From positions 434,001 through 498,000 of the forward strand of contig NZ_VZOV01000002.1 of assembly GCF_008801915.1 (NCBI RefSeq): a stretch of 64,000 bases of DNA, written 5' to 3'. This DNA comes from Cupriavidus gilardii (GTDB lineage: Bacteria; Pseudomonadota; Gammaproteobacteria; Burkholderiales; Burkholderiaceae). Under the pieces are notes generated by a model, which saw nothing but the letters and a program-made list of their open reading frames with translations, made no database searches and was not told the origin of the DNA. Both the position numbers and the translations under genes were made by a program. Shown piece by piece: positions 1 to 64,000 of this stretch (position 1 is its first letter; the number at the start of each line of letters is the position of its first letter).

Positions 1-133
1 GCTGGCAACCGAGCGCGATCTGCCGGATGGCTTCCTGCAGCCCGCCGGGCGGGTCCGGGAAATACGTCCGATACACGTGCAGCACCCGCAGCGGCCGCCG
101 CCCGCCCTTTGTCACGATGGAGGCGCCCATCAT
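1..133 (-). CDS. Glycosyltransferase family 4, N-terminal fragment (runs off left edge)
   Basis: Only the first 44 codons are in the window. They begin with two consecutive ATGs (131-133 and 128-130), 8 nt after the stop of the preceding glycosyltransferase gene, with a GAGG ribosome-binding site between. The visible residues include RVLHVYRTYFPDPPGGLQEA, which matches the usual opening of GT-B family 4 glycosyltransferases: a first beta strand followed by a Gly-Gly loop that contacts the sugar donor. It is probably the next enzyme of the polysaccharide operon. Donor and acceptor cannot be judged from this fragment. Confidence 0.75.
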   Translation of the reverse strand, partial: MMGASIVTKGGRRPLRVLHVYRTYFPDPPGGLQEAIRQIALGCQ

Positions 134-141
134 CGCAGGCC

Positions 142-1164
142 TCATAGCACCGCGGCCAGCGCGGCGGCGCTCGCCTCCACGTGGTGACCGCGCATCACGT
201 CGTCAAACGCTGCATCGCGGATCCGGTGCCGAAGCGCGCGGTCCCCGGCAAGGCGCTCGAGCGCGTCCACCCACTCCTGAAAGTCGTTGCCAACCAGCAG
301 CCCGGTGCGTTCCGGCACCACGCAACCCTGATAGATCGGTGCCGACGAATAGATGCCCGGGACGCGCGCGGTACCGTAGTTCAGATACTTGAAGGGGTTC
401 TTGCATGCGTTGAACTCGGCCGCCTCCACGTCCTCGCTGCCGCCCAGCGGAGTGATCGCGAACTGGTAGCGGCCTGAAACCAGCGCGCGCATGTAGTCCG
501 CATACGGCATCCGGTTTGTGAAATGCAGGAACGGCAACGAGAACATCTCCGGAAAGGGGTCGCCATAGAAGTCCAGCGCGTAGTCCGGATGACGCAGGAA
601 AAAGACCTGGAGCGCAGTCAGCAGCATGTCCTTCGCGCTCTGCATCTTCAGGAAGTCTGCGTTGGTGAAGACGATGCGCGGCGGCATCGCTTCTTCGACC
701 ACGCCCGCCGCATATTTCTCCACCCACATGCCGTTCGGCACCAGCACAGGTTCCGGCACATAGGGCCGGACCTTGTCGAGCAGGACGGTGTTCGCCACCG
801 TCACGACGTCGCACAGGGCGAGAATCTCGCGGATAAGCGCGACCTTGCTGTTGTGGGCCTGCGCACCGCTATAGCTCGGAAACGAAAAGATCCAGTCGTC
901 GATGTCGTAGACGACGCGCACGCCGCGGGCCCGGGCATGGCGGACAAGGTCAAGCGCGCGCTGAGAGCTGTGCTTGCTCAGGATCAGCACATCGGCCCAA
1001 TTGACGCCGTTGCGCGCCGCTTCGTCGTTCTCGGAAATCGCCGTGAAGACCAGCTGGCCGCGCGACTCCATGAACTCCAGCACCTCGGTGATACGGGCCG
1101 CGACGGATAACGACGGCACGCCCTGTGCCACATGCGATTCGCGATGCAAGGCGACGACCTTCAC
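142..1164 (-). CDS. Glycosyltransferase (GT-B fold, family 4-like)
   Basis: This 340-residue protein is probably a cytoplasmic sugar transferase of the polysaccharide operon. It opens with MKVVALHRESHVAQG. The middle has VVYDIDDWIFSFPS, a DIDD signature seen in several bacterial GT4 enzymes, and the C-terminal lobe has KNPFKYLNYGTARVPGIYS in the donor-binding position. The start chosen is the GTG at 1162-1164, which overlaps the stop of the upstream phosphatase gene as GTGA. A longer frame to 1251 would overlap that gene by about 90 nt and is less likely. Donor and linkage cannot be read from the sequence. Confidence 0.8.
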   Translation of the reverse strand: MKVVALHRESHVAQGVPSLSVAARITEVLEFMESRGQLVFTAISENDEAARNGVNWADVLILSKHSSQRALDLVRHARARGVRVVYDIDDWIFSFPSYSGAQAHNSKVALIREILALCDVVTVANTVLLDKVRPYVPEPVLVPNGMWVEKYAAGVVEEAMPPRIVFTNADFLKMQSAKDMLLTALQVFFLRHPDYALDFYGDPFPEMFSLPFLHFTNRMPYADYMRALVSGRYQFAITPLGGSEDVEAAEFNACKNPFKYLNYGTARVPGIYSSAPIYQGCVVPERTGLLVGNDFQEWVDALERLAGDRALRHRIRDAAFDDVMRGHHVEASAAALAAVL

Positions 1165-1799
1165 GATGCCGCCCTCCCCCGCGCGCCATGGATGGCGACC
1201 GGCAGGTTTTCCAGCGGACCCAGCGCGAAAGCAAGCAGGCGGCCATGCCATACATCATCGCCGCGCACCATTTCGATCGCCGACAGGCTGGCATGGGCCG
1301 GCAGGAAGGCCGGAAAGCGCTCCATCCCCACGCCGTGGATATGCTGCAGAATGCAGGAAATGGGGCCCGAATGGGCCACCACCATCAGGGCATCGACCGG
1401 CCGTGCCAATTGCTCGTCGAGCCAGCCCAGCACGCGCTGGTTCAGCGCGAGATGCGACTCGCCACCCGGATAGCGGTTGCCCGGATCGGCATAAAAGTCC
1501 GGACATTGCGCAAGAAAGCGAGCGAGCTGCCAGTCGGCAACTTCGCCGGCATCGGTCTCGCCCAACCGGGAGTCGACTTCCCAATCCGCGGCCGGCATCA
1601 GCAAGCGGGCAGTCTGCTGCGCGCGACACCACTGGCTGGTCATGTACCGATCGGCCACGATGCCGGCATGCGACAACCACGCCGCCATGCGCTGCGCCTG
1701 CGCGACCCCGATGGCGTCGAGCTCGTCGGCTGTGGTGCCGGTGACCAGCCCGGCATCGTTGGCCACGGAACGGCCATGGCGGACCAGATAGAGCATCAT
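1161..1799 (-). CDS. Histidine phosphatase family protein (phosphoglycerate-mutase-like)
   Basis: A 212-residue member of the histidine phosphatase superfamily. The phosphohistidine motif RHG lies at residues 7-9 (LYLVRHGRS) and the second catalytic His in VVAHSGPIS. An acidic GETDAGEVADW segment lies between them, where these enzymes place their acid/base. It overlaps its upstream neighbour by ATGA and its downstream neighbour by GTGA, so it is translationally tied to glycosyltransferase genes. That context suggests it acts on a sugar phosphate or a phosphorylated glycan during polysaccharide assembly, but the substrate is inferred from position only. It is not a typical GpmA-type mutase, which is longer. 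Confidence 0.85.
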   Translation of the reverse strand: MMLYLVRHGRSVANDAGLVTGTTADELDAIGVAQAQRMAAWLSHAGIVADRYMTSQWCRAQQTARLLMPAADWEVDSRLGETDAGEVADWQLARFLAQCPDFYADPGNRYPGGESHLALNQRVLGWLDEQLARPVDALMVVAHSGPISCILQHIHGVGMERFPAFLPAHASLSAIEMVRGDDVWHGRLLAFALGPLENLPVAIHGARGRAAS

Positions 1800-2764
1800 C
1801 TGGCAATGCTCCGCAGGATGTCGATCAGAGGATTGATGGCGCCGGGAAGGCAGAAGCGCCGCATGTCATCGACCAGCGAGGTAGTATCGGCGGGCAGCGC
1901 CAGCACCTGATCGACGGCAGCGGCGATGGCCTCGTCGCTAGCGGGATCGGCATAAACCGCATGATCGCCAAAGTGCTCGCGCGACCAGGCCGAATCGCTC
2001 AACAGCAGACGGCAGCCGGACAGGCCCGCCTCGATAGCGGACAGCCCCGGCGGCTCATGCGAGACCTCGATATAGAACAGCGCTTCCTGCAGCGCGCTGC
2101 GGACGATTTCAGACTTTTGCGGCAGTCCCTTGATGAACAGCACGTTGTCGCCGCCAGCCTCGCGACATTGGCGGAAGTACGCTTCCTCGCGGCTGCGGCC
2201 GACCAGCACCAGGGGAATGCCCTTTTCGCGCAACACGCGAATCGCGGCCAGCTGGTTCTTGTTCGGCTCGATCACGCCGAACCAGATCGCGTAGCGATCC
2301 AGACCATACAGGCTGCGGAACAGGCCTTGTGGCGCTCGTTTGATGTAGGCAGCGTCGGCACCGACCGTGACGCGGTGCTCCTTCTCGGCCGGCAGGCGGA
2401 AGCGCTCGCGGAAGTGCGCGAGTTCTGCGTCCGACTTGAAGATCACCGCGTCGGCGAGATCGACATGCCGATTGACCAGGTCGACCGGCGCGTTGCCGAT
2501 GTCCCGGACCCACAGATTGGGCCACAGTGCCACCGGCTTGCCGGTCGCCTTCAATTCCTGCAGCAACTCGATACCGCCTCCGTGCACCGAAAAATGCAGC
2601 ACGACATCGTAGTTGTCCATGTCCCTGGAATAAGGACCGTAGATGTCGACGATCAGACCGCGCTGCTTCAGGCTGTCGGCCACCGAGAAGATTTCGTACT
2701 CGCCGCCGCCACGCACCAGAAACGCCTGGTGGTAGGTGGTGATCAATACACGAGGATCGGACAA
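1796..2764 (-). CDS. Glycosyltransferase family 4 protein
   Basis: A 322-residue GT-B glycosyltransferase. The N-terminus has VLITTYHQAF and the glycine loop RGGGEYE. The C-terminal lobe carries the EX7E donor motif in EPPGLSAIEAGLSG and then YADPASDEAIAAAV. The start is a TTG at 2762-2764, 12 nt after the previous stop (TAG), with no ATG nearby. Its stop overlaps the phosphatase start as ATGA. In layout, loop sequences and C-terminal wording it resembles the protein at 10725-11717, so the two look like diverged paralogues. Substrate unknown. Confidence 0.82.
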   Translation of the reverse strand: MSDPRVLITTYHQAFLVRGGGEYEIFSVADSLKQRGLIVDIYGPYSRDMDNYDVVLHFSVHGGGIELLQELKATGKPVALWPNLWVRDIGNAPVDLVNRHVDLADAVIFKSDAELAHFRERFRLPAEKEHRVTVGADAAYIKRAPQGLFRSLYGLDRYAIWFGVIEPNKNQLAAIRVLREKGIPLVLVGRSREEAYFRQCREAGGDNVLFIKGLPQKSEIVRSALQEALFYIEVSHEPPGLSAIEAGLSGCRLLLSDSAWSREHFGDHAVYADPASDEAIAAAVDQVLALPADTTSLVDDMRRFCLPGAINPLIDILRSIAR

Positions 2765-2776
2765 GATGATATCCAG

Positions 2777-3826
2777 CTAGAAGTTGTTGGCCTGGCGCGG
2801 CACCGACAGCACAGCGGCGAGGGCCTTGTCGTCGGCCTGCGCCAGCACGGCCGCCGCGCGCCGCTTTCCGGCTTCGATCATGGCGGCACGGCGCCCCGGG
2901 TCGCGATGCATCTGCAGGATCGCCGTGCGTGCCTCCTCCAGACGGTCGAACGAGACGGTGGCATCGGCGCCGACCTCGCTCGCGGCAGTACCGGAGCGCA
3001 CGAAGGTCGGCACGCCCAGATGCATGGCCTCGAGCACGGGCACGCAAAACCCTTCGTGCTGGCTGACGGACAGCATGGCGCCGGCGCGGTCGAAGCGCGC
3101 GAACAGGCTTTCGTCATCGATCATCCCGGTGATCTCGACGTGCTCGGCCACGCCGCATTGCGCCGCGCGCTCGCTCAGGAAAGCGAGATAGACGCCGTTG
3201 GGCGCGCTGCCGACGATTTCAAGCTTGGCGTCGACACCGCTTTCCCGGACCATCGCCAGGATCTCGATCGCATCCTCGACCCGCTTGTGCGGAACGACCC
3301 GTCCCACCACGAGCAGCGTCAATGGGCCGGTGCGGTCGGCTCGCCCGGCAGGGACATGCCGGAACAGCGGCATATCCGGCCATACCGGCGGAATCACCAG
3401 AATCTCGTCGGCCCGCAGATGCGGCGCGAGCGATGCCGCAGTCAGCCGGGAATTGGCCATCACCAGATCGAACTGCCGCAGCAGCGGATACTGCTCCAGC
3501 GAGCGTGCGCACAGATCCGCGGTGACGGGCTCGAATTCGCGCAGCAGCTCTGGCTCCGTCACGCCGTGGAAGTAGCACAGTTTGCGATTTCCCAGCGCGA
3601 GCAGGCGCTCGAGCATCGGGTCGTAAATCGAATAGCTGACCAGCAGCGTATCTTGCGGCTGAATCTGCTCGAACAGCATGTCCAGCGGCTCGACGTCGCC
3701 CGTGAAGTGTTTCGCGCAGGCGCGCGCCGGGATGCCCAGTCGCTCGGCGGCGCGGGCAATACCGAGGCAGTGATTGCCCACGGCGTCGCCGATGTGGATG
3801 TCCGGTGCGGCGATGAATAGCGTCAT
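2777..3826 (-). CDS. Glycosyltransferase family 4 protein
   Basis: A 349-residue GT4-type glycosyltransferase. It begins MTLFIAAPDIHIGDAVGNH. The hinge has LLVVGRVVPHKRVEDAIE, the usual opening of the second Rossmann lobe with the phosphate-binding K-R. The donor motif is EGFCVPVLEAMHLGVPTF (EX7E intact). The ATG at 3824-3826 overlaps the stop of the preceding giant glycosyltransferase gene as ATGA, which rules out the much longer open frame to 4306. It ends 12 nt before the next TTG start. It probably adds one sugar of the repeat unit, with unknown donor. Confidence 0.85.
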   Translation of the reverse strand: MTLFIAAPDIHIGDAVGNHCLGIARAAERLGIPARACAKHFTGDVEPLDMLFEQIQPQDTLLVSYSIYDPMLERLLALGNRKLCYFHGVTEPELLREFEPVTADLCARSLEQYPLLRQFDLVMANSRLTAASLAPHLRADEILVIPPVWPDMPLFRHVPAGRADRTGPLTLLVVGRVVPHKRVEDAIEILAMVRESGVDAKLEIVGSAPNGVYLAFLSERAAQCGVAEHVEITGMIDDESLFARFDRAGAMLSVSQHEGFCVPVLEAMHLGVPTFVRSGTAASEVGADATVSFDRLEEARTAILQMHRDPGRRAAMIEAGKRRAAAVLAQADDKALAAVLSVPRQANNF

Positions 3827-6800
3827 GCGCCCTCCTTGCTCGCTGCGTTCAGTTGCTGCAGCCGTTCGAGATAGTTGCGCCCCACCGCTTCCGGCGAATA
3901 GTGGGCCAGCACGAAGTGCTTGCCCGCCAGCGCACGCTGCCGGCGCTCGCCTTCGTCCTCGACACAGCGCCGCATCTGCGACGCCGCCGACTCGACGTCG
4001 GCATCCCACCAATGCTGACCGTCCGCGAATGCATACTCGCCGGCACCAACTGCGATGGCTTCGCCACCGACCATGAAGGCCGTGGTGTCGTTGGTAAAGT
4101 CCGTGTTGCCCGAGAACGCCGATACGATTACCGGCTTCTCCAGCAGCATGGCTTCGGCGATATTGCGGCCAAAGCCCTCGGCACGATGCAGCGACACGAA
4201 GCAATCGCAGACGGATTGCAGCCCGATCACCGCTTCGCGCGCAATGGCTTCGGAGATGATGGAGACACGCGGATCGTCGCGGCACAGCGCCAGCACATCG
4301 TCCCATTGGCTCGGCGCACTGCCCATGTTCATCGTCTTGAACAGCAGGTGAACACCGCCGGTGCCGGGCGGGAACGCCCGCTGGAACGCCTTGATCACCG
4401 CCAGCGGATTCTTGCGATGGACGCTGGAATTGCCGTCCAGGATATTGAGGAAGACGAACGCGTCCTCAGGCAGGCCGAACTCTGCCCTGGTGTAGGCACG
4501 GCTCAACGGCGGCAACGCGACTGCCATCGGCATGACAAGCACTGGCTTGTCGGTGGCACCGCGCATTGCCTCGGCGGTGAAACGGGTACTCGACCAGATT
4601 TCGTCGACGAGTTCCAGCGCCAGCTCCATGCCGCGGGGGTAAGCCGGCAACTCCCACTGCCAGCAGCCGATGTTGTAGCGGTCGCCGAACAGTTTTTCGC
4701 CGGTGGCGCCCAGCAGCCGGATCGTCTCGTAATGGGGCAGAAACACGAGATTGGTGTTGTACAGCGGCGCGTCCACCTCATAGGCACGCAGAGACAGGTC
4801 CTGCTGGCGTGCGCCGATCGCCAGCGGGATAGCGGGCACGCACAGGTCCATATCGACGTGCCGCAGCGCCAGCGATGCCATTCTGACGTCCTCGCCGATC
4901 CCCAGTTCGCCGCGCCCGAAGCCCACGATATTGACGCCCCCGCGCAGGAACTTGCCGGTTGTCCCGCCGTGCGGCGGACGCCGGATTTCATGCGTCGGCG
5001 GCTCTTCGTCCTCGATATGCAGGCGCAGCTCGTACTTGCCGAAGTTGAACAGCCACAAGTTCAGCGCCAGGCGGCCTTCGGCCGTGCCGGTGTCGAACGC
5101 GTCCCGCAGGTCGGACCGTTGGGCATAGGCCGCTGCGGCGAGCGGATGCACTACGTCGCGCTCGTTGCCGGGCTGCGTCGGGTCGGAGATGCCGAGTGTT
5201 GCGTCGGTGGGCAGCAGCGCGCGGGGAACCGCGCCGCGCAGCAGTTGCTCGCTCCACCATGCCACCAGTTCACCGCGGCCCTCAGCCTGCTCCAGGGCCT
5301 TGTCGGTACCCGGCCCGCCGGCCAGCGCCGTGTACAGCGCCCGCATCGCCCGCGTAATGGGAACCTGCTGGTCCTGCGTCACGGTGGCGTCGGGCTGCTG
5401 CAGCTGGTCTCGGGAGATCAGCTGGGCCAGAAACGCGTTGCCCGGCACCTCGCGAATCCACCACGAGACAAAGGCCGCGCGCCCTTCCCTGTCCGCCAGA
5501 TCGGCAAATTCGCGCAGATCGTCGCGGGCAGCGTGCAAGGCCTGCATGCCCCGCGTAATCGGCAGAGGCGCATCCTGCGCGATATCGCGCGCCAGCTCAT
5601 GATAGAACGCGATTGGCAGGAAGCCGTCGAATGCCGGTGTTCCGGCGCCCTCGCGGATCCACCATTGGATCAGCTTGCCCCTGCCTTCGGGCGTGGCCAG
5701 ATCGATCTGGTCGCGCAGATCCGTGCGCGCCTTGCAGACGGCATGCAGGCCCTTGGTAATGGGCAGAAGTGCGTCCTGCACGATCGCCGGGTCGACGGCC
5801 GCATACTCCTCAGGCCGCACGATGCAGATGGGTTGGGCTTCGTGGCGGCCGTCCAGCACCCACCACGACACGAGCCGCTCGCGCCCTTCGCGCGTGGCGG
5901 TATCCATGTCCCGCAAGTCCTGCCGCGCTACCCTGAGTGCCAGCAAACCGCGCGTCAGCGGAATGGCGGCATCCTGCTGGACCTGAGTGCACACCTCCGC
6001 GTACAGCGCCGCGGGCATGCACGTCCTCAGCGAAGGATCGTGGATCCCCTCGAGCATCCACCAGGAAAGTAGCGTACGCCGCCCGGCCTCGGTCGACAGA
6101 TCCGCCTGCTCGCGCAAATCGTCGCGAGCCTCGCATAGCGCGTGCAAGCCGCAGGTGATGGGCAGGGGCTGGTCCTGCACCACGGTTTCGTCGACGCGCG
6201 CGTACATGTCGTCGCGCATGAAGCCGACGTAGCGCGCATCGCGCAGTCCTTCCAGCAACCACCATGACACCAGACCGTGCCTGCCGCCGCGGGTGGCCAG
6301 ATCGAACGAGGCACGCAGATCGTCGCGCGCAAGATAGATGGCATGCAGGCCGCGCGTCAGCGGCAGCCAGCCGTCCTGCGGCAGCGTGGTATCGGGGCGC
6401 GCCAGCCAGTCGCGCTGTTCGCCATCGATCGCGACGCCCTGGTTCAGGTGGATGGCGGCGCAGTGCAGCGGATCGTCGAGATCGAACTGGGACCGCAGCA
6501 CACGATTGCCCAGCCACAGCGCCTCGAGCACCGGAGTGCGGCCGAACGGCGTCTCGCTCTTCTGCCGCCGCTGGAACAGCGTCGCCAGACTGCGGTAATG
6601 CCGATGGTCGGAGAGATCCAGGCTGCGCTCGACGATGGGGTTGTCGAACAGATACCGGTTGCGTTCCTGCACCTGCTGGATTTCGTCCGGGATGCTGCCG
6701 GCGTCCTGCTCGAGCCCACGGGAATGCAGCCACGTATAGTCGACAATGCGAGCGCCGGTCTCGCGCAGCCGCATCGACAGCGCATGTTCGTCGACTATCG

Positions 6801-7476
6801 AGATTGCCTTCGCCTGAAAGCGCTGCAGGTTCTGCGGCGACAGTTCGAACACCGAATGCCATTTGCCGTGCGGCAGACCATCGCCGGTCAGCCATTCGAG
6901 CAGATAGGACTGGTAGTTCGCCGACAAGGGCGCGTCTTCACGGAAGGGGCGGTCGGACGAAGGCGCGAACAGCGCCTCCGCGCCAAACCGGCCGACGAAG
7001 CTGCCAAGCTTGCGAATGCGCTCGGGGACCGCAATCAGGAACTTGGAACAGCCCCACGTCTGGAAACTGCGTCCGAACTGCCGCACTGCGTCGGGATAGG
7101 CATCGATATGCGCCAGCACGACATCGTCGTGGCTCGCCGCATAGTCGAACATCTGCCGATTGATGTACGGATAGAAGCCGTTGTACTCGTTCTCGAACGC
7201 CGACGTCACGATATGTACGAGATCGTACCCGTCCAGCAAAGCGGGAAAGCGCGCCAGCGCGGTGTCCCAGCCGCTGAATTCGCGGCGCGAGTTGTCGCCG
7301 CCGATCATGACGATGTTCGGACCGAGGCTGACCGTCAGGTCCGTGGGCAGCGCCGTGTCGATCAGGACCGCATCGTAGTCGAGCCCTTCGATGCGCTGGT
7401 ACAGCTGGCACAGCCGCTTGAATGCGCCCTGGTAGTCGGCATCGCCGTAGCGGACGAACAAGGTAAGCAGCTTCAT
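3823..7476 (-). CDS. Giant glycosyltransferase with seven internal WW repeats
   Basis: A 1217-residue, three-part protein. Residues 1-300 form an N-terminal domain I cannot place securely; it may be a sugar-transferase or nucleotide-sugar fold. Residues 371-821 hold about seven tandem repeats of ~67 residues, each with the pattern PITRGLHAL..ARDDLR..xDLAT.EGR..LVSWW.LEG. Residues 845-1217 are a GT4-type glycosyltransferase, with GFGRGELGIGEDVR at the donor loop and HRAEGFGRNIAEAM as the EX7E motif (E1100, E1108). The ATG at 7474-7476 overlaps the previous stop as ATGA. It is far longer than ordinary GT4 enzymes (350-420 residues). The repeats may act as a scaffold or length-measuring spacer, but that is inference. 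Confidence 0.82.
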   Translation of the reverse strand: MKLLTLFVRYGDADYQGAFKRLCQLYQRIEGLDYDAVLIDTALPTDLTVSLGPNIVMIGGDNSRREFSGWDTALARFPALLDGYDLVHIVTSAFENEYNGFYPYINRQMFDYAASHDDVVLAHIDAYPDAVRQFGRSFQTWGCSKFLIAVPERIRKLGSFVGRFGAEALFAPSSDRPFREDAPLSANYQSYLLEWLTGDGLPHGKWHSVFELSPQNLQRFQAKAISIVDEHALSMRLRETGARIVDYTWLHSRGLEQDAGSIPDEIQQVQERNRYLFDNPIVERSLDLSDHRHYRSLATLFQRRQKSETPFGRTPVLEALWLGNRVLRSQFDLDDPLHCAAIHLNQGVAIDGEQRDWLARPDTTLPQDGWLPLTRGLHAIYLARDDLRASFDLATRGGRHGLVSWWLLEGLRDARYVGFMRDDMYARVDETVVQDQPLPITCGLHALCEARDDLREQADLSTEAGRRTLLSWWMLEGIHDPSLRTCMPAALYAEVCTQVQQDAAIPLTRGLLALRVARQDLRDMDTATREGRERLVSWWVLDGRHEAQPICIVRPEEYAAVDPAIVQDALLPITKGLHAVCKARTDLRDQIDLATPEGRGKLIQWWIREGAGTPAFDGFLPIAFYHELARDIAQDAPLPITRGMQALHAARDDLREFADLADREGRAAFVSWWIREVPGNAFLAQLISRDQLQQPDATVTQDQQVPITRAMRALYTALAGGPGTDKALEQAEGRGELVAWWSEQLLRGAVPRALLPTDATLGISDPTQPGNERDVVHPLAAAAYAQRSDLRDAFDTGTAEGRLALNLWLFNFGKYELRLHIEDEEPPTHEIRRPPHGGTTGKFLRGGVNIVGFGRGELGIGEDVRMASLALRHVDMDLCVPAIPLAIGARQQDLSLRAYEVDAPLYNTNLVFLPHYETIRLLGATGEKLFGDRYNIGCWQWELPAYPRGMELALELVDEIWSSTRFTAEAMRGATDKPVLVMPMAVALPPLSRAYTRAEFGLPEDAFVFLNILDGNSSVHRKNPLAVIKAFQRAFPPGTGGVHLLFKTMNMGSAPSQWDDVLALCRDDPRVSIISEAIAREAVIGLQSVCDCFVSLHRAEGFGRNIAEAMLLEKPVIVSAFSGNTDFTNDTTAFMVGGEAIAVGAGEYAFADGQHWWDADVESAASQMRRCVEDEGERRQRALAGKHFVLAHYSPEAVGRNYLERLQQLNAASKEGA
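5014..6366 (-). repeat. Seven in-frame ~200-bp repeats inside the giant glycosyltransferase gene
   Basis: Units start at residues 371, 438, 505, 571, 638, 705 and about 776 of the 1217-residue protein, so the period is 66-67 residues except for a longer sixth unit. Each has PITRG or a variant, then ARDDLR, DLATxEGR and a Trp-Trp pair at 405, 472, 538, 605, 672 and 740. The seventh keeps RSDLRDAFDTGTAEGR but has LWLF in place of SWW. A weaker eighth unit may precede them at residues 312-351. The units differ clearly at protein level, so the amplification is old. Similar RPDLxxAF-EGRxxFLxW modules occur in other large bacterial glycosyltransferases, as I recall the family. Confidence 0.9.
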
Positions 7477-9419
7477 TCTTCCATCTCCACTTCGAAGATG
7501 ACCTTGTTCTGCGCCGCATTGGCCCAACCCGCGCGCTCCACGTCGAACTGATCGATCCGATAGAAGAACTCCAGCCGCTGCAGGCAGCGCCCGGCATCCG
7601 CATCGCGCAGCGATGCGTCCACCAGCGCGAGCACTTCGCGGGCAGCCGCCTCCCAACCGAAGACCTGGGCGGGCCGTCGCGTCTGGGTCCGGCAATTCGT
7701 CCAGTAGTCCTTGCGCTCCAGCACCTCGCTGACGGCACTCAGCAATTCGGTCCGCCGCGAGAACGGCACGATGCCATCGACAGGACTGACGCGCGTCCGT
7801 ATCTCGTCAATCAGCTGGCTTTGCCGCGCGATCACCGGCTTGCCGAACGACAGCGCCTTCAGCACGGGAAGACCGAATCCTTCATAGAACGACGGGAACA
7901 CCAGGCACGCGCATTCGCGGAACAGCGTATCGACCGCTTCGTTGGACAACATGCCCGATGGCAACTGCTCGACGTTGGGGTATTGCTCCCCGACCTCGCC
8001 GAGAACGCGGATCCGTGCCTCCGGGAAGCCCGCAGCAAGCACGCGCACCGCTTCGTGCAGGCCCTTGTGGTAGTACTGGTTGCCGACCACCAGCACATAC
8101 GGCTCGCCGTCCGGCGCGTCGCCCCCTGTTGGCGGTGCATGGTATTCAGCCGGATCCAGCGAGCAGTAAGAGATGGCGCTCGGCACATCGCGCGATGCCG
8201 GGAAGCGCTCGTGAAACGCATTGCGCGTATAGCCGCTGTTGAAGACGAAGCCGTCGGCATAGCTGGCAGCCGCCCGCCATACGCCATCGATATGCGGCAT
8301 GCGGATGTAATGGCAGTCCCAGGCGATGGCGTCCATGATCAGATACAGATTCACGGTCGACCGGCGCGCCTGGTCGCGCAGTTCGCTGAAGCTCCACGGT
8401 TGCGACAGACGGATGGCCGCATCGAAGATGGCATCGTCGGGCATCGTGTGGATCAGGGCATCCGGCATGGTCCGATCCAAACCGTGGAACTGCGCGGCCT
8501 CGGGAAGCACCCAGAAACGCGGGGCCACCGACACACTTTCGGCGAGCCGGACAATCGGATCAAGCAGCGAAAGGATGTGCTGCGCGGTGCCGTTGTAGCC
8601 GGGCGCGAGGTTGCGGATATCGAACAATACGGTACGCATTGCTTTCGGCTTGAGCCGCTGCCACAGCAGCGCCTCCCAGCGCTGCTCCGGGAACTCCGCA
8701 CGGCGCGCAATGGCGCGCGCATAGTCGGCCGCCCGTTCGATCGACGGCGGCTGCGCCGCACCGGGATAGGGCGCGGACTCGGCGGCAAAGAACAACGCGC
8801 GGTTGCAGACCACGGCACTGTATCCGCGGCGGTTGGCACGGATGAACAGCCGCCCGAGCGCATCGCCCAGCCGCTCGTCCTTGCCGTCGAGCCGGCCAAA
8901 GTGGTAAAGCATGTCGCCCCGCACGAGTACAGGCGCGCTAGTGACAATGCCACCGCCCCAGCGCGACGGCAGGGCCTGCAGAAACGGCGCGAGGGGTTCG
9001 CGGCTGGCCAGGGCCTCGTCCCCGGACTGGCGCGGGATGGGGGCCGAGCCGCCGATATTGGTGCGCGGCACGGCAAAGCCATACAGCGGATCGGCTTCCA
9101 GCGCCTCCAGCAGCCGCGCGACCGCCTCCCCGTCGAATGCGTATTCGGGCGCGGTGAACAGTACCGGCGTGCCGGCTTCCGCCAGCGGATGCACGACGCG
9201 GTTCAACCGTGCGATGTAGTCGCCGGCGTCCCGCACCGGGATCGTCTCGATCATCGGATCGTCAGAGATCGGCGCGGCGCCCGCGGGCACGAAGACATGG
9301 ACGCGCTCGACGAGCTGCCGCAGCGGCGCATCGGCCAGTGCGCCATGGCATGCAACGGCCTGCTGCTCGGGACGCGCGGCTTCGGGCAGGGTAATGACGA
9401 TGGCGATCTTGCTGGTCAA
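7473..9419 (-). CDS. Two-domain glycosyltransferase (N-terminal GT-A-like, C-terminal GT4)
   Basis: A 648-residue protein. The first ~210 residues begin KIAIVITLPEAARPEQQ and contain FTAPEYAFDGEAVARLLEAL and APVLVRGDMLYHFGRLDG, suggesting a GT-A-like or degenerate GT2 fold. The remainder is GT4-like, with LVVGNQYYHKGLHEAVRVLA opening the second lobe and EGFGLPVLKALSFGKPVI as donor motif. In that motif the second Glu of EX7E is replaced by Lys. The start is a TTG at 9417-9419 overlapping the previous stop as TTGA, with AGGTG just upstream; an in-frame GTG at 9450-9452 is the alternative. Probably bifunctional, or a glycosyltransferase with a regulatory N-domain. Confidence 0.78.
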   Translation of the reverse strand: MTSKIAIVITLPEAARPEQQAVACHGALADAPLRQLVERVHVFVPAGAAPISDDPMIETIPVRDAGDYIARLNRVVHPLAEAGTPVLFTAPEYAFDGEAVARLLEALEADPLYGFAVPRTNIGGSAPIPRQSGDEALASREPLAPFLQALPSRWGGGIVTSAPVLVRGDMLYHFGRLDGKDERLGDALGRLFIRANRRGYSAVVCNRALFFAAESAPYPGAAQPPSIERAADYARAIARRAEFPEQRWEALLWQRLKPKAMRTVLFDIRNLAPGYNGTAQHILSLLDPIVRLAESVSVAPRFWVLPEAAQFHGLDRTMPDALIHTMPDDAIFDAAIRLSQPWSFSELRDQARRSTVNLYLIMDAIAWDCHYIRMPHIDGVWRAAASYADGFVFNSGYTRNAFHERFPASRDVPSAISYCSLDPAEYHAPPTGGDAPDGEPYVLVVGNQYYHKGLHEAVRVLAAGFPEARIRVLGEVGEQYPNVEQLPSGMLSNEAVDTLFRECACLVFPSFYEGFGLPVLKALSFGKPVIARQSQLIDEIRTRVSPVDGIVPFSRRTELLSAVSEVLERKDYWTNCRTQTRRPAQVFGWEAAAREVLALVDASLRDADAGRCLQRLEFFYRIDQFDVERAGWANAAQNKVIFEVEMEE

Positions 9420-10672
9420 GCTGGCACCTGTTCGATGTCGTGGTTGCGGCACGCGTCAATCCGGCCGGTCAGGGCGGAATACACGCTTTCGGAACCGAAA
9501 TGTTGTTCGATGAAGGCGTGGGCGGCCTGCTGCAGCGCGACGCGCTCCGGCTCCCGCGCCAGCAGCGCTACGATCTCTCGTGCAAACGCGACCGCGTCGT
9601 GGACGATCACCGCCGGCACGTCGCCGAGCTCCCGGAGTCCGTCCGCTGCGGAAGGCCAGGCCACATGCGCCTTGCCCCATGCCAGCGCCTCGATGGTCTT
9701 GATCTTCAGGCCGGTACCGACGCGGCAGGGATTGACCACGACCGCAGCCTGCTCGTACTCCGCCTCGAGGCTCTCGACAAAGCCGAGCAGCGATACGGTC
9801 GGATCGTCGCAATGCACGAACTGGCACACCTTGCCGATCACGCGAAGACGCGCGCCGGGACGCGCGGCACGTACCAGCGGCCACGTATAGTCGAGGAAGT
9901 CCTGCGTTCCCTTGACGTTGAATTCGTTGCTCGATGCGACGATCAGCACCTGGTCGGGCACCACCGCGGCGGGATCGCCATGATGGATATCCAGATCGAA
10001 CGAGGTCAGCAGCGCCTCGACTTCCGGCACCAATTGCCGCAGCTCATCCTGTTCGGCCTTCTGGATCGCCAGCACGATGTCGGCGCGGCGGAGCAAGGCG
10101 CTTTCCTGTGCCTCGGTCAGGCTCAGGCTGTAGTTCTTGATCCCATACTGTTCTACGGTCTTCTGCTTGCGGCAGAACAGGTCATGGGCGTCGATGATCT
10201 TCAGCGCATCCCCGCATTCCGGCAATTCGAGGATACGGCTCATGAAGACGTATTGGGCGATCACCACGTCCGGACGGACCGCGGCCACGATCGGTGCCAC
10301 TTCGGCGGCAAACCAGTCGGGGCAGAAGCCGTCCTGGATGCGGGACAGTTCGGCGTCGGCAAAGTCGGTGTCGACCTGCACCGGCTTGGCCATGGTGCCT
10401 CCGGGCCGCGGCAGCACGATACGATTGTCGAACACATGCAGCTCGTCGACGACGTCGCGCAGACCGAGGATGCACTGATTGCTGACTTCGGTGTCGCCCA
10501 GCGGCTTCAGCACCAGCGTGACCGCATATCCCTTGCGCCGGAACCACGACAGCATCTTGTAGATGCGGATCTCGTTGCCCGCCGCGGGCGGATACGGCAT
10601 CACATGGGTGACCATCAGGACGCGCGGCTTGGCGCTGCTCTGCGGGGTGGAAGCGAAACGGGGTTTCATCAT
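9416..10672 (-). CDS. Glycosyltransferase family 4 protein
   Basis: A 418-residue GT4-type enzyme. The N-terminus reads KPRVLMVTHVMPYPPAAGNE, with the usual proline-glycine donor loop after the first strand. The second lobe opens with QVLIVASSNEFNVKGTQDFL and the donor region is VGTGLKIKTIEALAWGK, a common variant in which Gly-rich VGTGLKIK replaces EGFG. The start is the first of two adjacent ATGs at 10670-10672, 52 nt after the preceding stop, one of the few real gaps in this operon. A longer frame to 10921 would overlap the upstream gene and is rejected. Confidence 0.82.
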   Translation of the reverse strand: MMKPRFASTPQSSAKPRVLMVTHVMPYPPAAGNEIRIYKMLSWFRRKGYAVTLVLKPLGDTEVSNQCILGLRDVVDELHVFDNRIVLPRPGGTMAKPVQVDTDFADAELSRIQDGFCPDWFAAEVAPIVAAVRPDVVIAQYVFMSRILELPECGDALKIIDAHDLFCRKQKTVEQYGIKNYSLSLTEAQESALLRRADIVLAIQKAEQDELRQLVPEVEALLTSFDLDIHHGDPAAVVPDQVLIVASSNEFNVKGTQDFLDYTWPLVRAARPGARLRVIGKVCQFVHCDDPTVSLLGFVESLEAEYEQAAVVVNPCRVGTGLKIKTIEALAWGKAHVAWPSAADGLRELGDVPAVIVHDAVAFAREIVALLAREPERVALQQAAHAFIEQHFGSESVYSALTGRIDACRNHDIEQVPA

Positions 10673-10724
10673 CGTTCTAATGGCGTATGGCCGTTCTGTG
10701 TATCTGCGCGTCGATCGGCATGCG

Positions 10725-11717
10725 TTACGCCAGCTGCCGGTAGACATCGCGCAACGCCGCCGTCGTGGACGACCAGGTGAACGCCTCCGGCCGGAACGCG
10801 GACGCCGCGGCGTTCGCCTGTCCCGGCGCGCCCGCGCGGCCACCGTTCGACAGCATGGTGCGCATCGCGTCGGCGATCGCGTCGACCGACGCCGGGTCCA
10901 CATACACGGCACGGTCGCCAAAATACTCCTGGCACGACCCCTCCCGGGTCAGCAGCAGCGGCGCGCCCTGGGCCGCAGCCTCCAGCGCCGCAAGACCGGG
11001 AGTCTCCAGCGTACTGGGCAGGGCGAACAGTTCGCATGCGGTGTACGCGGACAGCAGCGTTTCGTCGTGCGGCATCGGTCCCAGGTAGCTGACCTGCTCG
11101 CCGCCCTCCTCCAGCACCCGGCCCGCGTACTGCGGATCGCGCTGATGACCGATCAGGACCAGGCGGAACTGCGGCAGCCGCTTCATGGCGCGCACCAGCG
11201 CCAGTTGATTCTTGCGCGGCTCGATATTGCCGACGTTCAACACGAACGGACCGTCGATACCGAAGCGTTGCCGGAATCCTTCCGGGCCGACCTTCTGCAG
11301 GAAGAACTCGTCGATGCCGTTGTAGACGGTGGCAAACTTCGAGCGCGGCAGGTCCAGCACGCTGGCCAGCATGTCGCTCTCGATGTCGGAGTTGGTGACG
11401 GCCCGGTCGGCGAGCGCCAGCTGGGCACGAATCTCGTCCACCGGGTAAAGATGCCGCGTGCCTTCGGTGATCCACAGGCTGGTCGACACGACCAGCGGCA
11501 AGCCCAACTGCTTGACGAAATGGCAGAAGTGCACCGACCCGCCGATGCACGAGAAGAAGTGGACCACGTCGTGCTCGAGAAAACGCGGCGCCCATTGGTC
11601 AAACAGCGAAACGTCGACGCCATGCGCGGGCAGGTGCTTGCGGTAGGCCAGCAGCTGGATCTCACCCCCGCCTGGCGTGTGGAAGGCCATCGGGTAGGTG
11701 GCGAACATCACCTTCAT
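10725..11717 (-). CDS. Glycosyltransferase family 4 protein
   Basis: A 330-residue GT-B transferase starting MKVMFATYPMAFHTPGGGEI, with the Gly-Gly-Gly loop at residues 16-18. The second lobe has VLNVGNIEPRKNQLALVRAM and the donor motif is ETPGLAALEAAAQG (EX7E). It resembles the protein encoded at 1796-2764 in both lobes. The ATG at 11715-11717 overlaps the previous stop as ATGA, so the much longer frame to 12890 is a shadow. It sits mid-operon and probably adds one residue of the repeat. Substrate unknown. Confidence 0.85.
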   Translation of the reverse strand: MKVMFATYPMAFHTPGGGEIQLLAYRKHLPAHGVDVSLFDQWAPRFLEHDVVHFFSCIGGSVHFCHFVKQLGLPLVVSTSLWITEGTRHLYPVDEIRAQLALADRAVTNSDIESDMLASVLDLPRSKFATVYNGIDEFFLQKVGPEGFRQRFGIDGPFVLNVGNIEPRKNQLALVRAMKRLPQFRLVLIGHQRDPQYAGRVLEEGGEQVSYLGPMPHDETLLSAYTACELFALPSTLETPGLAALEAAAQGAPLLLTREGSCQEYFGDRAVYVDPASVDAIADAMRTMLSNGGRAGAPGQANAAASAFRPEAFTWSSTTAALRDVYRQLA

Positions 11718-12970
11718 GGTCTGGCCTCCAACGTACGGACGCGTTCGAGCATGCGCACGGTGCGTGCCCGCCAGGTGTTGTCGCCGACAAAGCGCCGGGC
11801 CTCCTCCTCGCCCAACCGTCCTCGCCCCAGCTGGCGCTCGATCGCCGCCTCGAACGCGTCCGCGTCCGCGCCGATTTCCAGGCCTGCCGGACCGTCCTCG
11901 GCGAACGCCAGCGGAGTCGACACGACCGGCAGGCCGGCCGCCAGGTATTCGAAGAACTTCATTGGAAACATCGATCTGGTGTAGTCGTTGATCAGTGTCG
12001 GCAGCAGTCCGACCTGCATGCCGCGCAGATAGTCGGGCAATTGCGCATAGCTGCGGTAGCCCAGCAGATGCACGTTCGGCAACGCCGCCAGCGCATCCAC
12101 CAGCGGGCTCTGTTGCCCCTCGCGCTGCTCGCCGATCAGCACCCAGTGCCACTCCGGCCGCCGACGCGCGACCTCCAGCAGCAGCGCGAAGTCGACCTTG
12201 AAATCGGACAGCACGCCGTGATAAACCAGGCGCGGGGTCGGGATGGCCGCGAGGTCGTCGGGCACCGGTCCGGCCGCCAACGCCTTGCCGAAGTGGCGAT
12301 CGTCCGCGACATTGGGCAGAAAATACGTGCGCGGATTGAACGGGCGACAACGGTCCTCGAGCGCACGAGCGGTGACGAAGACCGCGTCGCACGCCTGCAG
12401 CAAGCCGCGCTCGGCGGCCTCGAACGCTGCCACGTCGACGCCCGGCACCGCCGACAGATCGTCGACGCAGTGGTAGACCAGCGCACCGCGCGGCACGTCC
12501 GCGATTGCGTTCTGCATGTACGGATGGTAGGTCCACACCAGCGGGCGCGCGAAACGCCTGGCCCGCAGGAATCGCCTCAGCGCATGCCGCAGCAGGGCCT
12601 GATTGATCCAGCGCACCACGGGCCAATGATGTTTCGCCGGCACGATCAGTGGCGACAGCACCCAGATATTGTCGCGGCGCCGTGGTGGACCGATCAGCAC
12701 CGACTGCACGCCGCGCCAGAGGCGTCGCCACAGGCGCTTCCAGTCTCGTCCGCTCGCCATGCGGGGCCTGCGCAGGCCCACGCTCTCGATGTACAGGACC
12801 CGCCAGCCGAGGCCGGCCAGCTCGCATGCCATATGCTGCTTGTTGGTCCAGTAAGGCTCGTCCCAATCGGCGGTGGAGAACAACACGCAATCGCCCGCTT
12901 CCGCGCCGGCTACCACGGACGCGGATGGACGGGCGCTCGCCGTTTCAGGCGTGTCGATCGCCTCAACCAC
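11714..12970 (-). CDS. Glycosyltransferase (GT-B fold)
   Basis: A 418-residue protein with an opening region FSTADWDEPYWTNKQHMACE and the strand-loop GWRVLYIESVGLRRPR. The C-terminal lobe contains LVYHGVLSDFKVDFALLLEV and YTRSMFPMKFFEYLAAGLPV, typical of a GT1/GT4-like clade seen in polysaccharide and teichuronic-acid-type clusters. The start is a GTG at 12968-12970 with a strong GGAGGA site 5 nt upstream; it lies inside the end of wecB, overlapping it by 8 nt. A longer frame to 13162 is contradicted by that spacing. It probably adds a sugar of the repeat. Confidence 0.82.
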   Translation of the reverse strand: MVEAIDTPETASARPSASVVAGAEAGDCVLFSTADWDEPYWTNKQHMACELAGLGWRVLYIESVGLRRPRMASGRDWKRLWRRLWRGVQSVLIGPPRRRDNIWVLSPLIVPAKHHWPVVRWINQALLRHALRRFLRARRFARPLVWTYHPYMQNAIADVPRGALVYHCVDDLSAVPGVDVAAFEAAERGLLQACDAVFVTARALEDRCRPFNPRTYFLPNVADDRHFGKALAAGPVPDDLAAIPTPRLVYHGVLSDFKVDFALLLEVARRRPEWHWVLIGEQREGQQSPLVDALAALPNVHLLGYRSYAQLPDYLRGMQVGLLPTLINDYTRSMFPMKFFEYLAAGLPVVSTPLAFAEDGPAGLEIGADADAFEAAIERQLGRGRLGEEEARRFVGDNTWRARTVRMLERVRTLEARP

Positions 12971-14078
12971 CGAAGTCCTCCATCGGCCGACCCAGCAGGC
13001 TCGCGACCACGCGCGCCGACGCGCGACCGTCGCCATATGGATTGGCACGATCGCGCAACGCAACGACACGCTGCGGGGCATCGAGCCAGTCCGCAACCGC
13101 CGCGCTGATCGACCGCGGGTCCTGGCCCGCCAGCGTCGCAAACCCGGCATCGACGCCTTCACGCCGCTCGGTATGGCTGCGCATCACGACCACCGGCACG
13201 CCGAAGGTCGGCGCCTCTTCCTGGATGCCGCCCGAATCGCTGACGACCAGGTCGCTGCGGCTGATCAGATAGAGACTGGTCGGATAGTCGACCGGCTCGA
13301 CCAGCGACAGATTCGGAACGCCGCCCAGTTCACGCAGCACCGGCCCGCGCACCGCCGGATTCAGGTGCACGGGGAAGATCCAGCGGTGGTGCGGATAGCG
13401 GCGGCACAGCTCGCGCAGTGCGGTACAGATACCGAGCATCACGTCGCCGAAGTTTTCGCGCCGATGGCACGTGACCAGGACCTGCGGACCGTCATGGCGC
13501 AGCTCGGGGGCCAGCTCCGGTATCCGGCCCGCCCAGCCGGCGCGCACCATTTCGATGGCGTCCACGACGGTGTTGCCGGTCGTGACGATCGTATCGGCGC
13601 GGACGCCTTCGTTCAGCAGGTTGTCCCGTGCCGATCTGGTCGGCGCGAAGTTGCGGGCGGCGATGCGGCCCAGCAGGCTCCGGTTGGCTTCCTCGGGAAA
13701 GGGACTGGCCAGATCGCCAGTGCGCAGGCCCGCCTCGACGTGCCCGACGCGTACGCCGCGATGGAACGCCGCCAGGCCCGCGCAAAAGGCCGTGGTGGTA
13801 TCGCCCTGCACCAGCACCCAGTCGGGCCGCTCGGCGGCGATGGCGTCGTCCAGCTCGGCCAGCAGGCGTGATGCCAGACCATTCAGCGATTGGCCGGGCC
13901 GCATGCAATCGAGGCCAATATCCGGCGACAGCGCAAAATACGACATGGCCTGCTCGAGCATCTCGCGGTGCTGACCGCTGCTGCAGACCGTGACGTCGAC
14001 CGCTTCGCGCAGGGCCGCGACGACAGGCGCGAGCTTGATCACCTCGGGGCGGGTGCCCATCACGACCATGACTTTCAT
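12963..14078 (-). CDS. wecB: UDP-N-acetylglucosamine 2-epimerase (non-hydrolysing)
   Basis: A 371-residue enzyme that interconverts UDP-GlcNAc and UDP-ManNAc in the cytoplasm. It begins MKVMVVMGTRPEVIKLAP, the family signature, and carries HVEAGLRTGD, VTCHRRENFGD (catalytic His and Glu) and VVSDSGGIQEEAP for UDP binding. The ATG at 14076-14078 overlaps the deacetylase stop as ATGA. Length and motifs agree with the family. Its product could be used directly as ManNAc or oxidised to ManNAcA, but no wecC-type dehydrogenase lies in the window. With the deacetylase just upstream it hints at an aminosugar-containing polysaccharide. Confidence 0.95.
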   Translation of the reverse strand: MKVMVVMGTRPEVIKLAPVVAALREAVDVTVCSSGQHREMLEQAMSYFALSPDIGLDCMRPGQSLNGLASRLLAELDDAIAAERPDWVLVQGDTTTAFCAGLAAFHRGVRVGHVEAGLRTGDLASPFPEEANRSLLGRIAARNFAPTRSARDNLLNEGVRADTIVTTGNTVVDAIEMVRAGWAGRIPELAPELRHDGPQVLVTCHRRENFGDVMLGICTALRELCRRYPHHRWIFPVHLNPAVRGPVLRELGGVPNLSLVEPVDYPTSLYLISRSDLVVSDSGGIQEEAPTFGVPVVVMRSHTERREGVDAGFATLAGQDPRSISAAVADWLDAPQRVVALRDRANPYGDGRASARVVASLLGRPMEDFGG

Positions 14079-15637
14079 CGCGATGCCTCCCATCCGGTCG
14101 CGCACATCCGGCGGCCGTGATACTCGATCGCGAGTTGGAGTCCGTTCGATGCGCCGACCGGCACGGCGACACGATAGGCGCCCTCTTCCTCACGCACCGA
14201 CGCCTGCGCCCGATATTGCAGGAAGTCCATTGCCGCCTCTTCGTGCAGGAAAAGCGGCGACTGAGCGCGCGCGCGGATATGTGCGATCAATTGTCGATGG
14301 GCATCGATGCGGGCCGCTTCATCGGCCCAGCCATAGGCATACCGCGCGGAGAAGGGGTGATCGAGATAGCCGAACAACGTGCCGGTGGCATGAGCACGGT
14401 CGAAAGCCTCACGATAAACGGCCAGCGGATCGCCTTCCGCGAGCAGGCAGTCCCCGTGAAGCATGCATTGCTGGCTGTGGCCGACAAAGCCTGCCGGCAG
14501 ACCGGCCAGTTCGCCGCCCCGCGCCAGAACGAATTCGGGATCGTTGCGGATGATGCCGCCGATGCAGCCGGCATAGCCCAGATCGGCCAATGCGTGCAGG
14601 GCGTAGCGCGGAGTCTGGTGAAACGGCGAAACCGCGTAGCGGACCTCGCGGCCGGTCACCGCGTGCAAGCGGTGCGCCGAGGCCCAACCTTCGTGCAGCG
14701 CCGCTTCATAACTGCCGCCCCATTGCGGCGCGTGCGTCGCGGTATGCGACAGCACAGCCCCGCCGTCGGCGATCAGCTCGCGCAGCAGCCCGTGCTGGCG
14801 CTCGTCCGCCAGCGTGCTGGTATGCACCGCCAGCGAAAACGGCACGCCGGCCTCGCGGTAAGCGTCCCACAAAGGGCGGGCCGACTCGACGTCTTCGTCG
14901 CAATCCAGCCGCGACGTAATGGCGGCGTCATGGCCCCAAGGCACTTCGGACAGCACGGGATGGCAGGGAAGCGTCTCCGCCCCGTGCGCCGACACGAATT
15001 GCTCGACGATCCGCCATTCCCAGGAATCGCATGGGCCGGCGGCGCGATTGAACCACAGCACGCTGGCGTCGTCGCGCCGTGCCAGCGCGGCATAGCTGCC
15101 CTGGCGCCGGCCATCGATTTCGATCGCTGCCAGTTCGTCTGCGCCGGTATCCATACCGACCGCGATGCTCCAGCACGAACCGTCCGCGCGGATCGCACCG
15201 TAGCCGAGGTTGTTCCACTCGTCGGCAAAATCGAAGCGCTCGAACGGTCGGTGCCATGCCGGCAAACCCAGCGCCGCGGCCGCAGCGCCATAGCGCACCG
15301 CGGCACGGCTCGCCGCCATGCCCGAACGCGGTGCCGGCTCGCTGCGGCTGGCCCGTTCGAGCGCGTCCGGCAACGCGGACGGTTGCCAGCCCAGATGGCG
15401 TGCCAGCACGTCCGAGATACGGCCAAGCACGATCAGCTTGCGCCTTCCCCGAGCCAGCCACGCGATCAGGTCGTCCGTCCAGGCGTCGGGCATATCGACC
15501 GCTACCAGGGTCGAGACCGATGCGAGCGCGCCCCGCGACAAAGCCGCCGCCTGTGACGCGCTGACCGAACGGCGCAGGGCCGCGAGCACCAGTTGCCCGG
15601 TTGCCCGCGCGGGATAGGGAAAGGCGACGCCGATCAT
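14075..15637 (-). CDS. Polysaccharide deacetylase family protein (NodB-type) with N-terminal extension
   Basis: A 520-residue protein. Residues 1-230 are an unassigned N-terminal domain with a positively charged, Ala-rich start but no clear signal peptide. Residues 235-470 form the NodB-like deacetylase domain: SRLDCDEDVES (D245, D247, D249) supplies the catalytic base and metal Asp, and LSHTATH (H298, H302) the metal histidines. It overlaps both neighbours as ATGA. The likely role is removal of an acetyl group from an N-acetylated sugar of the repeat or a lipid-linked precursor, probably cytoplasmic since no export signal is seen. Substrate is inferred from the cluster only. Confidence 0.82.
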   Translation of the reverse strand: MIGVAFPYPARATGQLVLAALRRSVSASQAAALSRGALASVSTLVAVDMPDAWTDDLIAWLARGRRKLIVLGRISDVLARHLGWQPSALPDALERASRSEPAPRSGMAASRAAVRYGAAAAALGLPAWHRPFERFDFADEWNNLGYGAIRADGSCWSIAVGMDTGADELAAIEIDGRRQGSYAALARRDDASVLWFNRAAGPCDSWEWRIVEQFVSAHGAETLPCHPVLSEVPWGHDAAITSRLDCDEDVESARPLWDAYREAGVPFSLAVHTSTLADERQHGLLRELIADGGAVLSHTATHAPQWGGSYEAALHEGWASAHRLHAVTGREVRYAVSPFHQTPRYALHALADLGYAGCIGGIIRNDPEFVLARGGELAGLPAGFVGHSQQCMLHGDCLLAEGDPLAVYREAFDRAHATGTLFGYLDHPFSARYAYGWADEAARIDAHRQLIAHIRARAQSPLFLHEEAAMDFLQYRAQASVREEEGAYRVAVPVGASNGLQLAIEYHGRRMCATGWEASR

Positions 15638-17037
15638 CCAGTCACCACATGCCTGAACTTGGCGCGGGATCCGACCCGCACGAAGTCGTCATGGCCGACA
15701 AACGCCACGGTGAAGGCATCGCCCCAGAACGCCTTGAGCTTGGCCATCGTGTCGTCCGCGCTGGCCCAGGGCTCGAGGACGATCCGGAGCGTCGGCGGCG
15801 AAGTGCGCAGGTCGATCTGGAATTCCTGAATCCCGCCGACCCGGTGATCCAGCATGTCCTGGATATGGTGGGTCGGGTGATCGACGCCATTGATCGGCAC
15901 GACGTCGTGGATGCGGCCGACCACATCGGTCAGATAGAAGCCGGTCGGAAGTTCCTCGACGCGAGCCAGGTCGCCGGTGGCATAGCGCACCAGCGGCATC
16001 AGCCGGTTGCGGAAACCGGTGAACACCAGTTCGTGCGCACCGTCCGCATTGTTCTCGACCGTGCGGGACTCCGGCCATCCCTCCGACTCCAGCACCTGGA
16101 AGCCCCCCTGTTCTCCGTCGAGCTCGTACGCCATCACGCCAAGCTCGGCCAGACCGTAGCGATCGACCACCCGGCATTGCAACGCGGCCGCAATGGTCTT
16201 CCTGGCGTGGGGCTCCAGCAGCTCACCGCTGGACTCGAACACTTCGAAGGTCTTTCCACCGCCGTATCGGCGCTGCACATAGCAGGCCAGCGCATAGATG
16301 GTCGACGGATGCGCATGGACCAGATACGGCCGGCGCCGCTGCAAGGTACGCCAGATCTCTTCCAGACCCACATCGTCGATGCGATCGAAGAAGATGTTGC
16401 TTCGGTTATTGACGAAGCATTTGAAGTCTTCACGGGACGGCCATTGCGGAACCGCCATATCGGGAAAGCGACAGGCGAAATGCAATTCCGATCGATGGCC
16501 CGACTTGCCGATGCGCTCGCGCGCATAGCGCGTGACGGCCGACGAATAATCGGCCGCTTCCTGATCGTAATAGATAGTGCAGGACAGCCCGGTCGACCCG
16601 CCTGTCTTGCACGCGTGGTGCCGCAGTTCGGCCAGCGGGCGCGACAGCATGCGTTCGCCCTGCTCGCGGATGATGTCCTTGGTCAGGTAAGGCAGGACCT
16701 CGAGTCGGCGCGGATCCTCGGCGGCACGCTGCGGATCGAAACCGACCTGGCGGAACAGGTCCCGGTAGTACGGCACATGGGTGCCGGCGAAGGTCAGGAT
16801 GTCCCCGAGCCGCCTCTGCGCAATCCGGCGCCGTTCGGCCATCGGCTGGGCGTAATGGCGGCGGAGCTCCGCCACCTTCGGCGTGACGCTGCGGCGCTCC
16901 CGCCGTTCGGCGATCGGATAGCCGATATAGCCGCCGACCACGCCCTTCAGCGTGCGCAGCGGCTGGCGAGCAAAAACGAGTTCGCCATAACGAAGCAAGG
17001 GATGATCAGCTCGCATAGTAAATGTCATGTCGCTCAT
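15634..17037 (-). CDS. CapK/phenylacetate-CoA ligase-like AMP-binding protein
   Basis: A 467-residue member of the PaaK/CapK branch of adenylate-forming enzymes. The ATP-binding P-loop-like motif is KTGGSTGLS (K144-S152). Later motifs include VVDRYGLAELGVMAYE and MPLVRYATGDLARVEELPTG, the A5/A7-like core regions with the acidic ATP-ribose contact. Such proteins occur in capsule and exopolysaccharide clusters and are thought to activate a carboxylate for decoration of the glycan; that role is inferred. The stop overlaps the deacetylase start as ATGA. About 107 nt separates it from wzt upstream. Alternative starts at ATGs 9 and 21 nt downstream are possible. Confidence 0.85.
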   Translation of the reverse strand: MSDMTFTMRADHPLLRYGELVFARQPLRTLKGVVGGYIGYPIAERRERRSVTPKVAELRRHYAQPMAERRRIAQRRLGDILTFAGTHVPYYRDLFRQVGFDPQRAAEDPRRLEVLPYLTKDIIREQGERMLSRPLAELRHHACKTGGSTGLSCTIYYDQEAADYSSAVTRYARERIGKSGHRSELHFACRFPDMAVPQWPSREDFKCFVNNRSNIFFDRIDDVGLEEIWRTLQRRRPYLVHAHPSTIYALACYVQRRYGGGKTFEVFESSGELLEPHARKTIAAALQCRVVDRYGLAELGVMAYELDGEQGGFQVLESEGWPESRTVENNADGAHELVFTGFRNRLMPLVRYATGDLARVEELPTGFYLTDVVGRIHDVVPINGVDHPTHHIQDMLDHRVGGIQEFQIDLRTSPPTLRIVLEPWASADDTMAKLKAFWGDAFTVAFVGHDDFVRVGSRAKFRHVVTG

Positions 17038-17144
17038 AGGGCTGACCGCACTGTGTTCGGGAAAGCCGCCGAAGGCGGGGCTGCGCTTTCCATGGCGCCT
17101 GTCGGTACGCAGGCGTCCTTGTAATCGATATCCGACGACGCGCC

Positions 17145-17933
17145 TTAGCCGACCGAGCTGGCAGCCAGGCCGGCAACCGCCGTTGCCGCGTCCTCCTCCC
17201 TGGCGGGGGCTGCGGCGACCACTGGCTCGTCCGAGACGATCCGGCCGTGTTCCATCTTGATCTGCCGATTGCAGACTCGCGCCACCAGCTTCGGGTCATG
17301 CGACGCCAGCACCAGGATCGAAGCCTTGCCGACCAGCTCGTCCAGGCGCTTGGCCGCCTTCAGGCTGAAGTCGGCGTCGCCCACGCTGAGCCATTCGTCC
17401 ATGATCAGGATGTCGGCCTCGACACTGGTCGAGATGGCGAAAGCCAGCCGCAGCATCATCCCGCTCGAGTACGTGCGAACGGGCAGGTTCAGGTAATCGC
17501 CAAGTTCGCTGAACTCGGCGATCTCGTCGATCTTGCTTCGAATGCGCGCGGGCCGCAGGCCGTCGAGAATGCCACGCAGATAGATGTTCTCGAATCCGGT
17601 CGCGTCGGGGTCCAGTCCCATCGACACGTCAAGCAGCGAGGCGATCTTGCCACGCGTATGCAGTTCGCCGCTGACCGGCGCATAGACGCCCGACAGCGTG
17701 CGCAACAGCGTGGTCTTGCCGGAGCCGTTGTGGCCCACCAGTGCGACCCGCTCACCATCCGCGAAGCGAAAGCTGAGCCGATCGAGCGCGGTCACGATCG
17801 CGTGCTTGCCGGCATCCTGCCCGATCCGGCCGCCCGTGGTCAGGTTCAGCACGGCCTTCTTCAGAGAACGGTGCGAGTTCTCGTAGATCGGAAAGGCGAC
17901 GGAGATGTCTTTTGCAACGATGGATGAGGTCAC
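17145..17933 (-). CDS. wzt: Polysaccharide ABC transporter ATP-binding protein (Wzt type)
   Basis: A 262-residue ATPase of the polysaccharide/polyol phosphate exporter class. Walker A is GHNGSGKT (67-74), the signature is YSSGMMLRLAFA (from 155), Walker B is ILIMDE (175-180), and the H-loop is in LASHD. With the permease upstream it exports the finished undecaprenyl-linked glycan across the inner membrane. The start is a GTG at 17931-17933, 4 nt after the permease stop. It lacks the ~150-residue C-terminal carbohydrate-binding domain of Wzt proteins that read a capped chain end; only a short Ala-rich tail follows. Confidence 0.93.
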   Translation of the reverse strand: MTSSIVAKDISVAFPIYENSHRSLKKAVLNLTTGGRIGQDAGKHAIVTALDRLSFRFADGERVALVGHNGSGKTTLLRTLSGVYAPVSGELHTRGKIASLLDVSMGLDPDATGFENIYLRGILDGLRPARIRSKIDEIAEFSELGDYLNLPVRTYSSGMMLRLAFAISTSVEADILIMDEWLSVGDADFSLKAAKRLDELVGKASILVLASHDPKLVARVCNRQIKMEHGRIVSDEPVVAAAPAREEDAATAVAGLAASSVG

Positions 17934-17937
17934 GGTG

Positions 17938-18768
17938 TTACAGCCAGTATGGAACGCGATTGCGGTATCGGCTCATCAGATACTGCGCGAACGCGAATCC
18001 CAGAATCAGCAGACCGAACGACCAGGCCCAGGATTCCCAAAGCATCGGCCTGCCGGTAATCGGCGCGCGGATTGTCTCAATGAGGTGATACAGCGGGTTC
18101 ATGTGGGCAATCCAGGAGCGATCCTTCAGGATCTCCGGCATCCACATCACGGGCGTGAAGAAGAAAATCACCTGAACCAGGTTCGTCACGATCGGCGGAA
18201 TATCGCGGAAGCGGGCGCACAGCACGCCAAGAGCGACGCCGACCCAGATGCCGTGCAGCAGCAGCATGGCCAGGCCAATCGGCACGAGCAGGAATTCCCA
18301 TGTCGGCCAATGACCGAAGCCGACCATCAGGATGATCACCACCGGCAGGCTGTGCAGCAGGATGACGAAATTCCGCCACGCAATGCGGCACACATGGACG
18401 GTCAGCGGGATGCGTATCTGCTTGATCAGATAGGCCGACCCGATGAACGCGGTACACCCTTCGTTGGCGACCGAGGCCAGGTATTGCCAAACCACCAGGC
18501 CGATGGCCAGGTACGGCAGATAGTCCGAGATTTCCTGCTGCAGCAGCGTCGAGTAAAGCGCCCCCAGCACGATCACCATGATTGCCGTGCTCAACGTGAA
18601 CCAGAACGGCCCGATCACCGAGCGCCGATAGCGCTGGCGGATGTCATGCCAGCCCAGCGTGCCCCAGATGCGGGACGCACGCATGCCCACCAGCATGTCG
18701 TCGCTATGACTATGCCGGGTGATGTCGTCGGTGTCGTAGCTGTGTTCAGCTGCTGCGGTTTCCGCCAT
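17938..18768 (-). CDS. wzm: Polysaccharide ABC transporter permease (Wzm type)
   Basis: A 276-residue ABC-2 type permease. After a polar N-terminus, the segment TLGWHDIRQRYRRSVIGPFW is the conserved amphipathic interface helix region of Wzm/KpsM/TagG proteins, followed by about six membrane segments (for example AIMVIVLGALYS and QVIFFFTPVMWMPEIL, the latter typical of the family). It pairs with the ATPase immediately downstream. The ATG at 18766-18768 lies 1 nt after the manC stop; a GTG 9 nt further upstream is an alternative. This makes the pathway ABC-transporter dependent rather than Wzx/Wzy dependent; no wzx or wzy gene is visible. Confidence 0.92.
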   Translation of the reverse strand: MAETAAAEHSYDTDDITRHSHSDDMLVGMRASRIWGTLGWHDIRQRYRRSVIGPFWFTLSTAIMVIVLGALYSTLLQQEISDYLPYLAIGLVVWQYLASVANEGCTAFIGSAYLIKQIRIPLTVHVCRIAWRNFVILLHSLPVVIILMVGFGHWPTWEFLLVPIGLAMLLLHGIWVGVALGVLCARFRDIPPIVTNLVQVIFFFTPVMWMPEILKDRSWIAHMNPLYHLIETIRAPITGRPMLWESWAWSFGLLILGFAFAQYLMSRYRNRVPYWL

Positions 18769-18769
18769 G

Positions 18770-20185
18770 TCACGCACGTCCGTAAATGTCCTCGAAGCGG
18801 ACGATATCGTCCTCGCCGAGATACTCGCCGCTCTGCACTTCGATCATGACAAGATCGACCACGCCCGGATTCTCGAGCCGGTGCTTGTGGCCAGCCGGGA
18901 TATAGGTCGATTCGTTGATTGCGACGAAGAATTCCTTGTCGCCGTTGACAACCTTCGCCATGCCGCTGACGACGATCCAGTGTTCGCTGCGATGGTGATG
19001 CATCTGCAGGCTCAGGCTGGCGCCGGGCTTCACTTCGATACGCTTGATCTTGAAGCGCGGGCCTTCTTCCAGCACCGTATAGGTGCCCCAGGGCCGGTGC
19101 ACGGTCCGATGCAGGCGGTGCGCCTCATGGCCTTGCGCCTTGAGCTTGGCGAACACATGCTTGACGTCCTGCGCCCGTTCCCGGTTGGCGATCAGCAGCG
19201 CATCGGGGGTGTCGATCACGATCAGGCCTTCCACGCCGACCGCGCCGATCAACCGGTCGCGGCTCACCAGATAGCAGTCGCTGACGTCATGCAACAGCGC
19301 CTCGCCTTCGACGCGGTTGCCCTTGTCGTCGGCCTTCGACAGTTCGCTCAGCGCGGCCCAGGACCCAATGTCGCTCCAGCCGATCGAGCACGGCACCACC
19401 GCGGCGCGCGTGCATTTTTCCATCACGGCGTAGTCGATCGAGTCTTCCGGCACCGCGGCGAAGCTCTCCGACGCCAGCTCCACCTGAGTCCAACCCTTCG
19501 CGGTAGCGACACGCGACCTGGCAAGGCTGGCCTCGGTAGCCTCCAGGATATCCGGCGCGTGTTCCTTCAGCTCGCGCAGCATGGCGCCCGCGGTGAAGCA
19601 GAACATGCCGGAATTCCACAGGAATCGCTGCGACGCCAGATATTCGCGCGCCTTTTCCAGCGACGGCTTTTCGACGAAACGCAGTACCTTATTGCCATCG
19701 GCCTCGATATAGCCATAACCGGTTTCGGGAGATTCCGGATGGATGCCAAAGGTCACGATGCGGCCCTCGCGCGCCAGCGCTTCGGCCTGCTGAACCGCAT
19801 CGCGGAACGCGTCCTGATCGGCGATCAGATGATCGGCGGCCAGCACCAGCATCACGGTATCGTCACCATGGGTCTGCGCCACGCGCAGCGATGCTGCCGC
19901 AACCGCGGCGGCGGTGTTCCGGCCGAGCGGCTCAAGGATGTAGGAGGTAGCGCAATGTTGTTCATTGACGGCACGGAATTCGTCCTCCGTCTTGAAGAAC
20001 AGCTCCCGGTTCGTGACCGTCAGGATTTCCGCCACGCCCGGCAGAGCCGCCGCGCGCAAGAATGCTTTCTGCAGCAGGCTCTGACCATCCGACAGACGGA
20101 TGAACGGCTTCGGATGCAGTTCACGCGACACGGGCCACAGCCGGGAACCGGCGCCACCGCACAGGATGATGGGTACCAAACTCAC
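18770..20185 (-). CDS. manC: Mannose-1-phosphate guanylyltransferase / mannose-6-phosphate isomerase
   Basis: A 471-residue bifunctional enzyme making GDP-mannose. The N-terminal nucleotidyltransferase starts MSLVPIILCGGAGSRLWPVS, with the pyrophosphorylase signature and the FVEKP motif. The C-terminal cupin has PWGTYTVLEEGPRFKIKRI and LQMHHHRSEHWIVVSG, the phosphomannose isomerase metal site. The start is GTG (20183-20185), preceded by GAGGAA. It follows rfbC after about 100 nt and abuts the exporter genes. It indicates mannose, or a GDP-mannose-derived sugar such as D-rhamnose or fucose, in the polymer. No GDP-mannose dehydratase is visible here. Confidence 0.95.
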   Translation of the reverse strand: MSLVPIILCGGAGSRLWPVSRELHPKPFIRLSDGQSLLQKAFLRAAALPGVAEILTVTNRELFFKTEDEFRAVNEQHCATSYILEPLGRNTAAAVAAASLRVAQTHGDDTVMLVLAADHLIADQDAFRDAVQQAEALAREGRIVTFGIHPESPETGYGYIEADGNKVLRFVEKPSLEKAREYLASQRFLWNSGMFCFTAGAMLRELKEHAPDILEATEASLARSRVATAKGWTQVELASESFAAVPEDSIDYAVMEKCTRAAVVPCSIGWSDIGSWAALSELSKADDKGNRVEGEALLHDVSDCYLVSRDRLIGAVGVEGLIVIDTPDALLIANRERAQDVKHVFAKLKAQGHEAHRLHRTVHRPWGTYTVLEEGPRFKIKRIEVKPGASLSLQMHHHRSEHWIVVSGMAKVVNGDKEFFVAINESTYIPAGHKHRLENPGVVDLVMIEVQSGEYLGEDDIVRFEDIYGRA

Positions 20186-20289
20186 ATGTTCCTCACAATG
20201 CGCGTCAAACTTTGCGCTTGGTGTTGCGTTTCAAATGTCGACGTTGGATCTGGCCGCAAGGCACATTCCCGTCGGAATCCGGCATCGAA

Positions 20290-20877
20290 TCAGGCGCGCC
20301 CTGGCCCCTGCAGCGATGGATCGTCACTCGAGAACAGGTCCGCTTCGGCAAGCGGCTTGCCCGCGGCGTCCTTCGCGGCCAGCATCGGCTCCCCATCGAT
20401 CGGCCAGTCGATACCCAGGGCCGGGTCGTTCCACAACAAGCTGCGCTCGTATTCGGGATACCAATAATCGGTAGTCTTGTACAGGAACTCGGCATGGTCG
20501 GACGTCACCAGGAATCCATGCGCGAAGCCTTCGGGCACCCATAACTGGCGCTTGTTCTCCGCCGACAGCGTGACGCCCACCGCCTTGCCGAAGGTCGGCG
20601 AGCCCTTGCGGATATCCACCGCCACATCGAACACCTCGCCCGCCACCACGCGGACCAGCTTGCCCTGGGGATGCTGGATCTGATAGTGAAGACCGCGCAG
20701 CACACCACGCGCCGAGCGCGAATGGTTGTCCTGCACGAAGACGCGGTTCAAGCCGGTCGCCTCGGCAAACTGCCTGGAATTAAAGCTTTCGAAGAAAAAA
20801 CCGCGTTGATCGCCGAATACCTTCGGCTCCAGGATCAACACCTCGGGGATCTCGGTGCGAATGACGTTCAGGCTCAT
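20290..20877 (-). CDS. rfbC: dTDP-4-dehydrorhamnose 3,5-epimerase
   Basis: A 195-residue RmlC enzyme, third step of dTDP-L-rhamnose synthesis. The start [20 protein letters not shown] is standard. [21 protein letters not shown] (catalytic His) and [20 protein letters not shown] are the family signatures. Its ATG (20875-20877) overlaps the rfbA stop as ATGA, so an alternative frame up to 20973 is rejected. Length is slightly above the usual ~183 because of a short C-terminal tail. It acts in the cytoplasm with the three neighbouring enzymes. Confidence 0.96.
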
Positions 20878-21752
20878 TTGATGGCCTCCGACAGGATCTG
20901 CATCAGATACGCACCATAGCCGTTCTTCGACAGCGGACGCGCCAGCTCGGCAACCTGATCGGCGGAGATCCATTTATTGCGGAACGCGATTTCCTCGGGA
21001 CACGCGACCATCAGTCCCTGCCGGCTCTGCAGCGTCGCGATGAAGCTGGCTGCCTCCAGCAGCGAATCGTGCGTGCCGGTGTCCAGCCAGGCATAGCCGC
21101 GGCCCATGATCTCGACTTCGAGTTGTGCCATCGCGAGGTAACGCTTGTTGACGTCGGTGATCTCGAGCTCGCCGCGCGCGGATGGCTTGATGTCGGCCGC
21201 GATATCGCAGACCTGGTTGTCGTAGAAATAAAGCCCCGTCACCGCATAGTTGGAGCGCGGCTTCAGCGGCTTTTCCTCCAGCGACATCGCACGGAAGTTT
21301 TCGTCGAACTCGACCACGCCGTAGCGCTCCGGATCATGCACGTGATAGGCGAACACCGTCGCGCCGTCTTCCTTCGCGCACGCCCGCGTCAGTTGGCTGA
21401 CGAGATCATGGCCGTGGAAGATGTTGTCGCCCAGGATCAGGGTCGAAGGATCGTTGCCGATGAAATCGCGGCCGATCAGGAACGCCTGGGCCAGCCCATC
21501 GGGCGAAGGCTGAACCGCGTATTGGAGATTCAGTCCCCATTTGCTGCCATCGCCCAGCATTTCAGCGAAGCGCGGGGTGTCTTCCGGCGTCGATATAACG
21601 AGGATGTCACGAATCCCCGCCAACATGAGCGTCGACAGGGGATAGTAGATCATCGGCTTGTCGTAGACAGGCAGCAGCTGCTTCGACACCGAGCGGGTGA
21701 TCGGATAAAGGCGGGTGCCGGAGCCCCCGGCCAGGATGATGCCCTTGCGCAT
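20874..21752 (-). CDS. rfbA: Glucose-1-phosphate thymidylyltransferase
   Basis: A 292-residue RmlA enzyme, first step of dTDP-L-rhamnose synthesis (glucose-1-phosphate + dTTP to dTDP-glucose). It begins [20 protein letters not shown] (nucleotide-binding signature) and has [27 protein letters not shown] and [18 protein letters not shown], all diagnostic. The ATG at 21750-21752 lies 10 nt after the rfbD stop. Length matches the family. Gene order B-D-A-C is common in Proteobacteria. The enzyme is normally feedback-inhibited by dTDP-rhamnose, a property of the family. Confidence 0.97.
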
Positions 21753-21762
21753 GGCGAACCAC

Positions 21763-22680
21763 TCAGGAAAGGATCTGGTCGAGCAGGTGGGCAATGCCCT
21801 GCTGCCAGTCCGGAAGATGAATGCCGAACGTATCGCGCAGCTTGCTGGTATCCAGACGCGAATTGGCCGGCCTTGGCGCGGGCAGCGGATACTCGTCGGA
21901 CGCAATCGCGGCCACCCGGTCGGACGCGACCTTCAGCGCAATGCCCCTGGTTTCCGCGTAGCGCAGCACGGCCGTCGCATAGCCATGCCAACTGGTTTCG
22001 CCCGCGGCGGCGAGGTGATAGATCCCTCCGGCAAAGCCCGCTCGATCGCCGTGCAGCCAGTGGCGCGCCACGATCTGGGCCGTCACGTCGGCGATCAGCG
22101 ACGCCGTGGTCGGAGCGCCGAACTGGTCGGCGATGACACGCAGTGCGTCTCGTTCCGACGCGAGCCGCAGCATCGTCTTGGCGAAGTTGGCGCCGTGCGC
22201 GCCGGCCACCCAGCAGGTCCGCAACACCAGTGCGTTGGCACCCGTTGCAGCGATGGCCTGCTCCCCGGCAAGCTTGCTCTTGCCGTAGACCGATTGCGGG
22301 TCGACCGGGTCAGTTTCGACATAGGGGCTCGTCTTGCGGCCGTCGAACACGTAATCGGTCGAGTAATGGACCAGCAGGCCGCCGAGTTCGCGTACCTCCT
22401 CGGCCAGTACGCCGGGGGCCACACCGTTGATCGCGTGAGCCAGCTCGGCCTCGCTTTCGGCCTTGTCCACCGCGGTATAGGCGGCGGGATTGACGACGAT
22501 GTCCGGGCGGAGCTCCCGCACGACGCGACGAAGCTGCCCGGGGTCGGCCAGATCGCAGGCATTGCGGTCCAGCGCGACGACGCGGCCTAGCGGCGCCAGG
22601 CTTCGGCGCAGTTCGAAACCAACCTGGCCATTGCTTCCAGTGACGAGAAGGGTCGGGACACGGGAGGTTTCACGCCGCAT
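21763..22680 (-). CDS. rfbD: dTDP-4-dehydrorhamnose reductase
   Basis: A 305-residue RmlD short-chain dehydrogenase, last step of dTDP-L-rhamnose synthesis. The NADPH-binding motif is [15 protein letters not shown] (normally GxxGQxG). [11 protein letters not shown] and [15 protein letters not shown] supply the catalytic Thr/Ser-Tyr-Lys set (YGKSK). The ATG at 22678-22680 overlaps the end of rfbB by 11 nt. Length and motif order are normal for the family. Confidence 0.96.
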
Positions 22681-23734
22681 ACTGCTTCGCCACCCAATTT
22701 CGATATTCCCCGGACATCACGTCCTGCACCCAGGCCTGGTTGTCCAGATACCACTGCACCGTCTTGCGCAGCCCGGTCTCGAAGGTCTCCGCCGGCTTCC
22801 AGCCGAGCTCGCGCTCGAGCTTGCGGGCGTCGATCGCATAGCGCCGGTCGTGGCCGGGGCGGTCCTTGACGAAAGTAATCTGGTCCCGATAGGAGCCCGA
22901 AGCCTTCGGCTTCAGTTCGTCCAGCAGGTCGCACAGCGTGTGCACCACGTCCAGATTGGTCTTCTCGTTCCAGCCGCCGACGTTGTACGTCTCGCCGAGC
23001 CGTCCGCGCGCCAGCACCTCGCGGATCGCGGCGCAGTGGTCGCCCACATACAGCCAGTCGCGCACGTTCAGGCCGTCGCCGTAGACCGGCAGCGGCTTGC
23101 CGCCGAGCGCGTTGGCGATCATCAGCGGGATCAGCTTCTCGGGGAAGTGATACGGCCCGTAGTTGTTAGAGCAATTGGTCGTCAGGACCGGCAGGCCGTA
23201 GGTGTGGTGGTAGGCGCGGACCAGATGGTCGGAACCCGCCTTCGAGGCCGAGTATGGGCTGTTGGGCGCGTAGGCCGTCGTCTCGGAAAACGGCGGATCG
23301 TTCGGACCGAGCGAGCCGAACACCTCGTCGGTCGACACGTGCAGGAAGCGGAAGGCGGCCTTGCGGGTGTCGTCGAGCCCGCTCCAGTAGGCTCGCACCG
23401 CCTCGAGCAGCGTGAAGGTGCCGACGATATTGGTCTGGATAAACTCGCCCGGACCATGGATCGAGCGGTCGACGTGGCTTTCGGCGGCAAAGTGCAGAAC
23501 AGCGCGGGGCTGGTACTCGGCCAGCAGCCGGTCCAGCGCGGCGCGGTCACAGATGTCGGTGCGCGAGAAAACGTGACGCGGATTGCCCTCCAGCGAGGCA
23601 AGCGTCTTCAGGTTGCCGGCGTACGTGAGCTTGTCGACATTGACGACGCTGTCGGCGTCGGCATTGCCAAGCCAGTTCAAGACGAAATTGGCACCAATGA
23701 AACCGGCGCCCCCTGTCACGAGGATGTGCGGCAA
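22670..23734 (-). CDS. rfbB: dTDP-glucose 4,6-dehydratase, first gene of the operon
   Basis: A 354-residue RmlB enzyme, second step of dTDP-L-rhamnose synthesis. It opens with [18 protein letters not shown] (NAD-binding) and has [12 protein letters not shown] and [15 protein letters not shown] (catalytic Tyr-x3-Lys). The frame begins with TTG at 23732-23734, preceded by GGGAGAAAGGGG, a good ribosome-binding site; there is no usable ATG closer to the family's N-terminus (residue 1 is followed by PHILVTGG). It is the promoter-proximal gene of a ~23-kb operon, so a weak TTG start here does not control its neighbours' transcription. Confidence 0.96.
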
Positions 23735-23845
23735 ACCCCTTTCTCCCTAACAATCGATATGTTTCGAAAACGGGACAATAGCCCGGCGCCCGCCTTGATC
23801 CGTTTGGGGGACGGCAGGATCATCAGTGTTCTCAGAAGTGGCGGT

Positions 23846-23879
23846 ATTCTATCCGAGCGCCCCCCCGGGATTACCCGGG
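23846..23879 (-). promoter_or_regulatory. Candidate promoter/operator for the polysaccharide operon
   Basis: Upstream of rfbB, the minus strand has a TAGAAT (23846-23851) resembling a -10 box about 112 nt before the TTG start. Directly upstream, where a -35 would lie, sits a perfect palindrome CCCGGGATTACCCGGG (23864-23879) and no recognisable -35. That arrangement suits an activator- or repressor-controlled promoter. It is a reading of sequence only, with no regulator identified in the window. Confidence 0.35.
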
Positions 23880-23925
23880 CCAGTCATCTTTTTGTAGCCT
23901 GTTGTAACGGCTCCTGCCCCCCCTC

Positions 23926-23965
23926 TTTACAATCGACAAAAAGCCGTCTCCGGCTCTCTTTTTTA
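23926..23965 (+). promoter_or_regulatory. apaH upstream region: -10-like box and hairpin
   Basis: TTTACAAT (23926-23933) could be the -10 of apaH, with TTGTAA 20 nt upstream as a poor -35. It is followed by a small perfect hairpin, AGCCG-TCTC-CGGCT (23941-23954 region), then CTCTTTTTT ending about 5 nt before the ATG at 23971. On the minus strand the same hairpin has a GAGA loop and a TTTTT tail. It could be a weak bidirectional terminator or a start-site structure; no Shine-Dalgarno is visible before apaH. Confidence 0.4.
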
Positions 23966-23970
23966 CCGCT

Positions 23971-24819
23971 ATGCCCCATTCCGTGGTGCCCGCCCCTTAC
24001 CCCTACGCCATCGGCGACCTGCAAGGTTGCTGCCCCTCCCTGGAACAACTTGTCACCAAAATCCCCGACGATGCGCCACTTCGCTTCGTCGGGGATCTGG
24101 TAAACCGCGGGCCGGCGTCACTGGAGACCTTGCGGAAGGTCCGTGCCATCGGCGCGCGAGCCGAGTCGGTGCTGGGCAACCACGATATCCATCTATTAGC
24201 GGTCGCCGCGGGCGTACGCAATCCGGGTTCGTCTGACACGCTCGATGCCATCCTCCAGGCGCCGGACCGCGAGGAGCTGCTGCACTGGCTGCGCCACCGG
24301 CCGCTGGCCGTCCATGAGAACGGCTTCCTGCTGATCCACGCCGGCGTGCTGCCCCAATGGACCGTCGAGCAGACGCTGGAGCTTGCCGGCGAAGTCGAGC
24401 GGAAGCTACAGGGACCGGACTGGAAAGCATTTCTCGCGGATATTTTTGGTAATGCGGCAAACCGCTGGCACGAGGGGCTGCGCGGCATCGAGCGGCACCG
24501 GGTCGTGATCAATGCGCTGACCCGGCTGCGCTTCTGTACCGCCGACGGGGTGATGGACTTCAAGACCAAGGAGGGATTGGGCAAGGCGCCCGATGGCTTC
24601 CTGCCCTGGTTCGATGTGCCGACACGCCGGACCTCCGATACCACGATCGTCTGCGGGCATTGGTCGACGCTGGGACTGGTGATGCGGCCCGACCTGATGG
24701 CGCTGGATACCGGCTGCGTCTGGGGCGGCCGCCTGACGGCCGCCCGTTTGGCGCCGGAGCCGGCCGACCGCGCGGTCATCCAGGTCGATTGCCCGCAATA
24801 TTGTGATCCTTTAGGCTGA
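23971..24819 (+). CDS. apaH: Symmetrical bis(5'-nucleosyl)-tetraphosphatase
   Basis: A 282-residue metallophosphatase that splits Ap4A symmetrically into two ADP. The metal-binding motifs are GDLQGC (residues 15-20), GDLVNRGP and LGNHDIHLL, and the C-terminus has CGHWSTLGL and [14 protein letters not shown]. Length agrees with E. coli ApaH (280). The ATG at 23971 follows a hairpin with a T-run and no clear ribosome-binding site, which is odd. It is divergent from the rhamnose genes and convergent with plsC. Role: clearance of dinucleoside polyphosphates in the cytoplasm. Confidence 0.95.
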
Positions 24820-24867
24820 TCTTGTCATCACCTTGGCGGGGATGTCGGTGTGCAAGCGCACCGACGA

Positions 24868-25674
24868 TCAGACCGGATTGTCGGTGGCCGTGGTTGTCGC
24901 CGGTGTGGCGGACGGCTCGCCGGCAGGCAACGGCGCGTTGCCCTGGAGTTGCCGGCACAACGCGACCACGGCCTCGCGCGCGTGGTCGGCCAGCGCACGG
25001 CGCCCGCCGTCGTCCGCCTGAAGCGGCTGGCCGAACGCGATCTGCGCGGTGATCGGCGGCGAGTGCAGGATCGCGTCGAGCGTCTGCAGCAGCGTCAGGT
25101 CGCCGATATAGGCCGGCGCGACGGTGCGTTCGCCGGTAGCAGCGTCGCAATAGCGAAGCGCCACCGGCAGCACCGGCAGTCCGGCGGAGATCGGCGCCTG
25201 CATCAGATTGGCGTGGAACGGCAGCACGTCGGTGCCGTCGGTGGTCGTGCCTTCCGGGAACACGCAGACGCGGTCGCCCTGCAGCATACAGTCGGTGATG
25301 TCGTGCAGTACGCGATGGGCGTCCCGCTTGCGGCCGCGTTCGATGAACAGCGTGCCGGTCTGCTCGCATAGCCAGCCGATCAGAGGCCAGTCGCGAATCT
25401 CCGACTTGGCGACGAAGCGGGACGGCTCCCAGCAGTGCATCACGAAGATATCGAGCCAGGAGATATGGTTGGCCACCACCATGGCGCCGCGGCCGGTTTC
25501 CGGTACCGGCCCGATCAGCTCGATATCGACCCCGCAGATGCGCAGCAGCCGGCGCGACCAGCGGCGGATATGCCATTGGCGCGACGTCTTGCCGAGCCAC
25601 GGGAACAGCACCGCGCAGGTCAGCAGGCCGCGCAGCAGATGCAGGCAAAGGGCGAGCTTGCGCAGGGCGATCAT
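24868..25674 (-). CDS. plsC: Lysophospholipid acyltransferase family protein (1-acylglycerol-3-phosphate acyltransferase)
   Basis: A 268-residue PlsC-family acyltransferase. It has an N-terminal hydrophobic segment (LCLHLLRGLLTCAVLFPWLG), then the catalytic HX4D motif in NHISWLD, the FVAKSEI block, GTLFIERGRK and the FPEGTTTDG motif for substrate phosphate. The family acylates lysophosphatidic acid on the inner membrane. The C-terminus is Thr/Ala-rich and unremarkable. It lies 131 nt downstream of the dihydroorotase-like gene, across a GC-rich palindrome, and converges with apaH. A role on another acyl acceptor, such as an ornithine lipid, cannot be excluded. Confidence 0.9.
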   Translation of the reverse strand: MIALRKLALCLHLLRGLLTCAVLFPWLGKTSRQWHIRRWSRRLLRICGVDIELIGPVPETGRGAMVVANHISWLDIFVMHCWEPSRFVAKSEIRDWPLIGWLCEQTGTLFIERGRKRDAHRVLHDITDCMLQGDRVCVFPEGTTTDGTDVLPFHANLMQAPISAGLPVLPVALRYCDAATGERTVAPAYIGDLTLLQTLDAILHSPPITAQIAFGQPLQADDGGRRALADHAREAVVALCRQLQGNAPLPAGEPSATPATTTATDNPV

Positions 25675-25740
25675 GGGATCGATCGAAATAGCAGGCGTCG
25701 GAGCCGTGGCGGTGGGTCAAGGGCTGCTGCCCGCTCCCCC

Positions 25741-25770
25741 CGCCCCTCTCCCTCAAGCGGGCGAGGGGCG
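25741..25770. repeat. REP-like GC palindrome
   Basis: CGCCCCTC (25741-25748) pairs with GAGGGGCG (25763-25770), with an inner CCC/GGG pair. It lies between the dihydroorotase-like gene and plsC and shares the CCCCTCTCCC core with the copies at 30981-31008 and 55090-55176. Likely a dispersed palindrome that forms an mRNA hairpin. Confidence 0.65.
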
Positions 25771-25805
25771 TATCGGTCTGCCAGGGCCGACGCCGAGCCT
25801 CGGGA

Positions 25806-27116
25806 TCAGCGGGCGGCCACCGCCTCGCCGTTGCGCGACTGGCCGGCCAGCTCGTAGACCAGCTGGCCGCCGACCAGCGTGGCCGTGACACGGCCGCGCA
25901 TTTCGTAGCCGAGCCATGGCGAGTTCTTGCCCTGGCTCTTCAGCGTGCGGCGCTCGACCTTCCACACCGCCTCCGGGTCGAACAGGCAGACATCGGCCGC
26001 GCCGCCGACCGCCAGGCGGCCGGCCGGCAGGCCGATCACGCGCGCGGGCTCGCTGGTGATGCGGCCCAGCGCCTTGATCAACGGCACCTTGTGTTCGTCG
26101 GCCCAGCGCAGCGTCAACGGCAGCAGCAGTTCCAGCCCCGTCGCGCCCGGCGACGCCTCGGCGAACGGCAGCAGCTTCTCGTCGTCGTCGACCGGCGTAT
26201 GGTCCGAGCACAGCGCGTCGATGGTGCCGTCGGCCAGTGCGGCGACGATGGCGTCGCGATCGCGTCCGCTGCGCAGCGGCGGCGAGAAGCGCATCTGCGA
26301 ATTGAAGTAGCCGATGTCCATGTCGGTCAGGCCGACATGGTGGATGTTGACGTCGCAAGTGACCTGCAGCCCTTCGCGCTTCGCCTGCCGCACCAGTTCG
26401 AGGCCCGCGGCCGACGACAGCCGGCACAGGTGGACCCGCGCGCCGGTCGAGCGCATCAGTTCGAAGATCGTATGCAGCCGCACGGTCTCGGCGATTACCG
26501 AGACGCCCGACAGCCCGAGCCGCGACGCGACCGCGCCGCTGGCCGCGACGCCGCCGCCCAGGTACGGATCCTCGGGCCGCAGCCAGACGGTGAAGCCGAA
26601 GGTCTGCGCGTACTGCAGCGCGCGCAGCAGCACCTGGGTGTTGCGGATCGGCGCCTCCGCCTGCGAGAAGCCGACGCAGCCGGCTTCCGTCAGTTGCGAC
26701 ATCTCGGTCAGCACCTCGCCCTTCAGGCCCAGCGTCAGCGCACCGAGCGGATACACATGGGTCTGGTTCAGCGTGCGGGCGCGGTACTTGAGCATTTCTA
26801 CCAGGCCCGGCTCGTCGAGCACCGGGTCGGTATCGGGCGGGCACACCAGGCTGGTGACGCCGCCGGCGGTGGCCGCGGCCACTTCGGATTCGAGCGTGGC
26901 CTTGTATTCGTAGCCCGGCTCGCGCAGCCGGGCCGACAGGTCCACCAGGCCCGGGCAGACGATCAGTCCGCTGGCGTCGATGGTCTTGTTGGCCTGAAAG
27001 TCGGCCGGCGCGTTGCCGATGCCGACGATCTTGCCGGCGGCCAGGAACAGGTCCTGCTGGGCATCGATATTGCCGGCCGGGTCGATCAGGCGGCCACCCT
27101 TGATGTGGATCTTCAT
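25806..27116 (-). CDS. pyrC: Dihydroorotase-like protein, probably non-catalytic (PyrC'/PyrX)
   Basis: A 436-residue amidohydrolase of the ATCase-associated dihydroorotase group. It begins MKIHIKGGRLIDPAGN and ends with SDHTPVDDDEK and LKSQGKNSPWLGYE. The canonical D-x-H-x-H-x-R zinc motif reads PGLVDLSARLREPG (D59, S61, R63, R65): both histidines are lost. This matches non-catalytic PyrC' subunits described in pseudomonads, which stabilise aspartate transcarbamoylase. It follows pyrB by 100 nt, which supports that role. A true dihydroorotase should be elsewhere. The start is ATG 27114-27116; an ATG at 27141-27143 is in frame but lacks a ribosome-binding site. Confidence 0.92.
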   Translation of the reverse strand: MKIHIKGGRLIDPAGNIDAQQDLFLAAGKIVGIGNAPADFQANKTIDASGLIVCPGLVDLSARLREPGYEYKATLESEVAAATAGGVTSLVCPPDTDPVLDEPGLVEMLKYRARTLNQTHVYPLGALTLGLKGEVLTEMSQLTEAGCVGFSQAEAPIRNTQVLLRALQYAQTFGFTVWLRPEDPYLGGGVAASGAVASRLGLSGVSVIAETVRLHTIFELMRSTGARVHLCRLSSAAGLELVRQAKREGLQVTCDVNIHHVGLTDMDIGYFNSQMRFSPPLRSGRDRDAIVAALADGTIDALCSDHTPVDDDEKLLPFAEASPGATGLELLLPLTLRWADEHKVPLIKALGRITSEPARVIGLPAGRLAVGGAADVCLFDPEAVWKVERRTLKSQGKNSPWLGYEMRGRVTATLVGGQLVYELAGQSRNGEAVAAR

Positions 27117-27203
27117 ATCGTGTCGCTTGCTATCGCTTGCCATTGCGGCTCGTTTTGGTGCTGGGCGACCGTCATCAGGCCGGCGATTGCCTGGAGGATC
27201 GCC

Positions 27204-27225
27204 CTTCAGTCGTTCTTCAGTCGTT
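27204..27225. repeat. 11-bp tandem duplication at the pyrB stop codon
   Basis: CTTCAGTCGTT occurs at 27204-27214 and again at 27215-27225 with no gap. On the coding strand this repeats the last two codons and the stop of pyrB (Asn-Asp-TGA). The first stop is used; the second copy is untranslated. Confidence 0.85.
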
Positions 27226-28188
27226 GTTGCCGGCGACGATGCCCATCACCGCCATCCGAACCGCGATGCCAAAGGTCACCTGGTTCAGGATCACCGACTG
27301 CGGACCGTCGGCGACGGCCGAATCGATTTCGACGCCGCGGTTCATCGGCCCCGGGTGCATCACGATGGCATCGGGCTTGGCCAGGGCCAGACGTTCGGGC
27401 GTCAGGCCGAAGGCCTTGAAGTATTCCTGCGCCGACGGCAGCAGCGCGCCGCTCATGCGCTCGTTCTGCAGCCGCAGCATGATGATCACGTCGACGCCCT
27501 TGAGCCCCTCTTCCATGTTGTGGAAGACCCGCACGCCCATCTGCTCCAGCCCAGACGGCAGCAGCGTGCGCGGACCGATCGCACGCACCTCGGGCACGCC
27601 AAGCGTGGTCAACGCGTGGATGTCCGAGCGCGCCACCCGCGAGTGCAGGATGTCGCCGACGATCGCGACGGTCAGCTTGGTGAAGTCCTGCTTGTAATGC
27701 CGGATCGTGTACATGTCCAGCAGGCCTTGCGTCGGGTGCGCATGGCGGCCGTCGCCGGCGTTGATCACGTGCACGTGCGGCGCGACATGCTCGGCGATCA
27801 GATAGGGCGCGCCCGAGCTGGCATGCCGCACCACGAACATGTCGGCCGACATCGCCGACAGGTTGTTGATGGTGTCGAGCAGCGATTCGCCCTTGCTGGT
27901 CGACGAGGCATTGATGTTCAGGTTCAGCACGTCCGCGGACAGCCGCTTGGCGGCGATCTCGAAGGTGGTGCGGGTGCGCGTCGAGTTCTCGAAGAACAGG
28001 TTGAACACGCTCTTGCCGCGCAGCAGCGGCACCTTCTTGACGTCGCGGTCGGAGTCCGACAGCGACACGAACTGGCTGGCGGTGTCGAGGATGTGCGTGA
28101 TCATGTCGCGCGACAGCCCCTCGATGGACAGCAGATGCTTGAGCTCGCCGTTCCTGGTGAGCTGCGGGTTGCGGAACGTCTTGGTCAT
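27217..28188 (-). CDS. pyrB: Aspartate carbamoyltransferase catalytic subunit
   Basis: A 323-residue enzyme joining carbamoyl phosphate and aspartate in de novo pyrimidine synthesis. The carbamoyl-phosphate motif is [13 protein letters not shown] and the aspartate side has [12 protein letters not shown] and [12 protein letters not shown]. The N-terminus ([20 protein letters not shown]) is typical of beta- and gammaproteobacterial proteins that form a complex with a PyrC-like subunit rather than PyrI. No pyrI is present. pyrR lies 119 nt upstream and the non-catalytic PyrC-like gene follows. The 3' end carries an 11-bp duplication containing the stop codon. Confidence 0.97.
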
Positions 28189-28307
28189 GGGTGAGGCGTG
28201 GGCGGGTGCGGTTTGGCTCGGTACGGGTGCGCGGGTGCTGGTGCTTGCCTTGGCTCGGGCTTGTGTGCTCGTTCTGCTGCGGTGAATGCGTGCCGGTTTG
28301 CCGCCGT

Positions 28308-28871
28308 TCAGCCGGCGGCGGAATCGTGGTTGCCGTTCAGCGCTTCGGTGGCAAAGGTAAAACGGATGCCGGCGCCCTCGCCTTCGCGCGACAACACCAG
28401 GTTGGTGCCGCGCGGCAGCGTGATGCGCTCGCCGACGAAGTCCGCCGCGATCGGCAATTCACGGCCGCCGCGATCGACCAGCGTGGCCAGCGCGACGCGC
28501 GCCGGCCGGCCGTAGTCGAACAGTTCGTTGACCGCGGCGCGGATGGTACGGCCGGTGGCCAGCACATCGTCGATCAGCAGCACCTGGCTGTCCTGCACCG
28601 AAAACGGCAGCGTGCTCGGCTGCGCCTGGCTGTGCAGGCCCTTCTTCGCGTAGTCATCGCGGTGGAAGGCCACGTTGATCACGCCGTAATGCGGCAACTG
28701 CAGATCGGCGGCCAGCCGCTCCGCGATCCACGCGCCGCCCGAATAGATGCCGGCGATCGACCAGGGCGCGCCGCCCGAACCGGAGCCCGACGTCGCGGAC
28801 AGCATCCCTTGCACATGGTCGCGCAGCGCGCGGTACAGCGCTTCGGCGTCGGGGGTGGCGTTGGAAATCAT
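28308..28871 (-). CDS. pyrR: PyrR-family phosphoribosyltransferase (pyrimidine regulator/uracil PRTase)
   Basis: A 187-residue PRTase-fold protein. The PRPP-binding loop is [15 protein letters not shown] (DDVLATGRT at 101-109), followed by [19 protein letters not shown], as in PyrR. It carries a Gly/Ser-rich insert near residues 27-35. PyrR binds pyr mRNA in Gram-positive bacteria; in betaproteobacteria the regulatory function is uncertain and uracil phosphoribosyltransferase activity may dominate. The ATG overlaps the ruvX stop as ATGA, and pyrB follows after 119 nt in which I see no convincing attenuator. Confidence 0.9.
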
Positions 28872-29335
28872 AGCGGCAGTTGGTCGAAATACTGTTGCAG
28901 GATGATGCGGGCGGCCTCATGGTCGAGCGCGCCGGGCCTGGCGCCAGCCGCCTGGGCCTCGAGCGAGCTGTAGCGCTCGTCGACCCAGGTCACCGGCAGG
29001 TTGAAGCGGCCGTTGAGCTGATTGCCGAAGCGCCGCGCCAGCTTGGTCGCCGGCTGTTCGCCGCCCTCGGGCGTCAACGGCAGGCCGACTACCAGATGCA
29101 CTGGCGCCCATTCGGCGATCAGCGCGGCGACAGCCTGGAAGCGCCCTTCGACGGTGATGTTCGGCAGGATGGTCAGCGGCCGCGCCTCGCGCGTGATGAA
29201 GTTGCCCAGCGCCACGCCGATCTTGCGCTCGCCGTAATCGAAGCCCAATACGGTGCCGTCGGTGGGCACGGCGGACACTGGCGCGCCTTGCGGCGCCGGC
29301 TTGTGGAGCGGCGTAGCCGCGTCCGCGCTAGGCAT
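28868..29335 (-). CDS. ruvX: Putative pre-16S rRNA nuclease / Holliday junction resolvase (YqgF)
   Basis: A 155-residue RNase H-fold protein of the YqgF/RuvX family. The first catalytic Asp is D33 in [14 protein letters not shown]; later motifs are [22 protein letters not shown] and [13 protein letters not shown] with the last Asp. In E. coli the protein trims the 5' end of 16S rRNA; the resolvase name is historical. There is a ~27-residue Pro/Ala-rich N-terminal extension. It overlaps the YqgE gene by 8 nt and pyrR by 4 nt, the usual yqgE-yqgF pairing. Confidence 0.93.
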
Positions 29336-29909
29336 GCCCCGCCTCGCCGGAGAGCATGGTGATGTCGATGCCCAAAAGGCGAATGGCGGCGGCGAAGCGC
29401 TCCTCGGGAGGGACGCTGAACACGATCTCGGGGTCGGCCTGCACGGTCAGCCAGCCGTTGCGGCTGAGCTCTTCCTCCAGCTGGCCAGCGCCCCAGCCGG
29501 CATAGCCCAACGTCAACAGGAAGCGGTGCGGGCCGCTGCCGTTGGCGACGGCCTCGAGCACGTCCTTGGAGGTCGTCATCTCCAGGCCGCCGGGCACCGT
29601 CAGCGACGATACGTAGACGCCGACCGGGTCGTGCAGCACGAAGCCGCGCTCGGTCTGCACCGGGCCGCCGAAATAGACGGGTTGTTGCGCAACGGGCTGG
29701 ATTTCGAGCTTGAGATCGATCTTGTCGAACAGCGTGGCCATGTCGATGTCGATCGGCCGGTTGATCACCAGGCCGAGCGCGCCACGCTCGTTGTGTTCGC
29801 AGATGTAGACGACGGCGCCGGTAAAAGTCGGATCCGCCATGCCGGGCATGGCGATCAGGAATTGATTCGTCAGATTGATGGGGGCTGCGGACGTCGCCAT
29901 GCGTTGCAT
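29328..29909 (-). CDS. YqgE/AlgH family protein
   Basis: A 193-residue protein of the UPF0301 (YqgE/AlgH) family. Diagnostic segments are [56 protein letters not shown] and [18 protein letters not shown]. The family's biochemical role is not settled; AlgH was first linked to alginate regulation in Pseudomonas. It heads the operon with ruvX, pyrR and the pyrimidine genes. The start could be ATG 29907-29909 or the ATG 9 nt downstream ([10 protein letters not shown]). A TGATAA at 29911-29916 sits too close to the first ATG to give it a leader. Confidence 0.93.
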
Positions 29910-30037
29910 TTTATCAAATCAGCGCCAATGTTCCGGAAAAGATTCCCTCGTCCGGGCCCGCGCAGGGATCGGGATGGTGCGTGCCGCCCCCACAGCCGTT
30001 GCATCGCAGCATCGGGGCCGCGGTGAGCCGTGCCGCC

Positions 30038-30067
30038 CAGTCCCCGCCTCAGTCCCCGCCTCAGTCC
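30038..30067. repeat. 12-bp tandem duplication at the rsuA stop codon
   Basis: CAGTCCCCGCCT is repeated at 30038-30049 and 30050-30061 and then partly as CAGTCC. On the coding strand the rsuA stop TGA (30061-30063) lies at the edge of the first unit, so the duplication extends from the stop codon into the 3' untranslated region. Confidence 0.8.
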
Positions 30068-30801
30068 TTGCGCGCCAGTTCGGCCAGATCCGCCGGCGTC
30101 AGCCAGCGCCATTCGCCGGGCGCGAGCGCCGGATCCAGCGCCAGTCCGCCGATGCGGCTGCGATGCAGCGCGGCGACATGGTTGCCGGCCGCGGCGACCA
30201 TCCGCTTGACCTGATGATACTTGCCTTCGGCCAGCGTCAGCCGCAGCGCGCGTTCGCCGACGATCTCGCAGGCCAGCGCCGCGATCGGGGCGGGTTCGTC
30301 CTCGAGCTGGACGCCTTCGCGCAGCGCCGCGGCCTGGGCCTCGGTGGCCGGCTCCGCGGTCGTGACCTCGTAGACCTTGGGCACCTTGCGCCTGGGCGAG
30401 GTCTGCGCGTGGATGAACTGGCCGTCGTCGCTGAGCAGCAGCAGTCCGGTGGTGTCCTGGTCCAGCCGGCCGACCGCCTGCACGCCGCGCTCGCGCAGCG
30501 GCACCGGCAGCAGCGTGTAGACGCTCGGATGATGCAGCGGCCGCTGCGAGCATTCGTATCCCGTCGGCTTGTGCAGCATCAGATAGGCCTTCTCGTGGCA
30601 GACCCATGCCTCGCCATCGACGGTCAACCGCAGCCCTTCAAGGATGAACTCCGCGCGCGGGTCGTCGCACGGCTCGCCCTCGACCTCGACCATGCCGGCC
30701 CCCACCAGATCGCCGCAATAGCGGCGCGTGCCGAAGCCTTGCGATTGCAGGATGCGGTCCAGCGGCGTGGTCTTGGGCGGTTTGGCGGTCTTCGGGCTCA
30801 T
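30061..30801 (-). CDS. rsuA: 16S rRNA pseudouridine(516) synthase
   Basis: A 246-residue RsuA-type pseudouridine synthase. The N-terminal S4 RNA-binding domain has PLDRILQSQGFGTRRYCGDL. The catalytic block is AVGRLDQDTTGLLLLSDDGQ, with the nucleophilic Asp. The C-terminal part contains LAEGKYHQVKRMVAAAGNHV, typical of the RsuA/RluB/E/F family. It modifies U516 of 16S rRNA during 30S assembly. It is separated by gaps of ~150 and ~240 nt from its same-strand neighbours, so it is probably transcribed alone. Confidence 0.94.
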   Translation of the reverse strand: MSPKTAKPPKTTPLDRILQSQGFGTRRYCGDLVGAGMVEVEGEPCDDPRAEFILEGLRLTVDGEAWVCHEKAYLMLHKPTGYECSQRPLHHPSVYTLLPVPLRERGVQAVGRLDQDTTGLLLLSDDGQFIHAQTSPRRKVPKVYEVTTAEPATEAQAAALREGVQLEDEPAPIAALACEIVGERALRLTLAEGKYHQVKRMVAAAGNHVAALHRSRIGGLALDPALAPGEWRWLTPADLAELARKD

Positions 30802-30980
30802 CGGCGGTCAAGGGGAGTCGGCGTGTTGCAGGGGGACATGGCGCAGGCGGCCATGCTACGGCATGCGGTCGGGCAAGCGGCGCACACTGACGGAGAGTCG
30901 AGTTTGGACCCGTCCACCCATCGCGAACCGTACAGGAACAGGGAAGGGATCGGCATGACGGGCGCCTTGCCCTCTGGCCA

Positions 30981-31008
30981 GCCCCTCTCCCGCATGCGGC
31001 TGAGGGCA
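30981..31008. repeat. Degenerate REP-like palindrome
   Basis: GCCCCTCTCC, then the self-complementary CCGCATGCGG (30990-30999), then GAGGGC. It shares the core of the perfect palindromes at 55090-55176 but its arms are imperfect. It lies between rsuA and hemY. Confidence 0.5.
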
Positions 31009-31039
31009 GAAAGCGGAAAGCCGCTGCAGATTGGCGGGC

Positions 31040-32230
31040 CTACGCCGCCAGCAGCGCGCTTTCCCGATAGTGCCGCTGCGCGTCCTCCGGCCGTTCGGTC
31101 TGCTCGAACAGCCGCGCCAGCGCCAGATGCGCGCGGATGCGAAGGCGGCGCTGTTCCTCGCTGGTCGCGTACTTCAGCGCGCGCTCGAAATTGGACTGCG
31201 CCTTGCCCCACAGCTGTTCGCCCAGGCACAGCACGCCCAGCGTGAAATGCAGCTCGGCATCGTTCGGATGCTGGGCCAGCCATCTCTCGGCCTGCTGGAT
31301 CTGCGGCAACGCCTGGCCGGGCTCGGCGCAGTCGGCGTAGCGCAGCACCAACCGGCTGTCCCAGTTGACCTTCAGCGCGTCCTCGACGATCCGGCGGGCT
31401 TCCTGCTGACGGCCCAGCGCCGAGAAATAGCGCGCGGCCGGCTCGGCGATACGGGCGGCGCGGCGCTCGTCGTTCGACAGCGAACGCCAGAAGTCCTGCA
31501 ACGCGTCGGCGTCGTGGCGGCGCTCTTCCAGCATCGCCTCGCAGGCCAGCTGCTTCAGGCGCAGCGCCAGCACCGGATGCAGCGCGTTGCGCTTCTCCAG
31601 CGAGCGCGCCAGCCGCAGCACCTCGCTCCAGTTCTTCAGATGCTGGTGCGCACGCAGCGCGATCCGTTGCACATGGATCTGCCGCCCGCCCTGCGCCTGC
31701 AGCTGCGCGATCGTTTCCAGCGCGCCATCGGCATCGCGGGCGTCGACCAGCATCTCGGCCAGCGATACCAGCCGTGCCTGTTCGCGCTCGGGCGCGGTGA
31801 CCTGGGCCAGCCAGCCGTCGCGCCGCTCGGCCTCCTGCATCTGATGCGCGGCGCGCGCCCCGATCAGCGCCGCGGTCTGCGCCTGCTCGGGCCAGACCTG
31901 GGCTTCGCGCGCGGTGCGCTCGGCGCGGGCGAAGCGGCCCGCAAACAGATTCTCGATCGCCTCGCGCAGCGCGGCCTGGGCCTTCAGCATGCGGTTGCGC
32001 TCGCGATAGGCGGCGGCGCGCCGGGGCATCTCGGACAGATGCCGGATCGCCGACAGCACGGTCCAGGCAATGAAGAACAGCAGCAACAGCAGCGCCAGCG
32101 CCAGGTTCAGCGACAGCTCGACCCGATACGGCGGGTAGAACAGCACCACATTGCTTTGATTGAATTGCGTGAACAGCGCCAGCCCGACGGCGCCGCCAAA
32201 CAGGATCGCCACCCAGAATAGAAGTCGCAT
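31040..32230 (-). CDS. hemY: Haem biosynthesis-associated TPR protein HemY
   Basis: A 396-residue inner-membrane protein of the proteobacterial HemY family (not the protoporphyrinogen oxidase of the same name). Two membrane segments come first (FWVAILFGGAVGLALFTQF and LNLALALLLLLFFIAWTVLS), then TPR-like helices to the end, e.g. HPNDAELHFTLGVLCLGEQL and RIRAHLALARLFEQTERPED. Its start lies 3 nt downstream of the hemDX stop, so the two are co-translated. The family is thought to help deliver or channel late tetrapyrrole intermediates; the precise function is not fixed. Confidence 0.92.
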   Translation of the reverse strand: MRLLFWVAILFGGAVGLALFTQFNQSNVVLFYPPYRVELSLNLALALLLLLFFIAWTVLSAIRHLSEMPRRAAAYRERNRMLKAQAALREAIENLFAGRFARAERTAREAQVWPEQAQTAALIGARAAHQMQEAERRDGWLAQVTAPEREQARLVSLAEMLVDARDADGALETIAQLQAQGGRQIHVQRIALRAHQHLKNWSEVLRLARSLEKRNALHPVLALRLKQLACEAMLEERRHDADALQDFWRSLSNDERRAARIAEPAARYFSALGRQQEARRIVEDALKVNWDSRLVLRYADCAEPGQALPQIQQAERWLAQHPNDAELHFTLGVLCLGEQLWGKAQSNFERALKYATSEEQRRLRIRAHLALARLFEQTERPEDAQRHYRESALLAA

Positions 32231-32233
32231 GCG

Positions 32234-34462
32234 CTACTCCTTCTTCAGGGAACGAAGCGCGCCGAGGCTGTCGGACATCGTCGGCAGCTGCACGGCCACC
32301 GCGCCGGCCTGCGCCTGCTTCAGCAGCGTCTGCACGGCCTGCACGCGGCGGCTCTTGGTATCGAAATAGCGTTCGATCATGCCGTGGGCCGCGGCCAGAT
32401 CGTTGCGGAACACCTGCTCGTTGCGCGACAACAGCGCCAGCCGCGCGTTCAGCAGCCGCAGCTTGACGTTCTCGCGCAGGAACCAGCCCTGGTCGCCGGT
32501 CAACAGCAGCGCCTCGGTATCGTCGACGCGCCGCACGCGGATTACCCGCATCAGCTCGTCGCGCACGGTCGCCCAGACGCCGGCGAACCATTGCGTCACG
32601 CGATTGCCGGGGCCATCGCCATCACCGGCGGCCGCGGCCGGCTGGGACGCCGCCGCCGTACCGCGCGGCGTGCCTTCGCTGCGTTCGAGCATCCGTTCGC
32701 TGGACAGCAGCGGCAGCGCGTCGATCTGGTTGATGGCTTCGTCGAGCTTGATCGCCGCGCCGGTCAGATCGGTGTCGGGCATCGCCTTCAGACGGCCGAT
32801 ATCGCGCGCGATCGCGCGGCGCAGCTGGTTGTATTCGGGCTTGTCGGAACGGGCCAGCCGAACGTCGGCGCTCTGCAGCGCGGACAGCGCGACCTGGATG
32901 TTGCCGGTCAGCTGCAGTTGCTGGCCGGCGTTGGTCAGCAGCTGCTGGATCTCGGCGATTTCCCAGTCGTCGCGGTTGCGCATCAGGTCCTGGTAGACCT
33001 GCTCGAGCGTGGCCTGCTTGTCGCGCGTCTCGCCGACCTGGGCTTCCAGCGCGCCGACCTTGGCCTGCATTTCCTTGACGGTGGTCTGCGCCTCGCGGGT
33101 CAGCACGCGCGACTCCTGCACCAGCGCGTCGTTGTTCTGCTGGCGGCGCGCCAGTTCCTCGGTCAGCCGGTCGACCCGTTGCTGCAGCCACCAGAACGCG
33201 CCGCCGGCGACCAGCACGAAGATCGCCAGCAGCAGCCAGGCCAGCGCGCCGCGGCCGCCCGTGCTGCGCGAGGCCGGACGCTCGCCGGGCGAGGCACTGG
33301 AAGGCGCCGCACCGGGCGGCATGCCGGCCGGTGGAACGGAGGAGGAAGCGGTGGAGGTTTGCTGTTGCGTCACGCGATCGACCTTCGTTGACGTGGATTG
33401 CGGTGATTCGGTGGGCGGGGGCACCGCGGCCGCCGGCACACCGGCTGCAGCCGGTGCCGTCGGAGATGCCGCCTGCGGTGGCACGACGGGCGACTTCGCC
33501 GCGGTCGGAGCGGTCGGCGCTGTCGCGGCGCCTGCGGCAGCGGCGGCGGCAGTCGAGCCAGCCTCGGCCTGCGGCACCGGTTGCGACGCCGCCGGCGACG
33601 CGCCCCGTTCCTGGTTCCGGTACGGCTCGGCCCAGCGCAGACAGGCGGCCAGCAGGCCCTCGTCGCCCGGCGCGGCCGGCAATATGTGCTGGAAGCCAAG
33701 TGCCGCCGCCTGCTCGGCAATTCTCGCATGCGGGGCAATGCACTGCACTTCACGCAGCGCGGCGCCTTCGTCCGGCGACAGGTTGTCGCGCGCCAGCCGA
33801 TCGAGATTGCGTACCGCCTCGGAACTGGTCAGCAGCCAGGCCTGCGGCGCGGCGCCCGGCTTCAGACCGTCGCGCACCGCCTGCCATTGCATCGATCCCG
33901 GCACCGGTATCGTGCGCCGATAGGCCTCGACCGCCAGCACGGTGGCACCGGCCTCGCGCAGCTTGTCGCCGAGCCAGTCGCGGCCGCCGTTGCCGCGGAC
34001 GATCAGCACCTCGCGGCCGGCCAGCGCCGGCACGTCGAGCTGGGTCCACAACGCCTCGGAATCGAAGCGGGCCTCGGCGGGATCGATCTCGGCGGCGCTG
34101 CCATCCGCACCCGCCGGCGAGATCACGCGATGGCGCGGGGCGGCGATGCCGCGCTCGGCCAGGGCCGCCACGCTGGCGGGTCCGACCACCGCGACCGGCA
34201 CCGTTTCCGGCCAGCCCGCGGCGCCGCCCTGGGCCAGCGCGAGCGCATCGAGCGCATAGGCGATCGCGTTCGGGCTGACGAAGACGACCAGCGCAAAGTC
34301 CGGCAGCCGCGCCAGCGCCGCGCGCAGCGGGCCGTCATCGGCCGCCGGGCCGATCGCCAGCAGCGGAAAGCTCAATACGTCCAGACCCGCGGCCTGCAGC
34401 GCCTCGGTCAGTTGCCGGGACTGCCCGGCGGGTCGTGTGACAACGACGGTCGGGCGGGGCAT
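32234..34462 (-). CDS. hemDX: Fused uroporphyrinogen-III synthase / HemX
   Basis: A 742-residue fusion. Residues 1-265 are uroporphyrinogen-III synthase (HemD): it starts RPTVVVTRPAGQSRQLTEAL and has FVSPNAIAYALDAL and WLLTSSEAVRNLDRLA. A Pro/Ala/Thr-rich linker follows (about 270-400). A single membrane segment (ALAWLLLAIFVLVAGGAFWW, near 408-430) precedes a long coiled coil (VDRLTEELARRQQNNDALVQ onward) and the HemX domain. HemD cyclises hydroxymethylbilane; HemX function is unclear. This HemDX fusion is common in Burkholderiaceae. It lies between hemC (9 nt) and hemY (3 nt), forming one operon. Confidence 0.93.
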   Translation of the reverse strand: MPRPTVVVTRPAGQSRQLTEALQAAGLDVLSFPLLAIGPAADDGPLRAALARLPDFALVVFVSPNAIAYALDALALAQGGAAGWPETVPVAVVGPASVAALAERGIAAPRHRVISPAGADGSAAEIDPAEARFDSEALWTQLDVPALAGREVLIVRGNGGRDWLGDKLREAGATVLAVEAYRRTIPVPGSMQWQAVRDGLKPGAAPQAWLLTSSEAVRNLDRLARDNLSPDEGAALREVQCIAPHARIAEQAAALGFQHILPAAPGDEGLLAACLRWAEPYRNQERGASPAASQPVPQAEAGSTAAAAAAGAATAPTAPTAAKSPVVPPQAASPTAPAAAGVPAAAVPPPTESPQSTSTKVDRVTQQQTSTASSSVPPAGMPPGAAPSSASPGERPASRSTGGRGALAWLLLAIFVLVAGGAFWWLQQRVDRLTEELARRQQNNDALVQESRVLTREAQTTVKEMQAKVGALEAQVGETRDKQATLEQVYQDLMRNRDDWEIAEIQQLLTNAGQQLQLTGNIQVALSALQSADVRLARSDKPEYNQLRRAIARDIGRLKAMPDTDLTGAAIKLDEAINQIDALPLLSSERMLERSEGTPRGTAAASQPAAAAGDGDGPGNRVTQWFAGVWATVRDELMRVIRVRRVDDTEALLLTGDQGWFLRENVKLRLLNARLALLSRNEQVFRNDLAAAHGMIERYFDTKSRRVQAVQTLLKQAQAGAVAVQLPTMSDSLGALRSLKKE

Positions 34463-34471
34463 CGCTTCCCC

Positions 34472-35473
34472 TCAGTCGCCGCTTGGGCGCACCGGCGCGC
34501 CGTCGTTTTGCAGCGCGACGGCCAGCAGCGCGTCGGCGCCCTGGGCCAGCAGCGAATCGGCGACGGCGTTGCCCAGCGCTTCCGCCTCGGCAGGGGTGGC
34601 CACCTCGGCCGCGTGCTGGGCGTGCACACTGCGGGCGCCATCGGGCGTGGCGACGAAGGCGTCCAGTTGCAGGCGGACGCCATCCCAGTGCGCGTGAGCA
34701 GCCAGTGGCACCTGGCAGGAGCCGCCGAGCCGGCGCGATACTGCGCGCTCGGCACCGACCGCCAGCGCGGTGGGAAGATGATTGAGCGCGGCCAGCCAGG
34801 CGGCCAGCTCTGGGCGGTCCGAACGGATTTCGATGCCGAGCGCGCCCTGCCCCGCCGCCGGCAGCGAAGTCGCCGGCTCCAGCAGCGCGCGGATGCGATC
34901 GGCCAGGCCCAGGCGCTTCAGGCCGGCCGCGGCCAGGATGATCGCGCCGTAGTCGCCGCGATCGAGCTTGGCCAGCCGGGTATCCAGATTGCCGCGCAGC
35001 GGCTGCACCACCAGATGCGGATAGCGGCTGCGCAGTGCGGCCTCGCGGCGCAGGCTCGAGGTGCCTACCACGGAGCCGGCCGGCATCTCGTCGAGCGAGG
35101 CGAAGCGGGTCGACACCAGCGCGTCGCGCGGGTCCTCACGCTCCATCACCGCCGCCAGCGCGAAGCCCTCGGGCAGCTCCATCGGCACGTCCTTCAGCGA
35201 ATGCACCGCCAGGTCGGCCCGGCCCTCGGCCATCGCCACTTCCAGCTCCTTGACGAACAGCCCCTTGCCGCCGACCTTGGAAAGGCTGCGGTCCAGAATC
35301 TGGTCACCCCGGGTAGTCATGCCCAGAATGGACACATCGCACGCGGGATAGTATTGTTGCAACGCAGCACGCACATGTTCGGCCTGCCACATGGCCAGTC
35401 GGCTTTCGCGTGACGCGATCACGAGCCTGCCCGGTGCGGCGGATGAGGATGCGGAAGGGACGGAAGCTTGCAT
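34472..35473 (-). CDS. hemC: Hydroxymethylbilane synthase (porphobilinogen deaminase)
   Basis: A 333-residue enzyme polymerising four porphobilinogens. It has [58 protein letters not shown], and the cofactor-attachment Cys in [15 protein letters not shown]. The ATG at 35471-35473 (MQASVPSAS) is preferred; a GTG at 35492-35494 is an in-frame alternative. It starts the hemC-hemDX-hemY operon and is divergent from ppc, with 161 nt between the two starts. I see no consensus promoter in that gap. Confidence 0.96.
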
Positions 35474-35634
35474 GCCGCGAATGGTAGCACGCACCCCCTG
35501 CCGGTCCGGCCGCCGCCCGGATGCTGGCGGCGTGGCGCCCGAAGGCCGCAGAGCCGGGGCAGCAGCGGGTCTGGAAGGCGATCGGAACGATCGGAAACAA
35601 CAGCAGCATCAGAACCAAACGCAGAGGAGATTGC

Positions 35635-38600
35635 ATGACGCAGCCAGCAGCGCGCCCGGCCGGCCGCCGGATCCGCGCCGTCCGAGGCCGATCGGAATCC
35701 GCCGGCGACGGCGCAAACGGAATCGAGGGGCGCGAAGACGCCAATAGATCGATCGGAGCGCAGACAGCCGCCCCCTCGCTCCAGACCGCTGAATCGGCCC
35801 AGCCGACGTCTTCCACCGGCCGCCCGCCCCGCCGCGCCGCCGCAAAAGCGGCCTCCCATCTCGAAGTGGTGCCGGCAGCACCGGCGCGCAAGGCGGCAAG
35901 CGACAAGGACCTGCCGCTGCGCGAGGACATCCGCTTCCTTGGCCGCCTGCTCGGCGACGTGCTGCGCGAGCAGGAAGGCGAGGCGGCCTTCCAGATCGTC
36001 GAAACGATCCGCCAGACCGCGGTGCGGTTTCGCCGCGAGAACGATCGCGCCGCCGCGGCCGAGCTCGACCGGCTGCTCAAGCGGCTGTCGCGCGACCAGA
36101 CCAATCAGGTAGTGCGCGCCTTCAGCTATTTCTCCCATCTGGCCAATATCGCCGAAGACCAGCACCACAACCGCCGCCGGCGGGTCCACGCGCTGGCCGG
36201 CTCGCCGCCCCAGCCCGGCAGCATGGCGCGCGCGCTGCAGGCGATCGACGCCGCCGGGGTCACCGGCAAGCAGCTGCGCAAGTTCTTCGACGAGGCGCTG
36301 ATCGTGCCGGTGCTGACCGCGCACCCGACCGAGGTCCAGCGCAAGAGCATCCTGGACGCCGAGCGGGAAATCGCCCGCCTGCTGGCCGAGCGCGACCTGC
36401 CGATGACCGCGCGCGAGCTGGCGCACAACACCGCCCAGCTGCGCGCCAAGGTCACCACGCTGTGGCAGACCCGGATGCTGCGCAATACGCGGCTGATGGT
36501 GGTCGACGAAATCGAGAACGCGCTGTCGTACTACCGCACCACCTTCCTGCGCGGCATCCCGCAGCTGATGACCGAGCTGGAGGAGGATATCGCCGCGGTA
36601 TTCCCGGCCTCGCGCCGCGCCAAGACGGAACCCGGTCCGCTGCCGCCGTTCTTCCAGATGGGCTCGTGGATCGGCGGCGATCGCGACGGCAATCCCAACG
36701 TCACGGCCGACACGCTGGAGCACGCAGCCTGCCAGCAGGCGCTGCTGATCCTCGAGTGGTATCTGGACGAGGTGCACGCGCTGGGCGCCGAGCTGTCGAT
36801 GTCCACGCTGATGGTCGAGGCGAGCCCCGCGCTGCTGGCGCTCGCCGACGCGTCGCCGGACCGCTCGGAGCACCGCGCCGACGAACCGTACCGGCGCGCG
36901 CTGATCGGCATCTACGCGCGGCTGGCCGCGACCTGCCATGCGCTGACGGGCCGCGCGGCGCCGCGCCATCCGGTCGCCGACGCCGAGCCCTACGCCAGTG
37001 CGGAGGCCTTCGCCGCCGACATCGAAGTGGTGATCGACTCGCTGCGCGAACACCACGGCGAAGCGCTGGCGCGCGCGCGCATCGACGCGCTGTATCGCGC
37101 GATCGGCGTGTTTGGCTTCCATCTGGCCTCGATCGACATGCGCCAGGTGTCGGACGTGCACGAGGCCGTGATCGCCGAGCTGTTCGCCGCCGCCGGCGTC
37201 GAGGCGAACTACGCCGCGCTGCCGGAGGCGCGCAAGCTCGAGCTGCTGCTGGCCGAACTGCGCCAGCCGCGTCTGCTGACGCTGCCGTGGCACACCTATT
37301 CGGAGCAAACCCAAAGCGAGCTGCGCGTGCTGACGACCGCGCGCGAACTGCGGGCCCGCTACGGCGCCCGCGTGGCGCGCAACTACATCATCTCGCACAC
37401 CGAGACGCTGTCGGACCTGGTCGAGGTCATGCTGCTGCAGAAGGAGACCGGCATGCTGCGCGGCACGCTGGGCAGCAAGAACGATCCGGCGCGCATGGAA
37501 CTGATGGTGATTCCGCTGTTCGAGACCATCGAGGACTTGCGCAACGCCAGCGGCATCATGCAGGCGCTGCTCGATCTGCCGGGCTTCGCCGCGGTGCTGG
37601 CCAACCAGGGCGGCGAGCAGGAGGTGATGCTGGGCTATTCGGATTCGAACAAGGACGGCGGCTTCCTGACCTCGAACTGGGAGCTGTACAAGGCCGAACT
37701 GGCGCTGGTGCAGCTGTTCGCGCAGCGCAAGATCAGGCTGCGGCTGTTCCACGGCCGCGGCGGCACGGTCGGACGCGGCGGCGGCCCCACCTACCAGGCC
37801 ATCCTGTCGCAGCCGCCCGGCACGGTCAACGGACAGATCCGGCTGACTGAGCAAGGCGAGATCATCAACAGCAAGTTCGCCAACGCCGAGATCGGGCGCC
37901 GCAACCTGGAGACGGTGATCGCCGCCACGCTGGAGGCGTCGCTGCTGCCGACGCAGAACGCGCCCAAGGACCTGGCGACGTTCGAGAGCATCATGCAGAA
38001 GCTGTCGGATCGCGCCTTCGTCGCCTACCGCGACCTGGTCTACGAGACCCCGGGCTTCAAGGACTATTTCTTCGCCACCACGCCGATCACCGAGATCGCA
38101 GATCTGAACCTGGGCTCGCGCCCGGCCTCGCGCAAGCTGATGGACAAGAAGAACCGCCGCATCGAGGACCTGCGCGCGATTCCGTGGGGCTTCTCGTGGG
38201 GACAGTGCCGCCTGCTGCTGCCCGGCTGGTTCGGCTTCGGCAGCGCCGTGCGCGCGCTGCTCGACGAGGCCGGCGACGACAAGGCCCGCAAGGCGCTGGT
38301 GGCGACGCTGCGCCGCATGGTCAAGACGTGGCCGTTCTTCTCGACGCTGCTGTCCAACATGGACATGGTGCTGGCCAAGACCGATCTGGCGGTCGCCTCG
38401 CGCTACGCCCAGCTGTGCGACGACGCGGCGCTGCGCAAGGCGGTGTTCAACCGCATCAGCACCGAATGGCACCTGACCGGCGAGATGCTGGGGCTGGTCA
38501 CCGGCAAGCACGAACGGCTGGCGGACAACCCGCTGCTGGCCCGCTCGATCAAGAACCGCTTCGCCTACCTGGACCCGCTGAACCACCTGCAGGTGGAACT

Positions 38601-38706
38601 GCTCAAGCGCTACCGGGCCGGCAAGGACGGCGACGACGTGCGCGTGCGGCGCGGCATCCATCTGACGATCAACGGGATTGCGGCGGGGCTGCGCAATACC
38701 GGTTGA
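35635..38706 (+). CDS. ppc: Phosphoenolpyruvate carboxylase with N-terminal extension
   Basis: A 1023-residue enzyme carboxylating PEP to oxaloacetate. Catalytic signatures are [14 protein letters not shown] (catalytic His), [18 protein letters not shown], and [19 protein letters not shown]. The start ATG (35635-35637) has AGGAGA 5 nt upstream, so the ~95-residue Ala/Arg/Ser-rich N-terminal extension is probably real. E. coli Ppc has 883 residues and lacks it; related Burkholderia-group enzymes also run to about 1000, as I recall. The C-terminal RNTG end is canonical for the Gly-ended family. Confidence 0.97.
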
Positions 38707-38715
38707 CGGTGAGGG

Positions 38716-38744
38716 GCTGGAGGGCGGTGGCCCTGCCCTCCAGC
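38716..38744. terminator. Hairpin between convergent ppc and the antitoxin gene
   Basis: GCTGGAGGGC (38716-38725) pairs perfectly with GCCCTCCAGC (38735-38744) across a 9-nt loop. It sits between two convergent stop codons (38706 and 38752). No long T-run follows on either strand, so it may work as a weak bidirectional terminator or an mRNA 3'-end stabiliser. Confidence 0.6.
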
Positions 38745-38751
38745 TTGGCGG

Positions 38752-39069
38752 TCAAGCAGCGTGACGCGGTGCCGATGACTTCAGCGGCCGCACGGCCAGA
38801 CACAATCCCATCGCCTTCAGAATCGCAGTCAGGCTGCTCAGCGCTGGATTTCCATTAGGCGATAGCGTGCGGTAAAGCTGGGTCGGATTGAGGTCCGCCT
38901 GCTGCGCTACCGCTTGCACGCCGCCGAACGCCTGCGCCAGTTGTCGCAGCACCGTCAGCAATTCACCCTGATCGCCATCCTCCAGGATGCCGTTGATGAC
39001 ATCGAGCGCGAGCGCCGGATCGCTGCGATACAGCTCGGCCATCGCCTCGTCATGGGGTCTGCTTCTCAT
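38752..39069 (-). CDS. HigA-like antitoxin (addiction-module helix-turn-helix protein)
   Basis: A 105-residue DNA-binding protein. The helix-turn-helix region is AFGGVQAVAQQADLNPTQLY, followed by RTLSPNGNPALSSLTAILKA and the ending GLCLAVRPL, the pattern of the 'addiction module antidote' family paired with HigB-like toxins. It starts at ATG 39067-39069, inside the 3' end of the toxin gene, after GAGGTG. Toxin-first order is typical of higBA. The protein should neutralise the toxin and repress the shared promoter, where a TATA-centred inverted repeat is visible. Confidence 0.88.
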   Translation of the reverse strand: MRSRPHDEAMAELYRSDPALALDVINGILEDGDQGELLTVLRQLAQAFGGVQAVAQQADLNPTQLYRTLSPNGNPALSSLTAILKAMGLCLAVRPLKSSAPRHAA

Positions 39070-39400
39070 CGTCACCTCTTTGTTGCCAGTCCTGCCAGAA
39101 GGCCACGGCGCGGTCGATATCGGTCTGCTGGTTTCGTTTGTCGCCACCACATAGCAACAGTACGAGCCGGTGGCTGAACAATGCATAGTACACGCGATAG
39201 CCCGGCCCCACGTCGATACGCAACTCCCACACACCCTCTCGGCAATAGCGACAGTCGCCGAAATTGCCGTGCTCCATGCGGGCCACTCGCCGGATGATCG
39301 CCACTCTGGCCTTAGGGTCCCGCAGGTGCTTCAACCAGTCGATGTAGGGGTCTTTCCGCCCCTCAGGCGTCAGATAGTGTTCGATCCAATACGAGCTCAT
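39050..39400 (-). CDS. HigB-like toxin of the RelE/ParE superfamily (addiction module killer protein)
   Basis: A 116-residue toxin. It carries YIDWLKHLRDPKARVAIIRR, RVARMEHGNFGDCRYCREGV, WELRIDVGPGYRVYYALFSH and LVLLLCGGDKRNQQTDIDRA, the pattern of the HigB/'addiction module killer' clade. These toxins usually cleave mRNA on the ribosome. It overlaps the antitoxin gene by 20 nt and starts at ATG 39398-39400, only 1 nt from an operator-like inverted repeat, so the transcript may have a very short leader. Confidence 0.88.
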   Translation of the reverse strand: MSSYWIEHYLTPEGRKDPYIDWLKHLRDPKARVAIIRRVARMEHGNFGDCRYCREGVWELRIDVGPGYRVYYALFSHRLVLLLCGGDKRNQQTDIDRAVAFWQDWQQRGDDEKQTP

Positions 39401-39401
39401 C

Positions 39402-39417
39402 TTCGTTTATAGACGAA
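39402..39417 (-). promoter_or_regulatory. Candidate autoregulatory operator of the toxin-antitoxin pair
   Basis: TTCGT-TTATAG-ACGAA is a perfect inverted repeat with 5-bp arms, lying just before the toxin start and centred on a TATAAA-like -10 (39406-39411 on the minus strand). A TTGACC (39422-39427) lies upstream but only 10 nt away, too close for a standard -35. The site fits binding by the HigA-like helix-turn-helix protein. Confidence 0.55.
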
Positions 39418-39589
39418 TATTGGTCAAGTGGGAGACAACGACGGACGGTCGGTCAGGACAAGCCCGGGTCAGCGACCCATGGCCGGCGGCATGGTGGCGC
39501 CCCGTGCCGCCGCGTCGAAAACAGCGCACGAGCGTAGTCGGTGGGACATAGACAAACTGTTTCAGTCGGTCGCCGGCGACGGGCAACGA

Positions 39590-39595
39590 TATAAT
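39590..39595 (+). promoter_or_regulatory. argH -10 box
   Basis: A perfect TATAAT lies 71 nt before the argH ATG, preceded by CGA and followed by a short CCCG run. No good -35 is found at 16-18 nt. Likely start of the argH transcript at about 39602, leaving a ~65-nt leader. Confidence 0.45.
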
Positions 39596-39666
39596 TCCCG
39601 CTTTTCCTATCCTTTCCGTTGCCCGGCACGCCTCGGTGCGTGGGCACTGTCCAGTTCCCTACCGCC

Positions 39667-41076
39667 ATGACCTCCCAACTTGCCAAGAAAGGCGAAGCCT
39701 GGTCCGCCCGCTTCTCCGAACCGATGTCCGACCTGGTGAAGCGCTACACCGCTTCGGTGTTCTTCGACAAGCGCCTCGCGCTGTTCGATATCCAGGGCTC
39801 GCTGGCGCATGCGGCGATGCTGGCCCGGCAGGGCATCATCAGCGACGCCGACCGGGCCGAAATCGAGCGCGGCATGGCGCAGATCCGCGGCGAGATCGAG
39901 GCCGGCAACTTTGAATGGAAGCTGGACCTGGAAGACGTCCACCTGAATATCGAGGCGCGGCTGACCGCGCTGGTCGGCGATGCCGGCAAGCGGCTGCATA
40001 CCGGCCGCTCGCGCAACGACCAGGTGGCGACCGATATCCGCCTGTGGCTGCGCAGCGAGATCGACAACATCGTCGGCCTGCTGGGCGACCTGCGCAACGC
40101 GCTGCTCGATCTGGCCGAGCAGCATGCCGACACGATCCTGCCGGGCTTCACCCATCTGCAGGTCGCGCAGCCGGTGACGTTCGGCCACCATCTGCTGGCC
40201 TACGTCGAGATGTTCACGCGCGATGCCGAGCGCATGCAGGACGCCCGCAAGCGCGTCAACCGCCTGCCGCTGGGTGCCGCCGCGCTGGCAGGCACCAGCT
40301 ATCCGATCGACCGGGAGTTCGTTGCGCAACAGCTGGGTTTCGACGGCGTCTGCCGCAACTCGCTGGACGCGGTGTCCGACCGGGACTTCGCCATCGAATT
40401 CTGCGCGGCCTCGGCGCTGATCATGACGCACGTGTCGCGCTTCTCGGAAGAGCTGGTGCTGTGGATGAGCCCGCGCGTCGGCTTCATCGACATCGCCGAC
40501 CGTTTCTGCACGGGCAGCTCGATCATGCCGCAGAAGAAGAACCCGGACGTGCCGGAGCTGGCGCGCGGCAAGACCGGACGCGTCAACGGCCATCTGATCG
40601 GCCTGCTGACGCTGATGAAGGGCCAGCCGCTGGCGTACAACAAGGACAACCAGGAAGACAAGGAGCCGCTGTTCGACACGGTCGATACCGTGGTCGACAC
40701 GCTGCGCATATTCGCGGACATGGTGCCGGGCATCACGGTCAAGCCCGAGGCGATGCGCGCCGCGGCGCTGCAGGGCTATGCGACCGCGACCGACCTGGCC
40801 GACTACCTGGTCAAGAAGGGCCTGCCGTTCCGCGACGCCCACGAGGCGGTCGCCCACGCCGTGCGCGCCTGCGACGCGCGCCAGTGCGATCTGGCCGACC
40901 TGACCGTGGCGGAGCTGCGCGACGCCACCGGCCTGGGCGACAAGGCGGCGCTGATCGGCGACGACGTCCACGGCGTGCTGACGCTCGAGGGCTCGGTGGC
41001 CGCCCGCAACCATATCGGCGGCACCGCACCGGACCAGGTCCGCGCCGCGATCGCGGCCGCGCGCAAGGCCGGCTGA
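39667..41076 (+). CDS. argH: Argininosuccinate lyase
   Basis: A 469-residue enzyme of the fumarase superfamily that splits argininosuccinate into arginine and fumarate, the last step of arginine synthesis. Landmarks are [11 protein letters not shown]-type [36 protein letters not shown] and the flexible signature loop [12 protein letters not shown] with the catalytic Ser. It starts at ATG 39667 ([12 protein letters not shown]); an in-frame start 48 nt upstream is not supported. Length fits the family. It is monocistronic here and followed by two adjacent hairpins. Confidence 0.97.
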
Positions 41077-41121
41077 TCGAAGGCCGACCGGCTGATCCGG
41101 CGATCGGCCATCCGCCTTGCA

Positions 41122-41164
41122 GCGTCCCCGTTCTCCACGGGGACGCTCCCCACCAAGGTGGGGA
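41122..41164 (+). terminator. Double hairpin downstream of argH
   Basis: GCGTCCCCGT/ACGGGGACGC (41122-41131 with 41137-41146, loop of 5) is followed at once by TCCCCACC/GGTGGGGA (41147-41154 with 41157-41164, loop of 2). Both stems are perfect. There is no T-run, so they may pause polymerase or protect the 3' end rather than act as an intrinsic terminator. Confidence 0.55.
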
Positions 41165-41320
41165 ATTCCCCCCTCCCGCCCCCCTCCTCCACCGGCCCGC
41201 TTCCGGGTCAGACAACGCAGACAATGTGACGAATTGGGGATTAACCCTAGCGATTTGCCGTGGGGTTCAACCGTAAACTGACGCGCCACCCCGGTTTTTC
41301 CCCATCCCTAGGACGTTCAC

Positions 41321-41920
41321 ATGTCTCTCCTCATGAGGATCTCACGGCTTATCGACGCCGTGAACGATGCCATCGGGAGGTGGGCGAAATGGCTGATCCT
41401 GCTGGCCGTACTGGTCTGCGCGGGCAACGCCATCATTCGCTACACCTTCAGCGTCAGCTCCAACGCCTGGCTCGAACTGCAGTGGTACATGTTTGCCGGC
41501 GTGTTCCTGCTCGGCGCGCCGTACACCCTGCGCAAGGACGAGCATGTCCGCATCGACGTGATCGCCGGACGCTTCTCCGAGCGCACGCAAGTCTGGATCG
41601 ATATCGTCGGCATCCTGCTGTTCCTGCTGCCGATCTCGCTGATCATCCTGTGGCTGTCGATCCCCTACTTCTGGCTGTCCTATGCCGGGCAGGAGATGTC
41701 CGGCAATGCCGGCGGCCTGATCCGCTGGCCGGCCAAGTTCCTGATCGTCGCCGGCTTCTTCCTGCTGAACCTGCAGGGCCTGTCCGAGCTGATCAAGCGC
41801 TTCGCCTACCTGCGGGGCGAGCTGCCGTTCGAGGCGTTCCGCAAGCACGGCCACAGCCCCGCGGAAAACGCCGCCGCGCTGACCGATGGCGGCCGTAGCG
41901 GTCCCCCGGCAACCCCGTAA
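41321..41920 (+). CDS. TRAP transporter small permease subunit (DctQ-like)
   Basis: A 199-residue membrane protein with four helices, e.g. LILLAVLVCAGNAIIRYTF and ILLFLLPISLIILWLSIPYF, and the family motif ELQWYMFAGVFLLGAPYTLRKDEHVRID. It partners the large permease 12 nt downstream in secondary, sodium-driven uptake of organic acids. The ATG at 41321 has AGGACG upstream. The substrate-binding DctP/TAXI protein is not in the window. It sits after argH but 244 nt away, so it probably has its own promoter, which I could not identify. Confidence 0.92.
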   Translation: MSLLMRISRLIDAVNDAIGRWAKWLILLAVLVCAGNAIIRYTFSVSSNAWLELQWYMFAGVFLLGAPYTLRKDEHVRIDVIAGRFSERTQVWIDIVGILLFLLPISLIILWLSIPYFWLSYAGQEMSGNAGGLIRWPAKFLIVAGFFLLNLQGLSELIKRFAYLRGELPFEAFRKHGHSPAENAAALTDGGRSGPPATP

Positions 41921-41932
41921 GCGAGGACCGCG

Positions 41933-43666
41933 ATGACGCAATTCCTGATCGACAACATGGCGCCGATCATGTTCGGCTCCCTGGTGGTCTTCCTGCTGTC
42001 GGGCTTCCCGATCGCCTTCGCGCTGGCCGCCAACGGCCTGCTGTTCGCCTTCATCGGCATCGAACTGGGCCTGCTTCCGCCGGAGCTGCTGCAGGCCTTG
42101 CCGAGCCGGCTGTTCGGCATCATCGAGAACGACACGCTGCTGGCGATTCCGTTCTTCACCTTCATGGGGCTGATACTGGAGCGGTCCGGCATGGCCGAGG
42201 ACCTGCTCGATACCATCGGCCAGCTGTTCGGCCCGATCCGCGGGGGCCTGGCCTACGCGGTGATCTTCGTCGGCGCGCTGCTGGCGGCGACCACCGGCGT
42301 GGTGGCGGCCTCGGTGATCTCGATGGGGCTGATCTCGCTGCCGCTGATGCTCAAGTACAACTACGACAAGCGGCTGGCCACCGGTGTGATCGCCGCGTCG
42401 GGCACGCTGGCGCAGATCATCCCGCCATCGCTGGTGCTGATCGTGCTGGCCGACCAGCTGGGCCGCTCGGTCGGCGACATGTACAAGGGCGCCTTCGTGC
42501 CCGGCATGGTGCTGACCGGCCTGTACATGGGCTATGTGTTGCTGGTCACGCTGTTCAAGCCCGCCGCCGCCCCGGCGCTGCCGCTGGAAGCGCGCACCTT
42601 CCGCGAGCCCAGCGGCAAGAGCGGCTCGACCTCGGTGCTGGTGCTGACCGCGCTGGCCGTGGTCGTCGGCGTGGTGGTCGACATGAACTACAACCCCGGC
42701 GGCCCGCTCGACGAGCGGCTGGTGGTGTCGATCGGCGCGGCGATCTCGTTCGCCTTCGTGCTGGCGGTGATCAACCGCGTGCTCAAGCTCAATCTGCTGT
42801 CGCAGATGGCCGAGAAGGTGACCTTCGTGCTGATCCCGCCGCTGGCGCTGATCTTCCTGGTGCTGGGCACGATCTTCATCGGCGTGGCGACGCCGACCGA
42901 GGGCGGCGGCATGGGCGCGCTCGGCGCGCTGGTGCTGGCGCTGATCAAGGGCCGGCTGAACCTGGGTCTGACCAGGCAGGCGATGGAGTCGACGCTGAAA
43001 CTGTCGGCCTTCGTGATCTTCATCCTGATCGGCGCACGGGTGTTCTCGCTGACGTTCTACGGCGTCGACGGCCACCTGTGGGTCGAACATCTGCTGACGG
43101 CGCTGCCCGGCGGCCAGACCGGCTTCCTGATCGCGGTCAACGTGCTGTTCTTCCTGCTCGCCTTCTTCCTGGACTTCTTCGAGCTGGCCTTCATCCTGGT
43201 GCCGCTGGTCGGCCCGGTCGCCGACAAGCTGGGCATCGACCTGATCTGGTTCGGCGTGCTGCTGGCGGTCAACATGCAGACTTCGTTCATGCATCCGCCG
43301 TTCGGCTTCTCGCTGTTCTACCTGCGCTCGGTCGCGCCGCGCTCGGTCAAGACCTCGGACATCTACTGGGGTTCGGTGCCGTTCGTGGTGATCCAGCTGA
43401 TCATGGTGTCGCTGATCATCATCTTCCCGGGCCTGGTGACCACCGACAAGACGAAGGCCCAGGACCGCAGCATCACGCGCAGCCTGGACATCGACTTCGG
43501 CACCACGACGCAGCCGGCGCCAGGCGGCACGGCGCCGTCCGGACCGTCGGAGGCACCGGAAGCGCCAACGCTGCCGGGCGGCGCGCAGCTCGAGACGCCG
43601 AGCGCGCCGGGCCAGTCGAGCGACAGCGGCCCATCGGCCCCGGTGTTCGAGTTCGAGAAGAAGTAG
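41933..43666 (+). CDS. TRAP transporter large permease subunit (DctM-like)
   Basis: A 577-residue transporter with about 12 membrane helices. Family signatures are FPIAFALAANGLLFAFIGIE, FTFMGLILERSGMAEDLLDT, GALLAATTGVVAASVISMGL, IPPSLVLIVLADQLGRSVGD and GVATPTEGGGMGALGAL. It is about 150 residues longer than ordinary DctM (~430). The extra sequence is an inserted loop-helix region (near 215-290) and a Pro/Ala/Ser-rich C-terminal tail after LVTTDKTKAQD. This matches the 'mannitol/chloroaromatic' TRAP clade. Its substrate and the missing binding protein cannot be inferred. Confidence 0.92.
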   Translation: MTQFLIDNMAPIMFGSLVVFLLSGFPIAFALAANGLLFAFIGIELGLLPPELLQALPSRLFGIIENDTLLAIPFFTFMGLILERSGMAEDLLDTIGQLFGPIRGGLAYAVIFVGALLAATTGVVAASVISMGLISLPLMLKYNYDKRLATGVIAASGTLAQIIPPSLVLIVLADQLGRSVGDMYKGAFVPGMVLTGLYMGYVLLVTLFKPAAAPALPLEARTFREPSGKSGSTSVLVLTALAVVVGVVVDMNYNPGGPLDERLVVSIGAAISFAFVLAVINRVLKLNLLSQMAEKVTFVLIPPLALIFLVLGTIFIGVATPTEGGGMGALGALVLALIKGRLNLGLTRQAMESTLKLSAFVIFILIGARVFSLTFYGVDGHLWVEHLLTALPGGQTGFLIAVNVLFFLLAFFLDFFELAFILVPLVGPVADKLGIDLIWFGVLLAVNMQTSFMHPPFGFSLFYLRSVAPRSVKTSDIYWGSVPFVVIQLIMVSLIIIFPGLVTTDKTKAQDRSITRSLDIDFGTTTQPAPGGTAPSGPSEAPEAPTLPGGAQLETPSAPGQSSDSGPSAPVFEFEKK

Positions 43667-43695
43667 TTCGAGCCGGGATCGTTCGAGCCGGCCTC
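43666..43695. repeat. 15-bp tandem duplication just after the dctM-like stop
   Basis: GTTCGAGCCGG occurs at 43666-43676 and 43681-43691, part of a 15-bp unit repeated twice; a third related piece, GCTCGAACG, follows. The first unit begins on the last base of the TAG stop codon. Confidence 0.75.
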
Positions 43696-43712
43696 GCTCG
43701 AACGACGGCATC

Positions 43713-43754
43713 AAGCAAAACGGCCGGCATCCGTTGATGCCGGCCGTTTTGCTT
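43713..43754. terminator. Perfect bidirectional terminator
   Basis: A 19-bp perfect stem (43713-43731 with 43736-43754) around a CGTT loop, with AAAAC on one side and GTTTT on the other so that either strand yields a hairpin with a T-run. It separates the convergent dctM-like gene (stop 43666) and the decarboxylase gene (stop 43771). Confidence 0.92.
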
Positions 43755-43770
43755 TACCGTGCCGCCGCCG

Positions 43771-46041
43771 TCAGGCCGTCTGCTTCACGCAATCGACGAA
43801 GTACACGCGCTTGCCGTCGATCTCCTCGGCCACCAGGCCATGGATATCGGTCTCGAAGCCCGGGAACAGCTGGTTGAACTCGCGCGCGAACTTCAGGTAC
43901 TGGACGATGGTCCGGTTGAAGCGCTCGCCCGGGATCAGCAGCGGAATGCCCGGCGGGTACGGCGTCAGCAGGATCGCGGTGACGCGGCCCTCGAGGTCGT
44001 CGACCGGCACCCGCTCGATCTCGCGATGCGCCATCATCGCCCAGGCGTCCGACGGCTTCATCGCCGGCTCCATGTCCGACAGGTACATCTCGGTGGTCAC
44101 GCGGGCGACGTCGTTGGCCTTGTAGACGCTGTGGATCGCGTCGCACAGGTCGCGCAGGCCCATCCGCTCGTACTGCGGGAAGCGGCCGACGAACTCCGGC
44201 AGCACGCGCCACAGCGGCTGGTTCTGGTCGTAGTCGTCCTTGAACTGCTGCAGCTCGGTCACCAGCGAGTTCCAGCGGCCCTTGGTGATGCCGATGGTGA
44301 ACATGATGAAGAACGAGTACAGGCCCGTCTTCTCGATGATGATGCCGTGCTCGGCCAGGTACTTGGTGACGATCGCCGCCGGGATGCCGCGCTCGCTGAA
44401 CTCGCCGTCGACGTCCAGCCCCGGCGTGATGATCGTGGCCTTGATCGGGTCCAGCAGGTTGAAGCCGTCGGCGAGGTCGCCGAAGCCGTGCCAGCGGTCG
44501 TTGGCCTTCAGCATCCAGTCCTCGCGGTCGCCGATGCCGTCCTCGTTCAGGTCTTCCGGGCCCCAGACCTTGAACCACCAGTCGCCGTTGTTGCCGGCGT
44601 CGTAGTCGCCCTCGACCTTGCGCATCGCGCGGCGGAAGTCCAGCGCCTCCTGGATGCTCTCCTCGACCAGCGCGGTACCGCCCGGCGCTTCCATCATCGC
44701 CGCGGCCACGTCGCACGAGGCGATGATCGAATACTGGGGGCTCGTCGACGTATGCATCAGGTACGCCTCGTTGAAGCGGTACCGGTCGAGCTTGCGCGTC
44801 TCGGAGTCCTGCACGAGGATCTGCGAGGCCTGCGACAGCCCCGCCAGCAGCTTGTGGGTCGACTGCGTGGCGAACACCAGCGCGTCCTTGCTGCGCGGAC
44901 GATCGCGCCCGATCGCGTGCATGTTGCGATAGAAGTCGTGGAACGCCGCGTGCGGCAGCCAGGCCTCGTCGAAATGCAGCGTGTCGATCTCGGCCGCCAG
45001 CATCTCCTTGATCTGCTCGGCGTTGTACAGCACGCCGTCGTAGGTGCCCTGCGTGATCGTCAGGATGCGCGGCTTCTGGTTCTTCGCCTGGCTGGCGAAC
45101 GGGTGCGCGGCGATCTTCTTGCGGATGGTCTCCGGGTCGAACTCGCTCTTAGGAATCGGGCCGATGATGCCGTAGTGGTTGCGCGTCGGCATCAGGAACA
45201 CCGGGATCGCGCCGGTCATCATGATCGCGTGCAGGATCGACTTGTGGCAGTTGCGGTCGACCACCACGATATCGCCGGGCGCCACGTTGGCGTGCCACAC
45301 CATCTTGTTCGACGTCGACGTGCCGTTGGTGACGAAGAACATGTGGTCGGAATTGAAGATCCGCGCGGCATTGCGCTCGGACGCCGCGACCGGCCCGGTG
45401 TGGTCCAGCAGCTGGCCCAGTTCGTCGACCGCATTGCAGACGTCGGCGCGCAGCATGTTCTCGCCGAAGAACTGGTGGAACACCTGGCCGACCGGGCTCT
45501 TCAGGAAGGCGACGCCGCCCGAGTGGCCCGGGCAGTGCCACGAGTACGAACTGTCCTGCGCGTAGTCGATCAGCGCCTTGAAGAACGGCGGCGCCAGCGA
45601 TTCGAGGTAGACCTTGGCTTCGCGGATGATATGCCGGGCCACGAACTCAGGCGTGTCCTCGAACATGTGGATGAAGCCGTGCAGCTCGCGCAGGATGTCG
45701 TTCGGGATATGGCGCGAGGTACGGGTCTCGCCGTACAGGAAGATCGGCAGATTCGCATTGCGCCGGCGCACCTCGGTGACGAAGGCGCGCAGCTTCTCGA
45801 TCGCCGCCGCTTCGGGTTCGTCGGTGCCGCTGGCAAACTCGTCGTCGTCGATCGACACGATGAAGGTCGAGGCGCGGCTGGACTGCTGCGCGAACGAGGT
45901 CAGGTCGCCATAGCTGGTCAGGCCCATCACCTCCATGCCCTCGGCCTCGATGGCCTGGGCCAGCGCACGGATGCCCGAGCCGGAAATGTTCTCGGAGCGG
46001 AAGTCTTCATCGATGATGATGACGGGGAAGCGGAATTTCAT
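43771..46041 (-). CDS. Arginine/lysine/ornithine decarboxylase (PLP fold type I, large)
   Basis: A 756-residue inducible-type basic amino acid decarboxylase. The N-terminal wing domain starts MKFRFPVIIIDEDFRSENIS. The PLP domain has SWHCPGHSGGVAFLKSP and TNGTSTSNKMVWHANV, the Asp in LHFDEAWLPHAAFH, and the Schiff-base Lys in ATQSTHKLLAGLSQAS. The C-terminal domain has LLTPYPPGIPLLIPGERFN. Which of arginine, lysine or ornithine is used cannot be fixed from these motifs. The start is ATG 46039-46041 with AGGACG upstream. It may serve polyamine synthesis or acid resistance. No antiporter gene is adjacent. Confidence 0.92.
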   Translation of the reverse strand: MKFRFPVIIIDEDFRSENISGSGIRALAQAIEAEGMEVMGLTSYGDLTSFAQQSSRASTFIVSIDDDEFASGTDEPEAAAIEKLRAFVTEVRRRNANLPIFLYGETRTSRHIPNDILRELHGFIHMFEDTPEFVARHIIREAKVYLESLAPPFFKALIDYAQDSSYSWHCPGHSGGVAFLKSPVGQVFHQFFGENMLRADVCNAVDELGQLLDHTGPVAASERNAARIFNSDHMFFVTNGTSTSNKMVWHANVAPGDIVVVDRNCHKSILHAIMMTGAIPVFLMPTRNHYGIIGPIPKSEFDPETIRKKIAAHPFASQAKNQKPRILTITQGTYDGVLYNAEQIKEMLAAEIDTLHFDEAWLPHAAFHDFYRNMHAIGRDRPRSKDALVFATQSTHKLLAGLSQASQILVQDSETRKLDRYRFNEAYLMHTSTSPQYSIIASCDVAAAMMEAPGGTALVEESIQEALDFRRAMRKVEGDYDAGNNGDWWFKVWGPEDLNEDGIGDREDWMLKANDRWHGFGDLADGFNLLDPIKATIITPGLDVDGEFSERGIPAAIVTKYLAEHGIIIEKTGLYSFFIMFTIGITKGRWNSLVTELQQFKDDYDQNQPLWRVLPEFVGRFPQYERMGLRDLCDAIHSVYKANDVARVTTEMYLSDMEPAMKPSDAWAMMAHREIERVPVDDLEGRVTAILLTPYPPGIPLLIPGERFNRTIVQYLKFAREFNQLFPGFETDIHGLVAEEIDGKRVYFVDCVKQTA

Positions 46042-46216
46042 CGGGCGTCCTCGCGGAAAGGAGAGAGAGGCAAAAGGACTTGAGCCACATGGCCCGCGTT
46101 CGGCGCGCGGGGACATGTGGCTCGGATATTCATGGCGTAGCGGTCGGGCCGCTGCGCCGGTTCTGGATGTTCCGTGATGGCGGTCGGTGCGGTGGTCCTG
46201 GTGCGTCAAGCGCCAT

Positions 46217-46230
46217 TGGGCCGCATTGTA
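46217..46230 (-). promoter_or_regulatory. Candidate -10 region of the decarboxylase gene (14-bp repeat copy 1)
   Basis: On the minus strand TACAATGCGGCCCA gives a -10-like TACAAT (46225-46230) about 185 nt before the decarboxylase start. The same 14 bases recur at 46869-46882 upstream of dcd. No clear -35 is seen in either place. Confidence 0.35.
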
Positions 46231-46236
46231 GGGCAA

Positions 46237-46803
<567 letters not shown>

Positions 46804-46868
46804 AAGGTAGCGGTGAACGGAAGAAGCGCCGCGAAGTGGAACGCCGCAACGGGCGGCATGGCGCGCAA

Positions 46869-46882
46869 TGGGCCGCATTGTA
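46869..46882 (-). promoter_or_regulatory. Candidate -10 region of dcd (14-bp repeat copy 2)
   Basis: TACAATGCGGCCCA on the minus strand places a TACAAT (46877-46882) about 74 nt before the dcd ATG, in the sequence TTGTACAATGC. It is identical over 14 bases to the element at 46217-46230. Confidence 0.4.
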
Positions 46883-46987
46883 CAACCAAAGCGCGGCCGG
46901 CCCGGCAAGCTCGGCCGGGGATATCAGGGGGCAAGCCGGAAGGACAGCGGAAGGGAGAGCGGGAGTTTGACCGCGTGGAGATCGGCC

Positions 46988-47818
46988 TTATGCCACCGCG
47001 GCCTGCGGCTCGCTATGACGGAAGCGCTGGCGGCCGGTATAGAGCAGGAAATGCTTGCCGGTGCAGCGCGCGAACAGCGTCATGTTGACGCGCTTCGCCA
47101 TCTGATAGCCCATCTGCGTGACGCCCGAGCGCGACAGCAGGAACGGGATGCCCATCTGCGCGCCCTTGATGACCATCTCCGAGGTCAGGCGGCCGGTGGT
47201 GTAGAACACCTTGTCGGCGCCGTCCATTCCTTCCAGCCACATCCGTCCGGCGATCGCGTCGACCGCGTTGTGGCGGCCCACGTCCTCGATGAACATCAGC
47301 AGCTCGCGCCCCTGGAACAGCGCGCAGCCGTGCACGGAGCCGGCCTGCTTGTAGACCGACTGCTGCAGCCGGATCGTATCGACGATGCTGTAGAGGGTCT
47401 GCTGGTCCAGCACCGCGTCGTCGGGCAGCCGGATCTGGTCGACCTCGTCGAGCAGCGAGCCGAACACCGTGCCCTGGCCGCAGCCGGTGGTGACGATCTT
47501 GCGCGCGGTGCGCTCCTCGATGCGGTCGACACCGCCGCGCGTGGTCACCGCGGCCGACTCGGTCTCCCAGTCGACCTGGATCGCGGCGATGTCCTCGATC
47601 GACTCGACCAGCCGCTGGTTGCGCAGATAGCCGAGCACCAGCGCCTCCGGGGCGCCGCCCAGCGTCATCAGCGTGACCAGCTCGCGCTTGTCGAGATAGA
47701 CCGTCAGCGGCCGCTCGCCCGGCAGAAAGGCCGAGCGCACGCGGCCCTGCTCGTCGACCACCTCGACCTCCTCGATCAGCGGGACGGCGGCTTGGCTCAG
47801 TTCGGGACGCAGGGACAT
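46988..47818 (-). CDS. fdhD: Formate dehydrogenase accessory sulfurtransferase FdhD
   Basis: A 276-residue protein needed to give formate dehydrogenase its sulfurated molybdenum cofactor; it passes sulfur from IscS to the cofactor. Signatures are PLTVYLDKRELVTLMTLG, LVLGYLRNQRLVESIEDIAA, the active-site Cys in IVTTGCGQGTVFGS, EDVGRHNAVDAIAG and FYTTGRLTSEMVIKGAQMG. The second Cys of the E. coli CxxC motif is absent (GCGQG), as in some other FdhD proteins. It closes the formate dehydrogenase locus, 94 nt after sodC. Confidence 0.96.
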   Translation of the reverse strand: MSLRPELSQAAVPLIEEVEVVDEQGRVRSAFLPGERPLTVYLDKRELVTLMTLGGAPEALVLGYLRNQRLVESIEDIAAIQVDWETESAAVTTRGGVDRIEERTARKIVTTGCGQGTVFGSLLDEVDQIRLPDDAVLDQQTLYSIVDTIRLQQSVYKQAGSVHGCALFQGRELLMFIEDVGRHNAVDAIAGRMWLEGMDGADKVFYTTGRLTSEMVIKGAQMGIPFLLSRSGVTQMGYQMAKRVNMTLFARCTGKHFLLYTGRQRFRHSEPQAAVA

Positions 47819-47911
47819 GGGTACGGGGAAATCGAAAACATCGAGGCAGGGCCGGCGCTCGGGTAGGCCCGCCCGCTCAGCCGCGGCGGGCCACGGCGCC
47901 GGCCGCGCCGG

Positions 47912-48457
47912 TCAGGACTTGACCACCACGCCGCAGGCGATGCGGCCGCCCGAATTGCCGGTGGGCTGGGTCTTGTAGTCGTCGGGGTCCTTGTGCACGA
48001 CCACGGCCCGGCCGACCACGCTGTTGGCGCCAGGCGCGACGGTCATGCCGGTCAGCTGGAAGCTGGCCCGTGCGCGGCCATTGGCGTCGGCGGTCAGGTT
48101 CGGCATGTCGCCGACATGGTGGTCCGGCGTATTGACGGAACCGTGCGGCTTCCCGGTCGGGTTGAAATGGCCGCCGGCGCTCATCGCATCGGGGGCCGAG
48201 CAGTCGCCCTTCTCGTGGACATGGAAGCCGTGCACCGAATTCGGCGGCAGGCCGGTCACGTCGGCCAGCACCATCACATGGTCGCCATGCTGGGTGAAGG
48301 TCACGGTGCCCTGGGTATTGGTGCCGCTCTTGGCGGTCAGCGGCGCGACTGCCCGTTCCGCCGTGGCGCCGCCGCCCATCATCTGTCCCAGCTGCCCCGT
48401 CTGCGAACACGCTGCCAGCGCGCCGCTTGCCACCAGACCGAAAAGAATACGCTTCAT
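47912..48457 (-). CDS. sodC: Cu,Zn superoxide dismutase, lipoprotein form
   Basis: A 181-residue SodC. The N-terminus MKRILFGLVASGALAACSQ ends in a lipobox (LAAC, Cys17), so the protein is probably lipid-anchored in the periplasm. The copper and zinc ligands lie in GFHVHEKGDCSAPDAMSAGG and HFNPTGKPHG, and the C-terminal disulfide Cys in GNSGGRIACGVV. The start is ATG 48455-48457 with GGAGG upstream. It interrupts the formate dehydrogenase locus, between the cytochrome b gene and fdhD. A TACAAT (48492-48497) could be its own -10. Confidence 0.95.
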   Translation of the reverse strand: MKRILFGLVASGALAACSQTGQLGQMMGGGATAERAVAPLTAKSGTNTQGTVTFTQHGDHVMVLADVTGLPPNSVHGFHVHEKGDCSAPDAMSAGGHFNPTGKPHGSVNTPDHHVGDMPNLTADANGRARASFQLTGMTVAPGANSVVGRAVVVHKDPDDYKTQPTGNSGGRIACGVVVKS

Positions 48458-48530
48458 GCCGAACCTCCTGTCACGGTGATGTCGAGCATGCATTGTAGCG
48501 CTCATCCCAGCCTGGTCCGCGGGGTACGGC

Positions 48531-49781
48531 TTACGCTTCGCCCGGCGCGGGCCGGCGCTCCGGCTGGCGGCGCGAAGGGGCGGAACGCTGGGCCGGGATC
48601 TTGCCGGACTTGACGTCGTCGTACCAGTGCTCGTGGTGCTCCTTCGCCCAGGCCTCGTCGACATAGCCGTCGCGCATCGCGCGATAGGCGCCTTCCATGC
48701 CGATCGTGCCCATGTAGATATGGCCGAACGCCATCGCCATCATCACGATCGCGGCGATCGAGTGGACGATATGGGCCAGCTGCATCGTGGTGCGGTAGTA
48801 GTCCAGTCCCGGCACGATCTTGTCGAGCACGAAGCCCGAGGCCGAGATCAGCAGGCCGAGCAGGAACACGCCGACCCAGAACCAGCCCTTCTCGCCGGCG
48901 TTGAAGCGGCCGCTCGGCACGTGCTTGCCGCTGGCGATGCCGCCCAGGCTGGTCAGCCAGCGGATGTCGTCGCGCGACGGCAGGTTGTCTCGCACGAAGA
49001 TCACGAAGCCGACGATCAGCGACAGCGTGAACACCGGTCCGACGATGTTGTGGACGTTCTTCAGCAGATAGGTCAACCAGCCGAACAGCGTATGGCCCAT
49101 GATCGGCAGCAGGAAATGCTTGCCGAACAGCATCACGATGCCCGACACCGCCAGCACGACGAAGGCGATCGCCATGGTCCAGTGGACGATGCGCTCGAGC
49201 GGCGTGAAGCGCTCGATCATGCGGCCGGTCGGTTGCGACTTCAGCGGAATGGTGCCGCGCCAGACGAAGAAGGCGAGGATCGCGGCCGGTACCAGCACCA
49301 GCAGCCAGCCGCCCCAGACCGTGATCACGCCGTTGCGCAACAGCCGCCATTCCTGGCCGGTACGCAGGATCAGCACGCCGGCTTCCTTGTCAGGCAGGCT
49401 GCTGTAGTGGCGCTGGTCCGAATTGATCTCGCGCCAGACCGGCGCGTTGTTGCCCGGCTGCGTGCGCGTGCGGCTCTGCTGCTCGCGGGCCTCGGCGGCG
49501 ATGTCGCGCTCGGGCACGTCGAAAATGTTCTGCGAGGCGATGCCCGAGAACGGCTGCTGCGGATGCAGCGCGGGATTGTTGGTGTCGGCTTCCGCCTGCG
49601 TCGGCGTCGCTGCCGGGCTCTGACCCTGGGCGGCTGCCTGCGCGGGCGCTTGCGCGGGTGTGGTCTGCGCTTGCGCCGCGCCGGCATGCAGCAACGGAAC
49701 GGCCAGCGCCAGCGCGCAGGCGGCCGCCGCCGCGGCGGCGCGGGCCTTGCCGGCCAGCGCGGAAATCAGCTTGGCGCTCAT
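48531..49781 (-). CDS. fdhC: Formate dehydrogenase gamma subunit (cytochrome b556)
   Basis: A 416-residue membrane subunit taking electrons from the Fe-S subunit to quinone. It has a signal-like N-terminus (to about residue 40, AAQAQ), a Gln/Ala/Pro-rich periplasmic stretch and the segment PVWREINSDQRHYSSLPDKE. Then come about five membrane helices, including VWGGWLLVLVPAAILAFFVW and ERIVHWTMAIAFVVLAVSGI, with histidines suited to haem b (HW, GH..FGW, QLAHIVHS). It is longer than E. coli FdnI (217) because of the N-terminal part. The start is ATG 49779-49781 after GGAGG. It is encoded 61 nt after the small lipoprotein gene. Confidence 0.93.
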   Translation of the reverse strand: MSAKLISALAGKARAAAAAAACALALAVPLLHAGAAQAQTTPAQAPAQAAAQGQSPAATPTQAEADTNNPALHPQQPFSGIASQNIFDVPERDIAAEAREQQSRTRTQPGNNAPVWREINSDQRHYSSLPDKEAGVLILRTGQEWRLLRNGVITVWGGWLLVLVPAAILAFFVWRGTIPLKSQPTGRMIERFTPLERIVHWTMAIAFVVLAVSGIVMLFGKHFLLPIMGHTLFGWLTYLLKNVHNIVGPVFTLSLIVGFVIFVRDNLPSRDDIRWLTSLGGIASGKHVPSGRFNAGEKGWFWVGVFLLGLLISASGFVLDKIVPGLDYYRTTMQLAHIVHSIAAIVMMAMAFGHIYMGTIGMEGAYRAMRDGYVDEAWAKEHHEHWYDDVKSGKIPAQRSAPSRRQPERRPAPGEA

Positions 49782-49842
49782 AGGGCCTCCTTCGGATCGG
49801 CTTGAAGTCGGCGGCAACGGCGGCCGCCCATGCACGCCTGGC

Positions 49843-50082
49843 TCATTGGACGCGCGTGTACTCGTTCTGCAGCTGGTTGCGCTGGCGGATCTGCTTCTGC
49901 CAGCTGGTCTGGTCGCCCTGCGTCCAGCCGGCGGCGACGAAGGGATCGCCAGGCGCGCCCTTCCAGGCCGCGGTGTCGGTCTTCTTCGGGCTCGGCCTGG
50001 CGGTTTGCGGCTCCTCGCCGCAGCCCGCCAGTCCGATCAGCGCGGCGAGCGCCGCGGTCCACATCAGCTTGTTCCTGTTCAT
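49843..50082 (-). CDS. Small lipoprotein of the formate dehydrogenase locus
   Basis: A 79-residue protein with an N-terminal signal ending in a lipobox (MWTAALAALIGLAGC, Cys21 or near) and a charged, Gln-rich mature part (e.g. QTSWQKQIRQRNQLQNEYTR). The ATG at 50080-50082 overlaps the Fe-S subunit stop as ATGA, so it is translationally coupled to that gene. I do not recognise the family. Its position between the beta and gamma subunit genes suggests an accessory or structural role at the periplasmic face of the complex. Confidence that it is a real gene is high because of the coupling and lipobox. Confidence 0.8.
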   Translation of the reverse strand: MNRNKLMWTAALAALIGLAGCGEEPQTARPSPKKTDTAAWKGAPGDPFVAAGWTQGDQTSWQKQIRQRNQLQNEYTRVQ

Positions 50083-50768
50083 GATGCCTGCCCCGCGGGA
50101 GTGGACGGGCCGGCCGGCGTCTGCTGGGCCGGAGCCGGGGTGCCGGCCGGCGCGGCCGGAGCGCGCTGGGCGGCCTGGCCGTTGGTGCCGTAGGCGGTGC
50201 CCCAGCCGAACACGTCGCCGCCGGTGCCGCGCTTGATCACGCGGTTGCGCAGGATGTCGGCGATCACGTCGCCGTCGCCGCCGAGCAGCGCCTTGGTCGA
50301 GCACATCTCCGCGCACAGCGGCAGCTTGCCTTCGGCCAGCCGGTTGCGGCCGTATTTCTCGAATTCGGCCTCGCTGCCGTTGGCTTCCGGACCGCCCGCG
50401 CAGAACGTGCACTTGTCCATCTTGCCGCGCACGCCGAAGGTGCCGGTCGACGGGAACTGCGGCGCGCCGAACGGGCACGCATACGAGCAGTAGCCGCAGC
50501 CGATGCAGACGTCCTTGTCGTGCAGCACCACACCGTCGTCGGTGCGGTAGAAGCAGTCGACCGGGCAGACCGCCATGCAGGGCGCGTCCGAGCAGTGCAT
50601 GCAGGCCACCGAGATCGATTTCTCCGCGCCCTGCACGCCGTCGTTGACCGTCACCACGCGGCGCCGGTTGACGCCCCACGGTACCTCATGCTCGTTCTTG
50701 CAAGCGGTGACGCAGCTGTTGCACTCGATGCAGCGCTCGGCGTCACAGATGAATTTCATGCGTGCCAT
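50079..50768 (-). CDS. fdhB: Formate dehydrogenase beta subunit (4Fe-4S ferredoxin type)
   Basis: A 229-residue electron-transfer subunit with four cysteine clusters: C13-x2-C16-x2-C19-x3-C23 first, then CMHCSDAPCMAVCP, CIGCGYCSYACP and CTFCAGG...LCAEMC. Together these would hold four [4Fe-4S]. Unlike E. coli FdnH/FdoH (294-300 residues) it has no C-terminal membrane helix; instead it ends in a Pro/Ala/Gln-rich tail. That means anchoring relies on the gamma subunit. The gene lies 10 nt downstream of the catalytic-subunit gene and overlaps the lipoprotein gene by 4 nt. Confidence 0.95.
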   Translation of the reverse strand: MARMKFICDAERCIECNSCVTACKNEHEVPWGVNRRRVVTVNDGVQGAEKSISVACMHCSDAPCMAVCPVDCFYRTDDGVVLHDKDVCIGCGYCSYACPFGAPQFPSTGTFGVRGKMDKCTFCAGGPEANGSEAEFEKYGRNRLAEGKLPLCAEMCSTKALLGGDGDVIADILRNRVIKRGTGGDVFGWGTAYGTNGQAAQRAPAAPAGTPAPAQQTPAGPSTPAGQAS

Positions 50769-50778
50769 TGTGTTCCCC

Positions 50779-53700
50779 TTACGCGAAGCGCTCGATCTGG
50801 CAGACCGTCGTCTTGGTTTCCTGCATCATCGTCACCGCGTCATAGCCATACGTGGTCGCCGTGTTGACCGCCTCGCCCCGCACGATCGGATGCGCACCGT
50901 CCGGGTAGTAGTCCAGCATGTCCTTGCCCTGCCACCAGCCCGAGAAGTGGAACGGGATGAAGGCGGTATCCGGGCCGACGCGCTCGGTCACCAGCGCGCG
51001 CACCTTCAGCGTGGCGCCGGTCGGCGTCTTGACCCAGCAGTAGTCGCCGTTGCGGATGCCGCGTGCGGAGGCAGCGCGCGGATTGATCTCGACGAAGTTC
51101 TCCTGCTGCAGCTCGGCCAGCCACGGGTTCGAACGCGTTTCCTCGCCGCCGCCCTCGTATTCGACCAGACGGCCGGAGGTCAGGACGATCGGGAACTTCT
51201 CGTGGACCTTGTTCTCGATGTTGCGCTGCTGCACGGTCTTGTACAGCGTCGGCAGGCGCCAGAACGCCATCTTGTCGTCGTGGGTCGGATACTTGGCGAC
51301 CATGTCCGGACGGGTCGAGTACAGCGGCTCGCGGTGCTGCGGAATCGGATCCGGGAAGTTCCACACGACGGCACGCGCCTTGGCGTTGCCGAACGGATGG
51401 CAGCCGTGCACCTTCAGCACGACGCGCTGGATGCCGCCCGACAGGTCGGTCTTCCAGTTCTTGCCCTCGGCCGCCTGCTTCTCGGCATCGGTCAGGTCGT
51501 CCCACCAGCCCAGCTTCTTCAGCAGCACGTGGTCGAACTCGGGATAGCCGGTGGTGATCTCCGCGCCGACCGAGTGCGAGCCGTCCTCGGCCAGCAGGCT
51601 GACGCCGTCGCGCTCCACGCCGAAGTTCGCGCGGAAGTTGCCGCCGCCGTCCATCACGTGCCGGGTGGTGTCGTACAGGTTCGGCGAGCCCGGGTGCTTT
51701 AGTTCCGGCGTGCCGTAGCACGGCCACGGCAGGCCGAAGTAGTCGCCGGTCAGGTCGTAGCCGGTGGCCGCGTCCTTGCCGCCCTTGCAGCGCAGCGTCT
51801 TGACGTCGAACATGTGCATGTTCTTCATATGCGCCTTCAGCCGTTCCGGCGACTGGCCGGTATAGCCGATGGTCCAGTTCGACTTGTTGATCTCGCGCAG
51901 GATCGACTCGGGCTCCGGCTCCATCCAGGTACGGCCGGCGCGCTTGACCTCGATCATCTTGAAATTGCGCGACAGCTCCTTGCCGAAGCCCAGCTTGTCG
52001 GCGAAGGCCTGCATGATCGTGTGGTCGGGCATCGATTCGAACAGCGGCTCGATGACCTTCTCGCGCCATTGCAGCGAGCGGTTCGACGCGGTGCACGAGC
52101 CCGAGGTCTCGAACTGCGTGGCGGCCGGCAGCAGATAGACGGCGCGGTTCGGATTGACCTTGTCGCCCTCGGCCGGCGGCATGTTGGCCATCGCCGCGGT
52201 GGCGGACGGATACGGATCGATCACGACCAGCAGGTCCAGCTTGTCGAGCGCCTTCTTCATCTCCAGGCCGCGCGTCTGCGAGTTCGGCGCATGGCCCCAG
52301 AAGAACACACCGCGGACGTTGTTGTCCTGGTCGATCAGGTCGCTCTTCTCGGTGACGATATCGATCCAGCGCGACACCGTGGTGCCGGACTTCTCCATCA
52401 TCGCCTGCGAGGGGAACTGCGACTTGATCCACTCGTAGTCGACGCCCCAGACCGCGGCGTAGTGCTTCCACGCGCCGGTGGCCAGGCCGTAGTAGCCCGG
52501 CAGCGAGTCCGGGTTCGGGCCGACGTCGGTCGCGCCCTGCACGTTGTCGTGGCCGCGGAAGATGTTGGCGCCGCCGCCCGACACGCCGATGTTGCCCAGC
52601 GCCAGCTGCACGATGCACGAGGCGCGCACCATCGCATTGCCGATCGTGTGCTGGGTCTGGCCCATGCACCAGACCAGCGTGCTGGGCCGGTTCTTGGCCA
52701 TGGTCTCGGCGACCTTGTAGACCTGTTCCTCGGGCACGCCGCAGGCCTCTTCCACCTTGTCCGGCGTCCACTTGGCCAGCACTTCCTCGCGCACCTTGTC
52801 CATGCCATAGACGCGCTGACGGATGTACTCCTTGTCTTCCCAGCCGTTGTTGAAGATGTGGTACAGCACGCCGAACAGGAACGGAATGTCGGTGCCCGAG
52901 CGGATGCGGACGTACTGCTCGGCCTTGGCGGCGGTGCGGGTGTAGCGCGGATCGACCACGATCACCTTGCAGCCGTTCTCCTTGGCATGCAGCAGATGCA
53001 GCATCGATACCGGGTGCGCCTCGGCCGCGTTCGAGCCGATATACAGCGCCGCCTTGGCGTTCTGCATATCGTTGTACGAATTGGTCATCGCACCGTAGCC
53101 CCAGGTATTGGCCACGCCCGCGACGGTGGTCGAGTGGCAGATGCGCGCCTGGTGGTCGGTGTTGTTGGTGCCGAAGAACGACACCCACTTGCGCAGCAGA
53201 TACGACTGCTCGTTGCTGTGCTTGGACGAGCCGATGAAGAACATCGAATCCGGGCCGGTCTCCTGGCGGATCTGCTTCATCTTCGCGGTGATCTCGTCCA
53301 GCGCCTGGTCCCAGCTGATGCGCTGGTACTTGCCGTTGACGAGCTTCATCGGGTATTTGAGGCGGTACTCGCCGTGGCCGTGCTCGCGCAGCGCCGCACC
53401 CTTGGCGCAGTGCGCGCCCATGTTGATCGGCGAATCGAACACCGGCTCCTGGCGGACCCAGACGCCGTTCTGCACGACCGCATCCACCGCGCAGCCGACC
53501 GAGCAATGGCCGCAGACGGTGCGGCGCACGACGATGTCGCCCTTGCCGTTGCCGGCGGCCTTGCCGTCGGCCGCATCGGCCTTGCGGATCAGCGTCAGTT
53601 GCGAGGCCGCGAGGCCCGCGCCGACGCCGATGCCGGAGCGCTTCAGGAAGCTGCGGCGGTCCATCGTCGGCATCGCGCCGGCGAGGCTCGTGGCCAGTCG

Positions 53701-53808
53701 TGCCGACAGGCGTGCGGACGAAGCGGCGGCCGGCTGAGCGGACGCGAGTCGATCAACGCGCTGCGCAGGGGCGCCGCCCTGGGCCGCGTGCTTGCGGGTC
53801 AGAATCAT
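50779..53808 (-). CDS. fdhA: Formate dehydrogenase catalytic subunit (molybdo-bis-MGD, Cys type, Tat-exported)
   Basis: A 1009-residue molybdopterin oxidoreductase oxidising formate in the periplasm. The twin-arginine signal is DRRSFLKRSG (R51-R52), after a ~50-residue leader. The [4Fe-4S] site is C99-x2-C102-x3-C106-x27-C134. The Mo ligand is a cysteine, C224 in ARICHSTTVAG, where E. coli FdnG has selenocysteine. MGD-binding blocks include GSNAAEAHPVSMLHLLHAKE and GSGGG-like GVSGGGANIFRGHDNVQGAT. The ATG at 53806-53808 has GAGGTGA upstream; an internal ATG at residue 46 has none. Length is normal. Confidence 0.96.
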   Translation of the reverse strand: MILTRKHAAQGGAPAQRVDRLASAQPAAASSARLSARLATSLAGAMPTMDRRSFLKRSGIGVGAGLAASQLTLIRKADAADGKAAGNGKGDIVVRRTVCGHCSVGCAVDAVVQNGVWVRQEPVFDSPINMGAHCAKGAALREHGHGEYRLKYPMKLVNGKYQRISWDQALDEITAKMKQIRQETGPDSMFFIGSSKHSNEQSYLLRKWVSFFGTNNTDHQARICHSTTVAGVANTWGYGAMTNSYNDMQNAKAALYIGSNAAEAHPVSMLHLLHAKENGCKVIVVDPRYTRTAAKAEQYVRIRSGTDIPFLFGVLYHIFNNGWEDKEYIRQRVYGMDKVREEVLAKWTPDKVEEACGVPEEQVYKVAETMAKNRPSTLVWCMGQTQHTIGNAMVRASCIVQLALGNIGVSGGGANIFRGHDNVQGATDVGPNPDSLPGYYGLATGAWKHYAAVWGVDYEWIKSQFPSQAMMEKSGTTVSRWIDIVTEKSDLIDQDNNVRGVFFWGHAPNSQTRGLEMKKALDKLDLLVVIDPYPSATAAMANMPPAEGDKVNPNRAVYLLPAATQFETSGSCTASNRSLQWREKVIEPLFESMPDHTIMQAFADKLGFGKELSRNFKMIEVKRAGRTWMEPEPESILREINKSNWTIGYTGQSPERLKAHMKNMHMFDVKTLRCKGGKDAATGYDLTGDYFGLPWPCYGTPELKHPGSPNLYDTTRHVMDGGGNFRANFGVERDGVSLLAEDGSHSVGAEITTGYPEFDHVLLKKLGWWDDLTDAEKQAAEGKNWKTDLSGGIQRVVLKVHGCHPFGNAKARAVVWNFPDPIPQHREPLYSTRPDMVAKYPTHDDKMAFWRLPTLYKTVQQRNIENKVHEKFPIVLTSGRLVEYEGGGEETRSNPWLAELQQENFVEINPRAASARGIRNGDYCWVKTPTGATLKVRALVTERVGPDTAFIPFHFSGWWQGKDMLDYYPDGAHPIVRGEAVNTATTYGYDAVTMMQETKTTVCQIERFA

Positions 53809-53908
53809 GTGTCACCTCGGGAAAGGTACGAAGCGGGTAAAGGCGATATCGCGAGATGCGGCCGCGCCGGGATGACTGGCATCACGGCGAACCGGCAAAT
53901 CGCGGGGC

Positions 53909-54118
53909 TTATACCAGCGTCGTCCGGTAATACTTCCGTACGTGTTCAGAGACACGGTAACCGTTGCTGTCGGCAGCAGTGGGTTCCGGCGCGGGGATCG
54001 CACCGGCGGGGGCGGCAGGAGTGCGCGCGGTCAGGGCCGCGGCACCCGCGGCGGCGGCGACGACGCCAGCGCCCGCGAGGAAATGGCGACGTGCGACCCG
54101 GGTTTCCTTCTCTTTCAT
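53909..54118 (-). CDS. Formate dehydrogenase-region Tat-signal small protein
   Basis: A 69-residue protein with a twin-arginine motif (VARRHFLAGAG), an Ala-rich hydrophobic stretch and a short mature end with SEHVRKYYRTTLV. This matches the small 'formate dehydrogenase region TAT target' family found beside such loci. Its function is not known. AGGAG lies 7 nt before the ATG (54116-54118), and the end is 100 nt upstream of the catalytic subunit. It could bring a partner through the Tat pathway or act as a tiny complex subunit. Confidence 0.88.
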   Translation of the reverse strand: MKEKETRVARRHFLAGAGVVAAAAGAAALTARTPAAPAGAIPAPEPTAADSNGYRVSEHVRKYYRTTLV

Positions 54119-54130
54119 GGGGGGGCTCCT

Positions 54131-54145
54131 CGGTAATATTTACCG
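54131..54145. promoter_or_regulatory. Inverted repeat before the Tat-signal gene
   Basis: CGGTAATATTTACCG is a perfect inverted repeat (6-bp arms, 3-nt centre) 12 nt upstream of the ATG, overlapping the ribosome-binding region, and followed by a further GGTAATCGGTAA on the minus strand. It may be an operator or a translational hairpin. It lies in the AT-rich 265-nt gap between the chaperone and Tat-signal genes. Confidence 0.4.
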
Positions 54146-54383
54146 ATTACCAATCTAGTTATGCATTGTTTTGCGTATTGTAGATCGATATGCACGCAAT
54201 GACCATGCTGACCGCGGGTTTATCCTGATTTTCCGTAATCATGGCGCTGTGCATCAAATGTCTTGAGACATGTCGTTGCACACCACACGCTGGCACCCGC
54301 ATCCGCATCGCGACATCTCGTTCCGCACGCCAACTCGCGTTTATCGGCTCGCCGAGCCGCCCGCTTTAGCGCTGTCACGCATA

Positions 54384-55016
54384 TCAATGCATCTCCATCG
54401 CGACCGCCTCGACGGCCGCGAACGACTTCAGCAATTCCGCCGCACGCGCATAGAAGCGCGCGCCCGGATGCGCGATCACCGCATCGCACAGCGACTCGAC
54501 CCACGGCTGCAGATGGCGCGCGAAGAAACGCTGCTGCTCGCCGAGGTTCGACACCGAGAGGTCGTCGCCGGCGATCAGGAAGCGCATCACCTCGCATAGC
54601 GTCGCGATATGGTCCTCGGGTTCGCTGACGCCTTCATGACGCTCGAGCCCGTAGCGCGCCAGGTCCTCTCGCACCGCGACCAGCGGGCGCTCGTGCAGGA
54701 AGCCGGTCTGGTAGTACGAGCCGTACAGGAAGATGTCGGGCTTGCCGATGCCGACGAAGAGCTGCTGGTATTCGTCCGCGGCCTCCGCCTCGGTGGTGCC
54801 CGCCGCGGCTTCGCCCAGCGCATTCCACGCCTGGCCAAGCGGGCTGCCGGCATCGTCGGCAGGAGCGCGATTGGCGGCGATATGGTGCAGCAGCGCCGCG
54901 TCGGGGGCGCGATAGAACAGCGTGGCCAGCAGGCCGTAGAGGTCGGCGCGGGCGGTGTCTTCGGCCTGGTCCGTGGGAGCGGATTCGGTAAGGCGGATCG
55001 GTCGGGTATCGCTCAT
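54384..55016 (-). CDS. TorD-family molecular chaperone
   Basis: A 210-residue all-helical protein of the TorD/DmsD/NarJ chaperone group. Characteristic parts are ARADLYGLLATLFYRAPDAA, ADEYQQLFVGIGKPDIFLYG and GSYYQTGFLHERPLVAVRED, then VSEPEDHIATLCEVMRFLIA (the EPxDHI motif). It probably binds the Tat signal of the catalytic subunit until the Mo cofactor is inserted. The ATG at 55014-55016 is chosen because it begins MSDTRPIRLTES, matching family length; the longer frame to 55127 runs through a palindrome. Confidence 0.9.
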   Translation of the reverse strand: MSDTRPIRLTESAPTDQAEDTARADLYGLLATLFYRAPDAALLHHIAANRAPADDAGSPLGQAWNALGEAAAGTTEAEAADEYQQLFVGIGKPDIFLYGSYYQTGFLHERPLVAVREDLARYGLERHEGVSEPEDHIATLCEVMRFLIAGDDLSVSNLGEQQRFFARHLQPWVESLCDAVIAHPGARFYARAAELLKSFAAVEAVAMEMH

Positions 55017-55089
55017 CGTTCGGCGGGTCGGGTCGTAGGCGGGGTTGAAAACGTTGGGGCGTGTCGTCGGCGGGGCTGCCTCTCCCCTG

Positions 55090-55176
55090 CCCCTCTCCCG
55101 CCCGCGGGAGAGGGGAGGCATCCGCATGCGCCATCGGATGGCCTTTCACTGTCCTCTCCCGCTCGCGGGAGAGGAC
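55090..55176. repeat. Pair of perfect REP-like palindromes
   Basis: CCCCTCTCCCGC-CC-GCGGGAGAGGGG (55090-55115) and GTCCTCTCCCGC-TC-GCGGGAGAGGAC (55151-55176), each with 12-bp perfect arms and a 2-nt centre. They fill the gap between the poly-ferredoxin and chaperone genes. The same core, CCTCTCCC/GGGAGAGG, recurs in weaker copies at 25741 and 30981. Likely dispersed intergenic palindromes, in a BIME-like pair. Confidence 0.85.
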
Positions 55177-55206
55177 CGGGGAGACGGTACGCCGCAGCGG
55201 ATCGGA

Positions 55207-57363
55207 CTACTGCAACGTCGCGCCGGTCGCGGCGCCGGTGTCCTTCTCGATCATGTCGACGACCCGGCAGTCGCTGCACATCTTCAGGCGATCGGCAGCG
55301 GCGCCGGCGAAGGCCGGATGGCCGGCCAGACGTCCCAGCATCGCCTCGACCATCTGCGCGGTGCCGAATGGCTTGGCGCAGCGGATGCAGTGGAAGGGCC
55401 TGGTCTCGTGCAGCGTGACGGGCTGGCGCACGCCATCGCCGGTCAGCAGCCGCGGCACCAGCGTGATCGCGTCTTCCGGGCAGGTCCGCTCGCACAGGCC
55501 GCACTGCACGCAGTTGCGCTCGAGGAAGGACAACACCGGGCGCTCGCTGTTGTCGCGCAGCGCCTGCGACGGACAGGAGCCGACGCAGGCCATGCACAAC
55601 GTGCAGCGGCCGGTGTCCACCTGCACCGCGCCCAGCGGCGCGCCAGTGGGCAGCGGCACGGTCTCGGCCGGCAGCGGCGCATGCGCGGCCAGGTGGTCGA
55701 GCGCGAAGCCCAGCGTTTCGCGCTTGGCCGCCGCGGCGTGGAACGCGGCCGCGGGCAGCGCCGCCTGGTTTGGCTTCAGCGCGGCAAGCGCACGATCGAG
55801 CGAGCCGGCATCGGGGGCGTCGATCAGCGTAAGGAACTCGCCGCGATAGCCCAGGCCCGCGAGGATGGCCTGAGCCACGCCCATCTGCTCGGCCAGCGCC
55901 GTGCGATATTGCGGCGCCTCGTCGCCGGTCAGCATCACCGCGACGCGGTCCGCGCCCCAGGCGATCGCCGCCAGCCACAGTTCAAGGCCAACCGAGGCGG
56001 GATGGAACAGGCCGACCGGAATCACGTTCGGCGCGATGCCGCCGAGCCGGCCCGCGCGCGCCTCGCGGCCGAGCGCGAGAATGCGCGGGTCGCCGTGTTC
56101 CTGCCCATGCAGCAGCAGCACGGCATCGCGGCCGCCAGCCTGCCGGTAGGTCGACAGCAGCGTGCGCAGGCGCCGGCCCTGATGATCGGGCTTCGGATAC
56201 GCATAGCTGATCGCGCCGGTCGGGCAGACCGTGGTGCACGCCCCGCAGCCCACGCACAGATTCGGCGCGACCTCGATGCGGCCCTTGCCGTCCTGCCAGC
56301 GCGAACCGATCGCCTCGGCCGAACAGACGTCGATACACGCCGAGCAGCCGGTGGTCCGGTTGCGGCCGTGCGCGCACAGCGATTCCTTGTACTGGAAGAA
56401 CTTGGGCTTCTCGAATTCGCCGACCAGCTGCGTCGCGGTCAGCGCCATCCGCTGCTGCCGCAGCGGGTCAGCGCCCGCATGCAGATAGCCCTGCGGCGGC
56501 GCATGCCGGCCGAAGAACGGACTGTCGTTCAAATCGAAGACCAGGTCGAAGCGCTCGCTGACGGTGGCGGCGGGCCGGTCGAAGTCGATCGCCGCGGCCG
56601 CGCCGCACGCCTTGACGCAGTCGCGGTGCGCGGTGCAGCGGCTCAGGTCGATCTGGTAGCTGAAGTCGATCGCGCCTTCGGGGCAGGCGTCGATGCAGGC
56701 ATTGCAGCGCGTGCACAGGTCCAGGTCGATCGGATTGGCGCGGCCCGCGCCGGTTTCCCAGCTGGCCTCGAAGGCGCCGAGCCAGCCGGTCAGCTTGTCG
56801 AGCCGGCCGCTGTGGACCGGATAGTCGCGCATTGCCGGCGGCGCCGCGCCGTCCAGAGCGCCCGCGCCGGCAGCACTCAGCAGCACCGTCACCTGCAGGC
56901 CCGCCTCGCCGAGACGGTCCGCCCAGGGCAGCGCCCGCGCGGCCGGACCGATCACCAGCACGCTGCCGGCCGAGCGGTATTCGACCACCGGCACCGGGTC
57001 CGGGTCGGGCAGCGCCGCGGCGGCGAGCAGCGCCGCGATCTTGGCGTTGGCGGTGCGCGGGTCCTTGTGCGCGCCGCGCGACCAGCCACCGGTCTCACGG
57101 ATATTGACGAAGCGCACCGGCGCGGTGACGACGCCGTCGGCCTGCGTCTTCGCGGCCAGTTCGGTGAACAGCGGGCGTTCCTGCGTGCAGGCGACGATCA
57201 CGTCTTCGGTGCCATCGAGCGCGGCGGTGAAGGCGCCGACCTCGCGGCGGCACAGCAGGCGGTGGACTTTCAGCGGGGCGGCGCCCGGCTGGATGGAGGC
57301 ATCCGACAGTACCGCCCCGTCAAGCGGCATGGTGTCGTTGCAATTGCAGATCAGCGTCGGCAT
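55207..57363 (-). CDS. Large 4Fe-4S poly-ferredoxin of the formate dehydrogenase locus
   Basis: A 718-residue iron-sulfur protein with at least six cysteine clusters: CTRCNACIDACPEGAIDF, CTAHRDCVKACG, CAHGRNRTTGCSACIDVC, CVGCGACTTVCPTGAISY, CTLCMACVGSCPSQALRD and CVQCGLCERTCPEDAITL. A CNC pair lies near the start and CSDC near the end. A middle region (HdrA-like, GSVLVIGPAARALPWADRLG) resembles a nucleotide-binding fold. Similar proteins sit in Burkholderiaceae formate dehydrogenase clusters as '4Fe-4S binding protein'; the electron partner is unknown. It lies between the DUF3306 gene and the chaperone gene, the latter across two palindromes. Confidence 0.9.
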   Translation of the reverse strand: MPTLICNCNDTMPLDGAVLSDASIQPGAAPLKVHRLLCRREVGAFTAALDGTEDVIVACTQERPLFTELAAKTQADGVVTAPVRFVNIRETGGWSRGAHKDPRTANAKIAALLAAAALPDPDPVPVVEYRSAGSVLVIGPAARALPWADRLGEAGLQVTVLLSAAGAGALDGAAPPAMRDYPVHSGRLDKLTGWLGAFEASWETGAGRANPIDLDLCTRCNACIDACPEGAIDFSYQIDLSRCTAHRDCVKACGAAAAIDFDRPAATVSERFDLVFDLNDSPFFGRHAPPQGYLHAGADPLRQQRMALTATQLVGEFEKPKFFQYKESLCAHGRNRTTGCSACIDVCSAEAIGSRWQDGKGRIEVAPNLCVGCGACTTVCPTGAISYAYPKPDHQGRRLRTLLSTYRQAGGRDAVLLLHGQEHGDPRILALGREARAGRLGGIAPNVIPVGLFHPASVGLELWLAAIAWGADRVAVMLTGDEAPQYRTALAEQMGVAQAILAGLGYRGEFLTLIDAPDAGSLDRALAALKPNQAALPAAAFHAAAAKRETLGFALDHLAAHAPLPAETVPLPTGAPLGAVQVDTGRCTLCMACVGSCPSQALRDNSERPVLSFLERNCVQCGLCERTCPEDAITLVPRLLTGDGVRQPVTLHETRPFHCIRCAKPFGTAQMVEAMLGRLAGHPAFAGAAADRLKMCSDCRVVDMIEKDTGAATGATLQ

Positions 57364-57464
57364 GGTCGGTACAGCTGGCCGGCTTGTCGGTCCGCTTCTG
57401 TCGAGCGGGTCCGCGCCGGCGGTTTGTGGGGGAGTGACATTGTAGGCCCGAGGCCGGGCCGGGG

Positions 57465-58157
57465 CTACGCAGGTTTGTCCGTAGCTGGTCCGGTATGCCG
57501 CACGGCCGCGGCGACATCGGCCGCCGGAGCGGGTGCGGTTTGCGCCCCGGCTTGCGCGCCGGTCTGCGCCTGCATGCCGTGCTCGGCGCCGTCGTCCGGG
57601 GCTGCCTGCCCCTTGCCTTCCGGCTCGCCGGTGCCGTCCTCGGGGACATCAACGGACGATTCGGCCGGGGCTTGAGCGTCGTCGACTGAAGCCAGGTCCC
57701 GAGGGCCGGCTGCGGTGCCGGCCTCTTGCGCTTGCTCGATCGGATCGAACAGGCCCAGCGTCTCGGACTGGCGCAGGCGCCGCAGCACATCCGGCGGAAT
57801 CGGGTCGGGCTTGCTGTAGTCGTCGATATAGATGTCGAGCCCGTCCATCACATTGAAATGCGGGTCGGCGAACAGCGTTTTCAGCGCGGCACGCTTGACG
57901 GTCTCGTCGACGCCCTGCGCGACGAAGCGGGCCACGCTGTCGCCGGGCTTGAGCATCGCCACGTCGGCCAGCGTCGGCGCAGGCGGCGCTTCGGCCTCGG
58001 GGACGACGGCACCGGCCGGCGCATCGGTCTTCGCCGGAACGGCAACCGGCGCGGCGGGCGGCGGCGCCGGTTCGGCCGCCACGGCCTTGCCCTCGCGCAC
58101 GGCGGCCTTGCGGCGCGACCAGCGGGACAGGAAGGACGTTTCGGTCGAATCGCTCAT
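57465..58157 (-). CDS. DUF3306 domain protein of the formate dehydrogenase locus
   Basis: A 230-residue protein matching the DUF3306 pattern: FLSRWSRRKAAVREG at the start, a Pro/Ala linker, then the conserved block VAMLKPGDSVARFVAQGVDE, ALKTLFADPHFNVMDGLDIY and IDDYSKPDPIPPDVLRRLRQ. The C-terminal third is low-complexity, Ala/Glu/Gln-rich. The family occurs almost only beside formate dehydrogenase genes and its function is not known; a soluble cytoplasmic protein is expected, as there is no signal peptide. It lies 126 nt after the DUF3305 gene, across a 12-bp repeat array. Confidence 0.9.
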   Translation of the reverse strand: MSDSTETSFLSRWSRRKAAVREGKAVAAEPAPPPAAPVAVPAKTDAPAGAVVPEAEAPPAPTLADVAMLKPGDSVARFVAQGVDETVKRAALKTLFADPHFNVMDGLDIYIDDYSKPDPIPPDVLRRLRQSETLGLFDPIEQAQEAGTAAGPRDLASVDDAQAPAESSVDVPEDGTGEPEGKGQAAPDDGAEHGMQAQTGAQAGAQTAPAPAADVAAAVRHTGPATDKPA

Positions 58158-58210
58158 GATGGAGAGTCGGGCGGCAAAGGGTCGGTCAGCGACATCCGTA
58201 CCGCGGATTT

Positions 58211-58294
58211 CAGTAGCACGTTCAGAGGTGCGCTCGGCAGCGCGTTCGGTGGTGCGTTCAGTGGTGCGCGTTCAGTGGTGCGTTCAGTAGCGCG
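58211..58294. repeat. 12-bp minisatellite, about seven units
   Basis: Units of CAGTGGTGCGTT and close variants start at 58211, 58223, 58235, 58247, 58259 (14-bp unit), 58273 and 58285. Two are identical and the rest differ by a few bases. The DUF3305 stop codon (58284-58286) falls inside the last full unit on the coding strand. Confidence 0.85.
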
Positions 58295-58814
58295 CCCGGT
58301 CCTGCGGCGACTTGAACGACTCCGGCCGCCGCCGCTTCTTCGGCTCGGGCCGGTAGTGCTCGGCCACATAGGCCTGCAGCCAGGCCAGCTGTTCGGGCGC
58401 GAGCGGCACGTTCTCGACCGTCTCGCCGGCGTCGAGCCAGCGTCCGGCCTCGTTGTACGACAGCGAGACGGTCACCGGCAGCGGCCGGCGCCGGTCTTCC
58501 GGCAGCGACTCGTCCATGCGCCACAGCACGAACCAGCACGGCGCGGTGGAGCTCAGGTTCAGATAGTAGCCCTCGGCTTCGTCGCGGAACAGCGCGACCG
58601 GGTAGCCGGGATAGAGCCAGCGCGCGCCCTGGTCGTCCTCGTGCAGGCAGTGCGGCTCGGCGCCGAATGCGCCGAGGTCCGGCACCACCGCCTCGAGCTC
58701 CCATTTCCAGGGTTGCCAGCGGCTGGCCAGCGCGACCTTGCGCATCACCACCGCCATCGTCACCGCGGGACGGCTGCCGGCCGGCGCCGGGACTTCGGAC
58801 TGCATCGGTTCCAT
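58284..58814 (-). CDS. DUF3305 domain protein of the formate dehydrogenase locus
   Basis: A 176-residue protein of the DUF3305 family. Conserved parts are VVMRKVALASRWQPWKWELE, RWLYPGYPVALFRDEAEGYY, LNLSSTAPCWFVLWRMDE and VTVSLSYNEAGRWLDAGETV, then APEQLAWLQAYVAEHYRPEP. It has no signal or membrane helix. It usually pairs with DUF3306, as here, and its role is unknown. The ATG (58812-58814) lies 2 nt after the apbC stop, so it is tightly coupled to apbC. Its stop sits inside a 12-bp repeat array. Confidence 0.9.
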   Translation of the reverse strand: MEPMQSEVPAPAGSRPAVTMAVVMRKVALASRWQPWKWELEAVVPDLGAFGAEPHCLHEDDQGARWLYPGYPVALFRDEAEGYYLNLSSTAPCWFVLWRMDESLPEDRRRPLPVTVSLSYNEAGRWLDAGETVENVPLAPEQLAWLQAYVAEHYRPEPKKRRRPESFKSPQDRARY

Positions 58815-58816
58815 GA

Positions 58817-59905
58817 TCAGGTGTTCTGCACGACGATGCTGGGGAACTTGCTGGTCATGTCGCGCGCCTTGTCGGCGACCTTGATCGCCACCTTGCGGGC
58901 GATGCCCCGGTAGAGCTCGGCGATCGGGCTGTCGGGCTCGGCCACCACCGTGGGCCGGCCGGAATCGGCCTGCTGGCGGATCGACAGGTTCAGCGGCAGG
59001 CTGCCCAGCAGGTCGACGCCATACTGCTCGCACATCCGCTCGCCGCCGCCCTCGCCGAAGATATGCTCGACGTGGCCGCAGTTCGGGCAGCAGTAGACTG
59101 CCATGTTCTCGACGATGCCAAGGATCGGGATGCCGACCTTCTCGAACATCTTCAGGCCCTTGCGCGCGTCCAGCAGCGCGATGTCCTGCGGCGTGGTGAC
59201 GATCACCGCCCCGGTCACCGGCACCTTCTGCGACAGCGTCAACTGGATGTCGCCGGTGCCCGGCGGCATGTCGACGATCAGGTAGTCCAGCTCGTGCCAG
59301 TTGGTCTGCCGCAACAGCTGCTCCAGCGCCGAGGTCACCATCGGACCGCGCCAGACCATCGGATTGTCCTGCTCGATCAGGAAGCCGATCGAATTGGCCT
59401 GCAGGCCGTGGCCTTCCAGCGGCTCCATGGTCTGGCCGTCGGCGGATTCGGGGCGGCCGTCGATGCCCAGCATCATCGGCAGGCTCGGGCCATAGATGTC
59501 GGCATCCAGCATGCCGACGCGCGCGCCCTCGGCCGCCAGCGCCAGCGCCAGGTTGACGGCGGTGGTCGACTTGCCGACGCCGCCCTTGCCGGACGCGACC
59601 GCGATCACGTTCTTGACGCCGGGCAGCAGCTTGACGCCGCGCTGAACCGCGTGGGCGACGATATGCATCGTCACGGTCACGCTGACATTGGTGACGCCCG
59701 GCAGGGCGCGCAGCGCCGCGATCACCAGCTTGCGGATCGGGTCGAGCTGGCTCTTGGCCGGATAGCCGAGTTCGACGTCGAGCGAGACATCGCCGCCATC
59801 GACACGGATATTGCGGGCGGAGCGCGTGCTCACCAGATCCTTGCCCGTGTTGGGATCGATCACGGCACGCAGGGCTTCGGTAACCTGGTCAACGGTAAGG
59901 CTCAA
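58817..59905 (-). CDS. apbC: Iron-sulfur cluster carrier protein ApbC (Mrp/NBP35 family)
   Basis: A 362-residue P-loop ATPase that assembles or delivers [4Fe-4S] clusters. It has an N-terminal MIP18/DUF59 domain (VTEALRAVIDPNTGKDLVST). The deviant Walker A motif is VASGKGGVGKSTTAVNLALA. Later come GMLDADIYGPSLPMMLGI, DYLIVDMPPGTGDIQLTL and the CxxC cluster ligands in VYCCPNCGHVEHIFGEGG. The start is a TTG (59903-59905), with GGAG upstream and LTVDQVTEAL as the expected N-terminus; no ATG fits. It directly precedes the DUF3305 gene (2 nt), so it may serve maturation of the formate dehydrogenase Fe-S proteins. Confidence 0.94.
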   Translation of the reverse strand: MSLTVDQVTEALRAVIDPNTGKDLVSTRSARNIRVDGGDVSLDVELGYPAKSQLDPIRKLVIAALRALPGVTNVSVTVTMHIVAHAVQRGVKLLPGVKNVIAVASGKGGVGKSTTAVNLALALAAEGARVGMLDADIYGPSLPMMLGIDGRPESADGQTMEPLEGHGLQANSIGFLIEQDNPMVWRGPMVTSALEQLLRQTNWHELDYLIVDMPPGTGDIQLTLSQKVPVTGAVIVTTPQDIALLDARKGLKMFEKVGIPILGIVENMAVYCCPNCGHVEHIFGEGGGERMCEQYGVDLLGSLPLNLSIRQQADSGRPTVVAEPDSPIAELYRGIARKVAIKVADKARDMTSKFPSIVVQNT

Positions 59906-59947
59906 GACAATCTCCGCTACTTGATATGTGGGGGAAGGCGCGTACTG

Positions 59948-59976
59948 TATCAAAGAGTGGCCCCGCGGCTCGGCAA
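59948..59976 (-). promoter_or_regulatory. apbC: Candidate sigma-70-like promoter of apbC
   Basis: On the minus strand TTGCCG (59971-59976) and TTGATA (59948-59953) are separated by 17 nt, and the start codon lies about 40 nt downstream. Matches to consensus are partial, but spacing and position fit. Confidence 0.4.
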
Positions 59977-60050
59977 CCGGCCGGAAGGGCTCGATTACCC
60001 CTGCGGTGTACAAGGGATTACACGCGCTTACAACTTTCACAGCGTCGCGC

Positions 60051-60079
60051 TTGTGCACGGGGCGGCATCTCCCTATTGT
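60051..60079 (+). promoter_or_regulatory. Candidate promoter of the OmpA-like lipoprotein gene
   Basis: TTGTGC (60051-60056) and TATTGT (60074-60079) with a 17-nt spacer lie about 190 nt before the ATG. The box matches are moderate, and a long leader would follow. Confidence 0.35.
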
Positions 60080-60271
60080 AGTGCCCCGATACGTCGGCTC
60101 GCCCAGGATCCGGTCAGGGACTTTGGCAGGGCCACAAGGCTGCCTGCAACGCCACTTGACGCTTGCATTTTTTGGAAGCTGCTGGCGCAATTAGGCCAGT
60201 GCGTCACAATGCCCCAACCCGGGGCGCAGGCAGCCGCAGTTGAAGCACAACAATCGACAGAAGGAGAAAGC

Positions 60272-60904
60272 ATGAAACTCAAGCTCGTCAGCCTTTCGAT
60301 CGTCGCCGCACTGGCCGCCGGCTGTGCGACCGAGCAGGGTACGCACACCGCCGTCGGTACCGGCGCGGGCGCGGCGGTGGGCGCCGGCCTGGGCAACCTG
60401 ATCGGCGGCAATACCAAGGGCACCGTGATCGGCGCCGCCGTCGGCGCGGCCGCGGGCGGTGCGCTGGGCTACAACTGGAACGCGATCCGCGGCAAGCTGA
60501 GCCGCGATACCGCGGGCACGGGCACCCAGATCACCGAGCAGCCGGACGGCTCGCTGAAGGTCAATATCCCCAGCCAGGTGACGTTCGATACCGACAGCGC
60601 CACCATCAAGCCGTCGTTCCGTTCGGTGCTGGACCAGGTCGCCCAGACGCTGAGCCAGCATCAGGACGTCAACGCCACGGTGATCGGCCATACCGACAGC
60701 ACCGGCAACCCGACCTACAACATGCAGCTGTCCCAGCGCCGCGCCCAGAGCGTGGCCGGCTACCTGGGCGACCGCGGCGTCGCGCGCAACCGGCTCAGCG
60801 CCGAAGGCCGGGGCCAGTCCCAGCCGATTGCGGACAACGCCACCGAGGCCGGCCGGGCCCAGAATCGCCGGGTCGAAATTTTTTTGAAACCAATTCAAGG
60901 ATGA
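60272..60904 (+). CDS. OmpA family lipoprotein with glycine-zipper segment
   Basis: A 210-residue outer-membrane-associated lipoprotein. The signal ends in the lipobox LAAGC (near residue 18). Residues ~25-70 are Gly/Ala-rich with GxxxG repeats (GTGAGAAVGAGLGNLIGGNT), a glycine-zipper segment that may insert in membrane. The rest is an OmpA C-terminal peptidoglycan-binding domain: VTFDTDSATIKPSFRSVLDQ, VIGHTDSTGNPTYNMQLSQR and NRRVEIFLKP. The ATG at 60272 has GAAGGAG upstream. It probably ties the outer membrane to peptidoglycan. It is followed by a strong terminator. Confidence 0.93.
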   Translation: MKLKLVSLSIVAALAAGCATEQGTHTAVGTGAGAAVGAGLGNLIGGNTKGTVIGAAVGAAAGGALGYNWNAIRGKLSRDTAGTGTQITEQPDGSLKVNIPSQVTFDTDSATIKPSFRSVLDQVAQTLSQHQDVNATVIGHTDSTGNPTYNMQLSQRRAQSVAGYLGDRGVARNRLSAEGRGQSQPIADNATEAGRAQNRRVEIFLKPIQG

Positions 60905-60914
60905 TGGAGTCATA

Positions 60915-60985
60915 GAAACAGGTACCGCTTGCCACCGTTGCTGGCTCGCGATGGGTGGCTGACCTCCCGGGCGGTACCTGATTTC
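60915..60985. repeat. Long-arm inverted repeat after the OmpA-like gene
   Basis: GAAACAGGTACCGC (60915-60928) is inverted as GCGGTACCTGATTTC (60971-60985) with one extra base and a 42-nt loop that is itself GC-rich. It lies between the OmpA-like stop and the T-run terminator. It may extend the 3'-end structure. Confidence 0.6.
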
Positions 60986-61010
60986 TCCTCCTTTTCCGTT
61001 GTGGAAAGCT

Positions 61011-61039
61011 GCGCCGGCTCTGACCGGCGCTTTTTTTTT
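61011..61039 (+). terminator. Intrinsic terminator of the OmpA-like gene
   Basis: GCGCCGG (61011-61017), a CTCTGA loop, CCGGCGC (61024-61030) and a run of nine T (61031-61039): the classic rho-independent form, 107 nt after the OmpA-like stop codon. Confidence 0.95.
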
Positions 61040-61096
61040 GGCCGCGCGGTCCGCAACGGCGTCCGTACCGGCGCCGCCGGTGGCCGCCTGCCCCGC

Positions 61097-61106
61097 TTGC
61101 TAGAAT
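61097..61106 (+). promoter_or_regulatory. metG: Candidate extended -10 promoter of metG
   Basis: CTTGCTAGAAT places TAGAAT at 61101-61106 with TGC directly before it (extended -10, TGn). The start codon lies 72 nt downstream. No clear -35 is seen, as expected for an extended -10 promoter. Confidence 0.45.
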
Positions 61107-61178
61107 GGCGGTTTTCCGCGCCGGCCCGCCCGCGCAGCGGAACACCGATATCCAACCGCTTCCCGACCGGCATTCCCC

Positions 61179-63263
61179 ATGACAGCACGTCGCATCCTCG
61201 TCACATCTGCCCTGCCTTACGCCAACGGCCAGATCCATATCGGCCACCTGGTGGAATACATCCAGACCGATATCTGGGTCCGCTTCCAGCGCATGATGGG
61301 CAACGAGGTCTATTACGTGGGCGCCGACGATACGCACGGCACGCCGGTGATGCTGCGCGCGGAGAAGGAAGGCATCACCCCGAAGCAGCTGATCGACCGC
61401 GTCTGGAACGAGCACAAGCGCGATTTCGACAGCTTCCTGGTGTCGTTCGACAACTACTACAGCACCGACTCCGAGGAGAACCGGCTGCTGTGCGAGAAGA
61501 TCTACCTGGCGCTGAAGGCCGAGGACCTGATCGCCGAGCGCGAGGTCGAGCAGTTCTACGACCCGGTCAAGAACATGTTCCTGCCGGACCGCTTCATCAA
61601 GGGCGAGTGCCCGAAGTGCGGCGCCAAGGACCAATACGGCGACTCCTGCGAGGTCTGCGGCACCACCTACGTGCCGACCGACCTGAAGAATCCGTACTCG
61701 GTGGTGTCGGGCGCGACGCCGGTGCGCAAGTCCTCGACCCACTATTTCTTCAAGCTGTCCGACCCGCGCTGCGAGAGCTTCCTGCGCGAGTGGGTGGCCG
61801 ACCTGGCCCAGCCCGAGGCCAGCAACAAGATGCAGGAGTGGCTGGGCAGCGACGGCGAGGCCTCCACGCTGTCGGACTGGGACATCTCGCGCGACGCGCC
61901 CTACTTCGGCTTCGAGATCCCCGGCGCGCCGGGCAAGTTCTTCTACGTCTGGCTGGACGCGCCGATCGGCTACTACGCCAGCTTCAAGAACCTGTGCGAA
62001 CGCAAGGGCATCGACTTCGACGCCTGGGTCGGCCCGCATTCGACCGCCGAGCAATACCACTTCATCGGCAAGGACATCCTGTACTTCCACACGCTGTTCT
62101 GGCCGGCGATGCTGCGCTTCTCGGGCTACCGCACGCCGACCAATGTGTTCGCGCACGGCTTCCTGACCGTCGATGGCGCCAAGATGAGCAAGTCGCGCGG
62201 CACCTTCATCACCGCGCAGAGCTATATCGACACCGGCATGAACCCGGAATGGCTGCGCTACTACTTCGCCGCCAAGCTTAACGCCAGCATGGAAGACCTG
62301 GACCTGAACCTGGACGACTTCGTCTCGCGGGTCAACAGCGATCTGATCGGCAAGTACGTCAATATCGCGAGCCGGGCCGCGGGCTTCCTGGTCAAGCGCT
62401 TCGACGGCCGCGTCGACGACGCCGCGCTGTCGCACCCGCTGCTGGAGCAGCTGCGCCAGGCCGCGCCGCAGATCGCGCAGCTGTACGAGGGCCGCGAATA
62501 CAGCAAGGCGCTGCGCCTGGTGATGGAGCTGACCGACGCCGTCAACGCCTTCGTCGATGCCGAGAAGCCGTGGGAACTGGCCAAGGACGACGCGAAACGG
62601 CCGGCCCTGCACGCGGCCTGCTCGGTCTCGCTGGAAGCGTTCCGGCTGCTGACCGTCTATCTGAAGCCGGTGGTGCCGAACGTCGCGGCCGGCGTCGAGG
62701 CCTTCCTCAATGTCGAGCCGCTGGACTGGCGCGCGATTGACCGCCAGCTGAGCAGCGCCAGCCCGATCAAGCCGTACTCGCACCTGATGACCCGGGTCGA
62801 CGCCAAGCAGATCGACGCGCTGCTGGCGGCCAATCGCGATTCGCTGCAGGCCACCCCAGCCGCCGGCACCGAGGCCGGGTCCGGCAATGGCGCGGCCGGC
62901 GCAGGCATCGAGCCGATCGCCGACACCATCACGATCGACGACTTCGCCAAGGTCGACCTGCGCGTCGCGCGCATCGTCGAATGCCGCAAGGTCGAGGGCT
63001 CGAACAAGCTGCTGCAGCTGACGCTGGACCTGGGCGAGGGCAAGACCCGCAACGTGTTCTCGGGCATCCAGTCGGCCTACCAGCCGGAGCAGCTGGTCGG
63101 CAAGCTGACCGTGGTGGTCGCCAACCTGGCGCCGCGCAAGATGAAGTTCGGCCTGTCCGAAGGCATGGTGCTGGCGGCCTCGGCGGCCGACGAGAAGGCG
63201 GCGCCGGGCCTCTACATCCTCGAACCGCATGCGGGCGCGGTGCCCGGCATGCGGATTCGCTGA
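61179..63263 (+). CDS. metG: Methionyl-tRNA synthetase
   Basis: A 694-residue class I synthetase charging tRNA-Met. The HIGH motif is in [20 protein letters not shown], the zinc cysteines in [18 protein letters not shown], and KMSKS in [11 protein letters not shown]. The C-terminal part (about 580 on) is the tRNA-binding OB-fold domain, e.g. [20 protein letters not shown] and [20 protein letters not shown]. Between is an Ala/Gly-rich linker ([18 protein letters not shown]). Length is near E. coli MetG (677). It starts at ATG 61179 and stands alone. Confidence 0.97.
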
Positions 63264-63284
63264 GCAGCAGCGCATCGACCTGTC

Positions 63285-63360
63285 GTCCCCGCGCAGCCGG
63301 GGACCCAGTGCCTGATCAGGCGCTCGTGGAAAGGCGCTGGGCCCCCGCCTGCGCGGGGGC
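63285..63360. repeat. Dispersed inverted repeat after metG
   Basis: GTCCCCGCGCAGCCGGGGACCC (left arm from 63285) is matched by the inverse of GGGCCCCCGCCTGCGCGGGG (right arm to 63360) with about three mismatches. The centre has GCCTGATCAGGC, itself a perfect palindrome. The pattern resembles GTCCCCGCGCAGGCGGGGACCCAG-type intergenic elements common in Proteobacteria, as I recall them. It may serve as the metG 3' hairpin. Confidence 0.7.
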
Positions 63361-63372
63361 GGCAGACCTCGG

Positions 63373-63960
63373 TCAGCCGCCCTGCACCTTCGACGGATCG
63401 TCGCTGCGCGAGGTATGCGTGACGAGCCCGTCCGTGCCGAAGTGCACGTTGAAGAAGGCCTTGTCCTGCGAGGTCTCCCACCAGCGGTAGCCCCACACGG
63501 TCTCCTGCTTCAGGCGGAAGGCCTCGATCTTGGTCGGCTTGCCCAGCATGCGGCGGACGCTGTCCTGGCTCATGCCGGCGCGCACGCGCTGGAAGTTCTC
63601 CGCGGTCAGCACCTGCTCGATCGCGCCGACCTTGCCATCGGCACCGATCGTCACCATCCAGGTGGTCGCGCCCTCGGGCCCGCGCGGATACTCGAGACGG
63701 CGCGCGCCGTTTTCCTCTTCCCATACGATCTCGGGCTTGCCGGCCTGGCGGCGGACGTCGTCCTCGCTGGAGACGCCGGGCTCGATCCCCTTGAACAACT
63801 GGCTGTCGGGCTGGATCGTTTGCCAGGCCGAGCGCGCGGCATCGCCCGCCTTGTTCAGCGCCTCGTCGACCTTGCGCTGGTCGCAGCCGAACAGCGCCAG
63901 CACCGAAGCGATCAGTCCCATCGCTGCGATCCCGCGCGCGGACCGGCGGCCGCTGCCCAC
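63373..63960 (-). CDS. Lipoprotein with two BamE/SmpA-like domains
   Basis: A 195-residue predicted lipoprotein: a basic n-region with RR, hydrophobic MGLIASVLALFGC with Cys at residue 26, then two similar domains. Each carries GxSxDxVRRxxGKP: GVSSEDDVRRQAGKP in the first and GMSQDSVRRMLGKP in the second. BamE-family proteins are outer-membrane assembly factors, but this two-domain form has unknown function. The start is a GTG at 63958-63960; the frame stays open upstream to the window edge, so the true start could lie outside. An ATG at 63919-63921 would cut the n-region. Confidence 0.8.
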   Translation of the reverse strand: MGSGRRSARGIAAMGLIASVLALFGCDQRKVDEALNKAGDAARSAWQTIQPDSQLFKGIEPGVSSEDDVRRQAGKPEIVWEEENGARRLEYPRGPEGATTWMVTIGADGKVGAIEQVLTAENFQRVRAGMSQDSVRRMLGKPTKIEAFRLKQETVWGYRWWETSQDKAFFNVHFGTDGLVTHTSRSDDPSKVQGG

Positions 63961-64000
63961 GCCGCTGCCCGGACCATGGCCGCCGTCATCGCTTGATGGC

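Follow-up and report, generated by a model that had tools for sequence, protein, structure and literature searches.

A 1217-residue glycosyltransferase of Cupriavidus gilardii carries an array of seven helical modules and may act as an expandable scaffold in O-antigen assembly

Introduction

Both the cohesion of the transferases in cytoplasmic O-antigen and capsule assembly and the measurement of chain length have been worked out in a few enteric prototypes, some of them described in PMC11231755. Chain-length rulers are known in ABC-transporter-dependent O-antigen systems; those of the WbdD/WbbB type are described there as coiled coils whose far end bears a terminator, and the CBM-less O2a system is described as setting chain length by stoichiometry (PMC11231755).

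Here we analyse a stretch of 64,000 nucleotides of Cupriavidus gilardii (the window), in which a large protein, called here P0001, was described by a first-pass annotation as a glycosyltransferase (GT) with a repeat array in its middle.

Results

The gene encoding P0001 occupies 3823..7476 on the minus strand (an ORF of 1217 aa, ATG at 7476) and is situated in a Wzm/Wzt (ABC-transporter) O-antigen locus. A WecA-like initiator, the apaH flank, rml genes and wzm/wzt are all present. The minus strand carries Wzt (262 aa, 17145..17933), the O-antigen ABC exporter permease Wzm (17938..18777) and ManC with the dTDP-rhamnose genes (18770..23734; ManC, RmlA, RmlD and RmlB assigned by Pfam, RmlC by eye), and apaH, a known flank of Burkholderia O-antigen loci, lies on the plus strand at 23971..24819. 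Wzt shows the ABC domain only; among 25 of its 29 matches listed no other family exceeded its cut-off, and no C-terminal carbohydrate-binding extension was seen. Genes resembling wbiI/H/G, named by analogy, are found 0.7 to 5 kb past the left window edge. Two further genes of the cluster, both on the minus strand, encode a polysaccharide-deacetylase-like protein (14075-15637) and a relative of PaaK-like AMP-ligases (15634-17037; NCBIfam matches below cut-off, none in Pfam). A second polysaccharide cluster occupies the region about 7-12 kb beyond the left window edge (L139:7774-12830, plus), adjacent to the ABC-type cluster and on the opposite strand, and comprises a Bac_transf priming enzyme, a Wzx-like protein just below the Pfam cut-off and two GT4 genes.

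Relatives of P0001 were collected by scanning one genome per species, which gave 139 confirmed places, the best 80 of which were kept; counts by species are not independent. Wzm was sought near 18 of these 80 loci, in 16 genomes that are largely Paraburkholderia and not independent, and lies at most 30 kb from the array-GT in 13 of the 16, compared to 0.91 expected. The exceptions are a Geobacter MAG (G736) with none on the contig, G746 with a match below cut-off, and Aromatoleum (G735), whose contig is too short to decide.

ATGA overlaps couple P0001 with a GT on either side, a GT4 upstream (7473..9452, minus) and a GT4 partner downstream (2777..3826, minus). A second upstream GT is encoded at 9416..10672 (minus). 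Homologues of both upstream GTs were detected in the same four of the 80 loci, when 5 kb flanks were searched at E up to 1e-20, and these four (L023, L024, L025 and L027) are the loci that carry the N-terminal domain of P0001. Both are also present in L103, on the Methylovirgula plasmid pHY1, where they adjoin the N-terminal domain encoded as a separate 287-aa hypothetical protein (L103:5995-6855). A homologue of the downstream GT is the next gene after the GT4 gene in 25 of the 80 loci, and 24 of these 25 GT4 genes are module-bearing. The window order from 11717 down to 142, GT-GT-GT-array-GT-GT-phosphatase-GT, is conserved in L023 and L024, and the neighbour genes are retained in part in Dechloromonas and a Geobacter MAG. 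In L025 and L027 both GTs preceding the array are retained, and a GT and the phosphatase come after it (in L027 also the last GT); the directly downstream GT was not found beside the array-GT in these two loci. The phosphatase is a histidine-phosphatase-family gene (1161-1799, minus) lying among the GTs, with homologues in the flanks of 27 of the 80 loci, and may be part of the pathway.

P0001 was first described as a 1217-residue protein with repeats between an N-terminal and a GT4 domain, a layout that was confirmed here by the ORF and by the Pfam scan. The GT4 domain (residues 841-1217; 3826..4956, minus) is the sole Pfam family above cut-off, with 28.5 bits for PF00534 (Glycos_transf_1) compared to the curated cut-off of 26.4. 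Residues E1100 and E1108 form an E-x7-E, the catalytic motif of GT4, and are invariant in the seven aligned rows. The N-terminal domain covers residues 1-300 (6577..7476, minus).

The region between these domains is repetitive. P0001 matches itself at lags 67, 133, 200 and 267, and the best 40-residue self-match scored 139, whereas 300 shuffles gave a mean of 28.7 (sd 4.7) and a maximum of 45. The profile placed the repeat starts at residues 373, 440, 507, 573, 640, 707 and 780, the final copy running to 816, which are the same seven repeats of about 67 residues that had been assigned to residues 371-821. On the minus strand, repeats 1 to 5 correspond to residues 371-437 (6166..6366), 438-504 (5965..6165), 505-570 (5767..5964), 571-637 (5566..5766) and 638-704 (5365..5565), each supported by the profile and by AlphaFold2 helices. 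Repeat 6 (residues 705-777, its end placed by eye; 5146..5364) matches the profile with 10.7 bits and has lost the ARDDLR motif, and repeat 7 (residues 778-821; 5014..5145) matches it at 780-816. The seven are preceded by a degenerate eighth copy (residues 311-370, limits by eye; 6367..6546), detected by the profile at residues 316-338 with 4.4 bits and modelled with helices. Six of the seven repeats contain the Trp-Trp pair reported as conserved (at 405, 472, 538, 605, 672 and 740); the seventh has W-L instead. Similarly, the period said to be regular is 66-67 residues through copy 6 but 73 ahead of copy 7. A tandem array at the nucleotide level was rejected, since Tandem Repeats Finder detected none and returned a single unrelated 9-base row; the copies of P0001 have thus diverged.

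To describe the fold of the array, AlphaFold2 was run on residues 301-840 with an alignment of 12 rows. The model is an all-helical solenoid (pLDDT 84, pTM 0.74) with the repeats as helical units, and an unfolded or low-complexity linker was discarded on the basis of the same pLDDT. The Trp pair sits within the longest helix of every modelled unit; the helices do not exceed 18 residues and are repeated, unlike an extended coiled coil. Over 40 aligned modules, the first Trp is invariant and the position following it holds W, Y or F in 34. The array is acidic, with a net charge of -19 over 540 residues.

No match to the module emerged from the libraries of families and structures that were searched. 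Foldseek comparison of the array model gave nothing at E<=0.001 either in the PDB, where the best matches were armadillo/HEAT-like and similar structures (E 0.11, TM ~0.15), or among viral models (best E 0.28). The module profile reached at best E 0.29 with PDB sequences, and the best Pfam match of the 40 modules was E 0.05, which is chance level. Even with an E limit of 1, the Pfam matches of the 40 modules include no TPR, HEAT, ARM or Sel1 family. Membership in one of these alpha-solenoid classes was rejected for want of a family or fold match, though a weak match does not imply a different fold. No carbohydrate-binding family was detected by Pfam on P0001 or on the 40 modules, and the module is named in no title or abstract start among the literature matches listed.

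The N-terminal domain had been left unplaced and now has GT-A fold matches, which are weak. Its AlphaFold2 model is poor (pLDDT 58.9, 126 of 310 residues below 50), and Foldseek ranked GT-A enzymes at the top, namely ArnC (E 1.7e-4), PcManGT (9e-4) and GT6 (1.2e-3), with GalNAc-T2 also among the top matches, at a TM of about 0.3 (ArnC ~0.33). Invariant in six of six rows, H123-x-D125 comes after the modelled strand 119-122; it departs from the canonical DXD-like metal-binding motif of GT-A glycosyltransferases. The model thus points to a domain that is probably a second, GT-A-like transferase, and the fold matches are best treated as a lead rather than proof. In a class sample, two of 274 genomes matched this domain. 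One is the genome studied here; the second match, L105 (E 7e-4), was judged by eye to be an adenylate-cyclase-like frame and discarded as chance.

The repeats proved not to be peculiar to the giant protein. Modules are found in the GT4 frame of 77 of the best 80 relatives (of 139), in 1-11 copies, and two of the three module-free loci, L080 and L089, start at the edge of a contig and are possibly truncated. Among the module-bearing loci, the distance from the last module to the GT4 domain ranges from -15 to 206 residues (median 30). A few records of the 80 come from outside the Pseudomonadota, under names such as Desulfovibrio-like, Geobacter, Sporomusaceae and Silvibacterium. The distribution is patchy, as the module was detected in 11 of 398 genomes in a phylum-wide survey (own included), in 10 of 289 in a survey of another class (three shared with the phylum survey) and in 3 of 60 in a genus sample (own included). 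The module spans several bacterial phyla and occurs in few genomes.

Outside the genome studied here, the two surveys yielded 21 distinct module proteins; 20 have a GT4 and/or a GT8-like domain, a proportion to be read with the origin of the profile, which was built from GT4 relatives and leans the surveys towards glycosyltransferases. The architecture GT8-like/module/GT4 was observed in 4 of the 21, and a single protein, a 229-aa frame with two modules, consists of modules alone, although the survey loci are short and further domains may lie outside the view. The module is therefore a glycosyltransferase-associated unit that is not special to P0001. The GT8-like family often has one C-terminal module, either alone or fused to GT4 (L127-L138, L151-L164). 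The GT8-like label is itself weak, since PF01501 gave E 0.017, below cut-off, in one of four domains scanned alone, and LgtC gave E 0.23, so that none of the domains scanned has a Pfam match above cut-off; D-P-D is invariant in five aligned rows. The N-terminal domain of P0001 was not retained as a member of this family, as hhalign returned a probability of 0.2 of 100 with a thin N-terminal profile (Neff 2).

In the genome studied here, a 322-aa frame on contig C1 (124-1092, minus; L140) carries two modules and a methyltransferase domain (21.6 bits compared to the Pfam cut-off of 21.2) which ends early and may be cut. By eye, this frame lies near a putative phage lysozyme.

Orthologues matching about residues 1-1209 of P0001, with an equivalent start position, are present in L023, L024, L025 and L027. 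The N-terminal domain is fused to the array in five proteins, which have 7 modules in the window, 8 in Burkholderia sp. D-99, 11 in P. caffeinitolerans, 3 in Dechloromonas and 3 in a Geobacter MAG; a sixth candidate, from Aromatoleum (L026), is cut by its own contig. Among the best 80 loci, 20 have at least six modules, and in 18 of these the N-terminal domain is missing and the array is near the N-terminus; Paraburkholderia relatives reach up to 10 modules without this domain.

Tandem duplication has recently produced some of the inner copies. Repeats 5 and 6 of L024 are 89% identical in protein and 88.4% in DNA, repeats 1 and 2 of L025 88% and 89.1%, and repeats 1 and 2 of L026 80% and 82.8%. 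Repeat identity is restricted to these three pairs, confirmed at the DNA level, as the other comparisons allowed free end gaps and gave at least one spurious 100%. A tree was built from 66 repeats of ten proteins; it comes from a short alignment, leaves 31 of 63 inner branches open and has an unsettled bootstrap. One split (97/93) separates 30 repeats of Paraburkholderia-type and Rahnella proteins from 36 of the window and L023-L027, as if two repeat subfamilies had been expanded separately. The last repeats of the window, L023 and L024 cluster together (100/97), as do the next-to-last ones (99/99), which indicates that the end copies are orthologous in these three. Among related bacteria, the array has both grown and shrunk.

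Discussion

We consider it rather likely that P0001 is a multi-module O-antigen GT whose array serves as an expandable scaffold or tether in a multi-enzyme complex. P0001 would belong to an ABC-transporter-dependent O-antigen assembly complex, with the C-terminal GT4 domain acting as a sugar transferase and the N-terminal domain probably as a second, GT-A-like one. The array between them, predicted to be an all-helical solenoid of glycosyltransferase-associated modules, would provide an expandable tether and a docking surface, keeping both active sites and the co-translated neighbour GTs, the candidate partners, near the lipid-linked chain as it grows at the membrane. A scaffold for neighbouring enzymes, one of the functions proposed by the first-pass annotation, fits because the gene stands in a GT operon within an ABC-transporter O-antigen locus, and its docking part is to be read as a prediction.

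A broader proposal, unlikely as it stands, holds that the module represents a so far undescribed family of helical repeats in polysaccharide enzymes, whose copy number bacteria tune by tandem duplication, and that it forms an adjustable ruler or scaffold which sets the length or composition of the surface polysaccharide, replacing the coiled-coil ruler.

Ranking below that proposal is a doubtful one, namely a molecular ruler, akin to the chain-length spacer of the first-pass annotation, in which the array spaces two catalytic domains and O-antigen chain length is determined by the number of repeats, in the manner of the coiled coil of WbdD/WbbB. The locus is ABC-transporter dependent, there are precedents in such systems in the part of PMC11231755 cited above, and Wzt is of the short kind, with no glycan-reading domain seen. 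The repeat number also varies (3, 3, 7, 8 and 11) among proteins sharing the N-terminal and GT4 domains, with some inner repeats duplicated and end repeats that stayed. However, because long arrays occur without a distal domain to space, an intramolecular ruler is disfavoured as a general role. In addition, the known rulers, as described in that part of the source, are coiled coils with a far-end terminator, and P0001 has short modelled helices and no terminator identified, while the O2a system does with stoichiometry (PMC11231755).

A lower probability still is given to a neutral accordion, in which a fold-stable linker expands through tandem duplication and the number of copies has no function. 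Recent duplicates with 83-89% DNA identity in three loci, and the separate sets formed by the repeats of the two subfamilies, are consistent with it. By contrast, diverged copies retain the motif, the window, L023 and L024 share end copies in corresponding positions, and at least one module stands ahead of GT4 in 77 of the 80 loci. The least probable reading is a glycan- or lipid-binding array, in which each Trp-Trp would form a weak aromatic site holding the chain or the membrane for processivity: the invariant first Trp and its mostly aromatic neighbour agree with it, and several copies would raise avidity, but the Trp pair lies inside the longest modelled helix, where it may rather be a packing core, the acidic charge disfavours membrane binding, and no carbohydrate-binding family was matched.

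The scaffold reading can be placed beside four described or detected systems. The GT8-like/module proteins and GT8-like/module/GT4 fusions of other Pseudomonadota share the module with P0001, and the fusions also have its GT4 subfamily and likewise hold the module between two GT domains; these proteins differ in having mostly one module, and their GT8-like family showed no profile similarity to the N-terminal domain of P0001. Regarding the Burkholderia O-antigen locus between apaH and ureG, compared by its description in part of PMC5462993, apaH, rml, wzm, wzt, GTs and wbiG/H/I-like genes occur in a similar arrangement, but an array-GT is not named in that part. The export system resembles that of K. 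pneumoniae O2a, as the top NCBIfam model of both Wzt and Wzm is the galactan exporter and Wzt shows the ABC domain only, although neither score reaches its equivalog cut-off (255.5 of 400 and 266.2 of 380 bits).

The fourth comparison is with WbdD/WbbB (K. pneumoniae O3, O5 and O12), as described in the same part of PMC11231755. The locus is likewise ABC-transporter-dependent, with Wzm and Wzt in the window, catalytic modules and a long helical spacer share one chain, and the GTs work as a complex, as they would for P0001. By contrast, no kinase, methyltransferase or other terminator was identified on the P0001 chain, whose distal N-terminal domain is GT-A-like at most, and its spacer is modelled as a tandem helical-repeat array and not as the coiled coil that defines those proteins, so that P0001 may work like a coiled-coil ruler without being a member of that class. 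A further difference is that the copy number of P0001-type proteins changes by whole modules; this countable array of 3 to 11 copies next to the same end domains offers a natural length series with which a scaffold can be set against a ruler.
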